A stretch of DNA of 34,280 nucleotides from a virus: the IMG/VR virus record IMGVR_UViG_3300012964_000031, positions 1-34,280 of that record; one strand, 5' to 3'. The position numbers and the translations under genes were made by a program. Shown here piece by piece: positions 1-34,280 of the stretch (positions are counted from its first letter, which is position 1; the number at the start of each line of letters is the position of its first letter). Below the pieces are notes generated by a model. That model worked only from the letters and a program-made list of their open reading frames with translations, was not told where the DNA came from and ran no database searches.

Positions 1-4
1 CCTC

Positions 5-631
5 GTGCTGCTCGAGGGTGTACCGGTCGTATCGTTGCCGGAAGAAATAATCCCTCCCGGTCCGGTAGCGTCGCTGGAGCAAAGGGCTGCCGATGCCGCC
101 AGGGACGCCGAGAAATTGCGCAACCAAAGCAAGGCCGCTCGGCGGGCCGGCGGCAAGGCTGGCAAGAAACTGGAAAGGAACGCGCGCCGAGGGCCGAAAA
201 AATCTTTTTCGACTTATATGGGCGTCTATAACGGCGGCCGCACCGCGGATGGCCGGCAGCGCTATTTGTCTTCCTTTTACAAAGATGGCAAGAACAAGTA
301 TCTGGGCACATTCCATATCGAGGAAGAGGCCGCGGCGGCCGTTGCTCAAGCCCGGGGCGACAAAGCTGAAGCCCGGCGCCTTTATCAGATTGCCCGCCAG
401 AAGCAAATCGATCTCGCCGAATCGCAACGTCTTGACTATATGGGCCGCCGCAAGCAAGCAGATGCCCCCGAGCAGAAAGAGAATAATCCCGACCGGAGCG
501 CATCGCGCCGGCCGGTGGCCCAGGCGAAGGTCGTCTATCGCTGTAAGCGATGCAACCTGACGTTCAAGACCAAGCCGAAGCTGTGCGAGCAATGTCACAG
601 CGGGGAGTTCATCGAGGAGCCCCAGGAGTGA
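5..631 (+). CDS. AP2-like domain protein with C-terminal zinc ribbon, possibly 5'-partial
   Basis: I see a basic N-terminal half rich in Arg, Lys and Ala. A central segment around residues 68-115 (Y-M-G-V-Y then Y-L-G-T-F followed by EEEAAAAV) resembles the AP2/integrase-type DNA-binding fold found in phage homing endonucleases and in plant ERF factors. The last 30 residues carry CxxC...CxxC (CKRC and CEQC), a zinc ribbon. No HNH catalytic motif is visible, so this is more likely a DNA-binding accessory protein than a complete homing endonuclease. The GTG at position 5 is the first start available, but the frame is open to the window edge and the true start may lie outside. It stands upstream of terS, in a zone of small accessory genes. 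Family assignment is by motif only. Confidence 0.6.
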   Translation: MLLEGVPVVSLPEEIIPPGPVASLEQRAADAARDAEKLRNQSKAARRAGGKAGKKLERNARRGPKKSFSTYMGVYNGGRTADGRQRYLSSFYKDGKNKYLGTFHIEEEAAAAVAQARGDKAEARRLYQIARQKQIDLAESQRLDYMGRRKQADAPEQKENNPDRSASRRPVAQAKVVYRCKRCNLTFKTKPKLCEQCHSGEFIEEPQE

Positions 632-660
632 ACCACGAAGGGCACGAAGAGCAACAAGGA
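631..660 (+). repeat. CCACGAAGGGCACGAAG-type short tandem repeat
   Basis: A degenerate run of the CACGAAGRG unit begins at the stop codon of the AP2-like gene and ends about 15 bases before the next ATG. Other copies of this family lie at 1041, 4895, 32491, 32652, 32689, 33444 and 33769. The unit supplies purine-rich GAAGG sequence close to start codons. Confidence 0.8.
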
Positions 661-674
661 TGGGAAGATAGACC

Positions 675-1016
675 ATGAGTTATTGGATAACCCTGAAGAA
701 TGCTGGCTTAGTCGTTGACACGGATACGATTCGTCAAGAAGGAGGAACGTACGTCTTCGGTGGCCAAACAGAAGCTGAATTGAATGTGACCTACAACTAT
801 GCCCGCCATTTTGATTTCAGACAGCTTGATGGGATGAAGGCGGTCGAAGCCATGCCCATACTCAAAGAGGCGATAGATAAACTCAAGGATGACATGGTAG
901 ATGATTATTGGAAGCCTACCGAAGGAAACGTCAAACGGGCAGTCACCACGCTTTATGAATTTGCTCGATATAGCGTCGAACACAAAATGCTCGGCGCTGA
1001 ATTTGAAGTCCATTGA
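675..1016 (+). CDS. Conserved phage protein of unknown function
   Basis: This is a 113-residue soluble protein. Its central pattern EGGTYVFGGQTEAELNVTYN and the following Tyr/His/Phe stretch resemble a small protein I recall from many tailed phages and prophages, whose role is not known. No transmembrane segment, signal peptide or metal motif is present. The ATG follows a repeat-derived leader (GGATGGGAAGATAGACC), where GGGAAG could serve as a weak ribosome site. Base composition is more A+T-rich than the terminase genes downstream, so it may be an acquired accessory gene. Function is left open. Confidence 0.65.
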   Translation: MSYWITLKNAGLVVDTDTIRQEGGTYVFGGQTEAELNVTYNYARHFDFRQLDGMKAVEAMPILKEAIDKLKDDMVDDYWKPTEGNVKRAVTTLYEFARYSVEHKMLGAEFEVH

Positions 1017-1040
1017 TATGATTTTTAGTCTTCGTCGTTT

Positions 1041-1070
1041 TCACCACGAAGGACACGAAGGGACACGAAA
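1041..1070 (+). repeat. CCACGAAGGACACGAAG-type short tandem repeat
   Basis: Three degenerate CACGAAGG/CACGAAAG units fill most of the gap between two small genes and end about 12 bases before the next ATG. It belongs to the same family as the copy at 631. Confidence 0.8.
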
Positions 1071-1081
1071 GACGATAAACG

Positions 1082-1441
1082 ATGGATGAACGAAAAATGA
1101 TCCAAATGACCGCCGCGATGGAAGGGCAGGCTACGGTCATCAAGAACTTAGGCCGCAAGCATATGGTCTCAGAGATGGAACTCATCTGCCTGTGCAACTT
1201 CGCCAACTTAGGCCTCCTGGAGGTTTTCCGTGAGTTAGAAGGGCAGACTGGATATAAGGCCAGCCTGGAGATCGACCAGCTCAGAGAATCCATTCGACGG
1301 ACCTTTGCGACCAAACAAAATCCCGATGGCCTGGCCCGGCTCGCCCAGAGCTGCACGGCCATCCTCTGCGAGCATCATCTGTCACAATGGATTATCGGTT
1401 TAGACGATCAGCCGGAGGAAACCGCAGATGAACGCCGATGA
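1082..1441 (+). CDS. Hypothetical small helical protein
   Basis: This 119-residue protein is predicted to be helical and neutral to acidic. It has two cysteines in a CLCNFANLGLLEVF segment (about residues 37-50) and no motif I recognise. The last residues (DQPEETADERR) are encoded by a repeat of the GATGAACGCCGATGAACGC type, so the C-terminus may have been extended by repeat insertion. It lies directly upstream of the small terminase gene with a gap of about 20 bases and probably shares its transcript. No function can be assigned. Confidence 0.5.
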   Translation: MDERKMIQMTAAMEGQATVIKNLGRKHMVSEMELICLCNFANLGLLEVFRELEGQTGYKASLEIDQLRESIRRTFATKQNPDGLARLAQSCTAILCEHHLSQWIIGLDDQPEETADERR

Positions 1442-1515
1442 ACGCTGATTGCTGAGTAATCTGTGAAATCTGTGGCCAAGAAAACGCAAAACGCAAAACG
1501 CAAAACGCACAACGC
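1421..1515 (+). repeat. Composite repeat block (GATGAACGC, ATCTGTGAAATCTGTGG, CGCAAAACGC)
   Basis: Three short repeat families run into one another: GATGAACGC twice, TCTGTGAAATCTGTGG once, then CGCAAAACGC about four times. The block covers the end of the upstream gene, the gap and the first codons of the small terminase gene, where it encodes KKTQNAKRKTHNA. Confidence 0.75.
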
Positions 1516-2497
1516 CGCGAAGCTCAGCGAAGCGGCAGCGCAGCGTCTGGGCTTCGCCTGCAAGGACATCGCCCAGGCGGACGCGGCGGCGGGGATCCGG
1601 CCGAACCTGGCCAAGTATCTCGGCCGGCATCCGCGATTGCGGGTCGCCTTCGAGCGCGGTCGATTTCTGGCGAACCTCAAGGCCCTGGCGGGCGTGGTGG
1701 CGACGGTCTCGGAGGCAGCGCACAAGCTGGGCCTTGTTTCCGGAGAGGCCCTGCGCGAAATCTTAGACAACGACGCCGAGGCGGCGGATATTTGGAGCCA
1801 GACCAGGCTCGATACGATCATCCAGGCCCGACAGGCCCTGCTGACGGCGGCCAAGGAGGGCAACCAGACGGCCATTCGGGCAGTCGAAAATTATCTGCGA
1901 GAGGAAAAGCAGGCCACCGGCCCCTCCATGGACCAGATGCACCTTTCGCAAAAGGAGATCTGCGATCTATTCTCCGTCAGCCGGGTGACGTTAGGCGAAT
2001 GGCAAAGTAAACAAGGCCTGCCCCGCAACGTCGATAAGACGTACAACCTGGCCGATATGATCCGCTGGTTCGGCGAGTTCATCAGCCGCAAACAGGGCGG
2101 CCGCATCCTGCCGGCCGACAAGCTCCGCGACTTGAAGGCCGAAGAGAAGGCCATCGACTTAGCCGAGCGCCGCGGGCGGCTCCGTGATATCGAGGAGGTC
2201 ATCAGCGGCCTGGCCGTCCGCTGGCAGCGGATCGTCGGGGCATTCCGCTACAAGCGAAGGGAGCTCGCCATGATGGTCCACGGCCAGACCGTCGAGCGGA
2301 TCGAGGACGCCCTGGGCCGCTTCTTCGAGGACATCCAGCGAAGCTGGTGTGAGAAGCTGCCGGAGTTCGTGGATGTGCCGCCTGAGGCGGAGGGCAAGCT
2401 CAATGAGTTTCTCGAGCTGATGGTCAAAAAGATAGCCACAGAGGACACAGAGGACACAGAGAAAGGAAGCACACATGAATATAAAAAGAATATGTGA
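1463..2497 (+). CDS. terS: Terminase small subunit, lambda Nu1-like with an extra N-terminal domain
   Basis: The terminase small subunit recognises the packaging site and loads DNA on the large subunit. Residues about 156-200 (LSQKEICDLFSVSRVTLGEW, then NLADMIRWF) form a winged-helix MerR/Nu1-like DNA-binding domain. Before it lies an unusual 150-residue region with two helix-turn-helix-looking stretches and the typical small-terminase ending AAKEGNQTAIRAVENYL. At 344 residues it is almost twice as long as lambda Nu1. The GTG at 1463 sits in a CGCAAAACGC repeat that encodes the basic start, so the real start may be slightly downstream. The C-terminus (ATEDTEDTEKGST) is encoded by a CACAGAG repeat and overlaps the next gene by 23 bases. 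terL follows one gene later. Confidence 0.82.
   Translation: MKSVAKKTQNAKRKTHNAAKLSEAAAQRLGFACKDIAQADAAAGIRPNLAKYLGRHPRLRVAFERGRFLANLKALAGVVATVSEAAHKLGLVSGEALREILDNDAEAADIWSQTRLDTIIQARQALLTAAKEGNQTAIRAVENYLREEKQATGPSMDQMHLSQKEICDLFSVSRVTLGEWQSKQGLPRNVDKTYNLADMIRWFGEFISRKQGGRILPADKLRDLKAEEKAIDLAERRGRLRDIEEVISGLAVRWQRIVGAFRYKRRELAMMVHGQTVERIEDALGRFFEDIQRSWCEKLPEFVDVPPEAEGKLNEFLELMVKKIATEDTEDTEKGSTHEYKKNM
2435..2467 (+). repeat. CACAGAGGACACAGAG-type tandem repeat inside the terS 3' end
   Basis: Three copies of the GGACACAGA unit are read in frame as ATEDTEDTEKG near the end of the small terminase. The same family recurs at 31609, outside a gene. This is a clear case of a junction repeat captured as coding sequence. 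Confidence 0.8.
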
Positions 2498-2924
2498 AGA
2501 TTGCGTATTTTACGAAAAAAACGGGGCGACGAGCATAGCGATTTGTAGACGGTATGCGCCGCGGGCCCAGACTCGTTTGGATTTTGATGGTGTTAATCCA
2601 GATAACCCTCATTGGTCTGGGGAAGTGACTTGGCCAGCCGTTGAAGGGGATAGGGATTGGTGTGGCGAATTTGAATCAAGACAAGATAATAGTTGCGAAT
2701 TGCCACTAGCGCTGTTGAGCAGCCATATACGGAGATTTCTACGCATAAGGGAAAAGAAGGGTAAGCCCATACGGACCGTTGAGCAGCTTCTATCATTAAC
2801 CACAGTCGAAATATTGAGAGAGAATACGATAGGAGTGCAGACTCTTTATCAAATTGAACAACTGCAGAAAAAATTGCGTGGGAAATTTGGTTCCAAAAGA
2901 GAACCCCTCAAGGCGGATATATAA
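2475..2924 (+). CDS. Cys-motif protein with RNA polymerase alpha-CTD-like C-terminus
   Basis: This 149-residue protein has two parts. The N-terminal third shows CEDCVFYEKNG, then CRRYAP, then DWCGEF, a four-Cys pattern of a small metal-binding module seen in phage and environmental proteins. The C-terminal part (HIRRFLRIREKKG, then RTVEQLLSLTTVEILR, then TLYQIEQLQKKL) closely follows the helix-hairpin-helix layout of the alpha subunit C-terminal domain of RNA polymerase, in which promoter DNA and activators are bound. It overlaps terS, lies 19 bases before terL, and has lower G+C than both. A transcription role is an inference from fold resemblance only. Confidence 0.6.
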   Translation: MNIKRICEDCVFYEKNGATSIAICRRYAPRAQTRLDFDGVNPDNPHWSGEVTWPAVEGDRDWCGEFESRQDNSCELPLALLSSHIRRFLRIREKKGKPIRTVEQLLSLTTVEILRENTIGVQTLYQIEQLQKKLRGKFGSKREPLKADI

Positions 2925-2943
2925 GGATCCCTTGCGATAAAAG

Positions 2944-4896
2944 ATGATCCAAACAATCATAAATCATAAATCAGAAATCCGACGGCTTCACGTTCTGCCC
3001 CTGCAGGATGAGGAGCTGGATATCCTTCGTCCGCGCCAGCGGCCGCCGCTGATCGAGTGGCTGGAGAATAACTATATCCTGGAAGGGGGAACGGCGGCGA
3101 TCGAGGGTCCGTGGAGCCGGGAATACACGCCCTATTTCGTGGAGCCCGCCGAGTGGCTCAGCGATTCCACGACGAGGGAGCTCTGGATACGGGCGTGCAG
3201 CCAGGGCGGCAAGACCACCTTTGGCACCGGGTTCGTCGGTTATATCGCGGCGGTGTCTCCCGGTCCGACGCTGCTCATCATGCCGACCAAACCCGATGTC
3301 CAGAACCGAGTCGAGGCCCGGATCCGCCCGATGTTCCGGGCGAATGAGGACCTGCTTCGCCACGTCCGGGGCCGCGAGCGCAATATCTACATCGGCAAGC
3401 AGACCGTCATGGACCACATGAATCTCTACATCGGCTGGCCTACGACGGCGCAGGCCCTGGCCGATAAGCCGGTCTGCTACATCGAGGCCGATGAGGTCGG
3501 TAAATTCCCCGCCTTCGTTGGCCCGGAAGCTGACCCCATCTCGCTGATGCGCAAGCGCCAGCGGTGGTTCAAGGGCCGCTCAAAGCTCCTGGCGATGAGC
3601 ACTCCCGTCACGATGGATGATCTGGAGGATCAGAATTGGAAACGGGGCGATTGCTGCGAGCTGTGGGTGCCGTGCGCGCACTGCGGCCAGTGGCATCAGT
3701 TAGGCTGGTTTCGAGGCGAGAATGAGTACAACGTCGTCATTGAAAAGACCACTAAAGGTGATTGGTACAGCGAAGGGACCTACGCCCGGGGCCTGCACTG
3801 CTGGTACGAGTGCCCGCATTGTCACGCCCATTGGACCGAGGACGATCGCTGGAAGGCGGTGCAGGCGGGCAAGTGGGTGCCCGGCAGCTTGGCACTCGAT
3901 GCAAGAGGTAACCTGGTCGGTCAACTTCTTCCCATGACGTATCGTTCGATTCGGATCCACGCCCTCATGCTGCACCCGATGGTCGAGACGGTTTCCGGAT
4001 TAGTGGCCGAATTTGTCACGGCGGTCAAGGCGCGGGCCGCCGGCAATATCCAGCCCTACAAGGATTTCTGGAATAGCCAGCTCGCCCGCCCCTGGCAGGA
4101 AAAAAAGGCGATCACCGAGATCGAGGTCCTCAATCGCCACGTTGGCTCCTATCCGAAGGGCAAGGTCCCGCCCGGCGTCCAGATGGCGACCGCCGGCATC
4201 GATGTACAATTGGATCATTGCTATATCGCCGTCTTAGGCTGGGGATATTTGGGCCAGTGGTGGAGCCTCTTCGAGGAGCGGATTGAGACAGGGCCGACGG
4301 ACCGCTTAGAGAATCTTAAAAAACTGGAACCGTATCTTGCCATGCGCTTCGAGCTTTTGGAGGACCCCTCGCTTGTCATGCGGATAGCGCTCGCCGCCAT
4401 CGATCGCCAATATAACAGCGAGACGGTCGATGCCTTCTGCTGCCACTATGCCGGGATGCTGCCGATCATCCCCGTCATGGGCGATGACCGGTTGAATAAG
4501 CAGCCCTGGCGGGTCGGGGCCGCCGCCGGCGGGCGATTGAAGCGGTACGATCTGAATGTCACGATGTACAAGGATGCCCTCTATCGCGGCTATTTTGAGG
4601 CCATCGCCGCCGGGCCGGGCTACGGTCATCTTCACCGCGAAACCGAGTATTGGGTCTTGGAGCAGTTGACCAGTGAGACCAAAGAGATCGAGCGGCACGG
4701 CGAGCGGATCGTCTGGATCGGCTGGAAGCAGAAACCCGGCCGGGCGAACCATCTGTGGGATTGCAGCGTCTATGCCCGGGCGGCGGCGGAGATCCGGGGA
4801 CTCTGGACCTTGGCCGACCCATCGGCGCCCAAACAGGAAGCGCCGAAGCCGCCCGGCCGACCGGTGGGTCGAAGACCGATCAGGACGAAATACTAA
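2944..4896 (+). CDS. terL: Terminase large subunit, GpA family (ATPase and nuclease)
   Basis: This packaging motor cuts concatemers and pumps DNA into the prohead. The ATPase half has a Walker A-like CSQGGKTT (about residues 85-92) and a Walker B VCYIEADE ending near residue 184. A zinc-knuckle region follows with CAHC (244-247) and CPHC (290-293), characteristic of the lambda GpA family. The nuclease half begins at TAGIDVQLDH, with Asp420 as the likely first metal ligand, and continues with later acidic residues. The length of 650 residues matches the family (lambda gpA 641). The start lies in an AAATCATAAATCAT repeat, so the first 10-15 residues are uncertain. The stop is followed at once by a CACGAAG repeat. 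Confidence 0.93.
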   Translation: MIQTIINHKSEIRRLHVLPLQDEELDILRPRQRPPLIEWLENNYILEGGTAAIEGPWSREYTPYFVEPAEWLSDSTTRELWIRACSQGGKTTFGTGFVGYIAAVSPGPTLLIMPTKPDVQNRVEARIRPMFRANEDLLRHVRGRERNIYIGKQTVMDHMNLYIGWPTTAQALADKPVCYIEADEVGKFPAFVGPEADPISLMRKRQRWFKGRSKLLAMSTPVTMDDLEDQNWKRGDCCELWVPCAHCGQWHQLGWFRGENEYNVVIEKTTKGDWYSEGTYARGLHCWYECPHCHAHWTEDDRWKAVQAGKWVPGSLALDARGNLVGQLLPMTYRSIRIHALMLHPMVETVSGLVAEFVTAVKARAAGNIQPYKDFWNSQLARPWQEKKAITEIEVLNRHVGSYPKGKVPPGVQMATAGIDVQLDHCYIAVLGWGYLGQWWSLFEERIETGPTDRLENLKKLEPYLAMRFELLEDPSLVMRIALAAIDRQYNSETVDAFCCHYAGMLPIIPVMGDDRLNKQPWRVGAAAGGRLKRYDLNVTMYKDALYRGYFEAIAAGPGYGHLHRETEYWVLEQLTSETKEIERHGERIVWIGWKQKPGRANHLWDCSVYARAAAEIRGLWTLADPSAPKQEAPKPPGRPVGRRPIRTKY

Positions 4897-4918
4897 CCAC
4901 GAAGAACACGAAGAGACA
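4895..4918 (+). repeat. CCACGAAGAACACGAAG-type repeat after terL
   Basis: Two to three degenerate CACGAAG units start at the terL stop codon. They are followed by an AAATCATAAATCATAA element (about 4930-4947) and then by the AAGGAG ribosome site of the next gene. Confidence 0.75.
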
Positions 4919-4957
4919 TGAAGTAAATCGAAAATCATAAATCATAAGGAGTTCATT

Positions 4958-5251
4958 ATGAGTAAGAAGGATCAGTACAGTTTCCCGACCGTAAGCGTAT
5001 GCCCGCGGTGCCGGGGGACCCAAACGCGGGCCGTCTCGACGCAGGGCCGGATCCAGTACCGCGTCTGTCAAGCGCCTGTATGCCGGCATCGGTACACGGT
5101 GACGGGGACGCTCGTAAAAATAAGCAAATCGAAAGAACGAAAGGAGCAAAACAATGGCCAAAAAACAAACAAGTCAGACCAGTCCGACAGGTCAGACAAG
5201 TCCGATCAATCTGTTGGCGAAGTATCCGGAGCTGCGCGACAAATTGATTGA
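4958..5251 (+). CDS. Small zinc-ribbon protein, Ogr/Delta-like
   Basis: This 97-residue protein starts with a strong AAGGAG site 7 bases before the ATG. Residues 15-44 hold CPRC, an 18-residue gap, then CQAPVC followed by RHRYTVTG. The C-x2-C...C-x4-C layout is that of the P2 Ogr/Delta late-transcription activators, although the rest of that family is not visible. The C-terminal third (KTNKSDQSDRSDKSDQSVG) is encoded by a GTCAGACAGGTC repeat and overlaps the next gene by 98 bases in another frame, so it is probably not a folded domain. It could be a late-gene activator; any single-ribbon DNA-binding protein would look the same. Confidence 0.6.
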   Translation: MSKKDQYSFPTVSVCPRCRGTQTRAVSTQGRIQYRVCQAPVCRHRYTVTGTLVKISKSKERKEQNNGQKTNKSDQSDRSDKSDQSVGEVSGAARQID

Positions 5252-5453
5252 AGCGCTTGGCACGGAGCACTTCATGGTGACGGTGCACTGCCAGCTCGTC
5301 AAACCGGGCACGCCTGGAGACTTGCAGCACTACCTCTTTCAATGCGCCTATCCGCCCGGCGATATCGTCGGCTCGCTCAAGCATATAGCGACCGTGCACG
5401 CGGCCAAAACCAACCCGGCGGCGGACGTCTCAGGCGTGAAAGGATGGATCTGA
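5154..5453 (+). CDS. Hypothetical phage protein with repeat-encoded N-terminus
   Basis: This 99-residue protein starts inside the preceding zinc-ribbon gene with a good GAAAGGAGC ribosome site. Residues 5-18 (QTSQTSPTGQTSP) come from the GTCAGACAGG repeat read in a frame different from the upstream gene, so one repeat tract encodes the end of one protein and the start of another. Residues 20-99 look like a compact alpha/beta protein (LLAKYPELRDKLIEAL, later FQCAYPPGDIVG). No family is recognised. It ends 2 bases before a 30-bp palindrome. Confidence 0.55.
   Translation: MAKKQTSQTSPTGQTSPINLLAKYPELRDKLIEALGTEHFMVTVHCQLVKPGTPGDLQHYLFQCAYPPGDIVGSLKHIATVHAAKTNPAADVSGVKGWI
5171..5207 (+). repeat. 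GTCAGACAGGTCSGACAG-type tandem repeat in coding sequence
   Basis: Four degenerate GTCAGAC/GTCCGAC units lie in the region where two genes overlap, and they are translated in both frames. Other copies occur at 9051, 26165, 27566 and 27716. Confidence 0.8.
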
Positions 5454-5455
5454 CA

Positions 5456-5485
5456 AAAATTCTTTACAACGTTGTAAAGAATTTT
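5456..5485. promoter_or_regulatory. 30-bp perfect palindrome, candidate operator or hairpin
   Basis: The half-site AAAATTCTTTACAAC is followed without a gap by its exact reverse complement, 2 bases after the stop codon of the upstream gene. As DNA it would suit a dimeric repressor or recombinase; as RNA it would form a long A/U-rich hairpin. A second, imperfect A-tract/T-tract inverted repeat follows at about 5492-5518. Together they open a 242-base non-coding segment before the virion genes. Confidence 0.75.
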
Positions 5486-5582
5486 CGTTTGGAAGCCAAA
5501 AAACGGCATTTTTTGCTTGTTTGGGGGCATTGAAAGTGGGCCAATAGAACCGATTTAACAACTGAAAACTGAATAATCTTTG

Positions 5583-5637
5583 AAAGCTGCTGGCGGCGGA
5601 TAGGATCTGCCAGCAGCTTTTTTTGTCCGCCGCCAGC
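5583..5637 (+). terminator. Intrinsic terminator with an overlapping alternative hairpin
   Basis: Arms AAAGCTGCTGGC (5583-5594) and GCCAGCAGCTTT (5609-5620) pair perfectly over 12 bp and run into a T7 tract (5618-5624), a textbook rho-independent terminator. In addition GCTGGCGGCGGA (5589-5600) is the exact complement of TCCGCCGCCAGC (5626-5637), so a second 12-bp hairpin competes for the left arm. It separates the terminase group from the portal group. Confidence 0.8.
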
Positions 5638-5695
5638 GAATCTTCATGTGCAAGAAAAGAAAACCGCGGCCGAGAAAATAGCTCGGTAAGATTTC

Positions 5696-5965
5696 ATGGC
5701 GCTGGACAGTACCTCGACACTCGATGACGCCCTCGGCCAGTATAACGATAACCTCGACTGGGATGGGGATGCAACTAAGGCCGGTTTAGCCTTAGCGGCC
5801 GTCCGCTGGATCCTCGTCAATCGTCCCCGCATCATCGCCACCAATAACCGCACGATCAACTTCGACGCTTTGGCCGACGAAAAAAAATGCCTCGAGGAGT
5901 TCATCGCACACGCCGGGACCAACGTCAATCGCTGCTCCTTCACGCGGGGAGGGATGCTGACATGA
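5696..5965 (+). CDS. Head-tail joining protein, gpW-like
   Basis: This small 89-residue protein lies between terminase and portal, the place of lambda W, which seals the filled head and provides the tail-joining surface. The sequence has an N-terminal helical part (GLALAAVRWILVNRP) and a C-terminal beta-helix part (RTINFDALADEKKCLEEFI) that resembles the gpW pattern of an R-x-hydrophobic strand followed by a helix. Similarity is positional and structural, not strong at residue level. It overlaps the portal start by four bases (ATGA), which argues for coupled translation. It is the first gene after the 5583 terminator. Confidence 0.6.
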   Translation: MALDSTSTLDDALGQYNDNLDWDGDATKAGLALAAVRWILVNRPRIIATNNRTINFDALADEKKCLEEFIAHAGTNVNRCSFTRGGMLT

Positions 5966-7467
5966 CGGTGCGAACGCCCAAACGCAGAACCAGCTCCGAA
6001 CCGATCGCCGTCGATGGCCTTCGCCGCGTCTATGGCGCCTTGGGCTACCGCAGCGCCCGCATCGCCGCCTCCGAGGGCCGCAGCTATTCGGCCTACGCGG
6101 GTGAAACGCACGATGAGCGGGACCGCACCAAGCTCGTCAACCAATCGCGGGACTTCATGCGCAACAACGCGATCTACAAGGGCATGATCGAACGGATGGT
6201 CAGCTACATCGTCGGCAATGGTTTCGAGCTGCAACTGACCGGGGCCGCCGACGGGACGATTAAAAAGGTCGAGGGACTCTGGCGGGCGTGGTTCGCCAAG
6301 CCGGAGATCCGCAACCTGCTCTCGGGGGCGGAGGTCTCGAGGATGGAGTGCCGCGAGCTTCTCGTAGCCGGTGACATCGCCAACTTGAAAACCGATAAAG
6401 GCGTCCTCCAGCTCTTCGAGGCCGAGCAGATCGACTCGAACCAGACCAAGAAAATTCCCAACGGGATCAAAAAAGACGACTTCGGCCGGCCGGTGGAATT
6501 TTCCTTGTGCCCCTGGGGCACGCACGGCATCGACAAAACGAAGGCCCAGCTCATCGCGGCGGAGAACATTCTTTTTCTGACCAATCCCGAGCGGCCCAGC
6601 AGCATTCGCGGTGTGCCCGCCTGCCAGAGTTCCTTCGCTATGCTGCACCGGATCAACGATGTCTGCGACAGCGAGGCCATCGCCTGGCAGCTCCTCTCGA
6701 GACTGGCCGTCTCGATCATCCGGGAACAGGGACCCGAGCAGGCCTATACCGAATCCAAAGAGGACCCCAATAAAACAACCGAGGATTTGGAAGGGGACCT
6801 CGCCACGCGATTGACGGAGCTGGATTACGCCCTGATCTTTCACGGCAAGCCGGGCGAAACGGTTCAGGGCATCGAGCGCAATATCCCCGGCATGAATTTT
6901 TCTGAGTCGCTGCGGATGTTCCTGCGGCTCTTAGGTCTGCCCATCGGCTGCCCCCTGGAGCTGGTGCTCTTAGATTGGACCAAGAGCAATTACAGCCAGT
7001 CGCGGGCCGTGTTAGAGCAGGCGTTCGAGAACTTCCTCTTCTGGCAGTACAAACTGCGTGACTTTTTCTACCAGCCGCTCCTGGATTGGAAGCTCTCAGC
7101 CTGGCAGAGCCAGGAAAGCGCTGTCGGCAAGAACAACAAGTTCGCAGCCAACTGGATCATGCCGACCTTCCCCTGGATCGACCAGCTCAAGGAGGTCCAG
7201 GCCTACGCCGAGAAGGTCGAGCGTGGCTTCACGACGCACAGCCAGACCTGCAAATCCCTCAAGCTCGATCCCGATGAGGTCCTCGAGCAGCGGGAGGCCG
7301 AGATCCATAGCGCCATCGAGCGGTCCCAGCGCATCGAGAAAGAGACGGGCGTCGCCGTGCCCTGGCAGCACTTCGCGGGCCTCAAACCGCCGACCGCGGC
7401 GCCGATGAAGACCGATGAATCCGATTCCTCCGAAGCATCGGATAAAGAAAAAGAAGGAGATGAATAA
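5962..7467 (+). CDS. Portal protein, lambda gpB family
   Basis: The dodecameric ring at the unique head vertex is the conduit for DNA and the base of the connector. The protein has about 501 residues, matching the lambda portal family. Recognisable stretches are RDFMRNNAIYKGMIERMVSY and YIVGNGFEL near the start, the LLVAGD and LQLFEAEQIDS region, and LGLPIGCPLELVL followed by TKSNYSQSRAVLEQAFENF, a conserved family segment near residues 325-380. I chose the ATG at 5962 because it overlaps the upstream stop (ATGA) and follows GGGGAGGG; the frame is open further upstream, but only as a shadow. The gene ends in TAATG, overlapping the protease start by one base. Confidence 0.92.
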   Translation: MTVRTPKRRTSSEPIAVDGLRRVYGALGYRSARIAASEGRSYSAYAGETHDERDRTKLVNQSRDFMRNNAIYKGMIERMVSYIVGNGFELQLTGAADGTIKKVEGLWRAWFAKPEIRNLLSGAEVSRMECRELLVAGDIANLKTDKGVLQLFEAEQIDSNQTKKIPNGIKKDDFGRPVEFSLCPWGTHGIDKTKAQLIAAENILFLTNPERPSSIRGVPACQSSFAMLHRINDVCDSEAIAWQLLSRLAVSIIREQGPEQAYTESKEDPNKTTEDLEGDLATRLTELDYALIFHGKPGETVQGIERNIPGMNFSESLRMFLRLLGLPIGCPLELVLLDWTKSNYSQSRAVLEQAFENFLFWQYKLRDFFYQPLLDWKLSAWQSQESAVGKNNKFAANWIMPTFPWIDQLKEVQAYAEKVERGFTTHSQTCKSLKLDPDEVLEQREAEIHSAIERSQRIEKETGVAVPWQHFAGLKPPTAAPMKTDESDSSEASDKEKEGDE

Positions 7468-9047
7468 TGCCTTATCCCAACGAGCACAGCGCGCGATTGC
7501 AGGATCCGGGCCGATTCAATCCTGACACCTTTCGCCGCACGGATGATGGGACGATCTACGGTAAGATCAAGGTCCCCGCGACGGCGGCGGTGATCTGGGG
7601 CAAGCTCAAAGGCAAAGATAAACCGGCGGATAATCCCATACCGCAGGCGATTCGTTTCCCAACGAAGAATTGGACCGCCGATCGGGCCCGCAAGTGGCTC
7701 AAGGATAACAACGTTAAATATATTCGCTTCGAGCCGGCCAGCGGCGGCAAGGAAAAGAGCCAGCAGGATGAAAACCAGCGAACGGCAACGATTCAAACTC
7801 TGCTGGCGCAATTGAGATCGCAGATGTGGGCAATGGAGGCGCATGCCCTGGAATCGCTCTTTGAAGCGATTGCCTCCCAGCAGACGATTCCACCGCCCAA
7901 TGTGGCCATTGACGTAAAGCCGGCCGGCCTGAAGATCGATGGCTCGACGGCCATCATTCCGATCAAAGGCGTGCTGATGCGAGAGATCCCGGTTGCCTTG
8001 AGCTGGTGGGGCATTCAGGGCACCAGCTATATCTGGATTCAGCAGCAGCTTAGCGAGGCCCTCGCCAGCGAGCAAATCAAGCAGATTCGTCTGGATATCG
8101 ATTCGCCGGGAGGCACCGTTCCGGGCGTCGATGAGACGGCCGAATTGATTCGGGCCGCCAGGGAACAAAAACCCATTGTGGCCGTTGTCGATGACTTATG
8201 CGCCTCGGCGGCTTATTGGCTCGCCAGTCAGGCCGAGCGAATCGAGGCGACAAAAAATTCCGAAGCGGGTTCCATCGGGGTTTTCAGCGTCTATTGGGAT
8301 CTTTCGGCCCGCGCCAAAGAAATGGGCGTGAAAGTAATCGTTATCAAATCCGGTGAGCATAAAGCCATGGGCGTGCCTGGCGCCGAGATTAGCGAGACTC
8401 AGATTGCCGGCATTCAGCAAATCATCGACGGCATCGCCGAGAACTTCATCGCCGCCGTTGCCGCTGGGCGCCAGCGCGCCAAGGAAGATGTCCGCATCTG
8501 GGCGACCGGCCAGCTCTGGTTAGCTGAGACGGCCAAGCAGCTCGGCGTCATCGACAAAGTGACATCGCTACAAATCAAAGTTCCTCAATCCAAGGAGAAA
8601 ATCATGGACATGACCGATGAACAAATCAATGCGCAGATCGAGAAGAACCAATTGCGCGAAGCGGCCGAGAAAGAGCAGCGTGAGCGGCTCGGCCAATTGA
8701 AGGCGGCGTTCCCGGATGACCTGGCTTTCGCCGTCGATGCCTTCGAGAAGGGTTTGACCGTCGAGCAGGCCAAGGCCAACTACTGCGACGTCCTGCGCGA
8801 GAAGCTCAAAGACCAGGGCAAAAAGACCGGCGACAAGACGAGCGGCGCCCCGCCCATTGCCGAGAACAGCTCGGATGCAACGGCCCAGGGTGATTTTCTC
8901 GCTGAGGCCAGGCAGCTCGCCAAAGAAAAAGGCATCACGATGACGGCGGCGATGAAGCAGTTGAACCGCCGCAACCCGGGTCTGCACGCCGCCTTCGTGC
9001 AGCGCTGCGAAAGCGAAGGCAAGCGGATGTACCAGGAAGCTTGCTGA
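7467..9047 (+). CDS. Prohead protease, S49/SppA type, fused to scaffold
   Basis: This capsid maturation protease resembles lambda gpC. Three parts are visible. Residues 1-95 form an N-terminal domain with KNWTADRARKWLKDNNVKYI, a motif common in phage capsid proteases and their neighbours. Residues about 155-375 are the S49 peptidase: LDIDSPGG forms the oxyanion region, Ser247 in CASAAYW is the nucleophile, and Lys299 in SGEHKAMG is the likely general base. From residue 380 on, a charged helical part (MDMTDEQINAQ, then AEKEQRERL) looks like a scaffold. It starts one base inside the portal stop. The N-terminal domain is an addition compared with lambda gpC (439 residues). Confidence 0.9.
   Translation: MPYPNEHSARLQDPGRFNPDTFRRTDDGTIYGKIKVPATAAVIWGKLKGKDKPADNPIPQAIRFPTKNWTADRARKWLKDNNVKYIRFEPASGGKEKSQQDENQRTATIQTLLAQLRSQMWAMEAHALESLFEAIASQQTIPPPNVAIDVKPAGLKIDGSTAIIPIKGVLMREIPVALSWWGIQGTSYIWIQQQLSEALASEQIKQIRLDIDSPGGTVPGVDETAELIRAAREQKPIVAVVDDLCASAAYWLASQAERIEATKNSEAGSIGVFSVYWDLSARAKEMGVKVIVIKSGEHKAMGVPGAEISETQIAGIQQIIDGIAENFIAAVAAGRQRAKEDVRIWATGQLWLAETAKQLGVIDKVTSLQIKVPQSKEKIMDMTDEQINAQIEKNQLREAAEKEQRERLGQLKAAFPDDLAFAVDAFEKGLTVEQAKANYCDVLREKLKDQGKKTGDKTSGAPPIAENSSDATAQGDFLAEARQLAKEKGITMTAAMKQLNRRNPGLHAAFVQRCESEGKRMYQEAC
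8604..9047 (+). CDS. Nested scaffold protein, Nu3-like, in frame within the protease gene
   Basis: An ATG in the protease frame is preceded by AAGGAG with a 6-base gap, an ideal ribosome site where none is needed for the long protein. It would give a 147-residue product that begins exactly where the peptidase domain ends and consists of the charged helical scaffold-like part. Lambda makes its scaffold Nu3 in the same way from within gene C. A run of TAAFPDD-like and LTVEQAKANYCDVL helices and the C-terminal FVQRCESEGKRM fit an internal scaffold. The start is visible; production of the short form is inferred. Confidence 0.72.
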   Translation: MDMTDEQINAQIEKNQLREAAEKEQRERLGQLKAAFPDDLAFAVDAFEKGLTVEQAKANYCDVLREKLKDQGKKTGDKTSGAPPIAENSSDATAQGDFLAEARQLAKEKGITMTAAMKQLNRRNPGLHAAFVQRCESEGKRMYQEAC

Positions 9048-9050
9048 CAA

Positions 9051-9088
9051 AAGTCGGACAGGTCAGACGGGTCGGACAGGTCAGACAA
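9051..9088 (+). repeat. GTCGGACAGGTCAGAC-type tandem repeat between protease and decoration genes
   Basis: Four GTCGGAC/GTCAGAC units occupy the gap after the protease stop and end 4 bases before AAGGAG and the next ATG. It is the same family as the copy at 5171, here untranslated. Confidence 0.85.
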
Positions 9089-9102
9089 AGTAAGGAGAAT
9101 TT

Positions 9103-9522
9103 ATGACAACCTATTCCAATTCACCGAAGACCTTCACGTCCGGCGCCGCCCTGGGCGTATTCTTGCGGGTCAAGATCGCCGGCGCCACGCGAAAGGCCTA
9201 TCTGGCCGGGGCCAGCGATTACGGCGTCGGGACGGTCCAGCAAGGCGTCGCCATCAATAAGGACGTCAGCATCCGGCTCTGGGATCACGGCGGCAGCCAC
9301 AAGTGCGTGGCCTCCGGCGCTATCCTCGCCGGTCGCAAGGTCTATGCCGCCGCCTCCGGCAAGATCGCCGCGACGGGGACGCTGCTGATCGGCACAGCGC
9401 TCGATGCCGCCAGCGGTAACAACAGCGTGATCGAGGTGCTGCCTCACCTGAACTATAAGCAATCGAGCAGCTCTTCCTCAAGTTCAAGTTCGAGCTCAAG
9501 CTCCTCTTCAAGCTCGAGCTAA
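9103..9522 (+). CDS. Capsid decoration protein copy 1 with poly-Ser tail
   Basis: Residues 1-118 form a beta-rich domain with repeated Gly/Ala turns (GVGTVQQGVAINKDVSIRLW, ILAGRKVYAAASGKI, GTLLIGTALDAASG). This pattern resembles DUF2190-type capsid cement proteins and stands in the position of lambda gpD, just before the major capsid gene. Residues 121-139 are 19 consecutive serines encoded by mixed AGC, TCN and AGT codons. The TAA at 9520 interrupts a longer Ser frame that continues for 26 more Ser codons. The second gene copy at 9659 is closely similar, especially from KVYAAASGKI onward. A ribosome site, AAGGAG, lies before the ATG. The tail probably faces outward on the capsid. Confidence 0.82.
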   Translation: MTTYSNSPKTFTSGAALGVFLRVKIAGATRKAYLAGASDYGVGTVQQGVAINKDVSIRLWDHGGSHKCVASGAILAGRKVYAAASGKIAATGTLLIGTALDAASGNNSVIEVLPHLNYKQSSSSSSSSSSSSSSSSSSS

Positions 9523-9603
9523 TCGTCCAGCTCGTCGAGCAGCTCTTCGTCATCGAGCTCATCGTCCAGCTCGTCGAGCAGCTCCTCGTCATCGAGCAGC
9601 TAA
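9520..9603 (+). other. In-frame continuation of the poly-Ser frame behind a TAA
   Basis: After the stop codon at 9520-9522 the same frame reads 26 Ser codons and nothing else before a second TAA at 9601. The stretch is a tandem pair of near-identical 39-base units (9523-9561 and 9562-9600). TAA differs from the Ser codon TCA by one base. It is either a fresh truncation of a 46-Ser tail or a leaky stop. Confidence 0.8.
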
Positions 9604-9658
9604 ATCGTCAATCTCCCGAAAGGGACGCCATCAGGCGGAAAATTGAGAAAGGGATATT

Positions 9659-10048
9659 ATGACAACAATGGCCAACAGCCCGTTCACGTTGACGGCCGGG
9701 GCCGCCATTGCGGTGTTCCTGCGCGTCAAGGCCTACGGCCGGACCGGGTATCTCGCCGGGTCCTCTGACTACGGCGTCGGCACCGCCATCGAGGGCGTTG
9801 CCAGCGGCAAGATCGTGGCCGTGCGGCTCTGGGAGCATGGTGGCAGCCATAAGTGCGTCGCCTCCGGCGCGATCAGCGCCGGCGCTAAGGTCTATGCCGC
9901 CGCCTCCGGCAAGATCGCCGCCACGGGGACGCTCTTGATCGGGACGGCGCTCGATGCCGCCAGCGGCAATAACAGCGTGATTGAGGTGCTTCCGCACATC
10001 GGGCACACGCAGTCCTCATCGAGCAGCAGCAGCTCCTCGAGCAGTTAG
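9659..10048 (+). CDS. Capsid decoration protein copy 2 with poly-Ser tail
   Basis: This tandem paralogue of the gene at 9103 has the same beta-rich fold, with blocks such as SDYGVGT, GGSHKCVASGAI, KVYAAASGKIAATGTLLIG and ALDAASGNNSVIEVLPH shared almost unchanged. The N-terminal 70 residues have diverged more (AVFLRVKAYGRTGYLAG against GVFLRVKIAGATRKAYLAG). Residues 119-129 are 11 serines, then TAG. Two slightly different subunits may share the capsid lattice, or one may be used at special positions. The leader contains a short hairpin, TCCC-GAAA-GGGA, and the ribosome site GAGAAAGGG. Confidence 0.82.
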   Translation: MTTMANSPFTLTAGAAIAVFLRVKAYGRTGYLAGSSDYGVGTAIEGVASGKIVAVRLWEHGGSHKCVASGAISAGAKVYAAASGKIAATGTLLIGTALDAASGNNSVIEVLPHIGHTQSSSSSSSSSSS

Positions 10049-10066
10049 AAGAGTCCGAACGGGGCA

Positions 10067-10114
10067 ATGAAAAAGAAACCCATACAGGGCAATGAAAAAG
10101 GAGTAAAACAATGA
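10067..10114 (+). other. Possible 15-codon leader peptide before the major capsid gene
   Basis: A short frame, MKKKPIQGNEKGVKQ, ends in a TGA that overlaps the capsid ATG (ATGA). It spans a 14-base direct repeat, GGGCAATGAAAAAG, at 10062 and 10087, of which only the second copy is followed by the working AAAGGAG site. It may be a translational coupler or simply a duplicated leader. Confidence 0.3.
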
Positions 10115-11070
10115 TTCAGAAATCAACCCACGCGGTGCCGCGAATGGATTTGGGCGTCGCCTTTCACGAGTACACGATGAGCAAGGTGCGACTGATCGCC
10201 GACGCCGTCCTGCCCATCCTGGGCGTCGCCAAGGAAGCGGCCACGATGAGCGTCACCAAGCGCAAGAACCTGACGATCCCCGCGACCAAACACGCGAACG
10301 GGGCAACGTACAATCGCGTCGAGCTCTATATGGACGATCTGGCCTACGCCTGCGTCGATCACGGTCTCGAAGGCCAGATCACGGACCGCGACCGCGAAAA
10401 GTACGCCAGTGACTTCGACGCCGAGGTTGAAAAGACCCAGGCGATCAAGACCAAGATGAAGCTGGCCAGAGAGAAGCGAGTTAAGGATCTTATCTTCAAC
10501 ACGACCACCTGGCCCAGCGGGACGGCCGCCCTCTATACGGACTATAGTTCCGCCCCTTGGGACGCCGCCGGCAGCAAGGTGATCAAACAACTCCAGACGG
10601 TCCGTGAACTGGTCCGGCTCAACTGCGGCGTCCCGGCGGATAGTCTCGTCATCAGCGAATCCTCCATGATCAACCTGATGAATAATACAGAGATTCTTGC
10701 CAAATTCCCCGGCGCCACGGCGATCACCGAGGCCATGCTGAGGGCGGCGATGGCGGCGATTTTAGGTATCCCGAACCTCATCGTCGGCCAGGCCGTCTAT
10801 AACTCCGCTGATGAGGGCCAGGATTTTAGCGGCGCCGAGATCTGGCCGGATGATTATGCCATGGTCGCTGTTCTGGGCGCCGACGGCCTGCCGATGACGG
10901 AGCCCCAGCTTGGCCGCACGATTCTGTGGGAGAATTACACACCCGACATCGAATACATCGAGATGTACCGCGAAAACCAGACCAAGAGTGACATCATCAA
11001 TGTCGAGCAGAGTATCGATGAGAAGGTCTTCGATGCCTACTTCGGCCATCTGATGAAGATCGATGCGTAA
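10111..11070 (+). CDS. Major capsid protein
   Basis: This HK97-fold shell protein has 319 residues and stands directly after the decoration genes and before the connector, as in lambda (gpE, 341 residues). Visible hallmarks are the N-terminal RMDLGVAFHEYTMSK, an E-loop-like charged region, LVRLNCGVPADSLVISESSM in the P-domain, and the C-terminal PDIEYIEMYRENQTKSDIINVEQ and KVFDAYFGHLMKI, typical of capsid proteins that end with a strand followed by a short helix. No poly-Ser tail is present, unlike its partners. The strong AAAAAGGAG ribosome site fits high expression. The stop overlaps the next start (TAATG). Confidence 0.88.
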   Translation: MIQKSTHAVPRMDLGVAFHEYTMSKVRLIADAVLPILGVAKEAATMSVTKRKNLTIPATKHANGATYNRVELYMDDLAYACVDHGLEGQITDRDREKYASDFDAEVEKTQAIKTKMKLAREKRVKDLIFNTTTWPSGTAALYTDYSSAPWDAAGSKVIKQLQTVRELVRLNCGVPADSLVISESSMINLMNNTEILAKFPGATAITEAMLRAAMAAILGIPNLIVGQAVYNSADEGQDFSGAEIWPDDYAMVAVLGADGLPMTEPQLGRTILWENYTPDIEYIEMYRENQTKSDIINVEQSIDEKVFDAYFGHLMKIDA

Positions 11071-11417
11071 TGAGCAGCGTCTTTGACGACACGCTGAAAG
11101 CGGCGGCGGATAGTTTTTTCCTGCTGCCGGACGCGGAATGGCTGACGTACTTTCCGCGAAACGGGGCCAGCCGGCGGATCCGGGCCGTAGTGACGCGAAG
11201 CGAATGGCTGGGGCTGCCGGGCGTAGAAGGCGGTTCCCGGCCACCGATGGAGGTTCTGGTGAAAAATAACGCCGCCGCCGGCATTGATAGTGAGACGGTT
11301 GATACCGGCGGCGACAGGATTGAAGTGGCCCCGAACATCAACGAGCCGCCTGCGATGTTCCGGATCGTGGAGATTGTCAATCACGATGCGGGCCTGATGC
11401 TCCTGAAGGTGCAATGA
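11070..11417 (+). CDS. Head-tail connector, gpFII-like
   Basis: The protein has 115 residues, close to lambda FII (117), and stands between the capsid and gpZ genes, where FII lies. It forms the interface between the completed head and the tail terminator. The sequence begins VFDDTLKAAADSFF, then GASRRIRAVVTR, GGSRPPMEVLVKN, DTGGDRIEV and a final strand-rich part, consistent with the small beta-barrel fold of this class. The C-terminal 118 residues of the giant fibre ending at 31543 are a clear paralogue (shared GGSRP-x2-E-x-LV-x-N and DTGGD). It overlaps the next gene by 4 bases. Confidence 0.75.
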   Translation: MSSVFDDTLKAAADSFFLLPDAEWLTYFPRNGASRRIRAVVTRSEWLGLPGVEGGSRPPMEVLVKNNAAAGIDSETVDTGGDRIEVAPNINEPPAMFRIVEIVNHDAGLMLLKVQ

Positions 11418-12001
11418 TGATTGAGATTCGGTTCGATGAGCATAAGCTCCGCCAGGTCCAGCAGCAGCTTGCAGCGATCCCCAATGCGATGCCGAAGGTG
11501 ATGAGCCGGGGCCTCAACCGCACGGCCACGCAGGCCCGAACCCTGACCAGCCGCCGGCTCTCGTCATCGACCGGGCTTCGCGTCCAGGATGTGCGGGATC
11601 GCATCGCCGTCGAGCGGGCCAGTTATAAGAACTGGCGCTCGGCCATCCGTTTCCGCGCTGGCGGCTTGCCGATTGTCCGGTTCCCTCATGAGCAGACGGG
11701 CGAGGGCATCACCTGGCGTCCCTCTCGCAATAAGACGATCCTGATCCGTCATGCGTTCCTGGCCACAATGCCGGCCAGCGGCCATAGGGGTGTGTTCCTT
11801 CGCGCTCGATACGCCAAGGGCCGCTTTATCTCGATGAAGGGCCGCAAGAAAGAGGCCATCTACGAGCAGAAGGTCCGGCTTCAGGATGTCTTTACCCAGA
11901 GCCAGGCGGAGATGGACCAAATCTATATTGAAAGTCTTGCCCGGCTTGAAAAGAATATCCACGACCAGGTGCAGTTGATTCTCAAACAGAGGGTCGCATG
12001 A
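11414..12001 (+). CDS. Minor tail protein Z-like (tail completion)
   Basis: This 195-residue, very basic protein belongs by pattern to the lambda gpZ family: MSRGLNRTATQARTLTSRRL at the start (the AINR...A-S arrangement of gpZ), RAGGLPIVRF in the middle, where gpZ has GDLPVIKL, then GRKKEAIYEQKV and a helical C-terminus. gpZ acts late in tail completion, before head joining. The gene order FII-Z-U-V is kept exactly. Start ATGATG is embedded in the end of the connector gene; the first or second ATG could serve. It overlaps the next start by 4 bases (ATGA). Confidence 0.78.
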   Translation: MMIEIRFDEHKLRQVQQQLAAIPNAMPKVMSRGLNRTATQARTLTSRRLSSSTGLRVQDVRDRIAVERASYKNWRSAIRFRAGGLPIVRFPHEQTGEGITWRPSRNKTILIRHAFLATMPASGHRGVFLRARYAKGRFISMKGRKKEAIYEQKVRLQDVFTQSQAEMDQIYIESLARLEKNIHDQVQLILKQRVA

Positions 12002-12465
12002 GCACGCCCGTCATTGAAGAGATCGCCGTCAAGCTCGTGGCTTTGATCAACCAGATCACTGTCGGCAACGGCTTCAACCAGACGCTGACCGCCGTTAGGC
12101 CCAAGCGGATCCACTTAGAGGGCGACATCAATACAGATAAGACGGTGATCATCGAGCAAATGGATGGCACGGCGGCCCTGGACGCCAACGAGACGACCGT
12201 CTGGCACCAGGGCTTCGCCATTCAGGCTTTGGTCATCGATTCGGACGATGCGACGGAGGCGCTCGATACGCGGCTCAATCAGGTGGCGGCGGATATCATC
12301 AAGAAGCTGTTCACGGGCTCTAACAGCAATTTCGACGGCCTGGCCGACGGCATATTCCTTCAGGGAACCGAGCGGTTCATTGCCGACCCGCAATTGGCCG
12401 GCATCGCCGTCAATATCATCGTGCAACTGCCGTTCGATACGGCCGATCCCTACACTCAAAACTAA
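11998..12465 (+). CDS. Tail terminator protein, gpU-like
   Basis: This 155-residue protein lies between gpZ and the tail tube gene, the position of lambda gpU, whose hexamer caps the tail tube and binds the connector. It has the alpha/beta look of the class: an N-terminal helix (EEIAVKLVALINQI), strands KTVIIEQMDG and FAIQALVIDSDD, then a long helix (RLNQVAADIIKKLF) and a final strand, AVNIIVQLPFDT. Direct residue identity with gpU is low. Starting ATGAGC overlaps the upstream TGA. No Ser tail is present, as expected for a protein buried at the neck. Confidence 0.68.
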   Translation: MSTPVIEEIAVKLVALINQITVGNGFNQTLTAVRPKRIHLEGDINTDKTVIIEQMDGTAALDANETTVWHQGFAIQALVIDSDDATEALDTRLNQVAADIIKKLFTGSNSNFDGLADGIFLQGTERFIADPQLAGIAVNIIVQLPFDTADPYTQN

Positions 12466-12476
12466 GGAGAATCACC

Positions 12477-12899
12477 ATGGGAACGCTCTATGGCTGGACA
12501 TTAACAGGCTCGATCAGCGGCATCTTAGGCAAGCTGACCAACGTCGATTACAACGGTCTGAATATCGATGAGATCGACGTCACCAATGCCGATTCGAGCG
12601 GTCAGTGGAACGAATACGAGGCGGGGTTCAAGGACCCGGGCGTTGTTTCGGCCACGCTGATTTTCACCGCCGCCCTCTACGAGACGCTGCTGGCCGCCTT
12701 CGGCGTTAGCCAGACCTGGACCTTTGAGAAAGACACGAAGGTCTTTACGGTGGCTGGCTACGTCCGAAACCCGAATGTGACGATGCCCCTGCGCAGTGCC
12801 TCGACGTGCGCCATTGAGATCCGCTGCAGCGGAGCGCCGAGCTTCAATTCGTCCAGCAGCTCCTCAAGCAGCTCCTCGAGCAGCTCGTCAAGCAGCTAA
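12477..12899 (+). CDS. Major tail tube protein with poly-Ser tail
   Basis: This is the repeating subunit of the tail tube, gpV-like by position (after U, before G/GT). Residues 1-122 show a compact beta fold: GTLYGWTLTGSISGILGKLT, then NADSSGQWNEYEAGFKDPGV, a turn often conserved in tube proteins, and strands through CAIEIRCSG. Residues 125-140 are 16 serines up to the stop. Lambda gpV carries an Ig-like domain at exactly this C-terminal place on the tube surface, so the Ser tail would stud the outside of the tail. It has a strong AAGGAG ribosome site and expression is probably high. Confidence 0.8.
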   Translation: MGTLYGWTLTGSISGILGKLTNVDYNGLNIDEIDVTNADSSGQWNEYEAGFKDPGVVSATLIFTAALYETLLAAFGVSQTWTFEKDTKVFTVAGYVRNPNVTMPLRSASTCAIEIRCSGAPSFNSSSSSSSSSSSSSSSS

Positions 12900-12923
12900 A
12901 AATATCAATCGAAAGGATAGCTT

Positions 12924-13319
12924 ATGGCCGACCAATGGGCGAACAAAGACGTTCTATTCAAACAGACCGTGCCGAAGGAGCGGTACACGATCGCGGGCGT
13001 GGGCGATGTCTGGATTCACGGCTTAACCTGCGGCCAGAAGGATGAATACGAGAACCAGGCCGTTAAGATCCTGGCCGGCAAACGGGAGGTCCGCATGGAG
13101 GACGCCCGGGCCTTGCTGCTCCTCTGGACCATCCACGATCAGCATGGCAATCGTTTCTTCAGCGAGGAGGAGATGGGCAAGATCCGGACCATCCCAGCGG
13201 CGATCTCCGAACCGATGTACGAGAAGGCCCGGCGGCTCAGCCGCATGTCCGTCGAGGACGTGGAGGGTCTCGTAAAAAACTCCGTGACGATCCAGGGCGG
13301 CGACTCCGCTATCGAATAG
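12924..13319 (+). CDS. Tail assembly chaperone, gpG-like (zero frame)
   Basis: This 131-residue protein lies between tail tube and tape measure, the position of lambda G. It is helical and acidic, with EDARALLLLWTIHDQHGN and a C-terminal MSVEDVEGLVKNSVTI. In lambda, gpG coats the tape measure during tail assembly, and a minority of ribosomes shift to make gpGT. Here codons GTA AAA AAC near the end form an A AAA AAC slippery heptamer at 13274-13280, and the -1 frame is open for a further 105 codons. The stop TAG at 13317 lies inside the predicted stimulatory hairpin. Confidence 0.82.
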   Translation: MADQWANKDVLFKQTVPKERYTIAGVGDVWIHGLTCGQKDEYENQAVKILAGKREVRMEDARALLLLWTIHDQHGNRFFSEEEMGKIRTIPAAISEPMYEKARRLSRMSVEDVEGLVKNSVTIQGGDSAIE

Positions 13320-13597
13320 CGGCGGCCCTGGGCTGGAGCAAGGCCCGCGTCGATGCCGAGCTCTCCGCCGAGGAAGAGATGGATTGGCGGTTGCTCGAAG
13401 GGATTGAGCCGTGGGGCGAGCGGCGGGCGGACTACCGGGCGGCCCGCATCATCGAGGCCATCTACTTAGCCAACGGTTGCAAGCCGGATTTGAGGAAGAT
13501 CATGGCGATGTTCAATTCGGATACCGATAGGCAAGACCTGGACGATGAGCAATCCGAGCAGGTCCTCGGACAAATCCCCAAAGGACGGGGGCAATAG
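12924..13597 (+). CDS. Tail assembly chaperone GT fusion made by -1 frameshift
   Basis: Slipping back one base at A AAA AAC (13274-13280) joins 119 zero-frame codons to the -1 frame from 13280, which reads LRDDPGRRLRYRIAAALGWS and continues through EEEMDWRLLEGIEPWGERR to the TAG at 13595. The frame has no stop between 13280 and 13595, and without the shift the region would be a 280-base gap with only a poorly initiated 72-codon frame. The T part of lambda gpGT binds the tail tube protein. The fusion would have 224 residues. It ends 1 base before the tape measure start. The coordinates given span both frames. Confidence 0.82.
13274..13331 (+). promoter_or_regulatory. Programmed -1 frameshift signal: slippery heptamer and hairpin
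   Basis: The heptamer A AAA AAC is in the right phase with the zero frame. Eleven bases on, CCAGGGC (13292-13298) pairs with GCCCTGG (13325-13331), and inside it CCGCTAT (13306-13312) pairs with ATAGCGG (13316-13322) across a 3-base loop. The zero-frame stop lies in the inner stem. Confidence 0.82.
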
Positions 13598-13598
13598 C

Positions 13599-15626
13599 AT
13601 GGCCTTATCGACCACCGTAGGTGTTGAGTTTATCGCCCGAAACCGTTCGGCGGCGGGCATTAGTGCCTTCAACAGCAGCCTGGGCACCACCACAATGTAT
13701 CTTCGCCGTCTGATGACGGCCGCCCTGGCCGTCGGCGGCGTCTATGGCATCGGCTACATGATCAAGACCGAAATAGAGGCAATGCACACGACAATCAATC
13801 TCGCCGACCGTTTAGGCATGAGTACCGAAGCCCTGACGACCCTGCAGCACGCGGCCAAGATGACGGGCGTCGAGCAGGAACAATTAACCACGTCTCTTGA
13901 TTTCTTCAATCGCACCCTGGGCGACGCCCAGAAGGGTTTGCCCTCAGCACAAAAAGCATTCACCGATTGGGGTATATCGTTAAAGGGCATGGCCGGCCTC
14001 AATCTGGACGAAAAGATTGGGATCGTCGCCGACCAGATCAATAAGTTAGGCAGCGAATCGCAAAAAGCGGCCGCGAGGCAGGATCTTTTCGGCAAGGGCA
14101 GCCAAACCTTAGCGGGTTTATTCGCCGAAGGCAGCAAAGGAATAGCCGCCTACCGTCAGGAAACCGAAAAATTCGGCCTGATTCTCAAAGCTATCGATGC
14201 CAGTCAGGTAGAAGCGGCCGAAAAGGCGCTGACTCGATTGAATGAGCTTTTTGGCGGCATACGGCGGCAGATAGTGATCGAGCTCGCCCCTTACATCGAG
14301 GCCGCCGCAAGCGCCTTTGTTAATTGGGCAACCGCCGGCGAAGGCGTCGGGGCGAACGTTTCGCGAGCTTTTGAAATTGCTTCGCTTAGTGTGGTCGAGT
14401 TCGCTAATCAATTAGAAGCCATTCCCGCCAGATACAATGAAATCATGGCAAGTATGATGCGCTTCAATGCCATGATGGAGAAAACGGCTATAGGAAGAGC
14501 TGGCGCGCTCGGGCGAAGAATTGTCGGAGGGGAAGATCCTGCTAAATTAGCTGCTGAATATGAAGCGAAAGCCGCTGAAGCTCGCGCCAGGGCACAAGCT
14601 AACCTTACAGGAGTCGAGCAATTCTACGCCGATCTGAGAGCCAAAGCCCAGGAGCGGGCGGCAGCGTTGCCGCGGGAAGGGGCGCTCGACATTTCACCCA
14701 GCGCCCTCGAAAAGATTGCGGCAATGAAGCGATACATCGCACAAACTAACGCCCCGGCCATGAGCGCCGAAGAAATGCGGGCTGTTGTCGAGCGCACGCG
14801 GGAGGCCATCGATTCGATCCGCCATATGGATGATCTCACGCGGCAGGAGCGGATCGCCAATCTCAAGGCGTATGCCTCCGCCAACGCGGAAGAATTGGGC
14901 AAGGTTGCAGAAGCCAACCGGGCACTCAATGATGAGATACTGGCCATCGAGCGGTCTCGCGTCGATGCGATGAAGGTCTATCAGGCCGAGTTGCGCGAGG
15001 ACATGCAGAATATCAATCTCTACATTTCCGAGCGTTTCGCCGATACAGCCCGGAATATCGAAGGCTCGCTCTCCAACGCCTTCAACAGTATGATCGCCGA
15101 CGGCGCCTCGTGGCGGGATGCGATGAGTCAGTTCTTTATCGACGTCGGGAATGCCTTCTCTCGCATGGCGGCGGACATGGTTGCCCGGGAGGCGGCGGCC
15201 CGTATCATCCAGCCGCTGATGGGGGGTTTGATGGATATAGTCGGCGGCGGAGCGGGGACTGATATAGGCGGAGGCTATGCCGCCAAGTTGAACGCTGATT
15301 TAATAATGGCCGGTGAGGCACATACCGGTGGGAGAGTAGGGGCCTTGAATGCCCGGCGCTGGGTTGATACCTCGCTCTTCGAGAACGCCCCGCGCTTCCA
15401 CGATTTGCGTCCGGGCGAGACGGCCGTGATTGCCCAGGATGATGAGGTGATCTCCCGCCCCGGACGCTCGCGGGCCGGCCAGCCTCCGAGCGTCGTGATC
15501 AATAATTACACCGGCCAGAAGTTCGAGAGTCAGGGTCCCTCCTTCGATGGCGAGCGGTGGGTGGTCGGGATCGTGGCGCAGAACATCAAACAGGGCGGTG
15601 GCCTCAAGAAAATGATCAGACGATAA
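13599..15626 (+). CDS. Tape measure protein
   Basis: The tape measure fixes tail length and is ejected with the DNA. The protein has about 675 residues, long helical stretches, an N-terminal hydrophobic segment (MTAALAVGGVYGIGYMI, about residues 34-50), and then repeats of the TALTTLQHAAKMTG and LFGKGSQTLAGLF type seen in tape measures. The C-terminal part has FIDVGNAFSRMAADMVAREA and FHDLRPGETAVIAQDDEVI, matching the lambda gpH C-terminal domain region. I chose the ATG at 13599, just after the GT stop with GGACGGGGG upstream; an earlier ATG at 13545 would overlap GT. By the usual 1.5 angstrom per residue the tail would be about 100 nm. It carries no Ser tail. Confidence 0.88.
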   Translation: MALSTTVGVEFIARNRSAAGISAFNSSLGTTTMYLRRLMTAALAVGGVYGIGYMIKTEIEAMHTTINLADRLGMSTEALTTLQHAAKMTGVEQEQLTTSLDFFNRTLGDAQKGLPSAQKAFTDWGISLKGMAGLNLDEKIGIVADQINKLGSESQKAAARQDLFGKGSQTLAGLFAEGSKGIAAYRQETEKFGLILKAIDASQVEAAEKALTRLNELFGGIRRQIVIELAPYIEAAASAFVNWATAGEGVGANVSRAFEIASLSVVEFANQLEAIPARYNEIMASMMRFNAMMEKTAIGRAGALGRRIVGGEDPAKLAAEYEAKAAEARARAQANLTGVEQFYADLRAKAQERAAALPREGALDISPSALEKIAAMKRYIAQTNAPAMSAEEMRAVVERTREAIDSIRHMDDLTRQERIANLKAYASANAEELGKVAEANRALNDEILAIERSRVDAMKVYQAELREDMQNINLYISERFADTARNIEGSLSNAFNSMIADGASWRDAMSQFFIDVGNAFSRMAADMVAREAAARIIQPLMGGLMDIVGGGAGTDIGGGYAAKLNADLIMAGEAHTGGRVGALNARRWVDTSLFENAPRFHDLRPGETAVIAQDDEVISRPGRSRAGQPPSVVINNYTGQKFESQGPSFDGERWVVGIVAQNIKQGGGLKKMIRR

Positions 15627-15627
15627 T

Positions 15628-16092
15628 ATGGCGACCTTTCCGACATTAACCCGGGCTGTTTCGCATCGCGGATGGCAGGAATCCAAGCTCATCGATCCCA
15701 CCATCCGGACGGAGTTCGTCTCAGGCGCGATTGCGACACGGGCGAGATTCTCAGGGACGGTCCCGGTGCTCTATAAGGTGACCTATCATCATATCTCGCC
15801 GGCGGACAAAGTCTCGCTGGAGGCGTTCGAGGATTCAATCGACGTCGGCACGACCACGTTCAACTGGTATAACATCCTGACGTCCACGATGTGGACCATG
15901 CGCCTGCACTCGCCGATCCAGTTCGGCCTGGAGCCCAACTGCATCGATAAATATTATGCGCAGATCGAAATGTTCGGCTCGGCGGGATCTTCAAGCTCGT
16001 CGTCCATTTCGTCCTCATCCTCTTCCTCTTCCTCGTCGCTTTCGTCATCAAGTTTTTCATCGTCTTCTTCGTCTTCATCATCGAGTGCCTGA
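15628..16092 (+). CDS. Minor tail protein M-like with poly-Ser tail
   Basis: This tail-tip protein comes directly after the tape measure and before the L-like protein, the position of lambda gpM. Residues 1-118 are beta-rich (FSGTVPVLYKVTYHHISPADK, TTFNWYNILTSTMWTMRL), as expected for the distal-tail barrel. Residues 121-153 are Ser-rich, with single Ile, Leu and Phe interruptions, ending in Ala. Its codons are mostly TCN rather than AGC, unlike other tails in this window, so this tract has an independent recent history. The surface-exposed tail at the baseplate edge could affect host contact. The start lies 1 base after the tape measure stop. Confidence 0.75.
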   Translation: MATFPTLTRAVSHRGWQESKLIDPTIRTEFVSGAIATRARFSGTVPVLYKVTYHHISPADKVSLEAFEDSIDVGTTTFNWYNILTSTMWTMRLHSPIQFGLEPNCIDKYYAQIEMFGSAGSSSSSSISSSSSSSSSSLSSSSFSSSSSSSSSSA

Positions 16093-16721
16093 TGCCCGAA
16101 TCAATTGATAAATACATCGCGATCGAAAAGAACAAGCTCGCCGGCGGCGGGGCCTGGCTGTGGCTTCTGGACATAGATATTGAAGGCGAGGAAACGCTGC
16201 ACTTTGTCAACAACATCGAGAACGTCACCTACAGGGGCACGGTGTATTATAAATGCAATTTTCAGATGGCCGCCTACGACAAGTCCGAGCCCGGGCGGCT
16301 CTCGGAGGTCGAGCTCAGTATCAGTAACGCCGACCTGGTCGCTTATGTCCTGCCCTACGTCAATCAGTACGATGGTCTCGTCGGGGCGGCAATCGCACGA
16401 ACGCCGGTCAACTCGAAGTACCTCGATATCGATATGTCCTCCAAATCTGAGGAGTTCATCGTCATGGGCTGCTCGGCGGGCGAGGAATGGATCGCCTTCA
16501 CTTTAGGCGCCCCCAGCCCGCTGAACAGGAAGTTTCCGGAGAAACGGTTTTTCGGCGCCTATTGCCGTTACGTCGGCAAGTTCAAGGGCATCGAGTGCGG
16601 CTACACCGGCGCCGAGACGGTGTGCAACGGCACGCCCGAGGACTGTGAAGACAACAAATCGAATTTGGAGCGCTTCGGCGGCCAGCCGGGCCTGCGGAGC
16701 AAAACGGTGAGGTTTGCCTGA
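16092..16721 (+). CDS. Minor tail protein L-like with four-Cys iron-sulfur motif
   Basis: This tail-tip protein of 209 residues is similar in pattern to lambda gpL, which bridges the distal ring and the hub and carries a [4Fe-4S] cluster. Four cysteines stand at 158, 169, 178 and 185 in the context CRYVGKFKGIECGYTGAE, VCNGT, EDCEDNKSNLERFGG, followed by QPGL. The CGYTG...C...C...N...RFGG order is the signature of the family. The N-terminal half is a beta domain with LSEVELSISNAD. It overlaps the stop of M (TGATG) and the start of the K-like gene (TGATG). Cluster binding is inferred from the ligands. Confidence 0.85.
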   Translation: MPESIDKYIAIEKNKLAGGGAWLWLLDIDIEGEETLHFVNNIENVTYRGTVYYKCNFQMAAYDKSEPGRLSEVELSISNADLVAYVLPYVNQYDGLVGAAIARTPVNSKYLDIDMSSKSEEFIVMGCSAGEEWIAFTLGAPSPLNRKFPEKRFFGAYCRYVGKFKGIECGYTGAETVCNGTPEDCEDNKSNLERFGGQPGLRSKTVRFA

Positions 16722-17146
16722 TGGATGTCCCCCGCGTTAAAGCCAAGCTCGATCTGAAAGACTTGATCGGACGGCCCTACAAGGCCGGCGGCCGGGGCCC
16801 GGCGGACTACGACTGCTGGGGCCTGTGCATGAGCATCGCCGAAAAGACCGGCGGCCGCCTGCCCGATCTGGATATTCCCCAGGACAATGACACGCGAGCT
16901 GAATTGGTCAACCGCCAGCAGGCGGGCCATTTCAAGAGGCTCGATGTCCCCGCCGCCGGGTGCCTGGTGCTCTTTCGGATCATCGATGACGCGGGCGCCA
17001 TTAAATGGCATGTGGGCACCGTCCTGCCGGATGCCCATCACTTTATCCACACGACCGAAAAGATGGGCGTCAATATCGCTGCCCTGGACCGCCAGCCCTG
17101 GAAACTGTTTGTCGAGGGCTTTTACATTTATCAGCCCACGCCATGA
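16721..17146 (+). CDS. Tail tip NlpC/P60 peptidase, gpK-like
   Basis: This 141-residue cysteine peptidase of the NlpC/P60 fold is used by siphophages for tail assembly or local peptidoglycan cleavage. The catalytic Cys32 stands in YDCWGLCM, the family's D-C-x-G-x context, with His97 in KWHVGTVL and a third polar residue likely in HHFIH (107-110). Lambda gpK has an extra N-terminal JAMM domain that is missing here, so only the peptidase half is present. The genes M, L, K and I/J follow one another with overlapping stops and starts, so translation is coupled. Confidence 0.85.
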   Translation: MDVPRVKAKLDLKDLIGRPYKAGGRGPADYDCWGLCMSIAEKTGGRLPDLDIPQDNDTRAELVNRQQAGHFKRLDVPAAGCLVLFRIIDDAGAIKWHVGTVLPDAHHFIHTTEKMGVNIAALDRQPWKLFVEGFYIYQPTP

Positions 17147-19356
17147 ATAAAGAATTGAAGATCATCGTTGTTCGCAATCCTTTGGACGTCCAGAGGGACC
17201 GGCTCATTGTCTCGGCGCCGTTCGCCGGCCAGGACCTCCGTGACATCCTGGCCCAGTACGCCGCCGATCTGGAGTGCGTCATCGTCCGGATCAACGGCGT
17301 CAAGCTGCCGGCCGTCGAGAAGGACCACTACAATCAGACGCTTCGGCCGGGCGATGAGGTCCTTATCCTGCCCGCGGTCCATGATCCGGTCAGCGCCACC
17401 ATTGCCGTCGTTGCCTGGTTGGGTGCAGCCGCCGTCGCTGCCGCACCATATCTCATATCCGCCGCCATCAACATCGGGATATCCATTGGGATCGCCTACC
17501 TGATCCGGGCCATCGGAGGCTCGCCTGATGACGCGGACGTGGACAGCACCCCGTCCTATGGCTGGTCGCCCATTACGATTCAGAGGCAGGGCACGCCGGT
17601 CCCCAGGGCCTACGGCACCAACAAACAGCACGGCAACATCATCGCCGGCTGGCGCTCGCCCTCCGGCGCCGATGAGACCCTGAGCCTGCTGTTGGCGTTC
17701 AACGAGGGACCCGACAGCGGCATCGTCCCCGATACGATCTATGTGAACGGCCAGCCCATAGACAATTACGACTCGGTGATCACCTATGAGCGCAAAGGGC
17801 TGATGGAGCAATCCGCCATCTTTAGCGCGCTCAAATGCGAATATCAGCCGGAGCTGGAGGTGATTCACACCTCCGATGCTGGCGGTCCGGTCATCTGGAC
17901 GACGCCGGACAACGATTTCAACTCGCTGGAGATCGCCGTCAAGTACAGCGGTCACTATGTTCACCAGGATGGAGGAACCGAAACCCAAACCGTGGGTGTA
18001 AAGATCGAGATATCCGAGCACGGCGCCGAGGATTGGTATACCCTGGCCAACGAGCTGCTGAACTGCGCCACGACGCCGCTGCAGAAGAACTACCTCTCGA
18101 CCGGCACCTACACCGGTGGCGCCGCTGTTGCGATCACTAAGGGCACCCGCTGCGATATCCGGATCACCAAGACCAACGCCGGGCGGATCTGGGACGCGAA
18201 TCGAAAGAGCCGGTATCTTTATCTCTCGACCGTCCGTGAGGTCATCGCCACGGCCTTCGAGTATCCGGGCTTGTCGCTGTTGGGGATATCGGCTATCGCC
18301 ACCGAAGACCTCAGCGGGGCGATGGAGGTCTCCTGTATCCGCAAGGGCCGCATCGTCAACGTCTATAACGGCTCGATCTGGACGCTGCAATGGTCGGATA
18401 ATCCCGCCTGGGTGATCTGGGATATCTTGACCCGGCCGGTGATCTCGGGCGATGGCGGCGGCACCCCATACGCCATTGAGCGGTACGATGGCATCGATCC
18501 GGCCCGGCTGACGGCTTATCTCGATGAGTGGTATGAGGCGGCCGAATATTTCGATGATTCCATTTCGGACGGCAAAGGGGGCTACGAAAAACGCATCATC
18601 TTCAACGGCGTCTTCGACTTTCAAACCACCATCTGGGACGCCGTGGATAAAGTCTGCGCGATAGCCCGCTGTGAGGTGCTGCGGATCGGCCGCAATTATA
18701 CGATCTTAGTCGATAAGCCGGACGCCTCGACCCCGGTCCAGTTGTTCAGCGCCGGCAATATCAAGCCGGGTACGTTTCGCCGCAACTACATCGACCTCAA
18801 TGACCGGGCCGGTGAACTGGAAATAGACTATCAGGATTTAGACCTCGACTACGAGATGACCCCGATGCTCCACGTGGACCAGGCCATCGATAGTCACGCG
18901 GTCAAGACCATCGAAGGATTCGGGATCACGCGGGCCTCGCAGGCCTGGCGGGCGATCTATTATGAGCTCGCCAAAAACCGAATCCTCAAGTACATGGTCG
19001 AGTTCGAGGCGGACATCGACGCCATCGCGTGCAAAAAAGGCGATATCGTGTTGGTGGTCGAGCCCTGGCGATTGGGCGGCCGCGTGGTCGCCAGCACCGC
19101 CGCCAACAAGGTGACGCTCGACGTGGCGCCGGCGCTCAGCGCCGCCGATACGATTGCCGTGCGGGTCAATCACCCCGATACGGGCGCTGAGACGGTCGAG
19201 ACGCACACGGTCGCCTCCGTCGCCGGGGCGGTCGTGACGATCGCCGACACCTGGACGGTGAGGCCGAAAAAGGACGATCTCTACGCCTTCGGCCCGACGG
19301 CAACCATCCTGAAGAAATTCCGCGTGGTCGGGATCGTCGAGGGTTCGGAACTATGA
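17143..19356 (+). CDS. Tail hub protein: gpI-like N-terminus fused to gpJ-like body
   Basis: This protein has about 737 residues. The first 75 (KIIVVRNPLDVQ through RPGDEVLILPAVHD) have the beta-grasp, MoaD-like look of lambda gpI, followed by a hydrophobic stretch, roughly 80-122 (TIAVVAWLGAAAVAAAPYLI, then NIGISIGIAYLI), as in gpI. The remainder, from TPSYGWSPITIQRQGTPVPR, is a gpJ-type central hub with SDNPAWVIWDILTRP, FDFQTTIWDAVDKVCAIARC and a C-terminal beta domain (KKGDIVLVVEP, WRLGGRVVA). It lacks the fibronectin-like domains and long tail of lambda J (1132 residues). I chose the ATG at 17143, which overlaps the K stop (ATGA); the frame is open upstream without function. The fibre genes follow. 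Confidence 0.83.
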   Translation: MNKELKIIVVRNPLDVQRDRLIVSAPFAGQDLRDILAQYAADLECVIVRINGVKLPAVEKDHYNQTLRPGDEVLILPAVHDPVSATIAVVAWLGAAAVAAAPYLISAAINIGISIGIAYLIRAIGGSPDDADVDSTPSYGWSPITIQRQGTPVPRAYGTNKQHGNIIAGWRSPSGADETLSLLLAFNEGPDSGIVPDTIYVNGQPIDNYDSVITYERKGLMEQSAIFSALKCEYQPELEVIHTSDAGGPVIWTTPDNDFNSLEIAVKYSGHYVHQDGGTETQTVGVKIEISEHGAEDWYTLANELLNCATTPLQKNYLSTGTYTGGAAVAITKGTRCDIRITKTNAGRIWDANRKSRYLYLSTVREVIATAFEYPGLSLLGISAIATEDLSGAMEVSCIRKGRIVNVYNGSIWTLQWSDNPAWVIWDILTRPVISGDGGGTPYAIERYDGIDPARLTAYLDEWYEAAEYFDDSISDGKGGYEKRIIFNGVFDFQTTIWDAVDKVCAIARCEVLRIGRNYTILVDKPDASTPVQLFSAGNIKPGTFRRNYIDLNDRAGELEIDYQDLDLDYEMTPMLHVDQAIDSHAVKTIEGFGITRASQAWRAIYYELAKNRILKYMVEFEADIDAIACKKGDIVLVVEPWRLGGRVVASTAANKVTLDVAPALSAADTIAVRVNHPDTGAETVETHTVASVAGAVVTIADTWTVRPKKDDLYAFGPTATILKKFRVVGIVEGSEL

Positions 19357-19616
19357 GCCGCAAGATTGTTCTGATCGAATACGACGAGGATATTTACGAT
19401 GGCGATGATATGGAGCCGAACATCCAGGATCCCAATTTCTACAATGCCGACCAGGGCGGCGAGACGGCCGCCGCGGCCGCCGAGGCGCTCGAAAGCGAGC
19501 GCGTGGACGCCAAGATCGAGGTTCAGCTCTCGGACCTGCACAGTTACCTGATTGGAATATCGAGCAGCAGCTCCTCGAGTTCTTCAAGCAGCAGTTCCTC
19601 AAGTTCCGGGGCCTGA
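19353..19616 (+). CDS. Small fibre-base paralogue ending in poly-Ser
   Basis: The 87-residue protein begins RKIVLIEYDEDIYDGDDMEP, almost the same as the start of the next gene, continues as an acidic helical segment, and ends with 16 serines (residues 70-85) and Gly-Ala. The paralogue at 19618 reaches its Ser tract at residue 69, so both share the same layout, but here nothing follows the serines. It may be an attachment piece for the hub without a fibre, or the remnant of a fibre gene that lost its distal part by recombination in the Ser tract. The start overlaps the hub stop (ATGA). Confidence 0.7.
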   Translation: MSRKIVLIEYDEDIYDGDDMEPNIQDPNFYNADQGGETAAAAAEALESERVDAKIEVQLSDLHSYLIGISSSSSSSSSSSSSSSSGA

Positions 19617-19617
19617 T

Positions 19618-21144
19618 ATGCCGCGAAAACTTACACTAATCGAGTACGATGAAAACGTCTATGACGGCGACGACATGGAGCCCGCCATCCAGTTCAGGGA
19701 CGCTGTGCCCTCCGTGACGGGTCAGAAACGCCAGGAGATCACGGATAAAGAATTAGAGACCGTCGATAACGTAGAGATTGCCCAGCGCATCGAGGACATG
19801 CGGGTCTATGCCCGGTACATATCGAGCTCATCGAGCGCCAGCTCCTCGAGCGCGACGCCCAGCGAGGAGCTCTTCGAGCATCATGAGACCGGCGGCGATT
19901 CGTCTTACACCATCGGCCAGACCGGTTACGCCAATATCCTCGCCCAGACCTTCACGCCGGATATCGCCCACCGGATCAGCCGGGTCGAGTTAGAACTCTT
20001 CGATCAGCAGGGCAACGGCCTGACGGGTGACATAACCATCGAGATCAAGGCGACCGACGTCAATGGCCTGCCGACGGGATCGGCCCTGGCCAGCGGCACG
20101 ATTGACTCAGCGGATCTCAATCCGGGCCACTACTCTGACGTCTATAACGACATCTACCGATCAGGCACAGGAGGAACAAATTATCTGTATGAGGTCTGTT
20201 TTTCCCAGGATGGCCTGCACATGTACTCCATCAGTTATAAGAGTAGCTGGGGTGCTTACGGCATTCATCATTATATTCTGTCCGTGGCCTGGGATATCAC
20301 AACAGCCTCATTGTCCGAATCTCATGAGCTGGATGACTGGGGACATGGTTCGTATTACTTTTTCGCGTTCGATTATAGGGGAATTTTCCTCAAACCAGAT
20401 GGTACGAGAATATACATCGTGGGCAATCATACCGAATACGGAAGTTTCATTTGGCGGATAGATCTTGATGTACCTTATTATATAAGCTCGGCGACTCCTT
20501 TCATCTCAGAAGATTTATTTGCCACCGCACAACAACATTCCTGCTGGTTTAACGATGATGGGACCCGACTCTTCACGGCGGATAATTTAAACGATGCCGT
20601 TTTTCAATACAATTTGTCCACACCCTGGGATATCACCAGTTTTTCATCGACGCCCAGTCAGAGTACGAGCGTTTCAGCCTATACCAATAATACTCGCGGC
20701 GTTGCCTTCAGTGCCGATGGTCTGAAGATGCAGGTTATCGATGCTCAGTACCACAAGATACTCTTCTGGAATCTATCGACGGCCTTCAATCTATCGGGTG
20801 AATCAAAGGATTCCTACGAAATGGACATCTCCGGCATCATGACAACGCCGAGCGGATGCTATACGAAAGGCAATGGGAATACCTTCTTTGTTTGCGACGG
20901 CAGTTTGTCTGCCCTGACAGTCTATCGTTTCGATCTGCCCGCCCTGCACGGCGACTGGCATGAGGCGGACTTGGGGCTGGGCGACGAACTCGCCGCCGCG
21001 ACCCAATATGCCCTGTGCGCCAGCTACGCGAATTACGAGGAAGGCGTTAGCGAGCCGGAGTGGGTCAACAACGCCGATGGCGACGATAACTACCCGGCCG
21101 GAACGCTGCTGCGGTATGACGGCAGCAACTGGTACGACTCCTGA
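19618..21144 (+). CDS. Tail fibre: Ser linker, jelly-roll split by a beta-propeller
   Basis: This protein has about 508 residues. Residues 1-68 are the shared acidic base (RKLTLIEYDENVYDGDDMEP), 69-80 are a short Ser/Ala linker, and 85-165 are the first half of a jelly-roll of carbohydrate-binding appearance (ANILAQTFTPD, VELELFDQQGNGLTGDITIE, GSALASGTIDSADL). Residues about 166-440 are propeller-like repeats (FSQDGLHMYSI, FLKPDGTRIYIVG, FNDDGTRLFTAD, FSADGLKMQVI, each followed by Leu-Ser-x-x-WDIT). The jelly-roll then resumes with LPALHGDWHEADLGLGDEL and ends YDGSNWYDS. The propeller DNA is visibly richer in A+T than its flanks. I chose the ATG at 19618 because it lies 1 base after the upstream stop and matches the paralogue's start. 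It is likely a receptor-binding fibre. Confidence 0.78.
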   Translation: MPRKLTLIEYDENVYDGDDMEPAIQFRDAVPSVTGQKRQEITDKELETVDNVEIAQRIEDMRVYARYISSSSSASSSSATPSEELFEHHETGGDSSYTIGQTGYANILAQTFTPDIAHRISRVELELFDQQGNGLTGDITIEIKATDVNGLPTGSALASGTIDSADLNPGHYSDVYNDIYRSGTGGTNYLYEVCFSQDGLHMYSISYKSSWGAYGIHHYILSVAWDITTASLSESHELDDWGHGSYYFFAFDYRGIFLKPDGTRIYIVGNHTEYGSFIWRIDLDVPYYISSATPFISEDLFATAQQHSCWFNDDGTRLFTADNLNDAVFQYNLSTPWDITSFSSTPSQSTSVSAYTNNTRGVAFSADGLKMQVIDAQYHKILFWNLSTAFNLSGESKDSYEMDISGIMTTPSGCYTKGNGNTFFVCDGSLSALTVYRFDLPALHGDWHEADLGLGDELAAATQYALCASYANYEEGVSEPEWVNNADGDDNYPAGTLLRYDGSNWYDS

Positions 21145-21155
21145 GATTTGAGATT

Positions 21156-21866
21156 ATGGGTGAACAGCTTTACACACCGGGTCAATCAGGCAACTGGCAA
21201 GCGCCCTTTGCCGGCGAATGTCTCGTCGAATGCTGGGGCGGCGGCGGCACGGGCGGCGGCGGGGCCAACGGCAACGGCACGGGCGGCGGCGGCGGCGCGG
21301 GAGGTCAATATGCAAAGAAGACCGTCACCGTCGTTAAGGGCCAGAACTATTACTATACCGTCGCGGCCGACCGGGCCGGGGTTGGCAAGGGCATCAACGG
21401 CAACGCGGGCTATACTACCTCTTTCGGTCCGATTGCGAGTCCTTTGGTCCGTGCGATGGGCGGCGCGGGCGGCTTGGCCTACGATAACGGAGGTACAGGC
21501 GGCGCTGGCTCGACCACTAACGGCATCGGCGATACGGTCTATGCCGGCGGCAATGGAGCGGATTCGGGCGTCGATTACGGAGGCGGCGGAGGCGGCGGAG
21601 CGGGTTCCACCGGCGCCGGCAATAGCGGCTCCGGTTCGACGGGCGGGACGGCCAAAGCAGATAACGGCGGCGCCGGCGGCAACGGATATTCCGGCAGCAC
21701 GGGCGATGGCTCTCCAGGGGGTGATTACGGCGGCGGCGGAGGAGGGTCCACCAAGGCCGGGACCAGCGGCGGCGGCAACGGCGGGTATATGAAGATCACA
21801 TGGGAAAACATCGCCGGCAGCAAATACGATTTGAATTTCCGAGAGTATGGCTATCGATTGGAGTAA
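21156..21866 (+). CDS. Glycine-rich fibre or adhesin protein
   Basis: The 236-residue protein opens with LYTPGQSGNWQAPFAGECLV and ECWGGGG, the start pattern of Gly-rich phage tail domains, then holds many Gly-rich runs (GGGGAGGQYAKKT, YGGGGGGGAGS, DYGGGGGGSTKAG) that could pack as polyglycine-II sandwiches, as in tail-fibre adhesins of T-even relatives. Blocks of ordinary beta sequence (VTVVKGQNYYYTVAADRAG) separate them. The last 20 residues (SKYDLNFREYGYRLE) may fix it to the fibre. Loops between Gly runs are the usual place of receptor contact. It comes directly after the propeller fibre, probably in one operon; the ribosome site is weak (GAGATTATG). Confidence 0.72.
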   Translation: MGEQLYTPGQSGNWQAPFAGECLVECWGGGGTGGGGANGNGTGGGGGAGGQYAKKTVTVVKGQNYYYTVAADRAGVGKGINGNAGYTTSFGPIASPLVRAMGGAGGLAYDNGGTGGAGSTTNGIGDTVYAGGNGADSGVDYGGGGGGGAGSTGAGNSGSGSTGGTAKADNGGAGGNGYSGSTGDGSPGGDYGGGGGGSTKAGTSGGGNGGYMKITWENIAGSKYDLNFREYGYRLE

Positions 21867-21869
21867 CGC

Positions 21870-22142
21870 ATGGACGTGAAGATTCTCATCACTGTGGCGG
21901 CCATTGTGGTCCCGATTATCGTGGGGCTTTTCTGGGGTCTCTATAGTCACAGCTCCAATACGGATCGTCATCCGGCCAAGAAGGACCTCGTCTTCAAAGA
22001 CGTCTGCGAACCCAAGATGAAAGGCTTAGAGGATTGCATCGAGGCGAAATTGGATGGCTTTGAAAAATTGATGAAGCAGCATTTTGACAATCTCGAAAAA
22101 CTGATTCGCAGCAACGGCGGACCGCCCCGCGTGCAAACCTGA
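21870..22142 (+). CDS. Holin-like membrane protein with coiled coil
   Basis: The 90-residue protein has one strong N-terminal membrane span (residues 4-26, ILITVAAIVVPIIVGLFWG) and then a charged helical tail with heptad-like spacing (CIEAKLDGFEKLMKQHFDNL). This single-span plus coiled-coil layout resembles XhlA-type lysis accessory proteins and small holins, and its position at the end of the fibre genes suits a lysis role. No endolysin is next to it; the only peptidoglycan enzyme in view is the tail NlpC/P60 protein. It could also be a membrane anchor for another process. It is 3 bases downstream of the Gly-rich gene. Confidence 0.5.
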   Translation: MDVKILITVAAIVVPIIVGLFWGLYSHSSNTDRHPAKKDLVFKDVCEPKMKGLEDCIEAKLDGFEKLMKQHFDNLEKLIRSNGGPPRVQT

Positions 22143-22155
22143 AAGATTGAATTCT

Positions 22156-22770
22156 ATGACTGAATCCCAGCCTCAATTTCCCGACCTCGAGACCTGGCGG
22201 CGGACAGTCGTCAAGCCGGGCGATCTGCCTCAATATCTGAGACAGGATTTCTACGATTATTACAAGAGCAAATTCGAGATTGCCCTATCCGCCCGGCCCC
22301 AAGTCATCTGTGAGATCGGGGTGCGGTGGGGCTATTCGGCCTTCAGCTTTTTGTGTGCAGCCTCTGCGGCCCATTATACGGGATTCGATATTGTGGACGG
22401 CACGCACGGTGGGGCCCGAGGGCTGGATACATTCGATTATGTAAGGACTATGCTCAGCGGCCATTTCCCACAGGCCGTCATCGATCTTCGCCATGAGGAT
22501 ACCCGCAAGCTTCGCGACTTAGGCGGGCCTTACGACTTGGTCCACGTGGACGGCGATCACAGCGAGGACGCCGCCTCTCACGATATCTGGATGGCCCTCC
22601 GGGCCTGCCGTCCGGGCGGGATGGTCCTGGTCGATGACTACAACTATATCGCCGGGGTGACAAGGGCGGCGGATTACATCCTGTCCGGCGCGCCCGAGCA
22701 GATAGCCCGCCATTGGACGCAGGATTCGCTGCGAGGTGAATTGATTCTAATCAAAGGGGATCCGAAATGA
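22156..22770 (+). CDS. Class I SAM-dependent methyltransferase 1
   Basis: The 204-residue protein has the Rossmann motif I CEIGVRWGYSAFSFL, motif II AHYTGFDIVDG, and YDLVHVDGDHSEDAASHDIW with RPGGMVLVDDY, the layout of the Methyltransf_24 family, whose members often methylate sugars or antibiotics. No DNA-recognition domain is seen, so it is not a restriction-type enzyme. It opens a block of seven modification genes. I chose the ATG at 22156; a TTG at 22147 is possible but not needed. It overlaps the next start by 4 bases. A sugar O-methyltransferase role is inferred from the glycosyltransferases downstream. Confidence 0.8.
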   Translation: MTESQPQFPDLETWRRTVVKPGDLPQYLRQDFYDYYKSKFEIALSARPQVICEIGVRWGYSAFSFLCAASAAHYTGFDIVDGTHGGARGLDTFDYVRTMLSGHFPQAVIDLRHEDTRKLRDLGGPYDLVHVDGDHSEDAASHDIWMALRACRPGGMVLVDDYNYIAGVTRAADYILSGAPEQIARHWTQDSLRGELILIKGDPK

Positions 22771-23258
22771 TCAAACTGCGGCCCTCGATAGAGATTGTTC
22801 GCCATTGCTGCCCGGCCCCCGTCGCCGGCGCCGAGATCGGCGTTTTGGGCGGCGGCCACGCCGTCACTATGCTCCGCAATTTCCCTGAGCTGCGGATGCT
22901 TCATCTGGTCGATTCCTACGGCGGTATCAGCGAGCAGGACCCCAAGGTGATCGAGTTCAAGAATCGTTTCGCCCCCGAATCGCAGCGGATCCGCTGGCAC
23001 ATCCGCACGTCGCTGGACGCCTCCATTGAATTTGCCGACGGCTCGCTGGATTTCGTCTATATCGACGCGAATCACCGCTATTTCGAAGTCGCCCGGGACA
23101 TCCGGGCCTGGTGGCCCAAGGTCAAAGCGACGGGCCTTTTGTGCGGACACGATTATTTCAGTCATGGCTCAGTAAAACAGGCCGTCGATGACTGGGCCAA
23201 AGAATTCAATCATTACATCTTTTCGACCGCACCCGACTGGTGGTGCTTCAAGGAGTGA
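22767..23258 (+). CDS. Class I SAM-dependent methyltransferase 2
   Basis: The 163-residue protein has a short form of the class I fold: AGAEIGVLGGGHAVTMLRNF as motif I, LHLVDSYGG as the acidic strand-2 end, then DGSLDFVYIDANHRYFEVAR and WPKVKATGLLCGHDY. It belongs with Methyltransf_24-like enzymes but is divergent from its neighbours, with less than a third of residues in common by eye. The end WWCFKE closes the final strand. The start overlaps the upstream stop (ATGA) and the next gene begins 1 base after its stop, so the three methyltransferases are translated as a block. Confidence 0.78.
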   Translation: MIKLRPSIEIVRHCCPAPVAGAEIGVLGGGHAVTMLRNFPELRMLHLVDSYGGISEQDPKVIEFKNRFAPESQRIRWHIRTSLDASIEFADGSLDFVYIDANHRYFEVARDIRAWWPKVKATGLLCGHDYFSHGSVKQAVDDWAKEFNHYIFSTAPDWWCFKE

Positions 23259-23259
23259 C

Positions 23260-23868
23260 ATGGACATCGACTATAACCAGCTCATCAAGGACAGCAATAA
23301 CCGCATCGCCGCCCTCGATTTGCAGCTCTTGGAGCGGGCCTGCGATCATTGCCGGGCAAAAACGATTCTGGAGATCGGCTCGGCCGACGGCGGCTCCTCG
23401 GTCATACTCGGCCTCAAGGCCAAAGAGCGCGGTGGGCATCTCTATTGCATCGAGCCTCAGCCGAAAGGTCGCATGAAGGCGAACATGACCGCCCATGATT
23501 TGGAGGGTGTTTACACCCTCATCGCTAAAGCGTCCCCATGGATCCAGTTCGAGGCCATACCGCCAATCGACCTATTGTTCATCGACGGTCGTCACGATCT
23601 TCGCTGGTGCCTGGTTGATTATCACTATTGGCAGCCGAAGGTCCGCGTCGGCGGCGTCATTGTCTTTCACGATACGAGCGGTCATTGCCAGGAAGACCGC
23701 CGCCAATCCGGCTACGGCCAGCCGGGCTATAAGCCTCTCGTGCAGCGGGCCATCGATATCATCCTGACGACGGACGCGCTGCGGATTGTCGGCATTTCAG
23801 AGACCCCCAACGGCGGGGCTATCGCCTTCGAGAAAACTGAATTCATCGAATCGAAAGGAACGCCATGA
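23260..23868 (+). CDS. Class I SAM-dependent methyltransferase 3
   Basis: This protein has about 202 residues. Motif I is ILEIGSADGGSSVILGL, the acidic end of strand 2 is LYCIEPQPKGRM, and the catalytic-core part is IDLLFIDGRHDLRWCLVDYH with VRVGGVIVFHDTSGH. The DGRH and HD residues are those used for metal or substrate binding in the cephalosporin-hydroxylase/CmcI-like and Methyltransf_24 enzymes. I chose the ATG at 23260, 4 bases after AAGGAG; the frame is open further upstream only as a shadow of methyltransferase 2. It overlaps the epimerase gene start by 4 bases. The substrate is unknown, likely a sugar hydroxyl. Confidence 0.8.
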   Translation: MDIDYNQLIKDSNNRIAALDLQLLERACDHCRAKTILEIGSADGGSSVILGLKAKERGGHLYCIEPQPKGRMKANMTAHDLEGVYTLIAKASPWIQFEAIPPIDLLFIDGRHDLRWCLVDYHYWQPKVRVGGVIVFHDTSGHCQEDRRQSGYGQPGYKPLVQRAIDIILTTDALRIVGISETPNGGAIAFEKTEFIESKGTP

Positions 23869-24746
23869 ATATCTTAGTCACCGGCGGGGCCGGCTTCATC
23901 GGCCGGCACGTTTGCGCCAATCTGATTGCCCGCGGCCACAAGGTCCTTGTCTATGATGTCGTCAAACCTGACTGGCCGGGCGTGATTCATACGAGCGGCT
24001 GTGTCCAGGATAAGAGCAAACTCTGGTCCGCCATCGAGATTGCCGACGCCGTGATGCACTTGGCCGGCGTCTTGGGCACGGCTGAGACCATCGAAGATCC
24101 ACTCTTGCCGATCAACGTGAATATCACCGCGTCGGTGGACGTGTTCGAGGCCTGCCGAAGGTTCCACAAGCGGGCCTGCTATATCGCGGTGGGCAATCAC
24201 TTTATGAACAATTCATACGCGATCACCAAGACAACCGCCGAGCGTTTCGCCCTGATGTACAACAAAGAGCACGGGACAAAGATCGCCGTCGTGCGAGGCC
24301 TCAATGCTTATGGTCCCTACCAGAAGCATAAGCCCGTCCGCAAGGTCATCCCGAATTTCATCATCCCCGCCCTGCGAAATGACCCCATCATCATCTATGG
24401 CTCCGGCGAGCAGATCATGGACTTCATCTACGTGGAGGACTTAGCGGAAATTTTGTGTCGGGCCTTGCTGGATGATCACGGCTGCTATGACCGCATCTTC
24501 GAGGCGGGCAGCGGCCATCGTATGACGATCAACGAGGTCGCCGAGATAGTGATCCACCTGGCGAGATCATCATCGCGGATTGATCATCATGCTATGCGCG
24601 GCGGCGAGACGAACGATTCGATCGTGGTGGCGGACGTGCGGACGCTGGCGCCGTTGAAGTACTCCGTCGCCGGGATGATCGCATTGGAAGAGGGTCTGAC
24701 CCGGACCATCGATTACTACCGAGAGCACCTGGAACTTTATCCATGA
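23865..24746 (+). CDS. NAD-dependent sugar epimerase/dehydratase (extended SDR)
   Basis: The 293-residue protein has a nucleotide-sugar fold. The NAD-binding motif GGAGFIG is at residues 7-13, DVV at the end of the second strand, HLAGV at 65-69, and the active-site Tyr118-x3-Lys122 in SYAITKTTAERF. The later RGLNAYGP and GSGEQIMDFIYVEDLAE are signatures of UDP-hexose or GDP-hexose epimerases and dehydratases. Odd: only about 10 residues separate the YIAVG strand and Tyr118, so the loop that normally carries the catalytic Ser/Thr seems shortened. It probably makes an activated sugar for the glycosyltransferases that follow. It overlaps both neighbours by 4 bases. Confidence 0.82.
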   Translation: MNILVTGGAGFIGRHVCANLIARGHKVLVYDVVKPDWPGVIHTSGCVQDKSKLWSAIEIADAVMHLAGVLGTAETIEDPLLPINVNITASVDVFEACRRFHKRACYIAVGNHFMNNSYAITKTTAERFALMYNKEHGTKIAVVRGLNAYGPYQKHKPVRKVIPNFIIPALRNDPIIIYGSGEQIMDFIYVEDLAEILCRALLDDHGCYDRIFEAGSGHRMTINEVAEIVIHLARSSSRIDHHAMRGGETNDSIVVADVRTLAPLKYSVAGMIALEEGLTRTIDYYREHLELYP

Positions 24747-25462
24747 AACTTTTCTTTTTCACCTACGTGGATCGCAATCCCAAGTATCGGGCGGAGGCCG
24801 ATATCCTGATTCGGTCCGGGCGGCGGTTCGGTCGGGACATTTATCTATTCGAGATCCCCGATGGTGCGATGTGGAACCGATACAAGGTCGATCTCTTGGC
24901 TGCTGAGCTACCCGCCGCTGACCGCTACATCTGCCTCGATAGCGATACGATCCTGACGGGCCCGGGCGATTGGGAGGCGGAGGATTGTCAGGGCGTGATG
25001 GATATCCTGTATTATTGCGATGAACATGAGCGGGACAAACATACGAAGGCCTTCATCCGCAATCACACCATCTGCCGTGGCGATCCGGGCGCCTACGACT
25101 GCGTTCTATCGCTGTGGCGACAATTCAATGATCCGATCTGGCCGAACAGCGGCGTCGTGGTCCTCGATGCTGGAATCCGCCTGCCCTTTGCCGAGTGCTG
25201 GAAGCAGTGGATGGCCCAGATTGATAGCCACTGTGATCGAGGCTATATCATCGGCGATGAAGCGCCCTGCATGTTCGCCCGGCACGAGTTCGGCCTTCCG
25301 CTGCTGCCGCCGCGATTCAACATCTGCTTGAAATGGCAACCCGTGCCGGCCGATGCCGTGCTCCTGCACGCCGACGGCAACGTCACGGGCGAAAAACGAA
25401 TCCCTTACAATGAAGTTTTGGAAGATCTGATCGCCTATGAGCGAACCGCAAAAGCCTTATGA
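24743..25462 (+). CDS. Glycosyltransferase, GT-A fold with DxD motif
   Basis: The 239-residue protein has the layout of a retaining GT8-like transferase: KLFFFTYVDRNPKYRAEAD at the N-terminus, the metal-binding D66-S67-D68 in YICLDSDTIL, PNSGVVVLDAG in the middle, GYIIGDEAPCMFA, and a C-terminal LLHADGN where GT8 enzymes have a metal-binding His. No membrane segment is present, so it is cytoplasmic. A role in transferring the first sugar to a protein or in extending a glycan is plausible. It overlaps the epimerase by 4 bases and the next gene by 26. The exact sugar cannot be predicted. Confidence 0.72.
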   Translation: MKLFFFTYVDRNPKYRAEADILIRSGRRFGRDIYLFEIPDGAMWNRYKVDLLAAELPAADRYICLDSDTILTGPGDWEAEDCQGVMDILYYCDEHERDKHTKAFIRNHTICRGDPGAYDCVLSLWRQFNDPIWPNSGVVVLDAGIRLPFAECWKQWMAQIDSHCDRGYIIGDEAPCMFARHEFGLPLLPPRFNICLKWQPVPADAVLLHADGNVTGEKRIPYNEVLEDLIAYERTAKAL

Positions 25463-26213
25463 GATTTCAAATCTCGAATCTCAAATTATCTTCCCGCCCT
25501 GGTATGGTGAGTTGGGCTGGGAGGTGATGACCTGGGCGCCCTTCTGCCGGCGGGCGGCCCAAGGCCATGAACGGGTAATCGTGACGACCTTCGATGGGAT
25601 GGCTCCCTTATACGCCGACTTCGCCACCGAGTTTCGCTCGAATGGAGAGAGGGCCCGCTCGCTGACGTATCCCAAGCATTATCGCGTCAAGGGCCTCCAT
25701 TACCGGTACGGCCGGCGCGAGAAGGCGGGGACGTATTTCGACCTATTGATTCATGCCAGGGGCGTCGCCCGCAAGAGCAGTATCAATTATCGCTACTGGC
25801 CCCAGCTTGCGGACCTCATCGAGCGCAAGGGCTGGTCGGTGGCCTGGATCGGCGGGCCGAAGGATACCTGGCAGCCCGGCTGCGGTTTCGATCTGCGAGG
25901 CCTGGAGCTTCAAAAGCTGATGGACATTATCGCCGCCTCGAGGTTGGTCATAGGCGTCAGCTCGGGGATCATGCACTTAGCGGCCGCGTGCGGAACGGAC
26001 TTACTCGTCTGGGGCGATCGCCGGACCTATTTCGGCGAGACGCTTGAGACGCGCTACAAGGCAACATGGAACCCGCACCAGGTCCGGGTCGGCTGGATTG
26101 ACGCCGACAACTGGCAGCCGGAACCGCAGCGGATCATCGAAGAAATCGAAACAATAATCAATAAGACGGGTCAGACAGGTCGGACAGGTCAGACAATGAA
26201 AGGACAGCAATGA
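25437..26213 (+). CDS. GT9-like glycosyltransferase (heptosyltransferase fold)
   Basis: The 258-residue protein has a C-terminal half with LMDIIAASRLVIGVSSGIMH and LAAACGTDLLVWGD, the donor-binding S-G-x-x-H-x-A signature of the GT9/ADP-heptose transferase family. The N-terminal part (PPWYGELGWEVMTWAPFCRR) has the short GELGW turn used by this group instead of GDxL. Residues 8-17 (EISNLESQII) are encoded by an AAATCTCAAATC repeat, and the last 14 (KTGQTGRTGQTMKG) by a GTCAGACAGG repeat, so both ends look added. The length is shorter than heptosyltransferases (about 320). It overlaps the next gene by 4 bases. Confidence 0.72.
   Translation: MSEPQKPYEISNLESQIIFPPWYGELGWEVMTWAPFCRRAAQGHERVIVTTFDGMAPLYADFATEFRSNGERARSLTYPKHYRVKGLHYRYGRREKAGTYFDLLIHARGVARKSSINYRYWPQLADLIERKGWSVAWIGGPKDTWQPGCGFDLRGLELQKLMDIIAASRLVIGVSSGIMHLAAACGTDLLVWGDRRTYFGETLETRYKATWNPHQVRVGWIDADNWQPEPQRIIEEIETIINKTGQTGRTGQTMKGQQ
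26165..26196 (+). repeat. GTCAGACAGGTCGGACAG repeat at the end of the GT9-like gene
   Basis: Four units are read as TGQTGRTGQT at the C-terminus of the upstream protein and end close to the AAAGGAC site of the next gene. The family is described at 5171. Confidence 0.85.
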
Positions 26214-28078
26214 AAATTCTCTTGCGCAATACCCAACCGCTCTTGGGCGACCGGCTGATGTTCACACCTTTAGTGCGGGATTTGAAAAAGGCCCATCCCG
26301 ACTGGCGGATCGGCGTCGAATCGGCCGGGCCGGAGATCTGGCTGAATAATCCACACGTGGATTGCTCGATCAATGAGGCGAACGCCGACAAGATCTACGA
26401 CGTCGGGCCGGGCAAGGTGACGCGGGGCAGTAAGACCAACGGCTTGCACATCACAGCAGCCTTCCGCTGCTCGCTGGAAGAGCAGTTAGGCGAGGCAATT
26501 GCCCAGGGTCCCTTCAAGCCGGACGTTTATCTTTCAGACGCTGAGAAGGCCCAGCGCATGATCGACGGCGACTATTGGGTGATCAATTGCGACACGGGGC
26601 CTTTCACCGCCAAGCGCTGGCCGTTAGAGCGATTTCAGGCCGTGGTAAATGCATTGCCGGACCTGACGTTCGTTCAGGTCGGCTTAGGCAAGGACTGTCA
26701 CGGCCGGCTCAAAGCCCCCAATGTCATCGACCTGATCGACGGGACCAAGGTCCGCGAACTCTTCAGCCTGGTCTATCACGCCCATGGCTGCATCAGCCTG
26801 GTCAGTTCGCTCATGCACGTCGCTGCCGCCTTCGATAAGCCTTGCGTAGTGATCGCCGGCGGACGCGAGCCGCCGACCTTCGAACGGTACGCCTGGCATC
26901 GCTACATCGACAACGTCGGCTGCCTGCCCTGCTGCAAGATGCAGGCCTGCTGGCACAATGCGCTATCCGCCTGTAAGGACCATGATGACAATTACGCCCA
27001 TTGCATGAGGCTCATAGAGGCCCCTGACGTCGTCTCAGCCGTGCGATCCTATTATCGGGGGGGAAGGCTCGAATCGCCCAGGTCTATCAAAGCGGCGGCC
27101 ACGCTGCGGCCGTTGCTGCGTATCGTGGCGAAAGGCTCATTCTTAGGTGGGGCCGAGCGGTCCTGGACCACGATTGCCCGGCTTTTCGTCAAGAACAACT
27201 GGCGGGTCGAGATCTCGCCCCCCGATCCGCTGAATCCCGCCGTCGCCGCCCAACTGCCGCCGGAGGCCATCGTGACGAACCATCTCTCTCGCCCCTGCGA
27301 TGTGCTGCTGTTCTATGCCTCGGATCTGGTGTTCAGCTTCGATGACCCCAAGTACGGCATCTTTGAGGAGCTGCGGTCCGGCCGCAAGGTCATGGCCCTG
27401 ACCTATAAGATCGGCAAGGCGGGCGAGGTCCCCTGGACCAAAGGCTGGGACCGGTATCTCTTTCTCTCGACCGCGCTTCGGGACGGCTTTCAGGCGAAGG
27501 TTGGAAAGGCAGTGTTTTCAAGTTGCGTTCTCGCCCCCTGTGTGGACCTTGAACCGTTTCTGAGAATGTCCGACAAGTCAGACAGGTCCGACAAGTCCGA
27601 CCAGATTCGATTAGTTCGCCATTCGAGCCAGGGCGATAAGAAGTACCCGATGAGCCTCTTGCAGATCATGGCCGAGACGAAGGCCCGGTATAACTTCATG
27701 CCTAAACCGGGCTTTTTGTCGGAGAGATCGGACAAGTTAGACTGGTCCGATTGGTCCGACGACCCCGAGAAGGTCGCCGCCTTTCTTGCCTCCGGCAATT
27801 GCTTCTGGTACCTGCTCCCGGACGGCTACACCGACCAGGGCCCGCGCGTGATCGTCGAGGCGATGGCCGCGGGCCTGCCGGTGATCGCCGAGAACCGCGA
27901 CGGCGCCGCCGATCGCGTCACGCCGGAAACCGGATGGCTCATCGATCGGCATGAGGAGGCAATCGAAATAATCTCAAATCTCAAATCTGAGATTTTGATG
28001 GCGAAGGGCCGGGCCGCCCGCCAGCGGGCCATCGAAGAATTCAAACCGCTAAAATGGTTCGAGGCCATCGTGAAATAA
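26210..28078 (+). CDS. GT9-GT4 glycosyltransferase fusion
   Basis: This two-domain enzyme has 622 residues. Residues 1-280 form a GT9-like domain: NTQPLLGDRLMFTPLVRDLK at the start, then GPFTAKRWPLERF and GCISLVSSLMHVAAAFDKP, the family's donor site. Residues about 300-622 form a GT4-like domain with KGSFLGGAERSWTTIARLF at the start and TDQGPRVIVEAMAAGLPVI with AENRDGAADRV at the donor site (the E-x7-E region here is GPRVIVEAM). Two stretches, RMSDKSDRSDKSDQIRLVRH (about 453-472) and SERSDKLDWSDWSDD (about 505-519), come from GTCCGACAAGTC repeats, and ISNLKSEIL from an AAATCTCAAATC repeat. Such an enzyme could add two sugars in sequence. Confidence 0.75.
   Translation: MKILLRNTQPLLGDRLMFTPLVRDLKKAHPDWRIGVESAGPEIWLNNPHVDCSINEANADKIYDVGPGKVTRGSKTNGLHITAAFRCSLEEQLGEAIAQGPFKPDVYLSDAEKAQRMIDGDYWVINCDTGPFTAKRWPLERFQAVVNALPDLTFVQVGLGKDCHGRLKAPNVIDLIDGTKVRELFSLVYHAHGCISLVSSLMHVAAAFDKPCVVIAGGREPPTFERYAWHRYIDNVGCLPCCKMQACWHNALSACKDHDDNYAHCMRLIEAPDVVSAVRSYYRGGRLESPRSIKAAATLRPLLRIVAKGSFLGGAERSWTTIARLFVKNNWRVEISPPDPLNPAVAAQLPPEAIVTNHLSRPCDVLLFYASDLVFSFDDPKYGIFEELRSGRKVMALTYKIGKAGEVPWTKGWDRYLFLSTALRDGFQAKVGKAVFSSCVLAPCVDLEPFLRMSDKSDRSDKSDQIRLVRHSSQGDKKYPMSLLQIMAETKARYNFMPKPGFLSERSDKLDWSDWSDDPEKVAAFLASGNCFWYLLPDGYTDQGPRVIVEAMAAGLPVIAENRDGAADRVTPETGWLIDRHEEAIEIISNLKSEILMAKGRAARQRAIEEFKPLKWFEAIVK
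27566..27604 (+). repeat. GTCCGACAAGTCAGACAG repeat inside the GT9-GT4 gene
   Basis: Four to five units are translated as MSDKSDRSDKSDQ in the middle of the GT4 domain. A second copy follows at 27716-27762 and an AAATCTCAAATC element at 27970-27996, all keeping the frame. Confidence 0.85.
27716..27762 (+). repeat. Second GTCSGAC-type repeat inside the GT9-GT4 gene
   Basis: Degenerate units are read as LSERSDKLDWSDWSDD, 150 bases after the first copy and in the same frame. Confidence 0.75.
27970..27996 (+). repeat. AAATCTCAAATCTCAAATC-type repeat inside the GT9-GT4 gene
   Basis: The unit is read as ISNLKSEIL near the C-terminus. Related elements lie at 25461-25487 (start of the GT9-like gene), 2956-2980 and 4930-4947 (ATCATAA forms) and about 32724-32750. 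Confidence 0.7.
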
Positions 28079-31000
28079 ATGTCAACCACAGGGGCGAAAT
28101 TTCCGACCGCATCGTCCACCACATCAGAGGCCCCCTACGATCATCTGACCTGGCAGACGCCGAACAACATCTTCGGCAACGAAGGCAACAACTGCTACAT
28201 TGACGACAACGCCTTCGATAGCGGCATCGAATCCTACATCCTCAAGGGCAAAGGTTTTGACTTTTCCGTCATCCCCGACAGCGCGACCATCGTCGGCGTC
28301 ACCGTCAAGGTGGAAGCCCACTATACCACTGGCGCCGCCGGCATTGCCTTGGCCCAGCTCTTAGATACCAGCGGCGCCAAGGTGGGAACGAACCTCTGCT
28401 CGACGCCCAAACCAATCACTCAAACGACGCCGACCGTGATTACGATCGGCGCGGCGGACAATCTCTGGGGCAACGTCCTGACGCCTCAATGGGTGAAGGA
28501 CCCCGATTTCGGCGTCGCGCTCGGGGTGATCCCGACGGGCAATAATTCCAATGTCTATATCGACTACGTCACGATGGAAGTGACCTACGCCGAATCCAGC
28601 TCCAGCTCCTCGAGCAGCAGCTCAAGTTCGAGCAGCAGCGAGTCGTCTTCCAGCTCTTCGCTAAGTTCGAGCAGCAGCGAATCGTCTTCCAGCTCATCTT
28701 CGTCTTCGAGCCAGTCGAGCAGCTCCTCTTCACAGTCGAGCAGCTCGACAAGTTCCAGCTCTTCATCATCGAGCAGTTTTTCAGCGACGCCTTTGCCCGG
28801 TTTTCTCGTCACGGATGACATCACGAACTATATTAATCTCAACCATACGATACACCGAAAGCTGGTACGAACATCGAACGGGGATTTGCACTGTGTCTAT
28901 TACCGTACCATTTCGGGATACAATCAAATCTGCTACGCCAAATCGACGGATGGCGGAGAAACATGGGCCGAGACACAACTAACTTCTGCCAATTATGGTC
29001 AGTCCAATCCAGCGATAGCAGTTGATTCGAATGATGTTCTCCACGTCGTTTGGGAAGGCAAATCAGCCGGCAGCACCACCAACGCACAAATCCGCTACAT
29101 GAAATACGACGGTTCGTGGAGCGGCATTACTGAATTGACCGACAGCACAAAGGGAGACGGCGCGCAAACCTATTGTGGCATCGCCGTCGATTCGAATGAT
29201 TATCTTCACGTCTGCTGGGAAGGTAAACCGGAAGGTGGTTCTTATCACCAAATTCGCTATATCAAATTTACAGATTCATGGCAGACCATTGTAGATTTAT
29301 CCTCTGAAACCTACGATCAGGGTGTTCCCACTATTGGCGTCGCTCCCAATGATAATGTTCACGTATTCTGGGATGGCCAGAACGATGCGTCGCCAACCCA
29401 TGTCCAAGTCCACCATCGTGTCTATACGGATTCGTGGCAGGATATTGAAGACCTCACATCAAGTGAATGGAGTTCATACGAACCGCACTGTGCGTTTGAT
29501 TCAAGCGGCAACGTGCATTTAGCTTATCAAAGTCAGGAAGAGACTGTATGGAATGTCAGATACCGGCTCTACAACGGCTCCTGGCAGGCCGAGGTGGATA
29601 TAACAAGTGGAAGCATCTACGAGAACTCATCTATTACGATTGCTGTCGATGCTCAGGATGATATACACGTTGCTTGGAATGGTTATCACGCTGGTTCGTC
29701 GAGCACCTACCAAATCCGCTACCGCCTCTATAACGGTTCCTGGCAGGCGATTCAAAACCTCACGGAATATTTACCCGAGCAGCGGGTGCCCAATCTGATC
29801 TGGGCCTATCATCCCATCATCGGCGGCGCCCGAACGAATCGCCCGGCGACGGGCTATGCCCTGATCTGGGCCAACGATAATTCAGAGATCCGCTATTTAG
29901 CCAGTGACGATCTAACCTGGGATCCGCCGAGTTCTTCATCGAGCTCCTCGGAATCTTCAAGCAGCAGCGAATCGAGTTCCAGCCAGTCGTCTTCCAGCTC
30001 GTCATCAAGCCAAAGCTCCAGCTCGTCGTCCTCGAGTTCGTCGCAGTCCAGCTCCAGCAGTTCGTCAAGCCTGAGCTCCAGTTCGTCCAGCAGCAGCGAA
30101 TCGTCCTCAAGCTCATCGTCCTCGCTGAGCTCCAGTTCGAGCAGCAGCCTTTCGTCCAGCTCATCATCCAGCAGCCTTTCCAGCAGTTCGTCCAGCAGCT
30201 CGCTGTCGTCCAGCTCATCGTCATCGAGCCTTTCGTCCAGCTCATCATCGAGCGAAAGCTCCAGCTCTTCGAGCAGCTCAAGCTCCGAATCGATTTCATC
30301 GTCCAGCAGCTCGCTTTCGTCAAGCTCATCGTCATCGAGCCAAAGTTCCAGCTCTTCGAGCAGCTCAAGTTCCGAGTCGAGTTCATCGTCCAGCAGCTCG
30401 CTTTCGTCAAGCTCATCGTCATCGAGCCTATCGTCCAGTTCGTCATCGAGCCAAAGTTCCAGCTCTTCGAGCAGCTCAAGTTCCGAGTCGAGTTCATCGT
30501 CCAGCAGCTCGCTTTCGTCAAGCTCATCGTCATCGAGCCAGTCGAGCAGCAGCAGCCAATCGAGTTCCAGCCAGTCGTCTTCAAGCCAATCGTCTTCAAG
30601 CCAATCGTCTTCAAGCTCGCAGTCGTCATCGAGCCAGTCGAGCAGCAGCAGCCAATCGAGTTCCAGCCAGTCGTCTTCCAGCTCGCAATCGTCATCGAGC
30701 CAGTCGAGCAGCAGCAGCCAATCGAGTTCCAGCCAATCGTCTTCCAGCTCGCAATCGTCATCGAGCCAGTCGAGCAGCAGCAGCCAATCGAGTTCCAGCC
30801 AGTCGTCTTCAAGCTCGCAATCGTCATCGAGCCAGTCGAGCAGCAGCAGCCAATCGAGTTCCAGCCAATCGTCTTCAAGCTCGCAATCGTCATCGAGCCA
30901 ATCGAGCAGCAGCAGCCAATCGAGTTCCAGCCAGTCGTCTTCAAGCTCGCAATCGTCATCGAGCCAGTCGAGCAGCAGCAGCGAGTCGTCTTCCAGCCAA

Positions 31001-31543
31001 TCGTCTTCCAGCTCGCAGTCGTCATCGAGCCAGTCCAGCAGCAGCAGCCAATCAAGTTCGAGCCAGTCGTCCAGCAGCAGCGAATCGTTTTCCAGCCAGT
31101 CGTCTTCCAGCCAATCGTCCTCTTCCAGCTCGATCTCACTATCTTCATCGAGCGAATCCTCGAGCACCTCCTCCTCCTCGAGCAGCTATGGCCTATCACC
31201 CAATACGGCGGACCGGGCCTTAATGGCGGCGGGATTCGGCGTTCAGGAGAGTCTATCGGCGGCGACGATCACCTATCTGGCTCGCGGCGGCGGCTCTCGC
31301 TCGATTAAGGCGATTGTGGAATACGTGGGCGCTCAGCCGCTCGACGGTCTAAAAGGCGGCTCGCGGCCACACGTGGAGCTGCTCGTTCGCAATCACGCGA
31401 CGTTAGGCATCTTATCGAAGGAGATTGACACCGGCGGTGATAAGGTCCAGGTCCCGCTGCGGATGGGCCGCTCGGTGCGGACCGTTCGGATCGTGAAAAT
31501 TATAGCCCAGGACCGGGCCATGCTGCGGCTCGCCGCCTGGTAA
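28079..31543 (+). CDS. Giant Ser-rich fibre: jelly-roll, BNR propeller, Ser/Gln stalk, connector-like C-terminus
   Basis: The protein has 1154 residues in five parts. Residues 1-172 are a beta-sandwich (YDHLTWQTPNNIFGNEG, FDFSVIPDSATIVGVTVKVE, FGVALGVIP, IDYVTMEVTYAE) known from phage fibres. Residues 173-235 are a Ser linker. Residues about 236-617 are a sialidase-like propeller with an Asp-box (STDGGETW) and repeats of the type IAVDSNDVLHVVWEGK with QIRYRLYNGSWQ. Residues 618-1036 are almost only serine, with Gln, Leu or Glu at intervals, partly in an 11-residue QSSSSSQSSSS period. Residues 1037-1154 are a paralogue of the connector at 11070. The start is 1 base after the upstream stop. It is probably a long receptor-binding or decorative fibre. 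The propeller DNA has lower G+C than its neighbours. Confidence 0.8.
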   Translation: MSTTGAKFPTASSTTSEAPYDHLTWQTPNNIFGNEGNNCYIDDNAFDSGIESYILKGKGFDFSVIPDSATIVGVTVKVEAHYTTGAAGIALAQLLDTSGAKVGTNLCSTPKPITQTTPTVITIGAADNLWGNVLTPQWVKDPDFGVALGVIPTGNNSNVYIDYVTMEVTYAESSSSSSSSSSSSSSSESSSSSSLSSSSSESSSSSSSSSSQSSSSSSQSSSSTSSSSSSSSSFSATPLPGFLVTDDITNYINLNHTIHRKLVRTSNGDLHCVYYRTISGYNQICYAKSTDGGETWAETQLTSANYGQSNPAIAVDSNDVLHVVWEGKSAGSTTNAQIRYMKYDGSWSGITELTDSTKGDGAQTYCGIAVDSNDYLHVCWEGKPEGGSYHQIRYIKFTDSWQTIVDLSSETYDQGVPTIGVAPNDNVHVFWDGQNDASPTHVQVHHRVYTDSWQDIEDLTSSEWSSYEPHCAFDSSGNVHLAYQSQEETVWNVRYRLYNGSWQAEVDITSGSIYENSSITIAVDAQDDIHVAWNGYHAGSSSTYQIRYRLYNGSWQAIQNLTEYLPEQRVPNLIWAYHPIIGGARTNRPATGYALIWANDNSEIRYLASDDLTWDPPSSSSSSSESSSSSESSSSQSSSSSSSSQSSSSSSSSSSQSSSSSSSSLSSSSSSSSESSSSSSSSLSSSSSSSLSSSSSSSSLSSSSSSSSLSSSSSSSSLSSSSSSSESSSSSSSSSSESISSSSSSLSSSSSSSSQSSSSSSSSSSESSSSSSSSLSSSSSSSSLSSSSSSSQSSSSSSSSSSESSSSSSSSLSSSSSSSSQSSSSSQSSSSQSSSSQSSSSQSSSSSQSSSSQSSSSSQSSSSQSSSSSQSSSSQSSSSSQSSSSQSSSSSQSSSSQSSSSSQSSSSQSSSSSQSSSSQSSSSSQSSSSQSSSSSQSSSSQSSSSSQSSSSQSSSSSQSSSSQSSSSSESSSSQSSSSSQSSSSQSSSSSQSSSSQSSSSSESFSSQSSSSQSSSSSSISLSSSSESSSTSSSSSSYGLSPNTADRALMAAGFGVQESLSAATITYLARGGGSRSIKAIVEYVGAQPLDGLKGGSRPHVELLVRNHATLGILSKEIDTGGDKVQVPLRMGRSVRTVRIVKIIAQDRAMLRLAAW
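30263..30540 (+). repeat. Long-period repeats in the Ser stalk
   Basis: The motif AGCTCTTCGAGCAGCTCAAG recurs at 30263, 30350 and 30461, that is 87 and 111 bases apart, with conserved surroundings that encode SSSS with Glu, Leu or Gln at fixed places. Period sizes are multiples of three, so unequal exchange keeps the frame. Confidence 0.7.
30637..31075 (+). repeat. 66-bp tandem repeat array in the Ser stalk
   Basis: Six to seven copies of a 66-base unit start at 30637, 30703, 30769, 30835, 30901, 30967 and 31033, the last ones diverged. Each unit encodes two 11-residue blocks of five and four serines separated by Gln. The exact 66-base spacing and near identity at DNA level show recent tandem amplification. 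Confidence 0.88.
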
Positions 31544-31562
31544 GCGGCGGGCGTCCTTTCGG

Positions 31563-31603
31563 CCCCCGCGCTGTCGTATCGCCCGATAGCCGCGGGGGTT
31601 TTT
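31563..31603 (+). terminator. Intrinsic terminator after the giant fibre gene
   Basis: CCCCCGCG (31563-31570) pairs with CGCGGGGG (31591-31598), followed by TTTTT. The loop can fold further (GCTGTCG against CGATAGC, one G-U pair). It lies 20 bases after the stop and closes the late operon. Confidence 0.85.
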
Positions 31604-31608
31604 ATTTA

Positions 31609-31636
31609 GCCACAGAGGACACAGAGAGCACAGAGA
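31609..31636 (+). repeat. CACAGAGGACACAGAG-type repeat between convergent genes
   Basis: Three units lie between the late-operon terminator and the stop of the minus-strand gene pair. It is the same family as the copy inside terS at 2435. Confidence 0.8.
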
Positions 31637-31637
31637 A

Positions 31638-31799
31638 TTATTCTCTCTTGGTCTTGTTATTCAAATCTCGCAATTGCTCCCAGATCTGCTGAAGAAGCAG
31701 GATTTGCTCATTCACGCGAAACAGCCAACGCATACCGATGATGTAAATCAGGGTGAACAAACTGGCTCCGCCGATCAAAAGGACGAACCATGTATCCAT
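31638..31799 (-). CDS. Small membrane protein (53 residues), minus strand
   Basis: The frame reads MDTWFVLLIGGASLFTLIYI at the start, continues with IGMRWLF, and ends with an amphipathic helix (NEQILLLQQIWEQLRDL) and a basic tail. One membrane span covers about residues 4-27. On the minus strand AAGGAGAGGAAA lies directly before the ATG, a good ribosome site. It is 11 bases downstream of the 140-residue gene on the same strand, so the two probably form an operon that runs against the late genes. Its role is unknown; holin-like, lysis-timing or membrane-signalling functions are all open. Confidence 0.6.
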   Translation of the reverse strand: MDTWFVLLIGGASLFTLIYIIGMRWLFRVNEQILLLQQIWEQLRDLNNKTKRE

Positions 31800-31810
31800 T
31801 TTCCTCTCCT

Positions 31811-32233
31811 TCAACTGGCTGTTTTTTGTTTCCTTCGGTGAGTTTCCCCGCCAGGAGGACCAAGTGCTTTGCGCAGACTCTCAAGCTCTCGTTTTTCTTC
31901 AGCGCTCGGGATTTTATACGTGATAAAATGCTTTATCTTGGCCGTCAGCTCGTTTATGGGTTCTGTTCTCATCGCCGCCTTGTCTTCGGACCGGCCAATC
32001 TGCAGTTCATCCAACAGTCTCAACAGTATAGCACGTATTTTTTCTTGCTCGGGATTGCGCTCAACCTCTTTGCCGACGGCCCTGGCCATATAATATTCCC
32101 TCGTTTCCGCTGAGGAATCTTGCAAGGCCATCACGCCAGCCGATAGAATACGCTTCAGATTTCCCGATCTGGCCACCAGTTCGGCCGCTACCGGCTTGGC
32201 AAATTCCTCTAAATCATCAATGCGCGTCGCCAT
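31811..32233 (-). CDS. Hypothetical helical protein, minus strand
   Basis: This 140-residue, mainly helical and charged protein begins MATRIDDLEEFAKPVAAELV and contains SAGVMALQDSSAETREYYMA, a run of Glu/Lys-rich helices (RNPEQEKIRAILLRLLDELQ), and a basic C-terminus (HRRKQKTAS). I prefer the ATG at 32233 over an upstream ATG at 32269 because the added residues (FFRKFRF) look like untranslated leader and fall in the divergent promoter region. No family is recognised. With the membrane protein downstream it forms a two-gene minus-strand unit, the usual orientation for lysogeny-expressed or accessory genes next to phage late genes. Confidence 0.55.
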   Translation of the reverse strand: MATRIDDLEEFAKPVAAELVARSGNLKRILSAGVMALQDSSAETREYYMARAVGKEVERNPEQEKIRAILLRLLDELQIGRSEDKAAMRTEPINELTAKIKHFITYKIPSAEEKRELESLRKALGPPGGETHRRKQKTAS

Positions 32234-32285
32234 AAATCTGAATTTTCTGAAAAATATTTGAGCTTGCAAGTCTCGTATAAATAAG

Positions 32286-32352
32286 CATTTACGTAGTAAA
32301 TGTATTTTTCGTACAAAATTGTATTGACGAAATCCACGCCTCAGTCGATATT
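32286..32352. promoter_or_regulatory. Divergent control region with inverted repeats and a sigma70-like promoter
   Basis: CATTTAC-GTA-GTAAATG (32286-32302) is a perfect inverted repeat. TACAA-AA-TTGTA follows at about 32312-32323. A plus-strand TTGACG (32324-32329), a 17-base spacer and GATATT (32347-32352) form a plausible promoter for the 32382 transcript. The inverted repeats lie between it and the minus-strand pair, as an operator would. Confidence 0.5.
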
Positions 32353-32381
32353 ACTGATAGAAATGAATAAGGAGTTACCGT

Positions 32382-32729
32382 ATGCGACAGAGCAATCTGA
32401 TGAACCTCAAGCATGGCCCTCAAGCGCCGATACTTCCCGATGCTCTGTCGCAGGATGTCATCCTTAGTGTCGGCGCTGTTTTTTCTTTTGACCACAAAGA
32501 CCACGAAGGGCACGAGGGGCACGAAGCCGGATCGATGAACGATGAACGACGATCGATGAGCTGTTTGGGCCTCCTTACCCGGCCATGGTCCGGGTCTTTT
32601 CATCGCCCGGATTGTAGCATAAGTGGAGCGGTGTTGTCAACAATAAATTTTCACCACGAAGGGCAAGGGATTACGAATAACGGTTTAACCACGAAGGGCA
32701 CGAAGGGGCACGAAGATGAACAATCTTAA
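32382..32729 (+). CDS. Doubtful small gene or structured leader RNA
   Basis: AAGGAG lies 6 bases before an ATG, but only the first 38 codons (RQSNLMNLKHGPQAPILPDA and on) look like ordinary coding sequence. The remainder (DHKDHEGHEGHEAGSMNDER, later TTKGTKGHEDE) is read from repeats. TGCGACAGAGCA (32383-32394) and its exact complement TGCTCTGTCGCA (32441-32452) form a 12-bp stem around the start region, which would hide the beginning of the frame. A weak terminator-like hairpin stands at 32577. It may be a small RNA gene, or a decayed gene. Confidence 0.35.
   Translation: MRQSNLMNLKHGPQAPILPDALSQDVILSVGAVFSFDHKDHEGHEGHEAGSMNDERRSMSCLGLLTRPWSGSFHRPDCSISGAVLSTINFHHEGQGITNNGLTTKGTKGHEDEQS
32491..32526 (+). 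repeat. CCACGAAGGGCACGAG-type tandem repeat
   Basis: Four degenerate CACGAAGG units are followed by GATGAACGATGAACG-type units to about 32560. It is the same family as the copy at 631. Confidence 0.8.
32577..32600 (+). terminator. Weak terminator-like hairpin
   Basis: ACCCGG (32577-32582) pairs with CCGGGT (32590-32595) over a 7-base loop and is followed by CTTTTC. With the promoter at 32324 it would bound a transcript of about 240 bases. Confidence 0.45.
32652..32716 (+). repeat. Paired CCACGAAGGGCACGAAG repeats in a non-coding stretch
   Basis: Copies at 32652-32670 and 32689-32716 are followed by an AAATCACAAATCACAAATC element to about 32750. I see no other gene or signal in 32601-32774 apart from the GGGAGG ribosome site of the next gene. 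Confidence 0.75.
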
Positions 32730-32774
32730 ATCACAAATCACAAATCTTAGATCCAAGTCGGGAGGTCAAGCCTG

Positions 32775-33104
32775 ATGGTTGCTTTTGCCGAACATAAACT
32801 CCCCGCGGCCCTCGACATCGCCATGACCTTAGAGGCGGATCTCTACAGGGTCTGCAGGATGGACGGTCTGGCAGCCGCCTGCATCGACAGATACTGGCCG
32901 GCGATGACGGCTGATCAAATCGCTGAGATCATGATGAACACCTTTGCCTCTGAGTTGCTTCCGTCAATCGACAGTCCATCGGCGGAGTTTAATGCCATCG
33001 CCAAAGCGGCCTTCAGGACAGCCCCCAAACGCGCCATAGACGATACGCTCGCTCAAACGTGCCGAACCGCGAAAGGTACAAAGGAACACGAAGATGAGCA
33101 ATAA
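32775..33104 (+). CDS. Hypothetical small protein
   Basis: The 109-residue protein is mostly helical (EHKLPAALDIAMTLEADLY, then AACIDRYWPAMTADQIAEIM) with an acidic character. GGGAGGTC precedes the ATG. The last 12 residues (TAKGTKEHEDEQ) are encoded by a CACGAAG repeat and overlap the next gene's start by 11 bases, so the original C-terminus may have been near RAIDDTLAQT. No family is recognised. It belongs to a run of four small plus-strand genes joined by repeats, before the integrase. Confidence 0.55.
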   Translation: MVAFAEHKLPAALDIAMTLEADLYRVCRMDGLAAACIDRYWPAMTADQIAEIMMNTFASELLPSIDSPSAEFNAIAKAAFRTAPKRAIDDTLAQTCRTAKGTKEHEDEQ

Positions 33105-33498
33105 TCCCTCGACAATCCGCGAACGCAGAACGCAGCACGCACAACGCGGCACGCCCAAGAGCTGGCATCATCGCATGGCCCGCCTCATCGTCGGTGATTA
33201 CCGGCCGGCCTGCATGGCTTCCGGATGCCCGAAAGCATACGGCGTCGCCCGCGCTGCCACGTTGGTCTGCGAATGGGACCAAGACCAGAACGGCCGAATG
33301 GTTAGCCGCCAGAGGCTGTACTGCAATGAGCACGGTTCGCATTTCGCCGGGATTCATAGAATCTATTTGGCTGACCTGCCGCAGGCGAAGCTCTCGGAAC
33401 TCGAGCAGGCCGACCGCAGCGGCTGGCGATACAGCGATGATCTCACCACGAAGGGCACGAAGGAGCACGAAGAGGAGGCATTCAATGTCACCCGATAA
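33094..33498 (+). CDS. Hypothetical Cys/His protein
   Basis: The 134-residue protein has a possible metal site: CMASGC (Cys at about 40 and 45), a later Cys in LVCEW and CNEHGSHFAG, in the arrangement C-x4-C...C...C-x2-H. The N-terminal basic part (RERRTQHAQRGTPKSWHHR) is partly encoded by a CGCAGAACGCAGCACGC repeat, and the C-terminal LTTKGTKEHEEE by a CACGAAG repeat, so only about residues 20-112 look native. Small phage proteins of this type are often nucleic-acid binding, but no function can be stated. It overlaps both neighbours. Confidence 0.55.
   Translation: MSNNPSTIRERRTQHAQRGTPKSWHHRMARLIVGDYRPACMASGCPKAYGVARAATLVCEWDQDQNGRMVSRQRLYCNEHGSHFAGIHRIYLADLPQAKLSELEQADRSGWRYSDDLTTKGTKEHEEEAFNVTR
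33444..33478 (+). repeat. CCACGAAGGGCACGAAGGAG repeat across a gene junction
   Basis: Three to four units are translated as TTKGTKEHEEE at the end of one gene, while the GAGGAGG at the end of the repeat forms the ribosome site for the ATG at 33485. Confidence 0.85.
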
Positions 33499-33769
33499 AC
33501 CCGCCACAATTATTCTCGATGAGAGCCTGATGCGAAAAGCCCCGCCGCTCATCGAGCTGGAGGCCCTGGCGGGCAAGGCGGTGGCGCTGCTGGCTTGCCG
33601 CAAGGAGGCGGTCTCGGCGACGATCTTCCGCAAGCCAGCGGGCAAGTCATATTGGGTCAGCTTGATGGATACCGGCCGAAAGATAATCGCCCTTATGGAG
33701 CTGAGGCCCCAGACCCCGGTGGTGGATTTCGAGATCGTCAATCGGGCGGTGAGTGACTTGGTTGTTTAA
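33485..33769 (+). CDS. Hypothetical small protein
   Basis: The 94-residue protein starts MSPDKPATIILDESLMRKAP after a GAGGAGG ribosome site provided by the repeat. It reads as an alpha/beta protein with LIELEALAGKAVALLACRKE, then strands ATIFRKPAGKSYWVSLMD and FEIVNRAVSDLVV. I chose this ATG because the long upstream extension of the frame is only a shadow of the overlapping gene. The strand-turn-strand centre resembles small DNA-mimic or inhibitor proteins only in a general way; no family is claimed. The stop is immediately followed by another CACGAAG repeat. Confidence 0.55.
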   Translation: MSPDKPATIILDESLMRKAPPLIELEALAGKAVALLACRKEAVSATIFRKPAGKSYWVSLMDTGRKIIALMELRPQTPVVDFEIVNRAVSDLVV

Positions 33770-33803
33770 CCACGAAGGGCACGAAGAGCACGAAGGAGCA
33801 CGA
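33769..33803 (+). repeat. CCACGAAGGGCACGAAGAGCACGAAGGAG repeat directly before a start codon
   Basis: Four units fill the gap between two genes. The last unit carries GAAGGAG 6 bases before the ATG at 33804 and therefore supplies its whole ribosome-binding site. Confidence 0.88.
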
Positions 33804-33974
33804 ATGAAGACATCTTTGATCGATAGAACTAAAATAGTGACCCTTCGAAACGGGAAGAAAAAACGAGTAAATCTCTTTGATTACAATATGGCCTATGCAG
33901 CGGATGGATACGTTCAACTTACAGATGATAGCTGGATCAAGGCGAGATTACTTAAGGCTTTAAATAGTCAATAG
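33804..33974 (+). CDS. Hypothetical 56-residue protein
   Basis: The small basic protein reads MKTSLIDRTKIVTLRNGKKK, then RVNLFDYNMAYAADGYVQLT and WIKARLLKALN. Its sequence composition is more A+T-rich than its neighbours. The ATG is 6 bases after GAAGGAG of the repeat; the frame is open further upstream only through repeat sequence. A short phage regulatory or DNA-binding protein is possible from size and charge, with no motif to support it. It is followed by an AATAGTCAATAGTAAATAGTC repeat. Confidence 0.5.
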   Translation: MKTSLIDRTKIVTLRNGKKKRVNLFDYNMAYAADGYVQLTDDSWIKARLLKALNSQ

Positions 33975-33994
33975 TAAATAGTCAATCGTCAATG
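33962..33994 (+). repeat. AATAGTCAATAGTAAATAGTC-type repeat
   Basis: Four degenerate units of AATAGTC/AATCGTC start inside the last codons of the upstream gene. A small GGCGG-CT-CCGCC hairpin follows. No gene is seen in 33975-34131. Confidence 0.75.
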
Positions 33995-34030
33995 GCGGCT
34001 CCGCCGCTGGGTTCTTTGACAAGTTAAGAC

Positions 34031-34103
34031 GGGTTTGTAGCTCAGTTGACAGGGCGCCTTCTTTTTGATAGGCTGCCGCGAACCTTGGATGACGAGGTTT
34101 GTG
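34031..34103 (+). other. tRNA-like 5' half before the integrase, with hairpins
   Basis: GGGTTTGTAGCTCAGTTGAC with the following AGGGC matches the acceptor/D-arm start of many bacterial tRNAs, with a D-stem GCTC against GGGC. No proper anticodon arm, no GGTTCGAATCC T-arm and no CCA end follow, so it is not a tRNA gene. CGAACCT (34079-34085) and AGGTTTG further on form a 7-bp hairpin. Position next to the integrase suggests an attachment-site remnant. Confidence 0.4.
34046..34074 (+). promoter_or_regulatory. Candidate integrase promoter
   Basis: A perfect TTGACA (34046-34051) is followed after 17 bases by TAGGCT (34069-34074), a poor -10 box. It lies 58 bases before the integrase start and inside the tRNA-like sequence. 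Another TTGACA at 34016 has no partner. Confidence 0.35.
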
Positions 34104-34131
34104 GCTAACCCTTGGAAAGGAGGTGGTGGCC

Positions 34132-34280
34132 ATGATTACAGCCACATCCCTGGTTCAGACTTTTTTGAGTGAGCATGTTCTGTTTTTAGCCGAAAGCACA
34201 CTCGAGACGATCGAGCGGGCGTTCCGTTACTTCGTTCGCGCGGTGGGCAATCGGCGGATCGACCGGATCGAGCCGGCCGA
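34132..34280 (+). CDS. Tyrosine recombinase/integrase, N-terminal part, cut by the window edge
   Basis: The frame opens after a very strong GGAAAGGAGG site and reads 49 complete codons to the edge. ITATSLVQTFLSEHVLFLAE and STLETIERAFRYFVRAVG, then NRRIDRIEPAE, match the SAM-like core-binding domain at the start of phage and XerC/D-type tyrosine recombinases: a helix, the T-x-x-x-Y/F-x-x-x-L-x-x-F pattern, then a G-x-R-x-I-x-x-I turn. The catalytic Arg-His-Arg-Tyr domain lies outside the window. Its presence marks the element as temperate, or integrating, and its place beside a tRNA-like sequence is typical. Confidence 0.75.
   Translation, partial: MITATSLVQTFLSEHVLFLAESTLETIERAFRYFVRAVGNRRIDRIEPA

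Follow-up and report, generated by a model that had tools for sequence, protein, structure and literature searches.

Conserved polyserine tails on virion proteins of uncultured tailed phages and the sugar-transferase cassette that accompanies them

Why should several structural proteins of a single phage end in nearly pure serine, and what might such tails do? The question arises from a 34,280-nt stretch of viral DNA, analyzed at its full length and referred to here as the window, for which the initial annotation had reported serine tails on five otherwise unrelated structural proteins. All five tails are present with exactly the lengths and coordinates first given (Table 1), but gpD1 and gpD2 are paralogues with 77% identical cores, and hence the tailed proteins belong to four families rather than five. 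In the gpM tail, 30 of the 33 residues are serine, with I, L, and F inside and a final Ala added, and the 16 serines of the fibre-base protein are followed by Gly-Ala. Serine runs of at least 10 residues far exceed chance expectation. The two fibres said to use polyserine as linkers do so, as internal serine linkers were located in both; the C domain of the larger fibre is related to the stopper-position protein.

Table 1. Tailed proteins, fibres, and sugar cassette of the window
Feature	Position	Strand	Support
gpD1, cement/decoration protein, 19-Ser tail (9463-9519)	9103..9522	+	Phage_cement_2, 25.4 bits vs cut-off 24
In-frame continuation of gpD1 tail: TAA, 26 Ser codons, TAA	9520..9603	+	1/92 tails
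gpD2, gpD1 paralogue, 11-Ser tail (10013-10045)	9659..10048	+	Phage_cement_2, 29.6 bits
gpV-type tail tube protein, 16-Ser tail (12849-12896)	12477..12899	+	Phage_TTP_11, E 6e-6, slightly below cut-off
gpM-position tail-tip protein, 33-residue Ser-rich tail (15988-16086)	15628..16092	+	No family match; name from gene order
Small fibre-base protein behind J: docking domain, 16-Ser tail (19560-19607)	19353..19616	+	Function inferred from position
Fibre: docking domain as in fibre-base protein, short Ser linker (19822-19854), large distal domain	19624..21144	+	
Three Methyltransf_24 enzymes: MT1 22147-22770, MT2 22767-23258, MT3 about 23260-23868	22147..23868	+	Pfam, above cut-off
Nucleotide-sugar epimerase/dehydratase	23865..24746	+	PF01370, E 3.5e-39
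GT1, presumed glycosyltransferase, kept in cassette	24743..25462	+	No family match
GT2, GT9-type glycosyltransferase	25437..26213	+	PF01075, E 1.5e-8; fold matches GT9 enzymes and TibC
GT3, TibC-like GT9 domain with Cys finger, fused to GT4 domain	26210..28078	+	
Fibre: beta-type N domain, Ser linker (28595-28777), BNR-like domain, 419-residue Ser/Gln tether (29930-31186), C domain	28079..31543	+	

An in-frame stop within the gpD1 tail had been overlooked: the TAA at 9520-9522 is followed by 26 further serine codons, which end at another TAA (9523-9603). That read-through is common to the tails was rejected, since serine codons continue past the stop in only 1 of the 92 tails checked, that of gpD1 in the window.

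The homologue search that the initial annotation had proposed found C-terminal serine tails on 45 of 46 gpD proteins (at least 6 Ser within the last 20 residues), 26 of 26 gpV proteins, and 9 of 9 gpM proteins, and the tails persist in relatives as distant as about 26 to 30% identity. The gpD tails vary in length between 6 and over 90 Ser, the gpV tails between about 11 and 23 Ser; one gpD (in G007) bears a large extra domain in place of serine. The same search upheld the view that buried proteins go without a tail: across the relatives, terminase, portal, protease, capsid, stopper, tape measure, L, and K all lack a polyserine tail. The exceptions are Ser-rich tails on 1 of 28 U proteins and on 4 of the 16 J proteins with complete sequence. 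A genome-wide serine habit was rejected, as the cassette, the packaging proteins, and the buried tail proteins are clean. The tails are therefore conserved peptides restricted to a few protein families. A literature search found no report of polyserine tails on phage proteins, and a search of solved structures with the gpV of the window gave only spurious serine matches.

The codons suggest what is being conserved. TCN and AGY codons are mixed in all 82 tails, as had been claimed for the window, although the mix is weak in its gpM tail (27 TCN versus 3 AGY, all six serine codons occurring). Further, codons turn over between close relatives while serine is retained, which indicates that selection on the tails acts at the peptide level. 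Chance and DNA slippage were rejected on the basis of this mixing, the turnover, and the conservation of the tails.

What else do the tailed phages share? The initial annotation had suggested that the tails might be O-glycosylated by the enzymes at 24743-28078. The block is in fact larger (22147-28078), taking in three methyltransferases and a sugar epimerase, and it is co-inherited with the tails: all or some of it occurs in each Ser-tailed record of sufficient reach, including those where the cassette has moved. The family consists of uncultured tailed phages whose serine tails always go together with the same sugar-transferase genes, as far as the sequence reaches. GT2 and GT3 match the GT9 and GT4 families and are conserved in the relatives.

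GT3 is the largest enzyme of the cassette. The best PDB sequence match of its N-terminal half (GT3-N) is TibC, a protein O-heptosyltransferase that modifies serine, not threonine (PMC4358343). The similarity is weak in sequence, and the match to TIGR04414 (22.2 bits, E 5.8e-5) is far below the curated cut-off of 200. In fold, the GT3-N model has its top TM-score to TibC (TMq up to 0.69, rmsd 4.4 Å), while the Foldseek E-value is best for LPS heptosyltransferase II (1psw), by a slight margin over TibC, and the profile E-value also favors that enzyme. All four positions of the TibC iron finger are cysteine in the GT3 of the window (C238, C241, C255, and C265); C238 is not conserved in the relatives, and C241, C242, C247, C255, and C265 are invariant in nine phages. 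The modelled fold is TibC-like and comes with a putative counterpart of the TibC finger. The N-terminal beta-barrel of TibC is probably absent, because GT3 begins directly with the catalytic fold.

The initial annotation had held that close relatives with the same cores and no C-terminal addition would refute a uniform surface coat. Sister prophages (Omnitrophota and one Aminicenantes MAG) share the gpD and capsid cores, and their gpD is indeed bare, with Ser tails in 0 of 16. Across 246 kb of sister loci, no ORF of 100 aa or longer contains a run of 8 or more Ser, which likewise speaks against a genome-wide serine habit. However, the sugar cassette is absent there too, and hence these prophages separate two lineages rather than refute the proposal. 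The capsid tree shows a single joint change of tail and cassette, so that their linkage within the family does not count as independent evidence. When 84,980 genomes were searched for the capsid, only this tail-less sister lineage turned up; among cultured phages, capsid relatives occur only at about 23 to 25% identity.

Two unrelated phages, G407 (with a Phage_capsid_3 capsid) and G399 (159 kb), also pair TibC-like enzymes with polyserine. A third, G416, has GT1 to GT3 and no polyserine, and several polyserine contigs outside the family, among the matches listed in a search with a 20-base serine-codon pattern, lack GT3. A scan with the G407 enzyme as the query returned no match besides G407 itself. 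We tentatively raise the possibility, which we hold somewhat less probable than its negation, of a transferable virion-coating module in which serine acceptor tails on unrelated structural proteins would be served by a dedicated cassette of TibC-like O-glycosyltransferase and methyltransferases, acting on head, tail, and tip in the siphophage family and mainly on fibre-like proteins in G407 and G399.

We modestly favor the reading that the phage itself O-glycosylates a virion-wide serine brush, with the tails on surface-facing ends of virion proteins; the outward orientation of the tails, their glycosylation, the sugar identity, the order of the steps, and the benefit of the coat are what we infer. 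The tails would be disordered serine appendages, and the cassette (methyltransferases, epimerase, GT1, GT2, and GT3) would glycosylate their serines during late gene expression. GT3 may begin the glycan with its TibC-like half, which would place a first sugar on serine; its GT4 half, together with the other transferases, may then lengthen the chain, and the methyltransferases may cap it. Head, tail tube, and tip would thereby carry a glycan brush, and the fibres sugar-coated tethers. Such a coat may provide shielding, hydration, or weak adhesion, where the initial annotation had envisaged possible changes in adhesion, immunity, or superinfection.

The tails might instead act unmodified, as a neutral, hydrated, disordered brush for solubility, weak adhesion, or spacing, with the cassette making some other glycan and linked to them only through the shared late region. 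Polyserine is hydrophilic and uncharged, the wide range of gpD tail lengths would suit such a brush, and many polyserine contigs outside the family, among the matches listed, do without GT3. We nevertheless consider this fairly unlikely, as it gives no account of why serine and not other hydrophilic residues survives codon turnover and leaves unexplained both the co-loss of tail and cassette in the sister group and the same pairing in G407 and G399.

Less probable again is that the cassette acts on the surface of the host, through serotype conversion or superinfection exclusion, or on the fibres only, with the tails serving another purpose. GT9 enzymes are mostly LPS heptosyltransferases, and the G416 enzymes without polyserine would fit, yet the block lies within the late structural region, between fibre genes and in the same direction (in L245 it separates the tape measure gene from that of L), no lysogeny gene was recognized next to it, and GT3-N resembles a protein glycosyltransferase.

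Neutral expansion of a slippery DNA repeat could draw on the highly variable gpD lengths and the TCN-dominated gpM tail (27 of 30 codons). We regard it as very improbable, being largely refuted already by the alternation of TCN and AGY in every tail and by the restriction of tails to the same families across 26 to 90% identity while other proteins never gain runs; the gpV tails, moreover, hold their length. That the tails are flexible linker ends onto which folded domains recombine, as the extra domain of the G007 gpD and the two fibre linkers might suggest, is scarcely credible when most tails are bare in all relatives, including all 26 gpV tails.

Few phage isolates are known to have glycosylated particles. 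If phage-encoded glycosylation of the brush is correct, the candidate acceptor could be read from sequence, serine homopolymers marking the coated proteins and the enzymes adjoining, and virion glycosylation would become searchable in uncultured viruses. For a phage protein O-glycosyltransferase, the tails would also make a very simple substrate, and removing the tail and the enzyme independently of each other could show what a virion glycan coat does.

Among known systems, Saccharophagus and Teredinibacter use polyserine linkers to join domains of secreted polysaccharide-degrading enzymes; these too are nearly pure serine stretches in extracellular proteins, whereas the polyserine of the window mostly sits free at the C termini of virion proteins. 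Siphophage tube and head proteins carry C-terminal Ig-like domains, for example on lambda gpV, and the likeness lies in a C-terminal addition on the tube protein and a multi-copy surface decoration (PMC9022992). Here, in contrast to a folded domain, the addition is a disordered homopolymer, and several unrelated proteins within a single particle share it; the gpV and gpD of the window gave no Ig family match, and their tails are pure serine. With the TibC/Aah BAHT enzymes, GT3 shares a GT9-like fold and, putatively, a cysteine metal finger in the same place, serine being the known acceptor of TibC (PMC4358343), but GT3 is a phage enzyme, fused to a GT4 domain, with finger cysteines partly shifted and no autotransporter substrate. 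Finally, mycobacteriophages (Che8 and relatives; Freeman et al. 2023) encode glycosyltransferases and are reported to bear glycans at the C termini of capsid and tail-tube subunits (PMC12619734, PMC11256854). The phage of the window, too, carries glycosyltransferase genes of its own. No GT3 relative was found at E 1e-5 among 50,697 phage records that include mycobacteriophages, and the window differs in that a homopolymeric serine tail would be the acceptor, repeated on several families (tube, decoration, and tip, with none on the capsid protein), for a glycan that is putative.

The late region of this 34,280-base record of an uncultured virus is that of a lambda-type siphophage, its genes running in the order terminase, portal, protease, two gpD-type cement proteins (gpD1 and gpD2), capsid, a short protein placed where lambda has its stopper gpFII, then gpZ, a protein at the U position, a gpV-type tube protein, the tape measure, a protein at the gpM position, gpL, NlpC/P60 K, and J. 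All five serine tails lie exactly where the initial annotation had placed them; they do not belong to five unrelated proteins, however, as gpD1 and gpD2 are paralogues and the tailed families are therefore four. Serine also serves as a linker inside two fibres.

Searching IMG/VR with the capsid protein, we retrieved 24 relatives, and later searches added further ones. Counted over complete homologues, the tail is present in 26/26 gpV, 9/9 gpM, and 4/4 fibre-base proteins, and in 45 of the 46 gpD proteins (at least 6 serines in the last 20 residues; at least 8 in 38/46). The polyserine observation is confirmed and proved stronger than first stated. The sole gpD exception, in the relative G007, has an extra domain of ~250 residues at its end in place of serine (locus L026:7856-8995), and gpV tails are kept even where core identity is as low as ~26 to 30%. 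Complete homologues of the terminase, portal, protease, capsid, stopper, Z, G, tape measure, L, K, and the enzymes of the downstream cassette carry no tails. The earlier suggestion that buried proteins lack them thus holds across the relatives, except for 1/28 U and 4/16 J proteins. In those four (from G006, G009, G011, and G404), the bare tail is on J itself, whereas J in the window has none and the next gene carries it instead.

Coordinates of features in the window
Feature	Position	Remark
gpA-type terminase	2944-4896	
gpD1 stop codon (TAA)	9520-9522	followed by 26 in-frame serine codons
Second TAA	9601-9603	
Stopper-position protein	11070-11417	behind the capsid gene
Fibre base	19353-19616	small protein behind J; bare polyserine end
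Next fibre gene	19624-21144	large distal domain
Cassette	22147-28078	
Larger (giant) fibre	28079-31543	serine tether of 419 residues: 355 Ser, 39 Gln
C-terminal domain of giant fibre	31187-31540	
Short dispersed repeats	5168-5207, 9048-9096, 26156-26213, 27572-27611; and 632-658, 1043-1069, 4896-4922	within and between genes

An N-terminal docking domain (IEYDE..YDGDDMEP) is common to the fibre base and the fibre gene that follows it. The C-terminal domain of the giant fibre resembles the stopper-position protein (39% identity, E = 1e-23), and this fibre may therefore be anchored at the head-tail neck via its serine tether. Giant fibres with a stopper-like C-terminal domain also occur in the relatives G001, G402, G403, and L245. 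The short dispersed repeats, of GACAGGTCAGAC type and ACCACGAAGGACACGAAG type, are possibly common to the host too.

TCN and AGY codons are mixed in all 82 tails examined, most weakly in the window gpM (AGY, 3/30). In ungapped comparisons of three close pairs, tail codons agree at only 5/17, 4/29, and 2/19 positions, while 29 to 34 of the 50 codons directly upstream agree. This mixing and turnover indicate that it is the serine peptide rather than the DNA sequence that selection keeps, as the initial annotation had proposed. That annotation overlooked the serine codons beyond the gpD1 stop, a continuation found in 1 of 92 tails, that of the window gpD1 alone. The arrangement is most simply read as a long tail cut short by a recent nonsense change; read-through, if occasional, could possibly yield two tail lengths. 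Many relatives have a pair of gpD proteins, one short-tailed (~10 to 16 Ser) and one longer-tailed (~16 to >90 Ser).

A cassette downstream of the first fibre genes encodes three Methyltransf_24 enzymes and a nucleotide-sugar epimerase, together with GT1, which matches no family, GT2, of GT9 type, and GT3, in which GT9 and GT4 domains are fused. Most or all of it is present in the window, G001, G003, G007, G011, G401, G402, G403, G404, and L245, where it is retained at a moved position between tape measure and L; it is partial in G006 and G400, and contigs G002, G008, and G012 break off within it. Cassette-free tailed records (G004, G005, G009, G010, and short contigs) appear to stop short of its expected place.

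Pattern-based scanning of 84,980 genomes brought up only a related prophage lineage, present in MAGs of Omnitrophica, in one MAG each of Aminicenantes and "Deltaproteobacteria", and in the complete Candidatus Velamenicoccus archaeovorus genome; a capsid profile run over 384 Omnitrophota genomes added further loci. The Velamenicoccus chromosome holds two tail-less capsid loci of such lambda-type prophages (L037, L078, L085), and related loci without serine tails occur in >10 other Omnitrophota MAGs. In this sister lineage, gpD stops at the point where serine starts in the tailed group (tails in 0/16), and the tube protein (~380 aa) looks different. Cassette genes were not found in the fetched sister loci, and searching five of the genomes for GT3 gave only weak matches, outside these loci, in two. 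Since a single, fully supported branch of the capsid tree separates the two groups, tail and cassette changed together once within this comparison, in one event and not many.

We also scanned viral contigs for a serine-codon DNA pattern. Among the matches listed, C-terminal tails on recognisable head or tail proteins were confined to the tailed family (L125, L138, L139, L143, L158, L168, L178, L182, L196, and L225); the remaining polyserine was in fibre-like proteins, proteins without recognised identity, or probably antisense frames. G407, whose capsid is unrelated (Phage_capsid_3, E = 3.5e-59), carries, flanked by serine-rich genes, three Methyltransf_24 enzymes and an enzyme resembling GT3 (34%), one serine-rich gene being near the capsid gene. 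G399, a 159-kb phage found via GT3, has GT1-, GT2-, and GT3-like genes and epimerases, with one serine-rich gene adjoining them and three more polyserine proteins elsewhere. The counter-example is G416 (L252, L258), an unrelated phage with GT1-GT2-GT3 relatives near its tail genes and yet no polyserine in its 43 kb; the acceptor of these enzymes would be informative. GT3 was absent from most other polyserine contigs tested. It is also lacking in G405 and G406 (L236, L238), two further unrelated contigs whose polyserine fibres are directly preceded by genes for Methyltransf_24, epimerase, and radical-SAM enzymes. The association of enzymes with polyserine outside the tailed family is suggestive, not proven.

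Among solved structures, the best single-sequence match of the GT3 N-terminal half is TibC (E = 0.024), which transfers heptose onto serine, not threonine, and requires an iron finger (Cys 339, 342, 358, and 370) (PMC4358343). The whole-GT3 profile favours heptosyltransferase II (E = 1.2e-6) over TibC (E = 0.0066), and the match of the N-terminal half to TIGR04414 (E = 5.8e-5) is far below the family cut-off. The N-terminal model (pLDDT 83.5) has its best TM-score to TibC (up to 0.69; rmsd, 4.4 A) and its best Foldseek E-value to heptosyltransferase II. The finger cysteines align with GT3 C238, C241, C255, and C265, and those invariant in nine phages are C241, C242, C247, C255, and C265; because these are conserved but partly other than those of TibC, GT3 likely has a metal site, not identical to that of TibC. 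We infer that GT3 may act in a TibC-like manner on the polyserine tails.

In the best-supported scenario, late expression would yield gpD, gpV, gpM, and fibre proteins that bear disordered tails of serine, the cassette would add sugars to the tail serines before or during assembly, and the particles would bear a glycan brush, with shielding, hydration, and weak binding as candidate roles. Of the glycosylated coat initially envisaged, cassette linkage and enzyme similarity make virion glycosylation of the serine tails plausible, and the glycan itself is putative. The tails probably point outward, as C-terminal Ig-like domains of known siphophage tube proteins do (PMC9022992) and as lambda gpM has the tube fold too (PMC10721106). 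A precedent for putative glycans on these C-termini comes from mycobacteriophages, in which, as PMC12619734 describes with reference to Freeman et al. 2023, glycans are found at the C-termini of capsid and tube subunits.

Follow-up and report, generated by a model that had tools for sequence, protein, structure and literature searches.

Paired serine-tailed cement genes upstream of the major capsid gene

The sequence analysed here, which we call the window, is the whole 34,280-nt stretch of virus record IMGVR_UViG_3300012964_000031, presumably of metagenomic origin, like IMG/VR records in general. Just upstream of the major capsid protein gene (10111..11070, plus strand; phrog_1005, E 3.5e-42; ending in TAAT), the window carries two cement (decoration) protein genes on the same strand. 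The first, c1 (9103..9522), encodes a protein of 139 aa with 19 terminal serines, and the second, c2 (9659..10048), encodes a protein with a short tail of 11 Ser. Both score above the curated Pfam cutoff of 24 bits for Phage_cement_2 (PF09956), with 25.4 bits for c1 and 29.6 bits for c2. A tblastn comparison of c1 with annotated phages gave no match, and neither did a sequence search of solved structures with the cement protein.

An in-frame stop codon divides the serine tract of c1

The serine tail of c1 spans 19 codons (9463..9519, plus strand) and is closed by a TAA at 9520..9522. Reading on in the same frame, we found that all 26 codons at 9523..9600 specify serine (26/26) and that they are followed by a second TAA at 9601..9603, just as the original prediction had described; its figure of 46 serines for a tail without the first stop also holds (19 + 1 + 26 = 46). 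The 39-bp tandem duplication that it had noticed in this segment was recovered by Tandem Repeats Finder at 9514-9597 (period 39, 2.2 copies, 95% matches). Unit 1 of the repeat (9514..9552, plus strand) contains the TAA, while unit 2 (9553..9591, plus strand) has TCA at the matching codon. Apart from this base of the stop, the units differ at only one more, in a synonymous TCT/TCC pair.

We surveyed 91 stops that follow Ser-rich runs, taken from the window together with 62 fetched loci (both counts include overlapping loci), and the c1 stop is the sole one with a further in-frame Ser run behind it (6/6); the one other site flagged in this survey, with 4/6 Ser, lies on the opposite strand of L003/L027. 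Because it is unique among the stops surveyed, the second Ser run behind the c1 stop is far beyond chance. In the intact tail, 29 of 414 one-base changes would create a stop. Codon usage differs between the two parts of the tract, with TCG at 3/19 codons and two AGT codons before the stop, as compared with TCG at 10/26 and no AGT after it, and the two parts could therefore have arisen separately.

Serine tails of related phages differ in length

Of the relatives with a locus that spans this region, most have two cement genes. In 14 distinct pairs (from the window and loci L003-L037), tails count 6-16 Ser in the short copy and 16-96 in the long one, a contrast that random pairing of the same lengths reached in 138 of 200,000 trials, to be taken as a guide only, since the relatives are non-independent. 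The c1 gene belongs to the long class (16-96), where a tail of 46 Ser stands in the middle and one of 19 Ser near the bottom. We considered shared descent as the basis of the long and short classes and rejected it: class labels change 14 times on the tree, as compared with 15.2 for shuffled labels, and length class therefore does not follow the core phylogeny.

Even near-identical phages have tails of different length, and these differences keep the frame: 9 nt in L010/L011 (99% identity), 9 nt in L034/L035 (flanks at 99.96-100%), and 117 nt, or 3x39, in L020/L022 (flanks at 99.7-99.9%). Assembly effects may play a part in these differences, above all in that between L020 and L022. Separately, L034 carries at 5412-5500 a tandem duplication of ~51 nt that bears the cement gene TAA and 3' sequence, and that is absent from the near-identical L035.

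The second stop is very probably the ancestral one

Counted from the first TAA, c2 starts after a gap of 136 nt; counted from the second, the gap is 55 nt. Relatives have 15-63 nt between the stop of their first cement gene and the start of the next. Ser coding past the stop was found in none of the 44 other Ser-tailed cement genes (0/44); in the closest relative, L003/L027, the tail runs through 33 Ser and three Ala (AAA) to a single stop. Considering this spacing to c2 and the relatives, the second TAA is very probably the ancestral stop of c1.

The first TAA, in turn, is very probably a recent nonsense change, at under ~5% neutral divergence. There are zero non-Ser changes past it at ~58 effective non-synonymous sites, and the resulting upper 95% bound on its age is ~0.052 neutral substitutions per site, with neutrality assumed and substitutions alone counted. 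A very recent truncation was one of the options put forward in the original prediction, and it agrees with the spacing to c2, with the tails of relatives running unbroken to one stop, and with the absence of change at the ~58 sites. The prediction had further proposed looking for the internal stop in relatives; none of them has it, and hence a degenerate post-stop region in relatives, which had been named as possible counter-evidence, does not apply as a refutation. An exact-pattern scan of viral contigs, in which either TAA or TCA was allowed, found no same-species copy, so that the direction of the change rests on spacing and parsimony.

Taken on the letters of the locus and its relatives, the features expected of a recent nonsense truncation are present, namely a putative ancestral stop downstream, an intact frame up to it, and relatives that do not have the first stop. 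We therefore consider it likely that TCA changed to TAA (or that an equivalent step took place) recently in the Ser tail of a long-tailed c1, in a phage of probable Planctomycetota hosts.

Alternative explanations

A broader reading, which we regard as doubtful, is that the Ser tails are a fast-changing, selected and length-variable surface feature, with one short and one long paralogue per genome and lengths altered by in-frame slippage. Under it, a nonsense codon beside a TCA copy would amount to a reversible length switch, and the glycosyltransferases of the window (see below) may add sugars to the serines.

It is unlikely that the first TAA is an artefact of assembly or base calling, or else a minor allele in the consensus, in which case the population would have TCA and an unbroken tail of 46 Ser (33 if one repeat unit is extra). 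Such an error would fit a virus record derived from a metagenome and a site inside a 39-bp tandem repeat, where the TAA and TCA states are one base apart and a stop-free copy adjoins. On the other hand, the tandem units differ at two separate bases, and the genes of the window otherwise align in frame with those of L003, with no sign of general low quality.

The order of events could also be the reverse: a shorter tail was originally closed by the first TAA, and the Ser segment behind it was added later, through recombination or duplication that drew on another poly-Ser tract. The different codon usage on the two sides of the stop would fit such an addition, as would the 19 Ser of the shorter tail, which are within the family range, the abundance of poly-Ser tracts in this genome, and the stop-bearing tandem duplication of L034. 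We nevertheless judge it very improbable: the insertion would have to be exactly in frame and to end in a stop, the second stop fits the spacing to the next gene, and no recent donor was seen in the loci, where the best match elsewhere is ~77%. Since a match at that level is not a recent copy, we rejected another gene as the source of the segment.

Functional read-through, where a few ribosomes pass the TAA and the same capsid thereby carries tails of 19 and of 46 residues, had been raised in the original prediction as the other option, but it was not borne out and is, in our estimation, very improbable. The first stop is a TAA followed by T, and of the termination signals used by bacteria UAA-U is reported to work most efficiently (PMC5289835). 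Recoding of TAA was rejected, considering that TAA terminates 10 other genes of the window; TAAT, moreover, terminates the major capsid gene. Neither the window nor any of 25 related loci yielded a tRNA gene, and hence a suppressor tRNA, with the proviso that the contig may be incomplete. The combination of stop and open extension is not conserved, as none of the 44 other Ser-tailed cement genes has it, and the group already has two tail lengths made from two genes (here c1 and c2). What favours read-through is an extension that is fully open and all Ser, together with a strong predicted RNA structure (z about -5) that begins ~10 nt into the post-stop segment. Poly-Ser tracts, however, fold strongly in general (mean z -2.6, with several near or below -5), and about 3 of 39 are near or beyond z about -5; the fold behind the c1 stop, although strong, is similar to the strongest among the other poly-Ser tracts and may simply reflect the coding repeats. 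The model for a single gene that gives capsid proteins of two lengths is phage Qbeta, whose A1 read-through protein depends on a leaky UGA and has a folded extension, whereas c1 has UAA-U and a homopolymer.

Fold and probable position of the serine tail

An AlphaFold model built from 37 sequences has a high-confidence core (pLDDT over 90 for residues 11-110, by blocks) and a low-confidence tail. The model fold matches the N-base of phi29 gp8.5 (Z 14.6, and also 14.4), a chain of HFTV1 (8QSY; Z 14.0) and a chain of TW1 (Z 10.5). The capsid-stabilising protein of HFTV1 attaches to the outer surface of capsid-protein trimers (PMC12494034), and phi29 gp8.5 consists of a base and a stem that protrudes from the head (PMC6542822). 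Because the modelled fold matches the gp8.5 N-base and the HFTV1 chain, the serine tail of c1 probably points outward.

With the PF09956 cement and capsid-stabilising proteins (phi29 gp8.5 N-base, HFTV1 CSP and TW1), c1 shares the profile match, the fold and the place upstream of the major capsid gene; what sets the present group apart is a pure Ser tail of very variable length and the occurrence of short- and long-tailed paralogues. The likeness to the phi29 gp8.5 head fibre extends to a C-terminal extension behind the common base fold, but in gp8.5 this extension is a structured trimeric stem, while in c1 it is low-complexity Ser of low predicted confidence, and there is no evidence here for a fibre function. 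In the Dec protein of phage L, the tail trimerises into a spike that is reportedly required for binding. Tails among the relatives of c1 range from 6 to 96 Ser, and this range argues against a strict Dec-like binding role.

Long Ser homopolymers likewise occur in bacterial proteins of the marine polysaccharide degraders Saccharophagus and Teredinibacter. There, polyserine tracts are linkers that join enzyme domains, in contrast to the C-terminal tails of virion proteins seen here.

A probable recent nonsense change in a tail of variable length

Returning to a recent nonsense change as the likely origin of the c1 stop, the original stop would be the TAA at 9601, and the c1 product would now have a tail of 19 Ser where it formerly had 46. 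The folded domain, which from the fold match probably sits on the outer capsid face, would be unaffected, so the truncation should shorten a flexible, outward-facing tail without preventing capsid binding. Tail length varies quickly in this group as repeat units are gained or lost in frame, and to these differences the nonsense change would add one more; slippage that loses one 39-bp unit could, in principle, delete the stop again. The c1 stop thus most likely arose by ordinary mutation, within a tail of unusually fast-changing length, and is a modest case: a young nonsense change seen before decay has set in.

The paired, length-variable Ser tails are more noteworthy than the stop itself. In open-licence PMC full text, we found no papers dealing with serine-rich tails of decoration proteins or with poly-serine in phage capsids, and no description of tailed phages, here with probable planctomycete hosts, whose cement proteins have pure-Ser tails that are strongly variable in length and come in short and long pairs. 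If the tails are indeed exposed and modified, they could provide a simple, tunable surface layer for the virion.

Probable hosts and other genes of the window

Two relatives are placed in bacterial MAGs, one (70% capsid identity) in that of a member of the Phycisphaerae and the other, more distant, in that of an uncultured planctomycete. These placements suggest that the hosts are probably Planctomycetota, although the viral contigs could have been mis-binned. Poly-Ser tracts elsewhere in the L063 MAG were not detected with a narrow DNA pattern, which also missed the known L063 tails.

The window has a gene cluster at 22147-28078, with three Methyltransf_24 genes, an NAD epimerase and two GT9-type glycosyltransferases, one of them with a GT1 domain. 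The cluster may serve sugar modification of the virion or of the host surface; that sugars are added to the tail serines is a guess.

Ser tails of ~16-34 residues are also encoded by three other genes of the structural region, at 12477-12899 (tail-tube-like, just under the Pfam cutoff), 15628-16092 and 19353-19616. A much larger predicted protein of 1154 aa, encoded at 28079-31543 and also counted with the structural region, contains 466 serines in runs spaced by Q, E and L. Over its final ~110 residues it is similar to the small protein encoded at 11070-11417 (35% identity via the L003 homologue). Finally, short repeats of the ACAAGTCAGACAAGTCCG / AGACAGGTC type are dispersed within and between genes, at 5169-5205, 9050-9090, 26164-26195 and 27568-27601.
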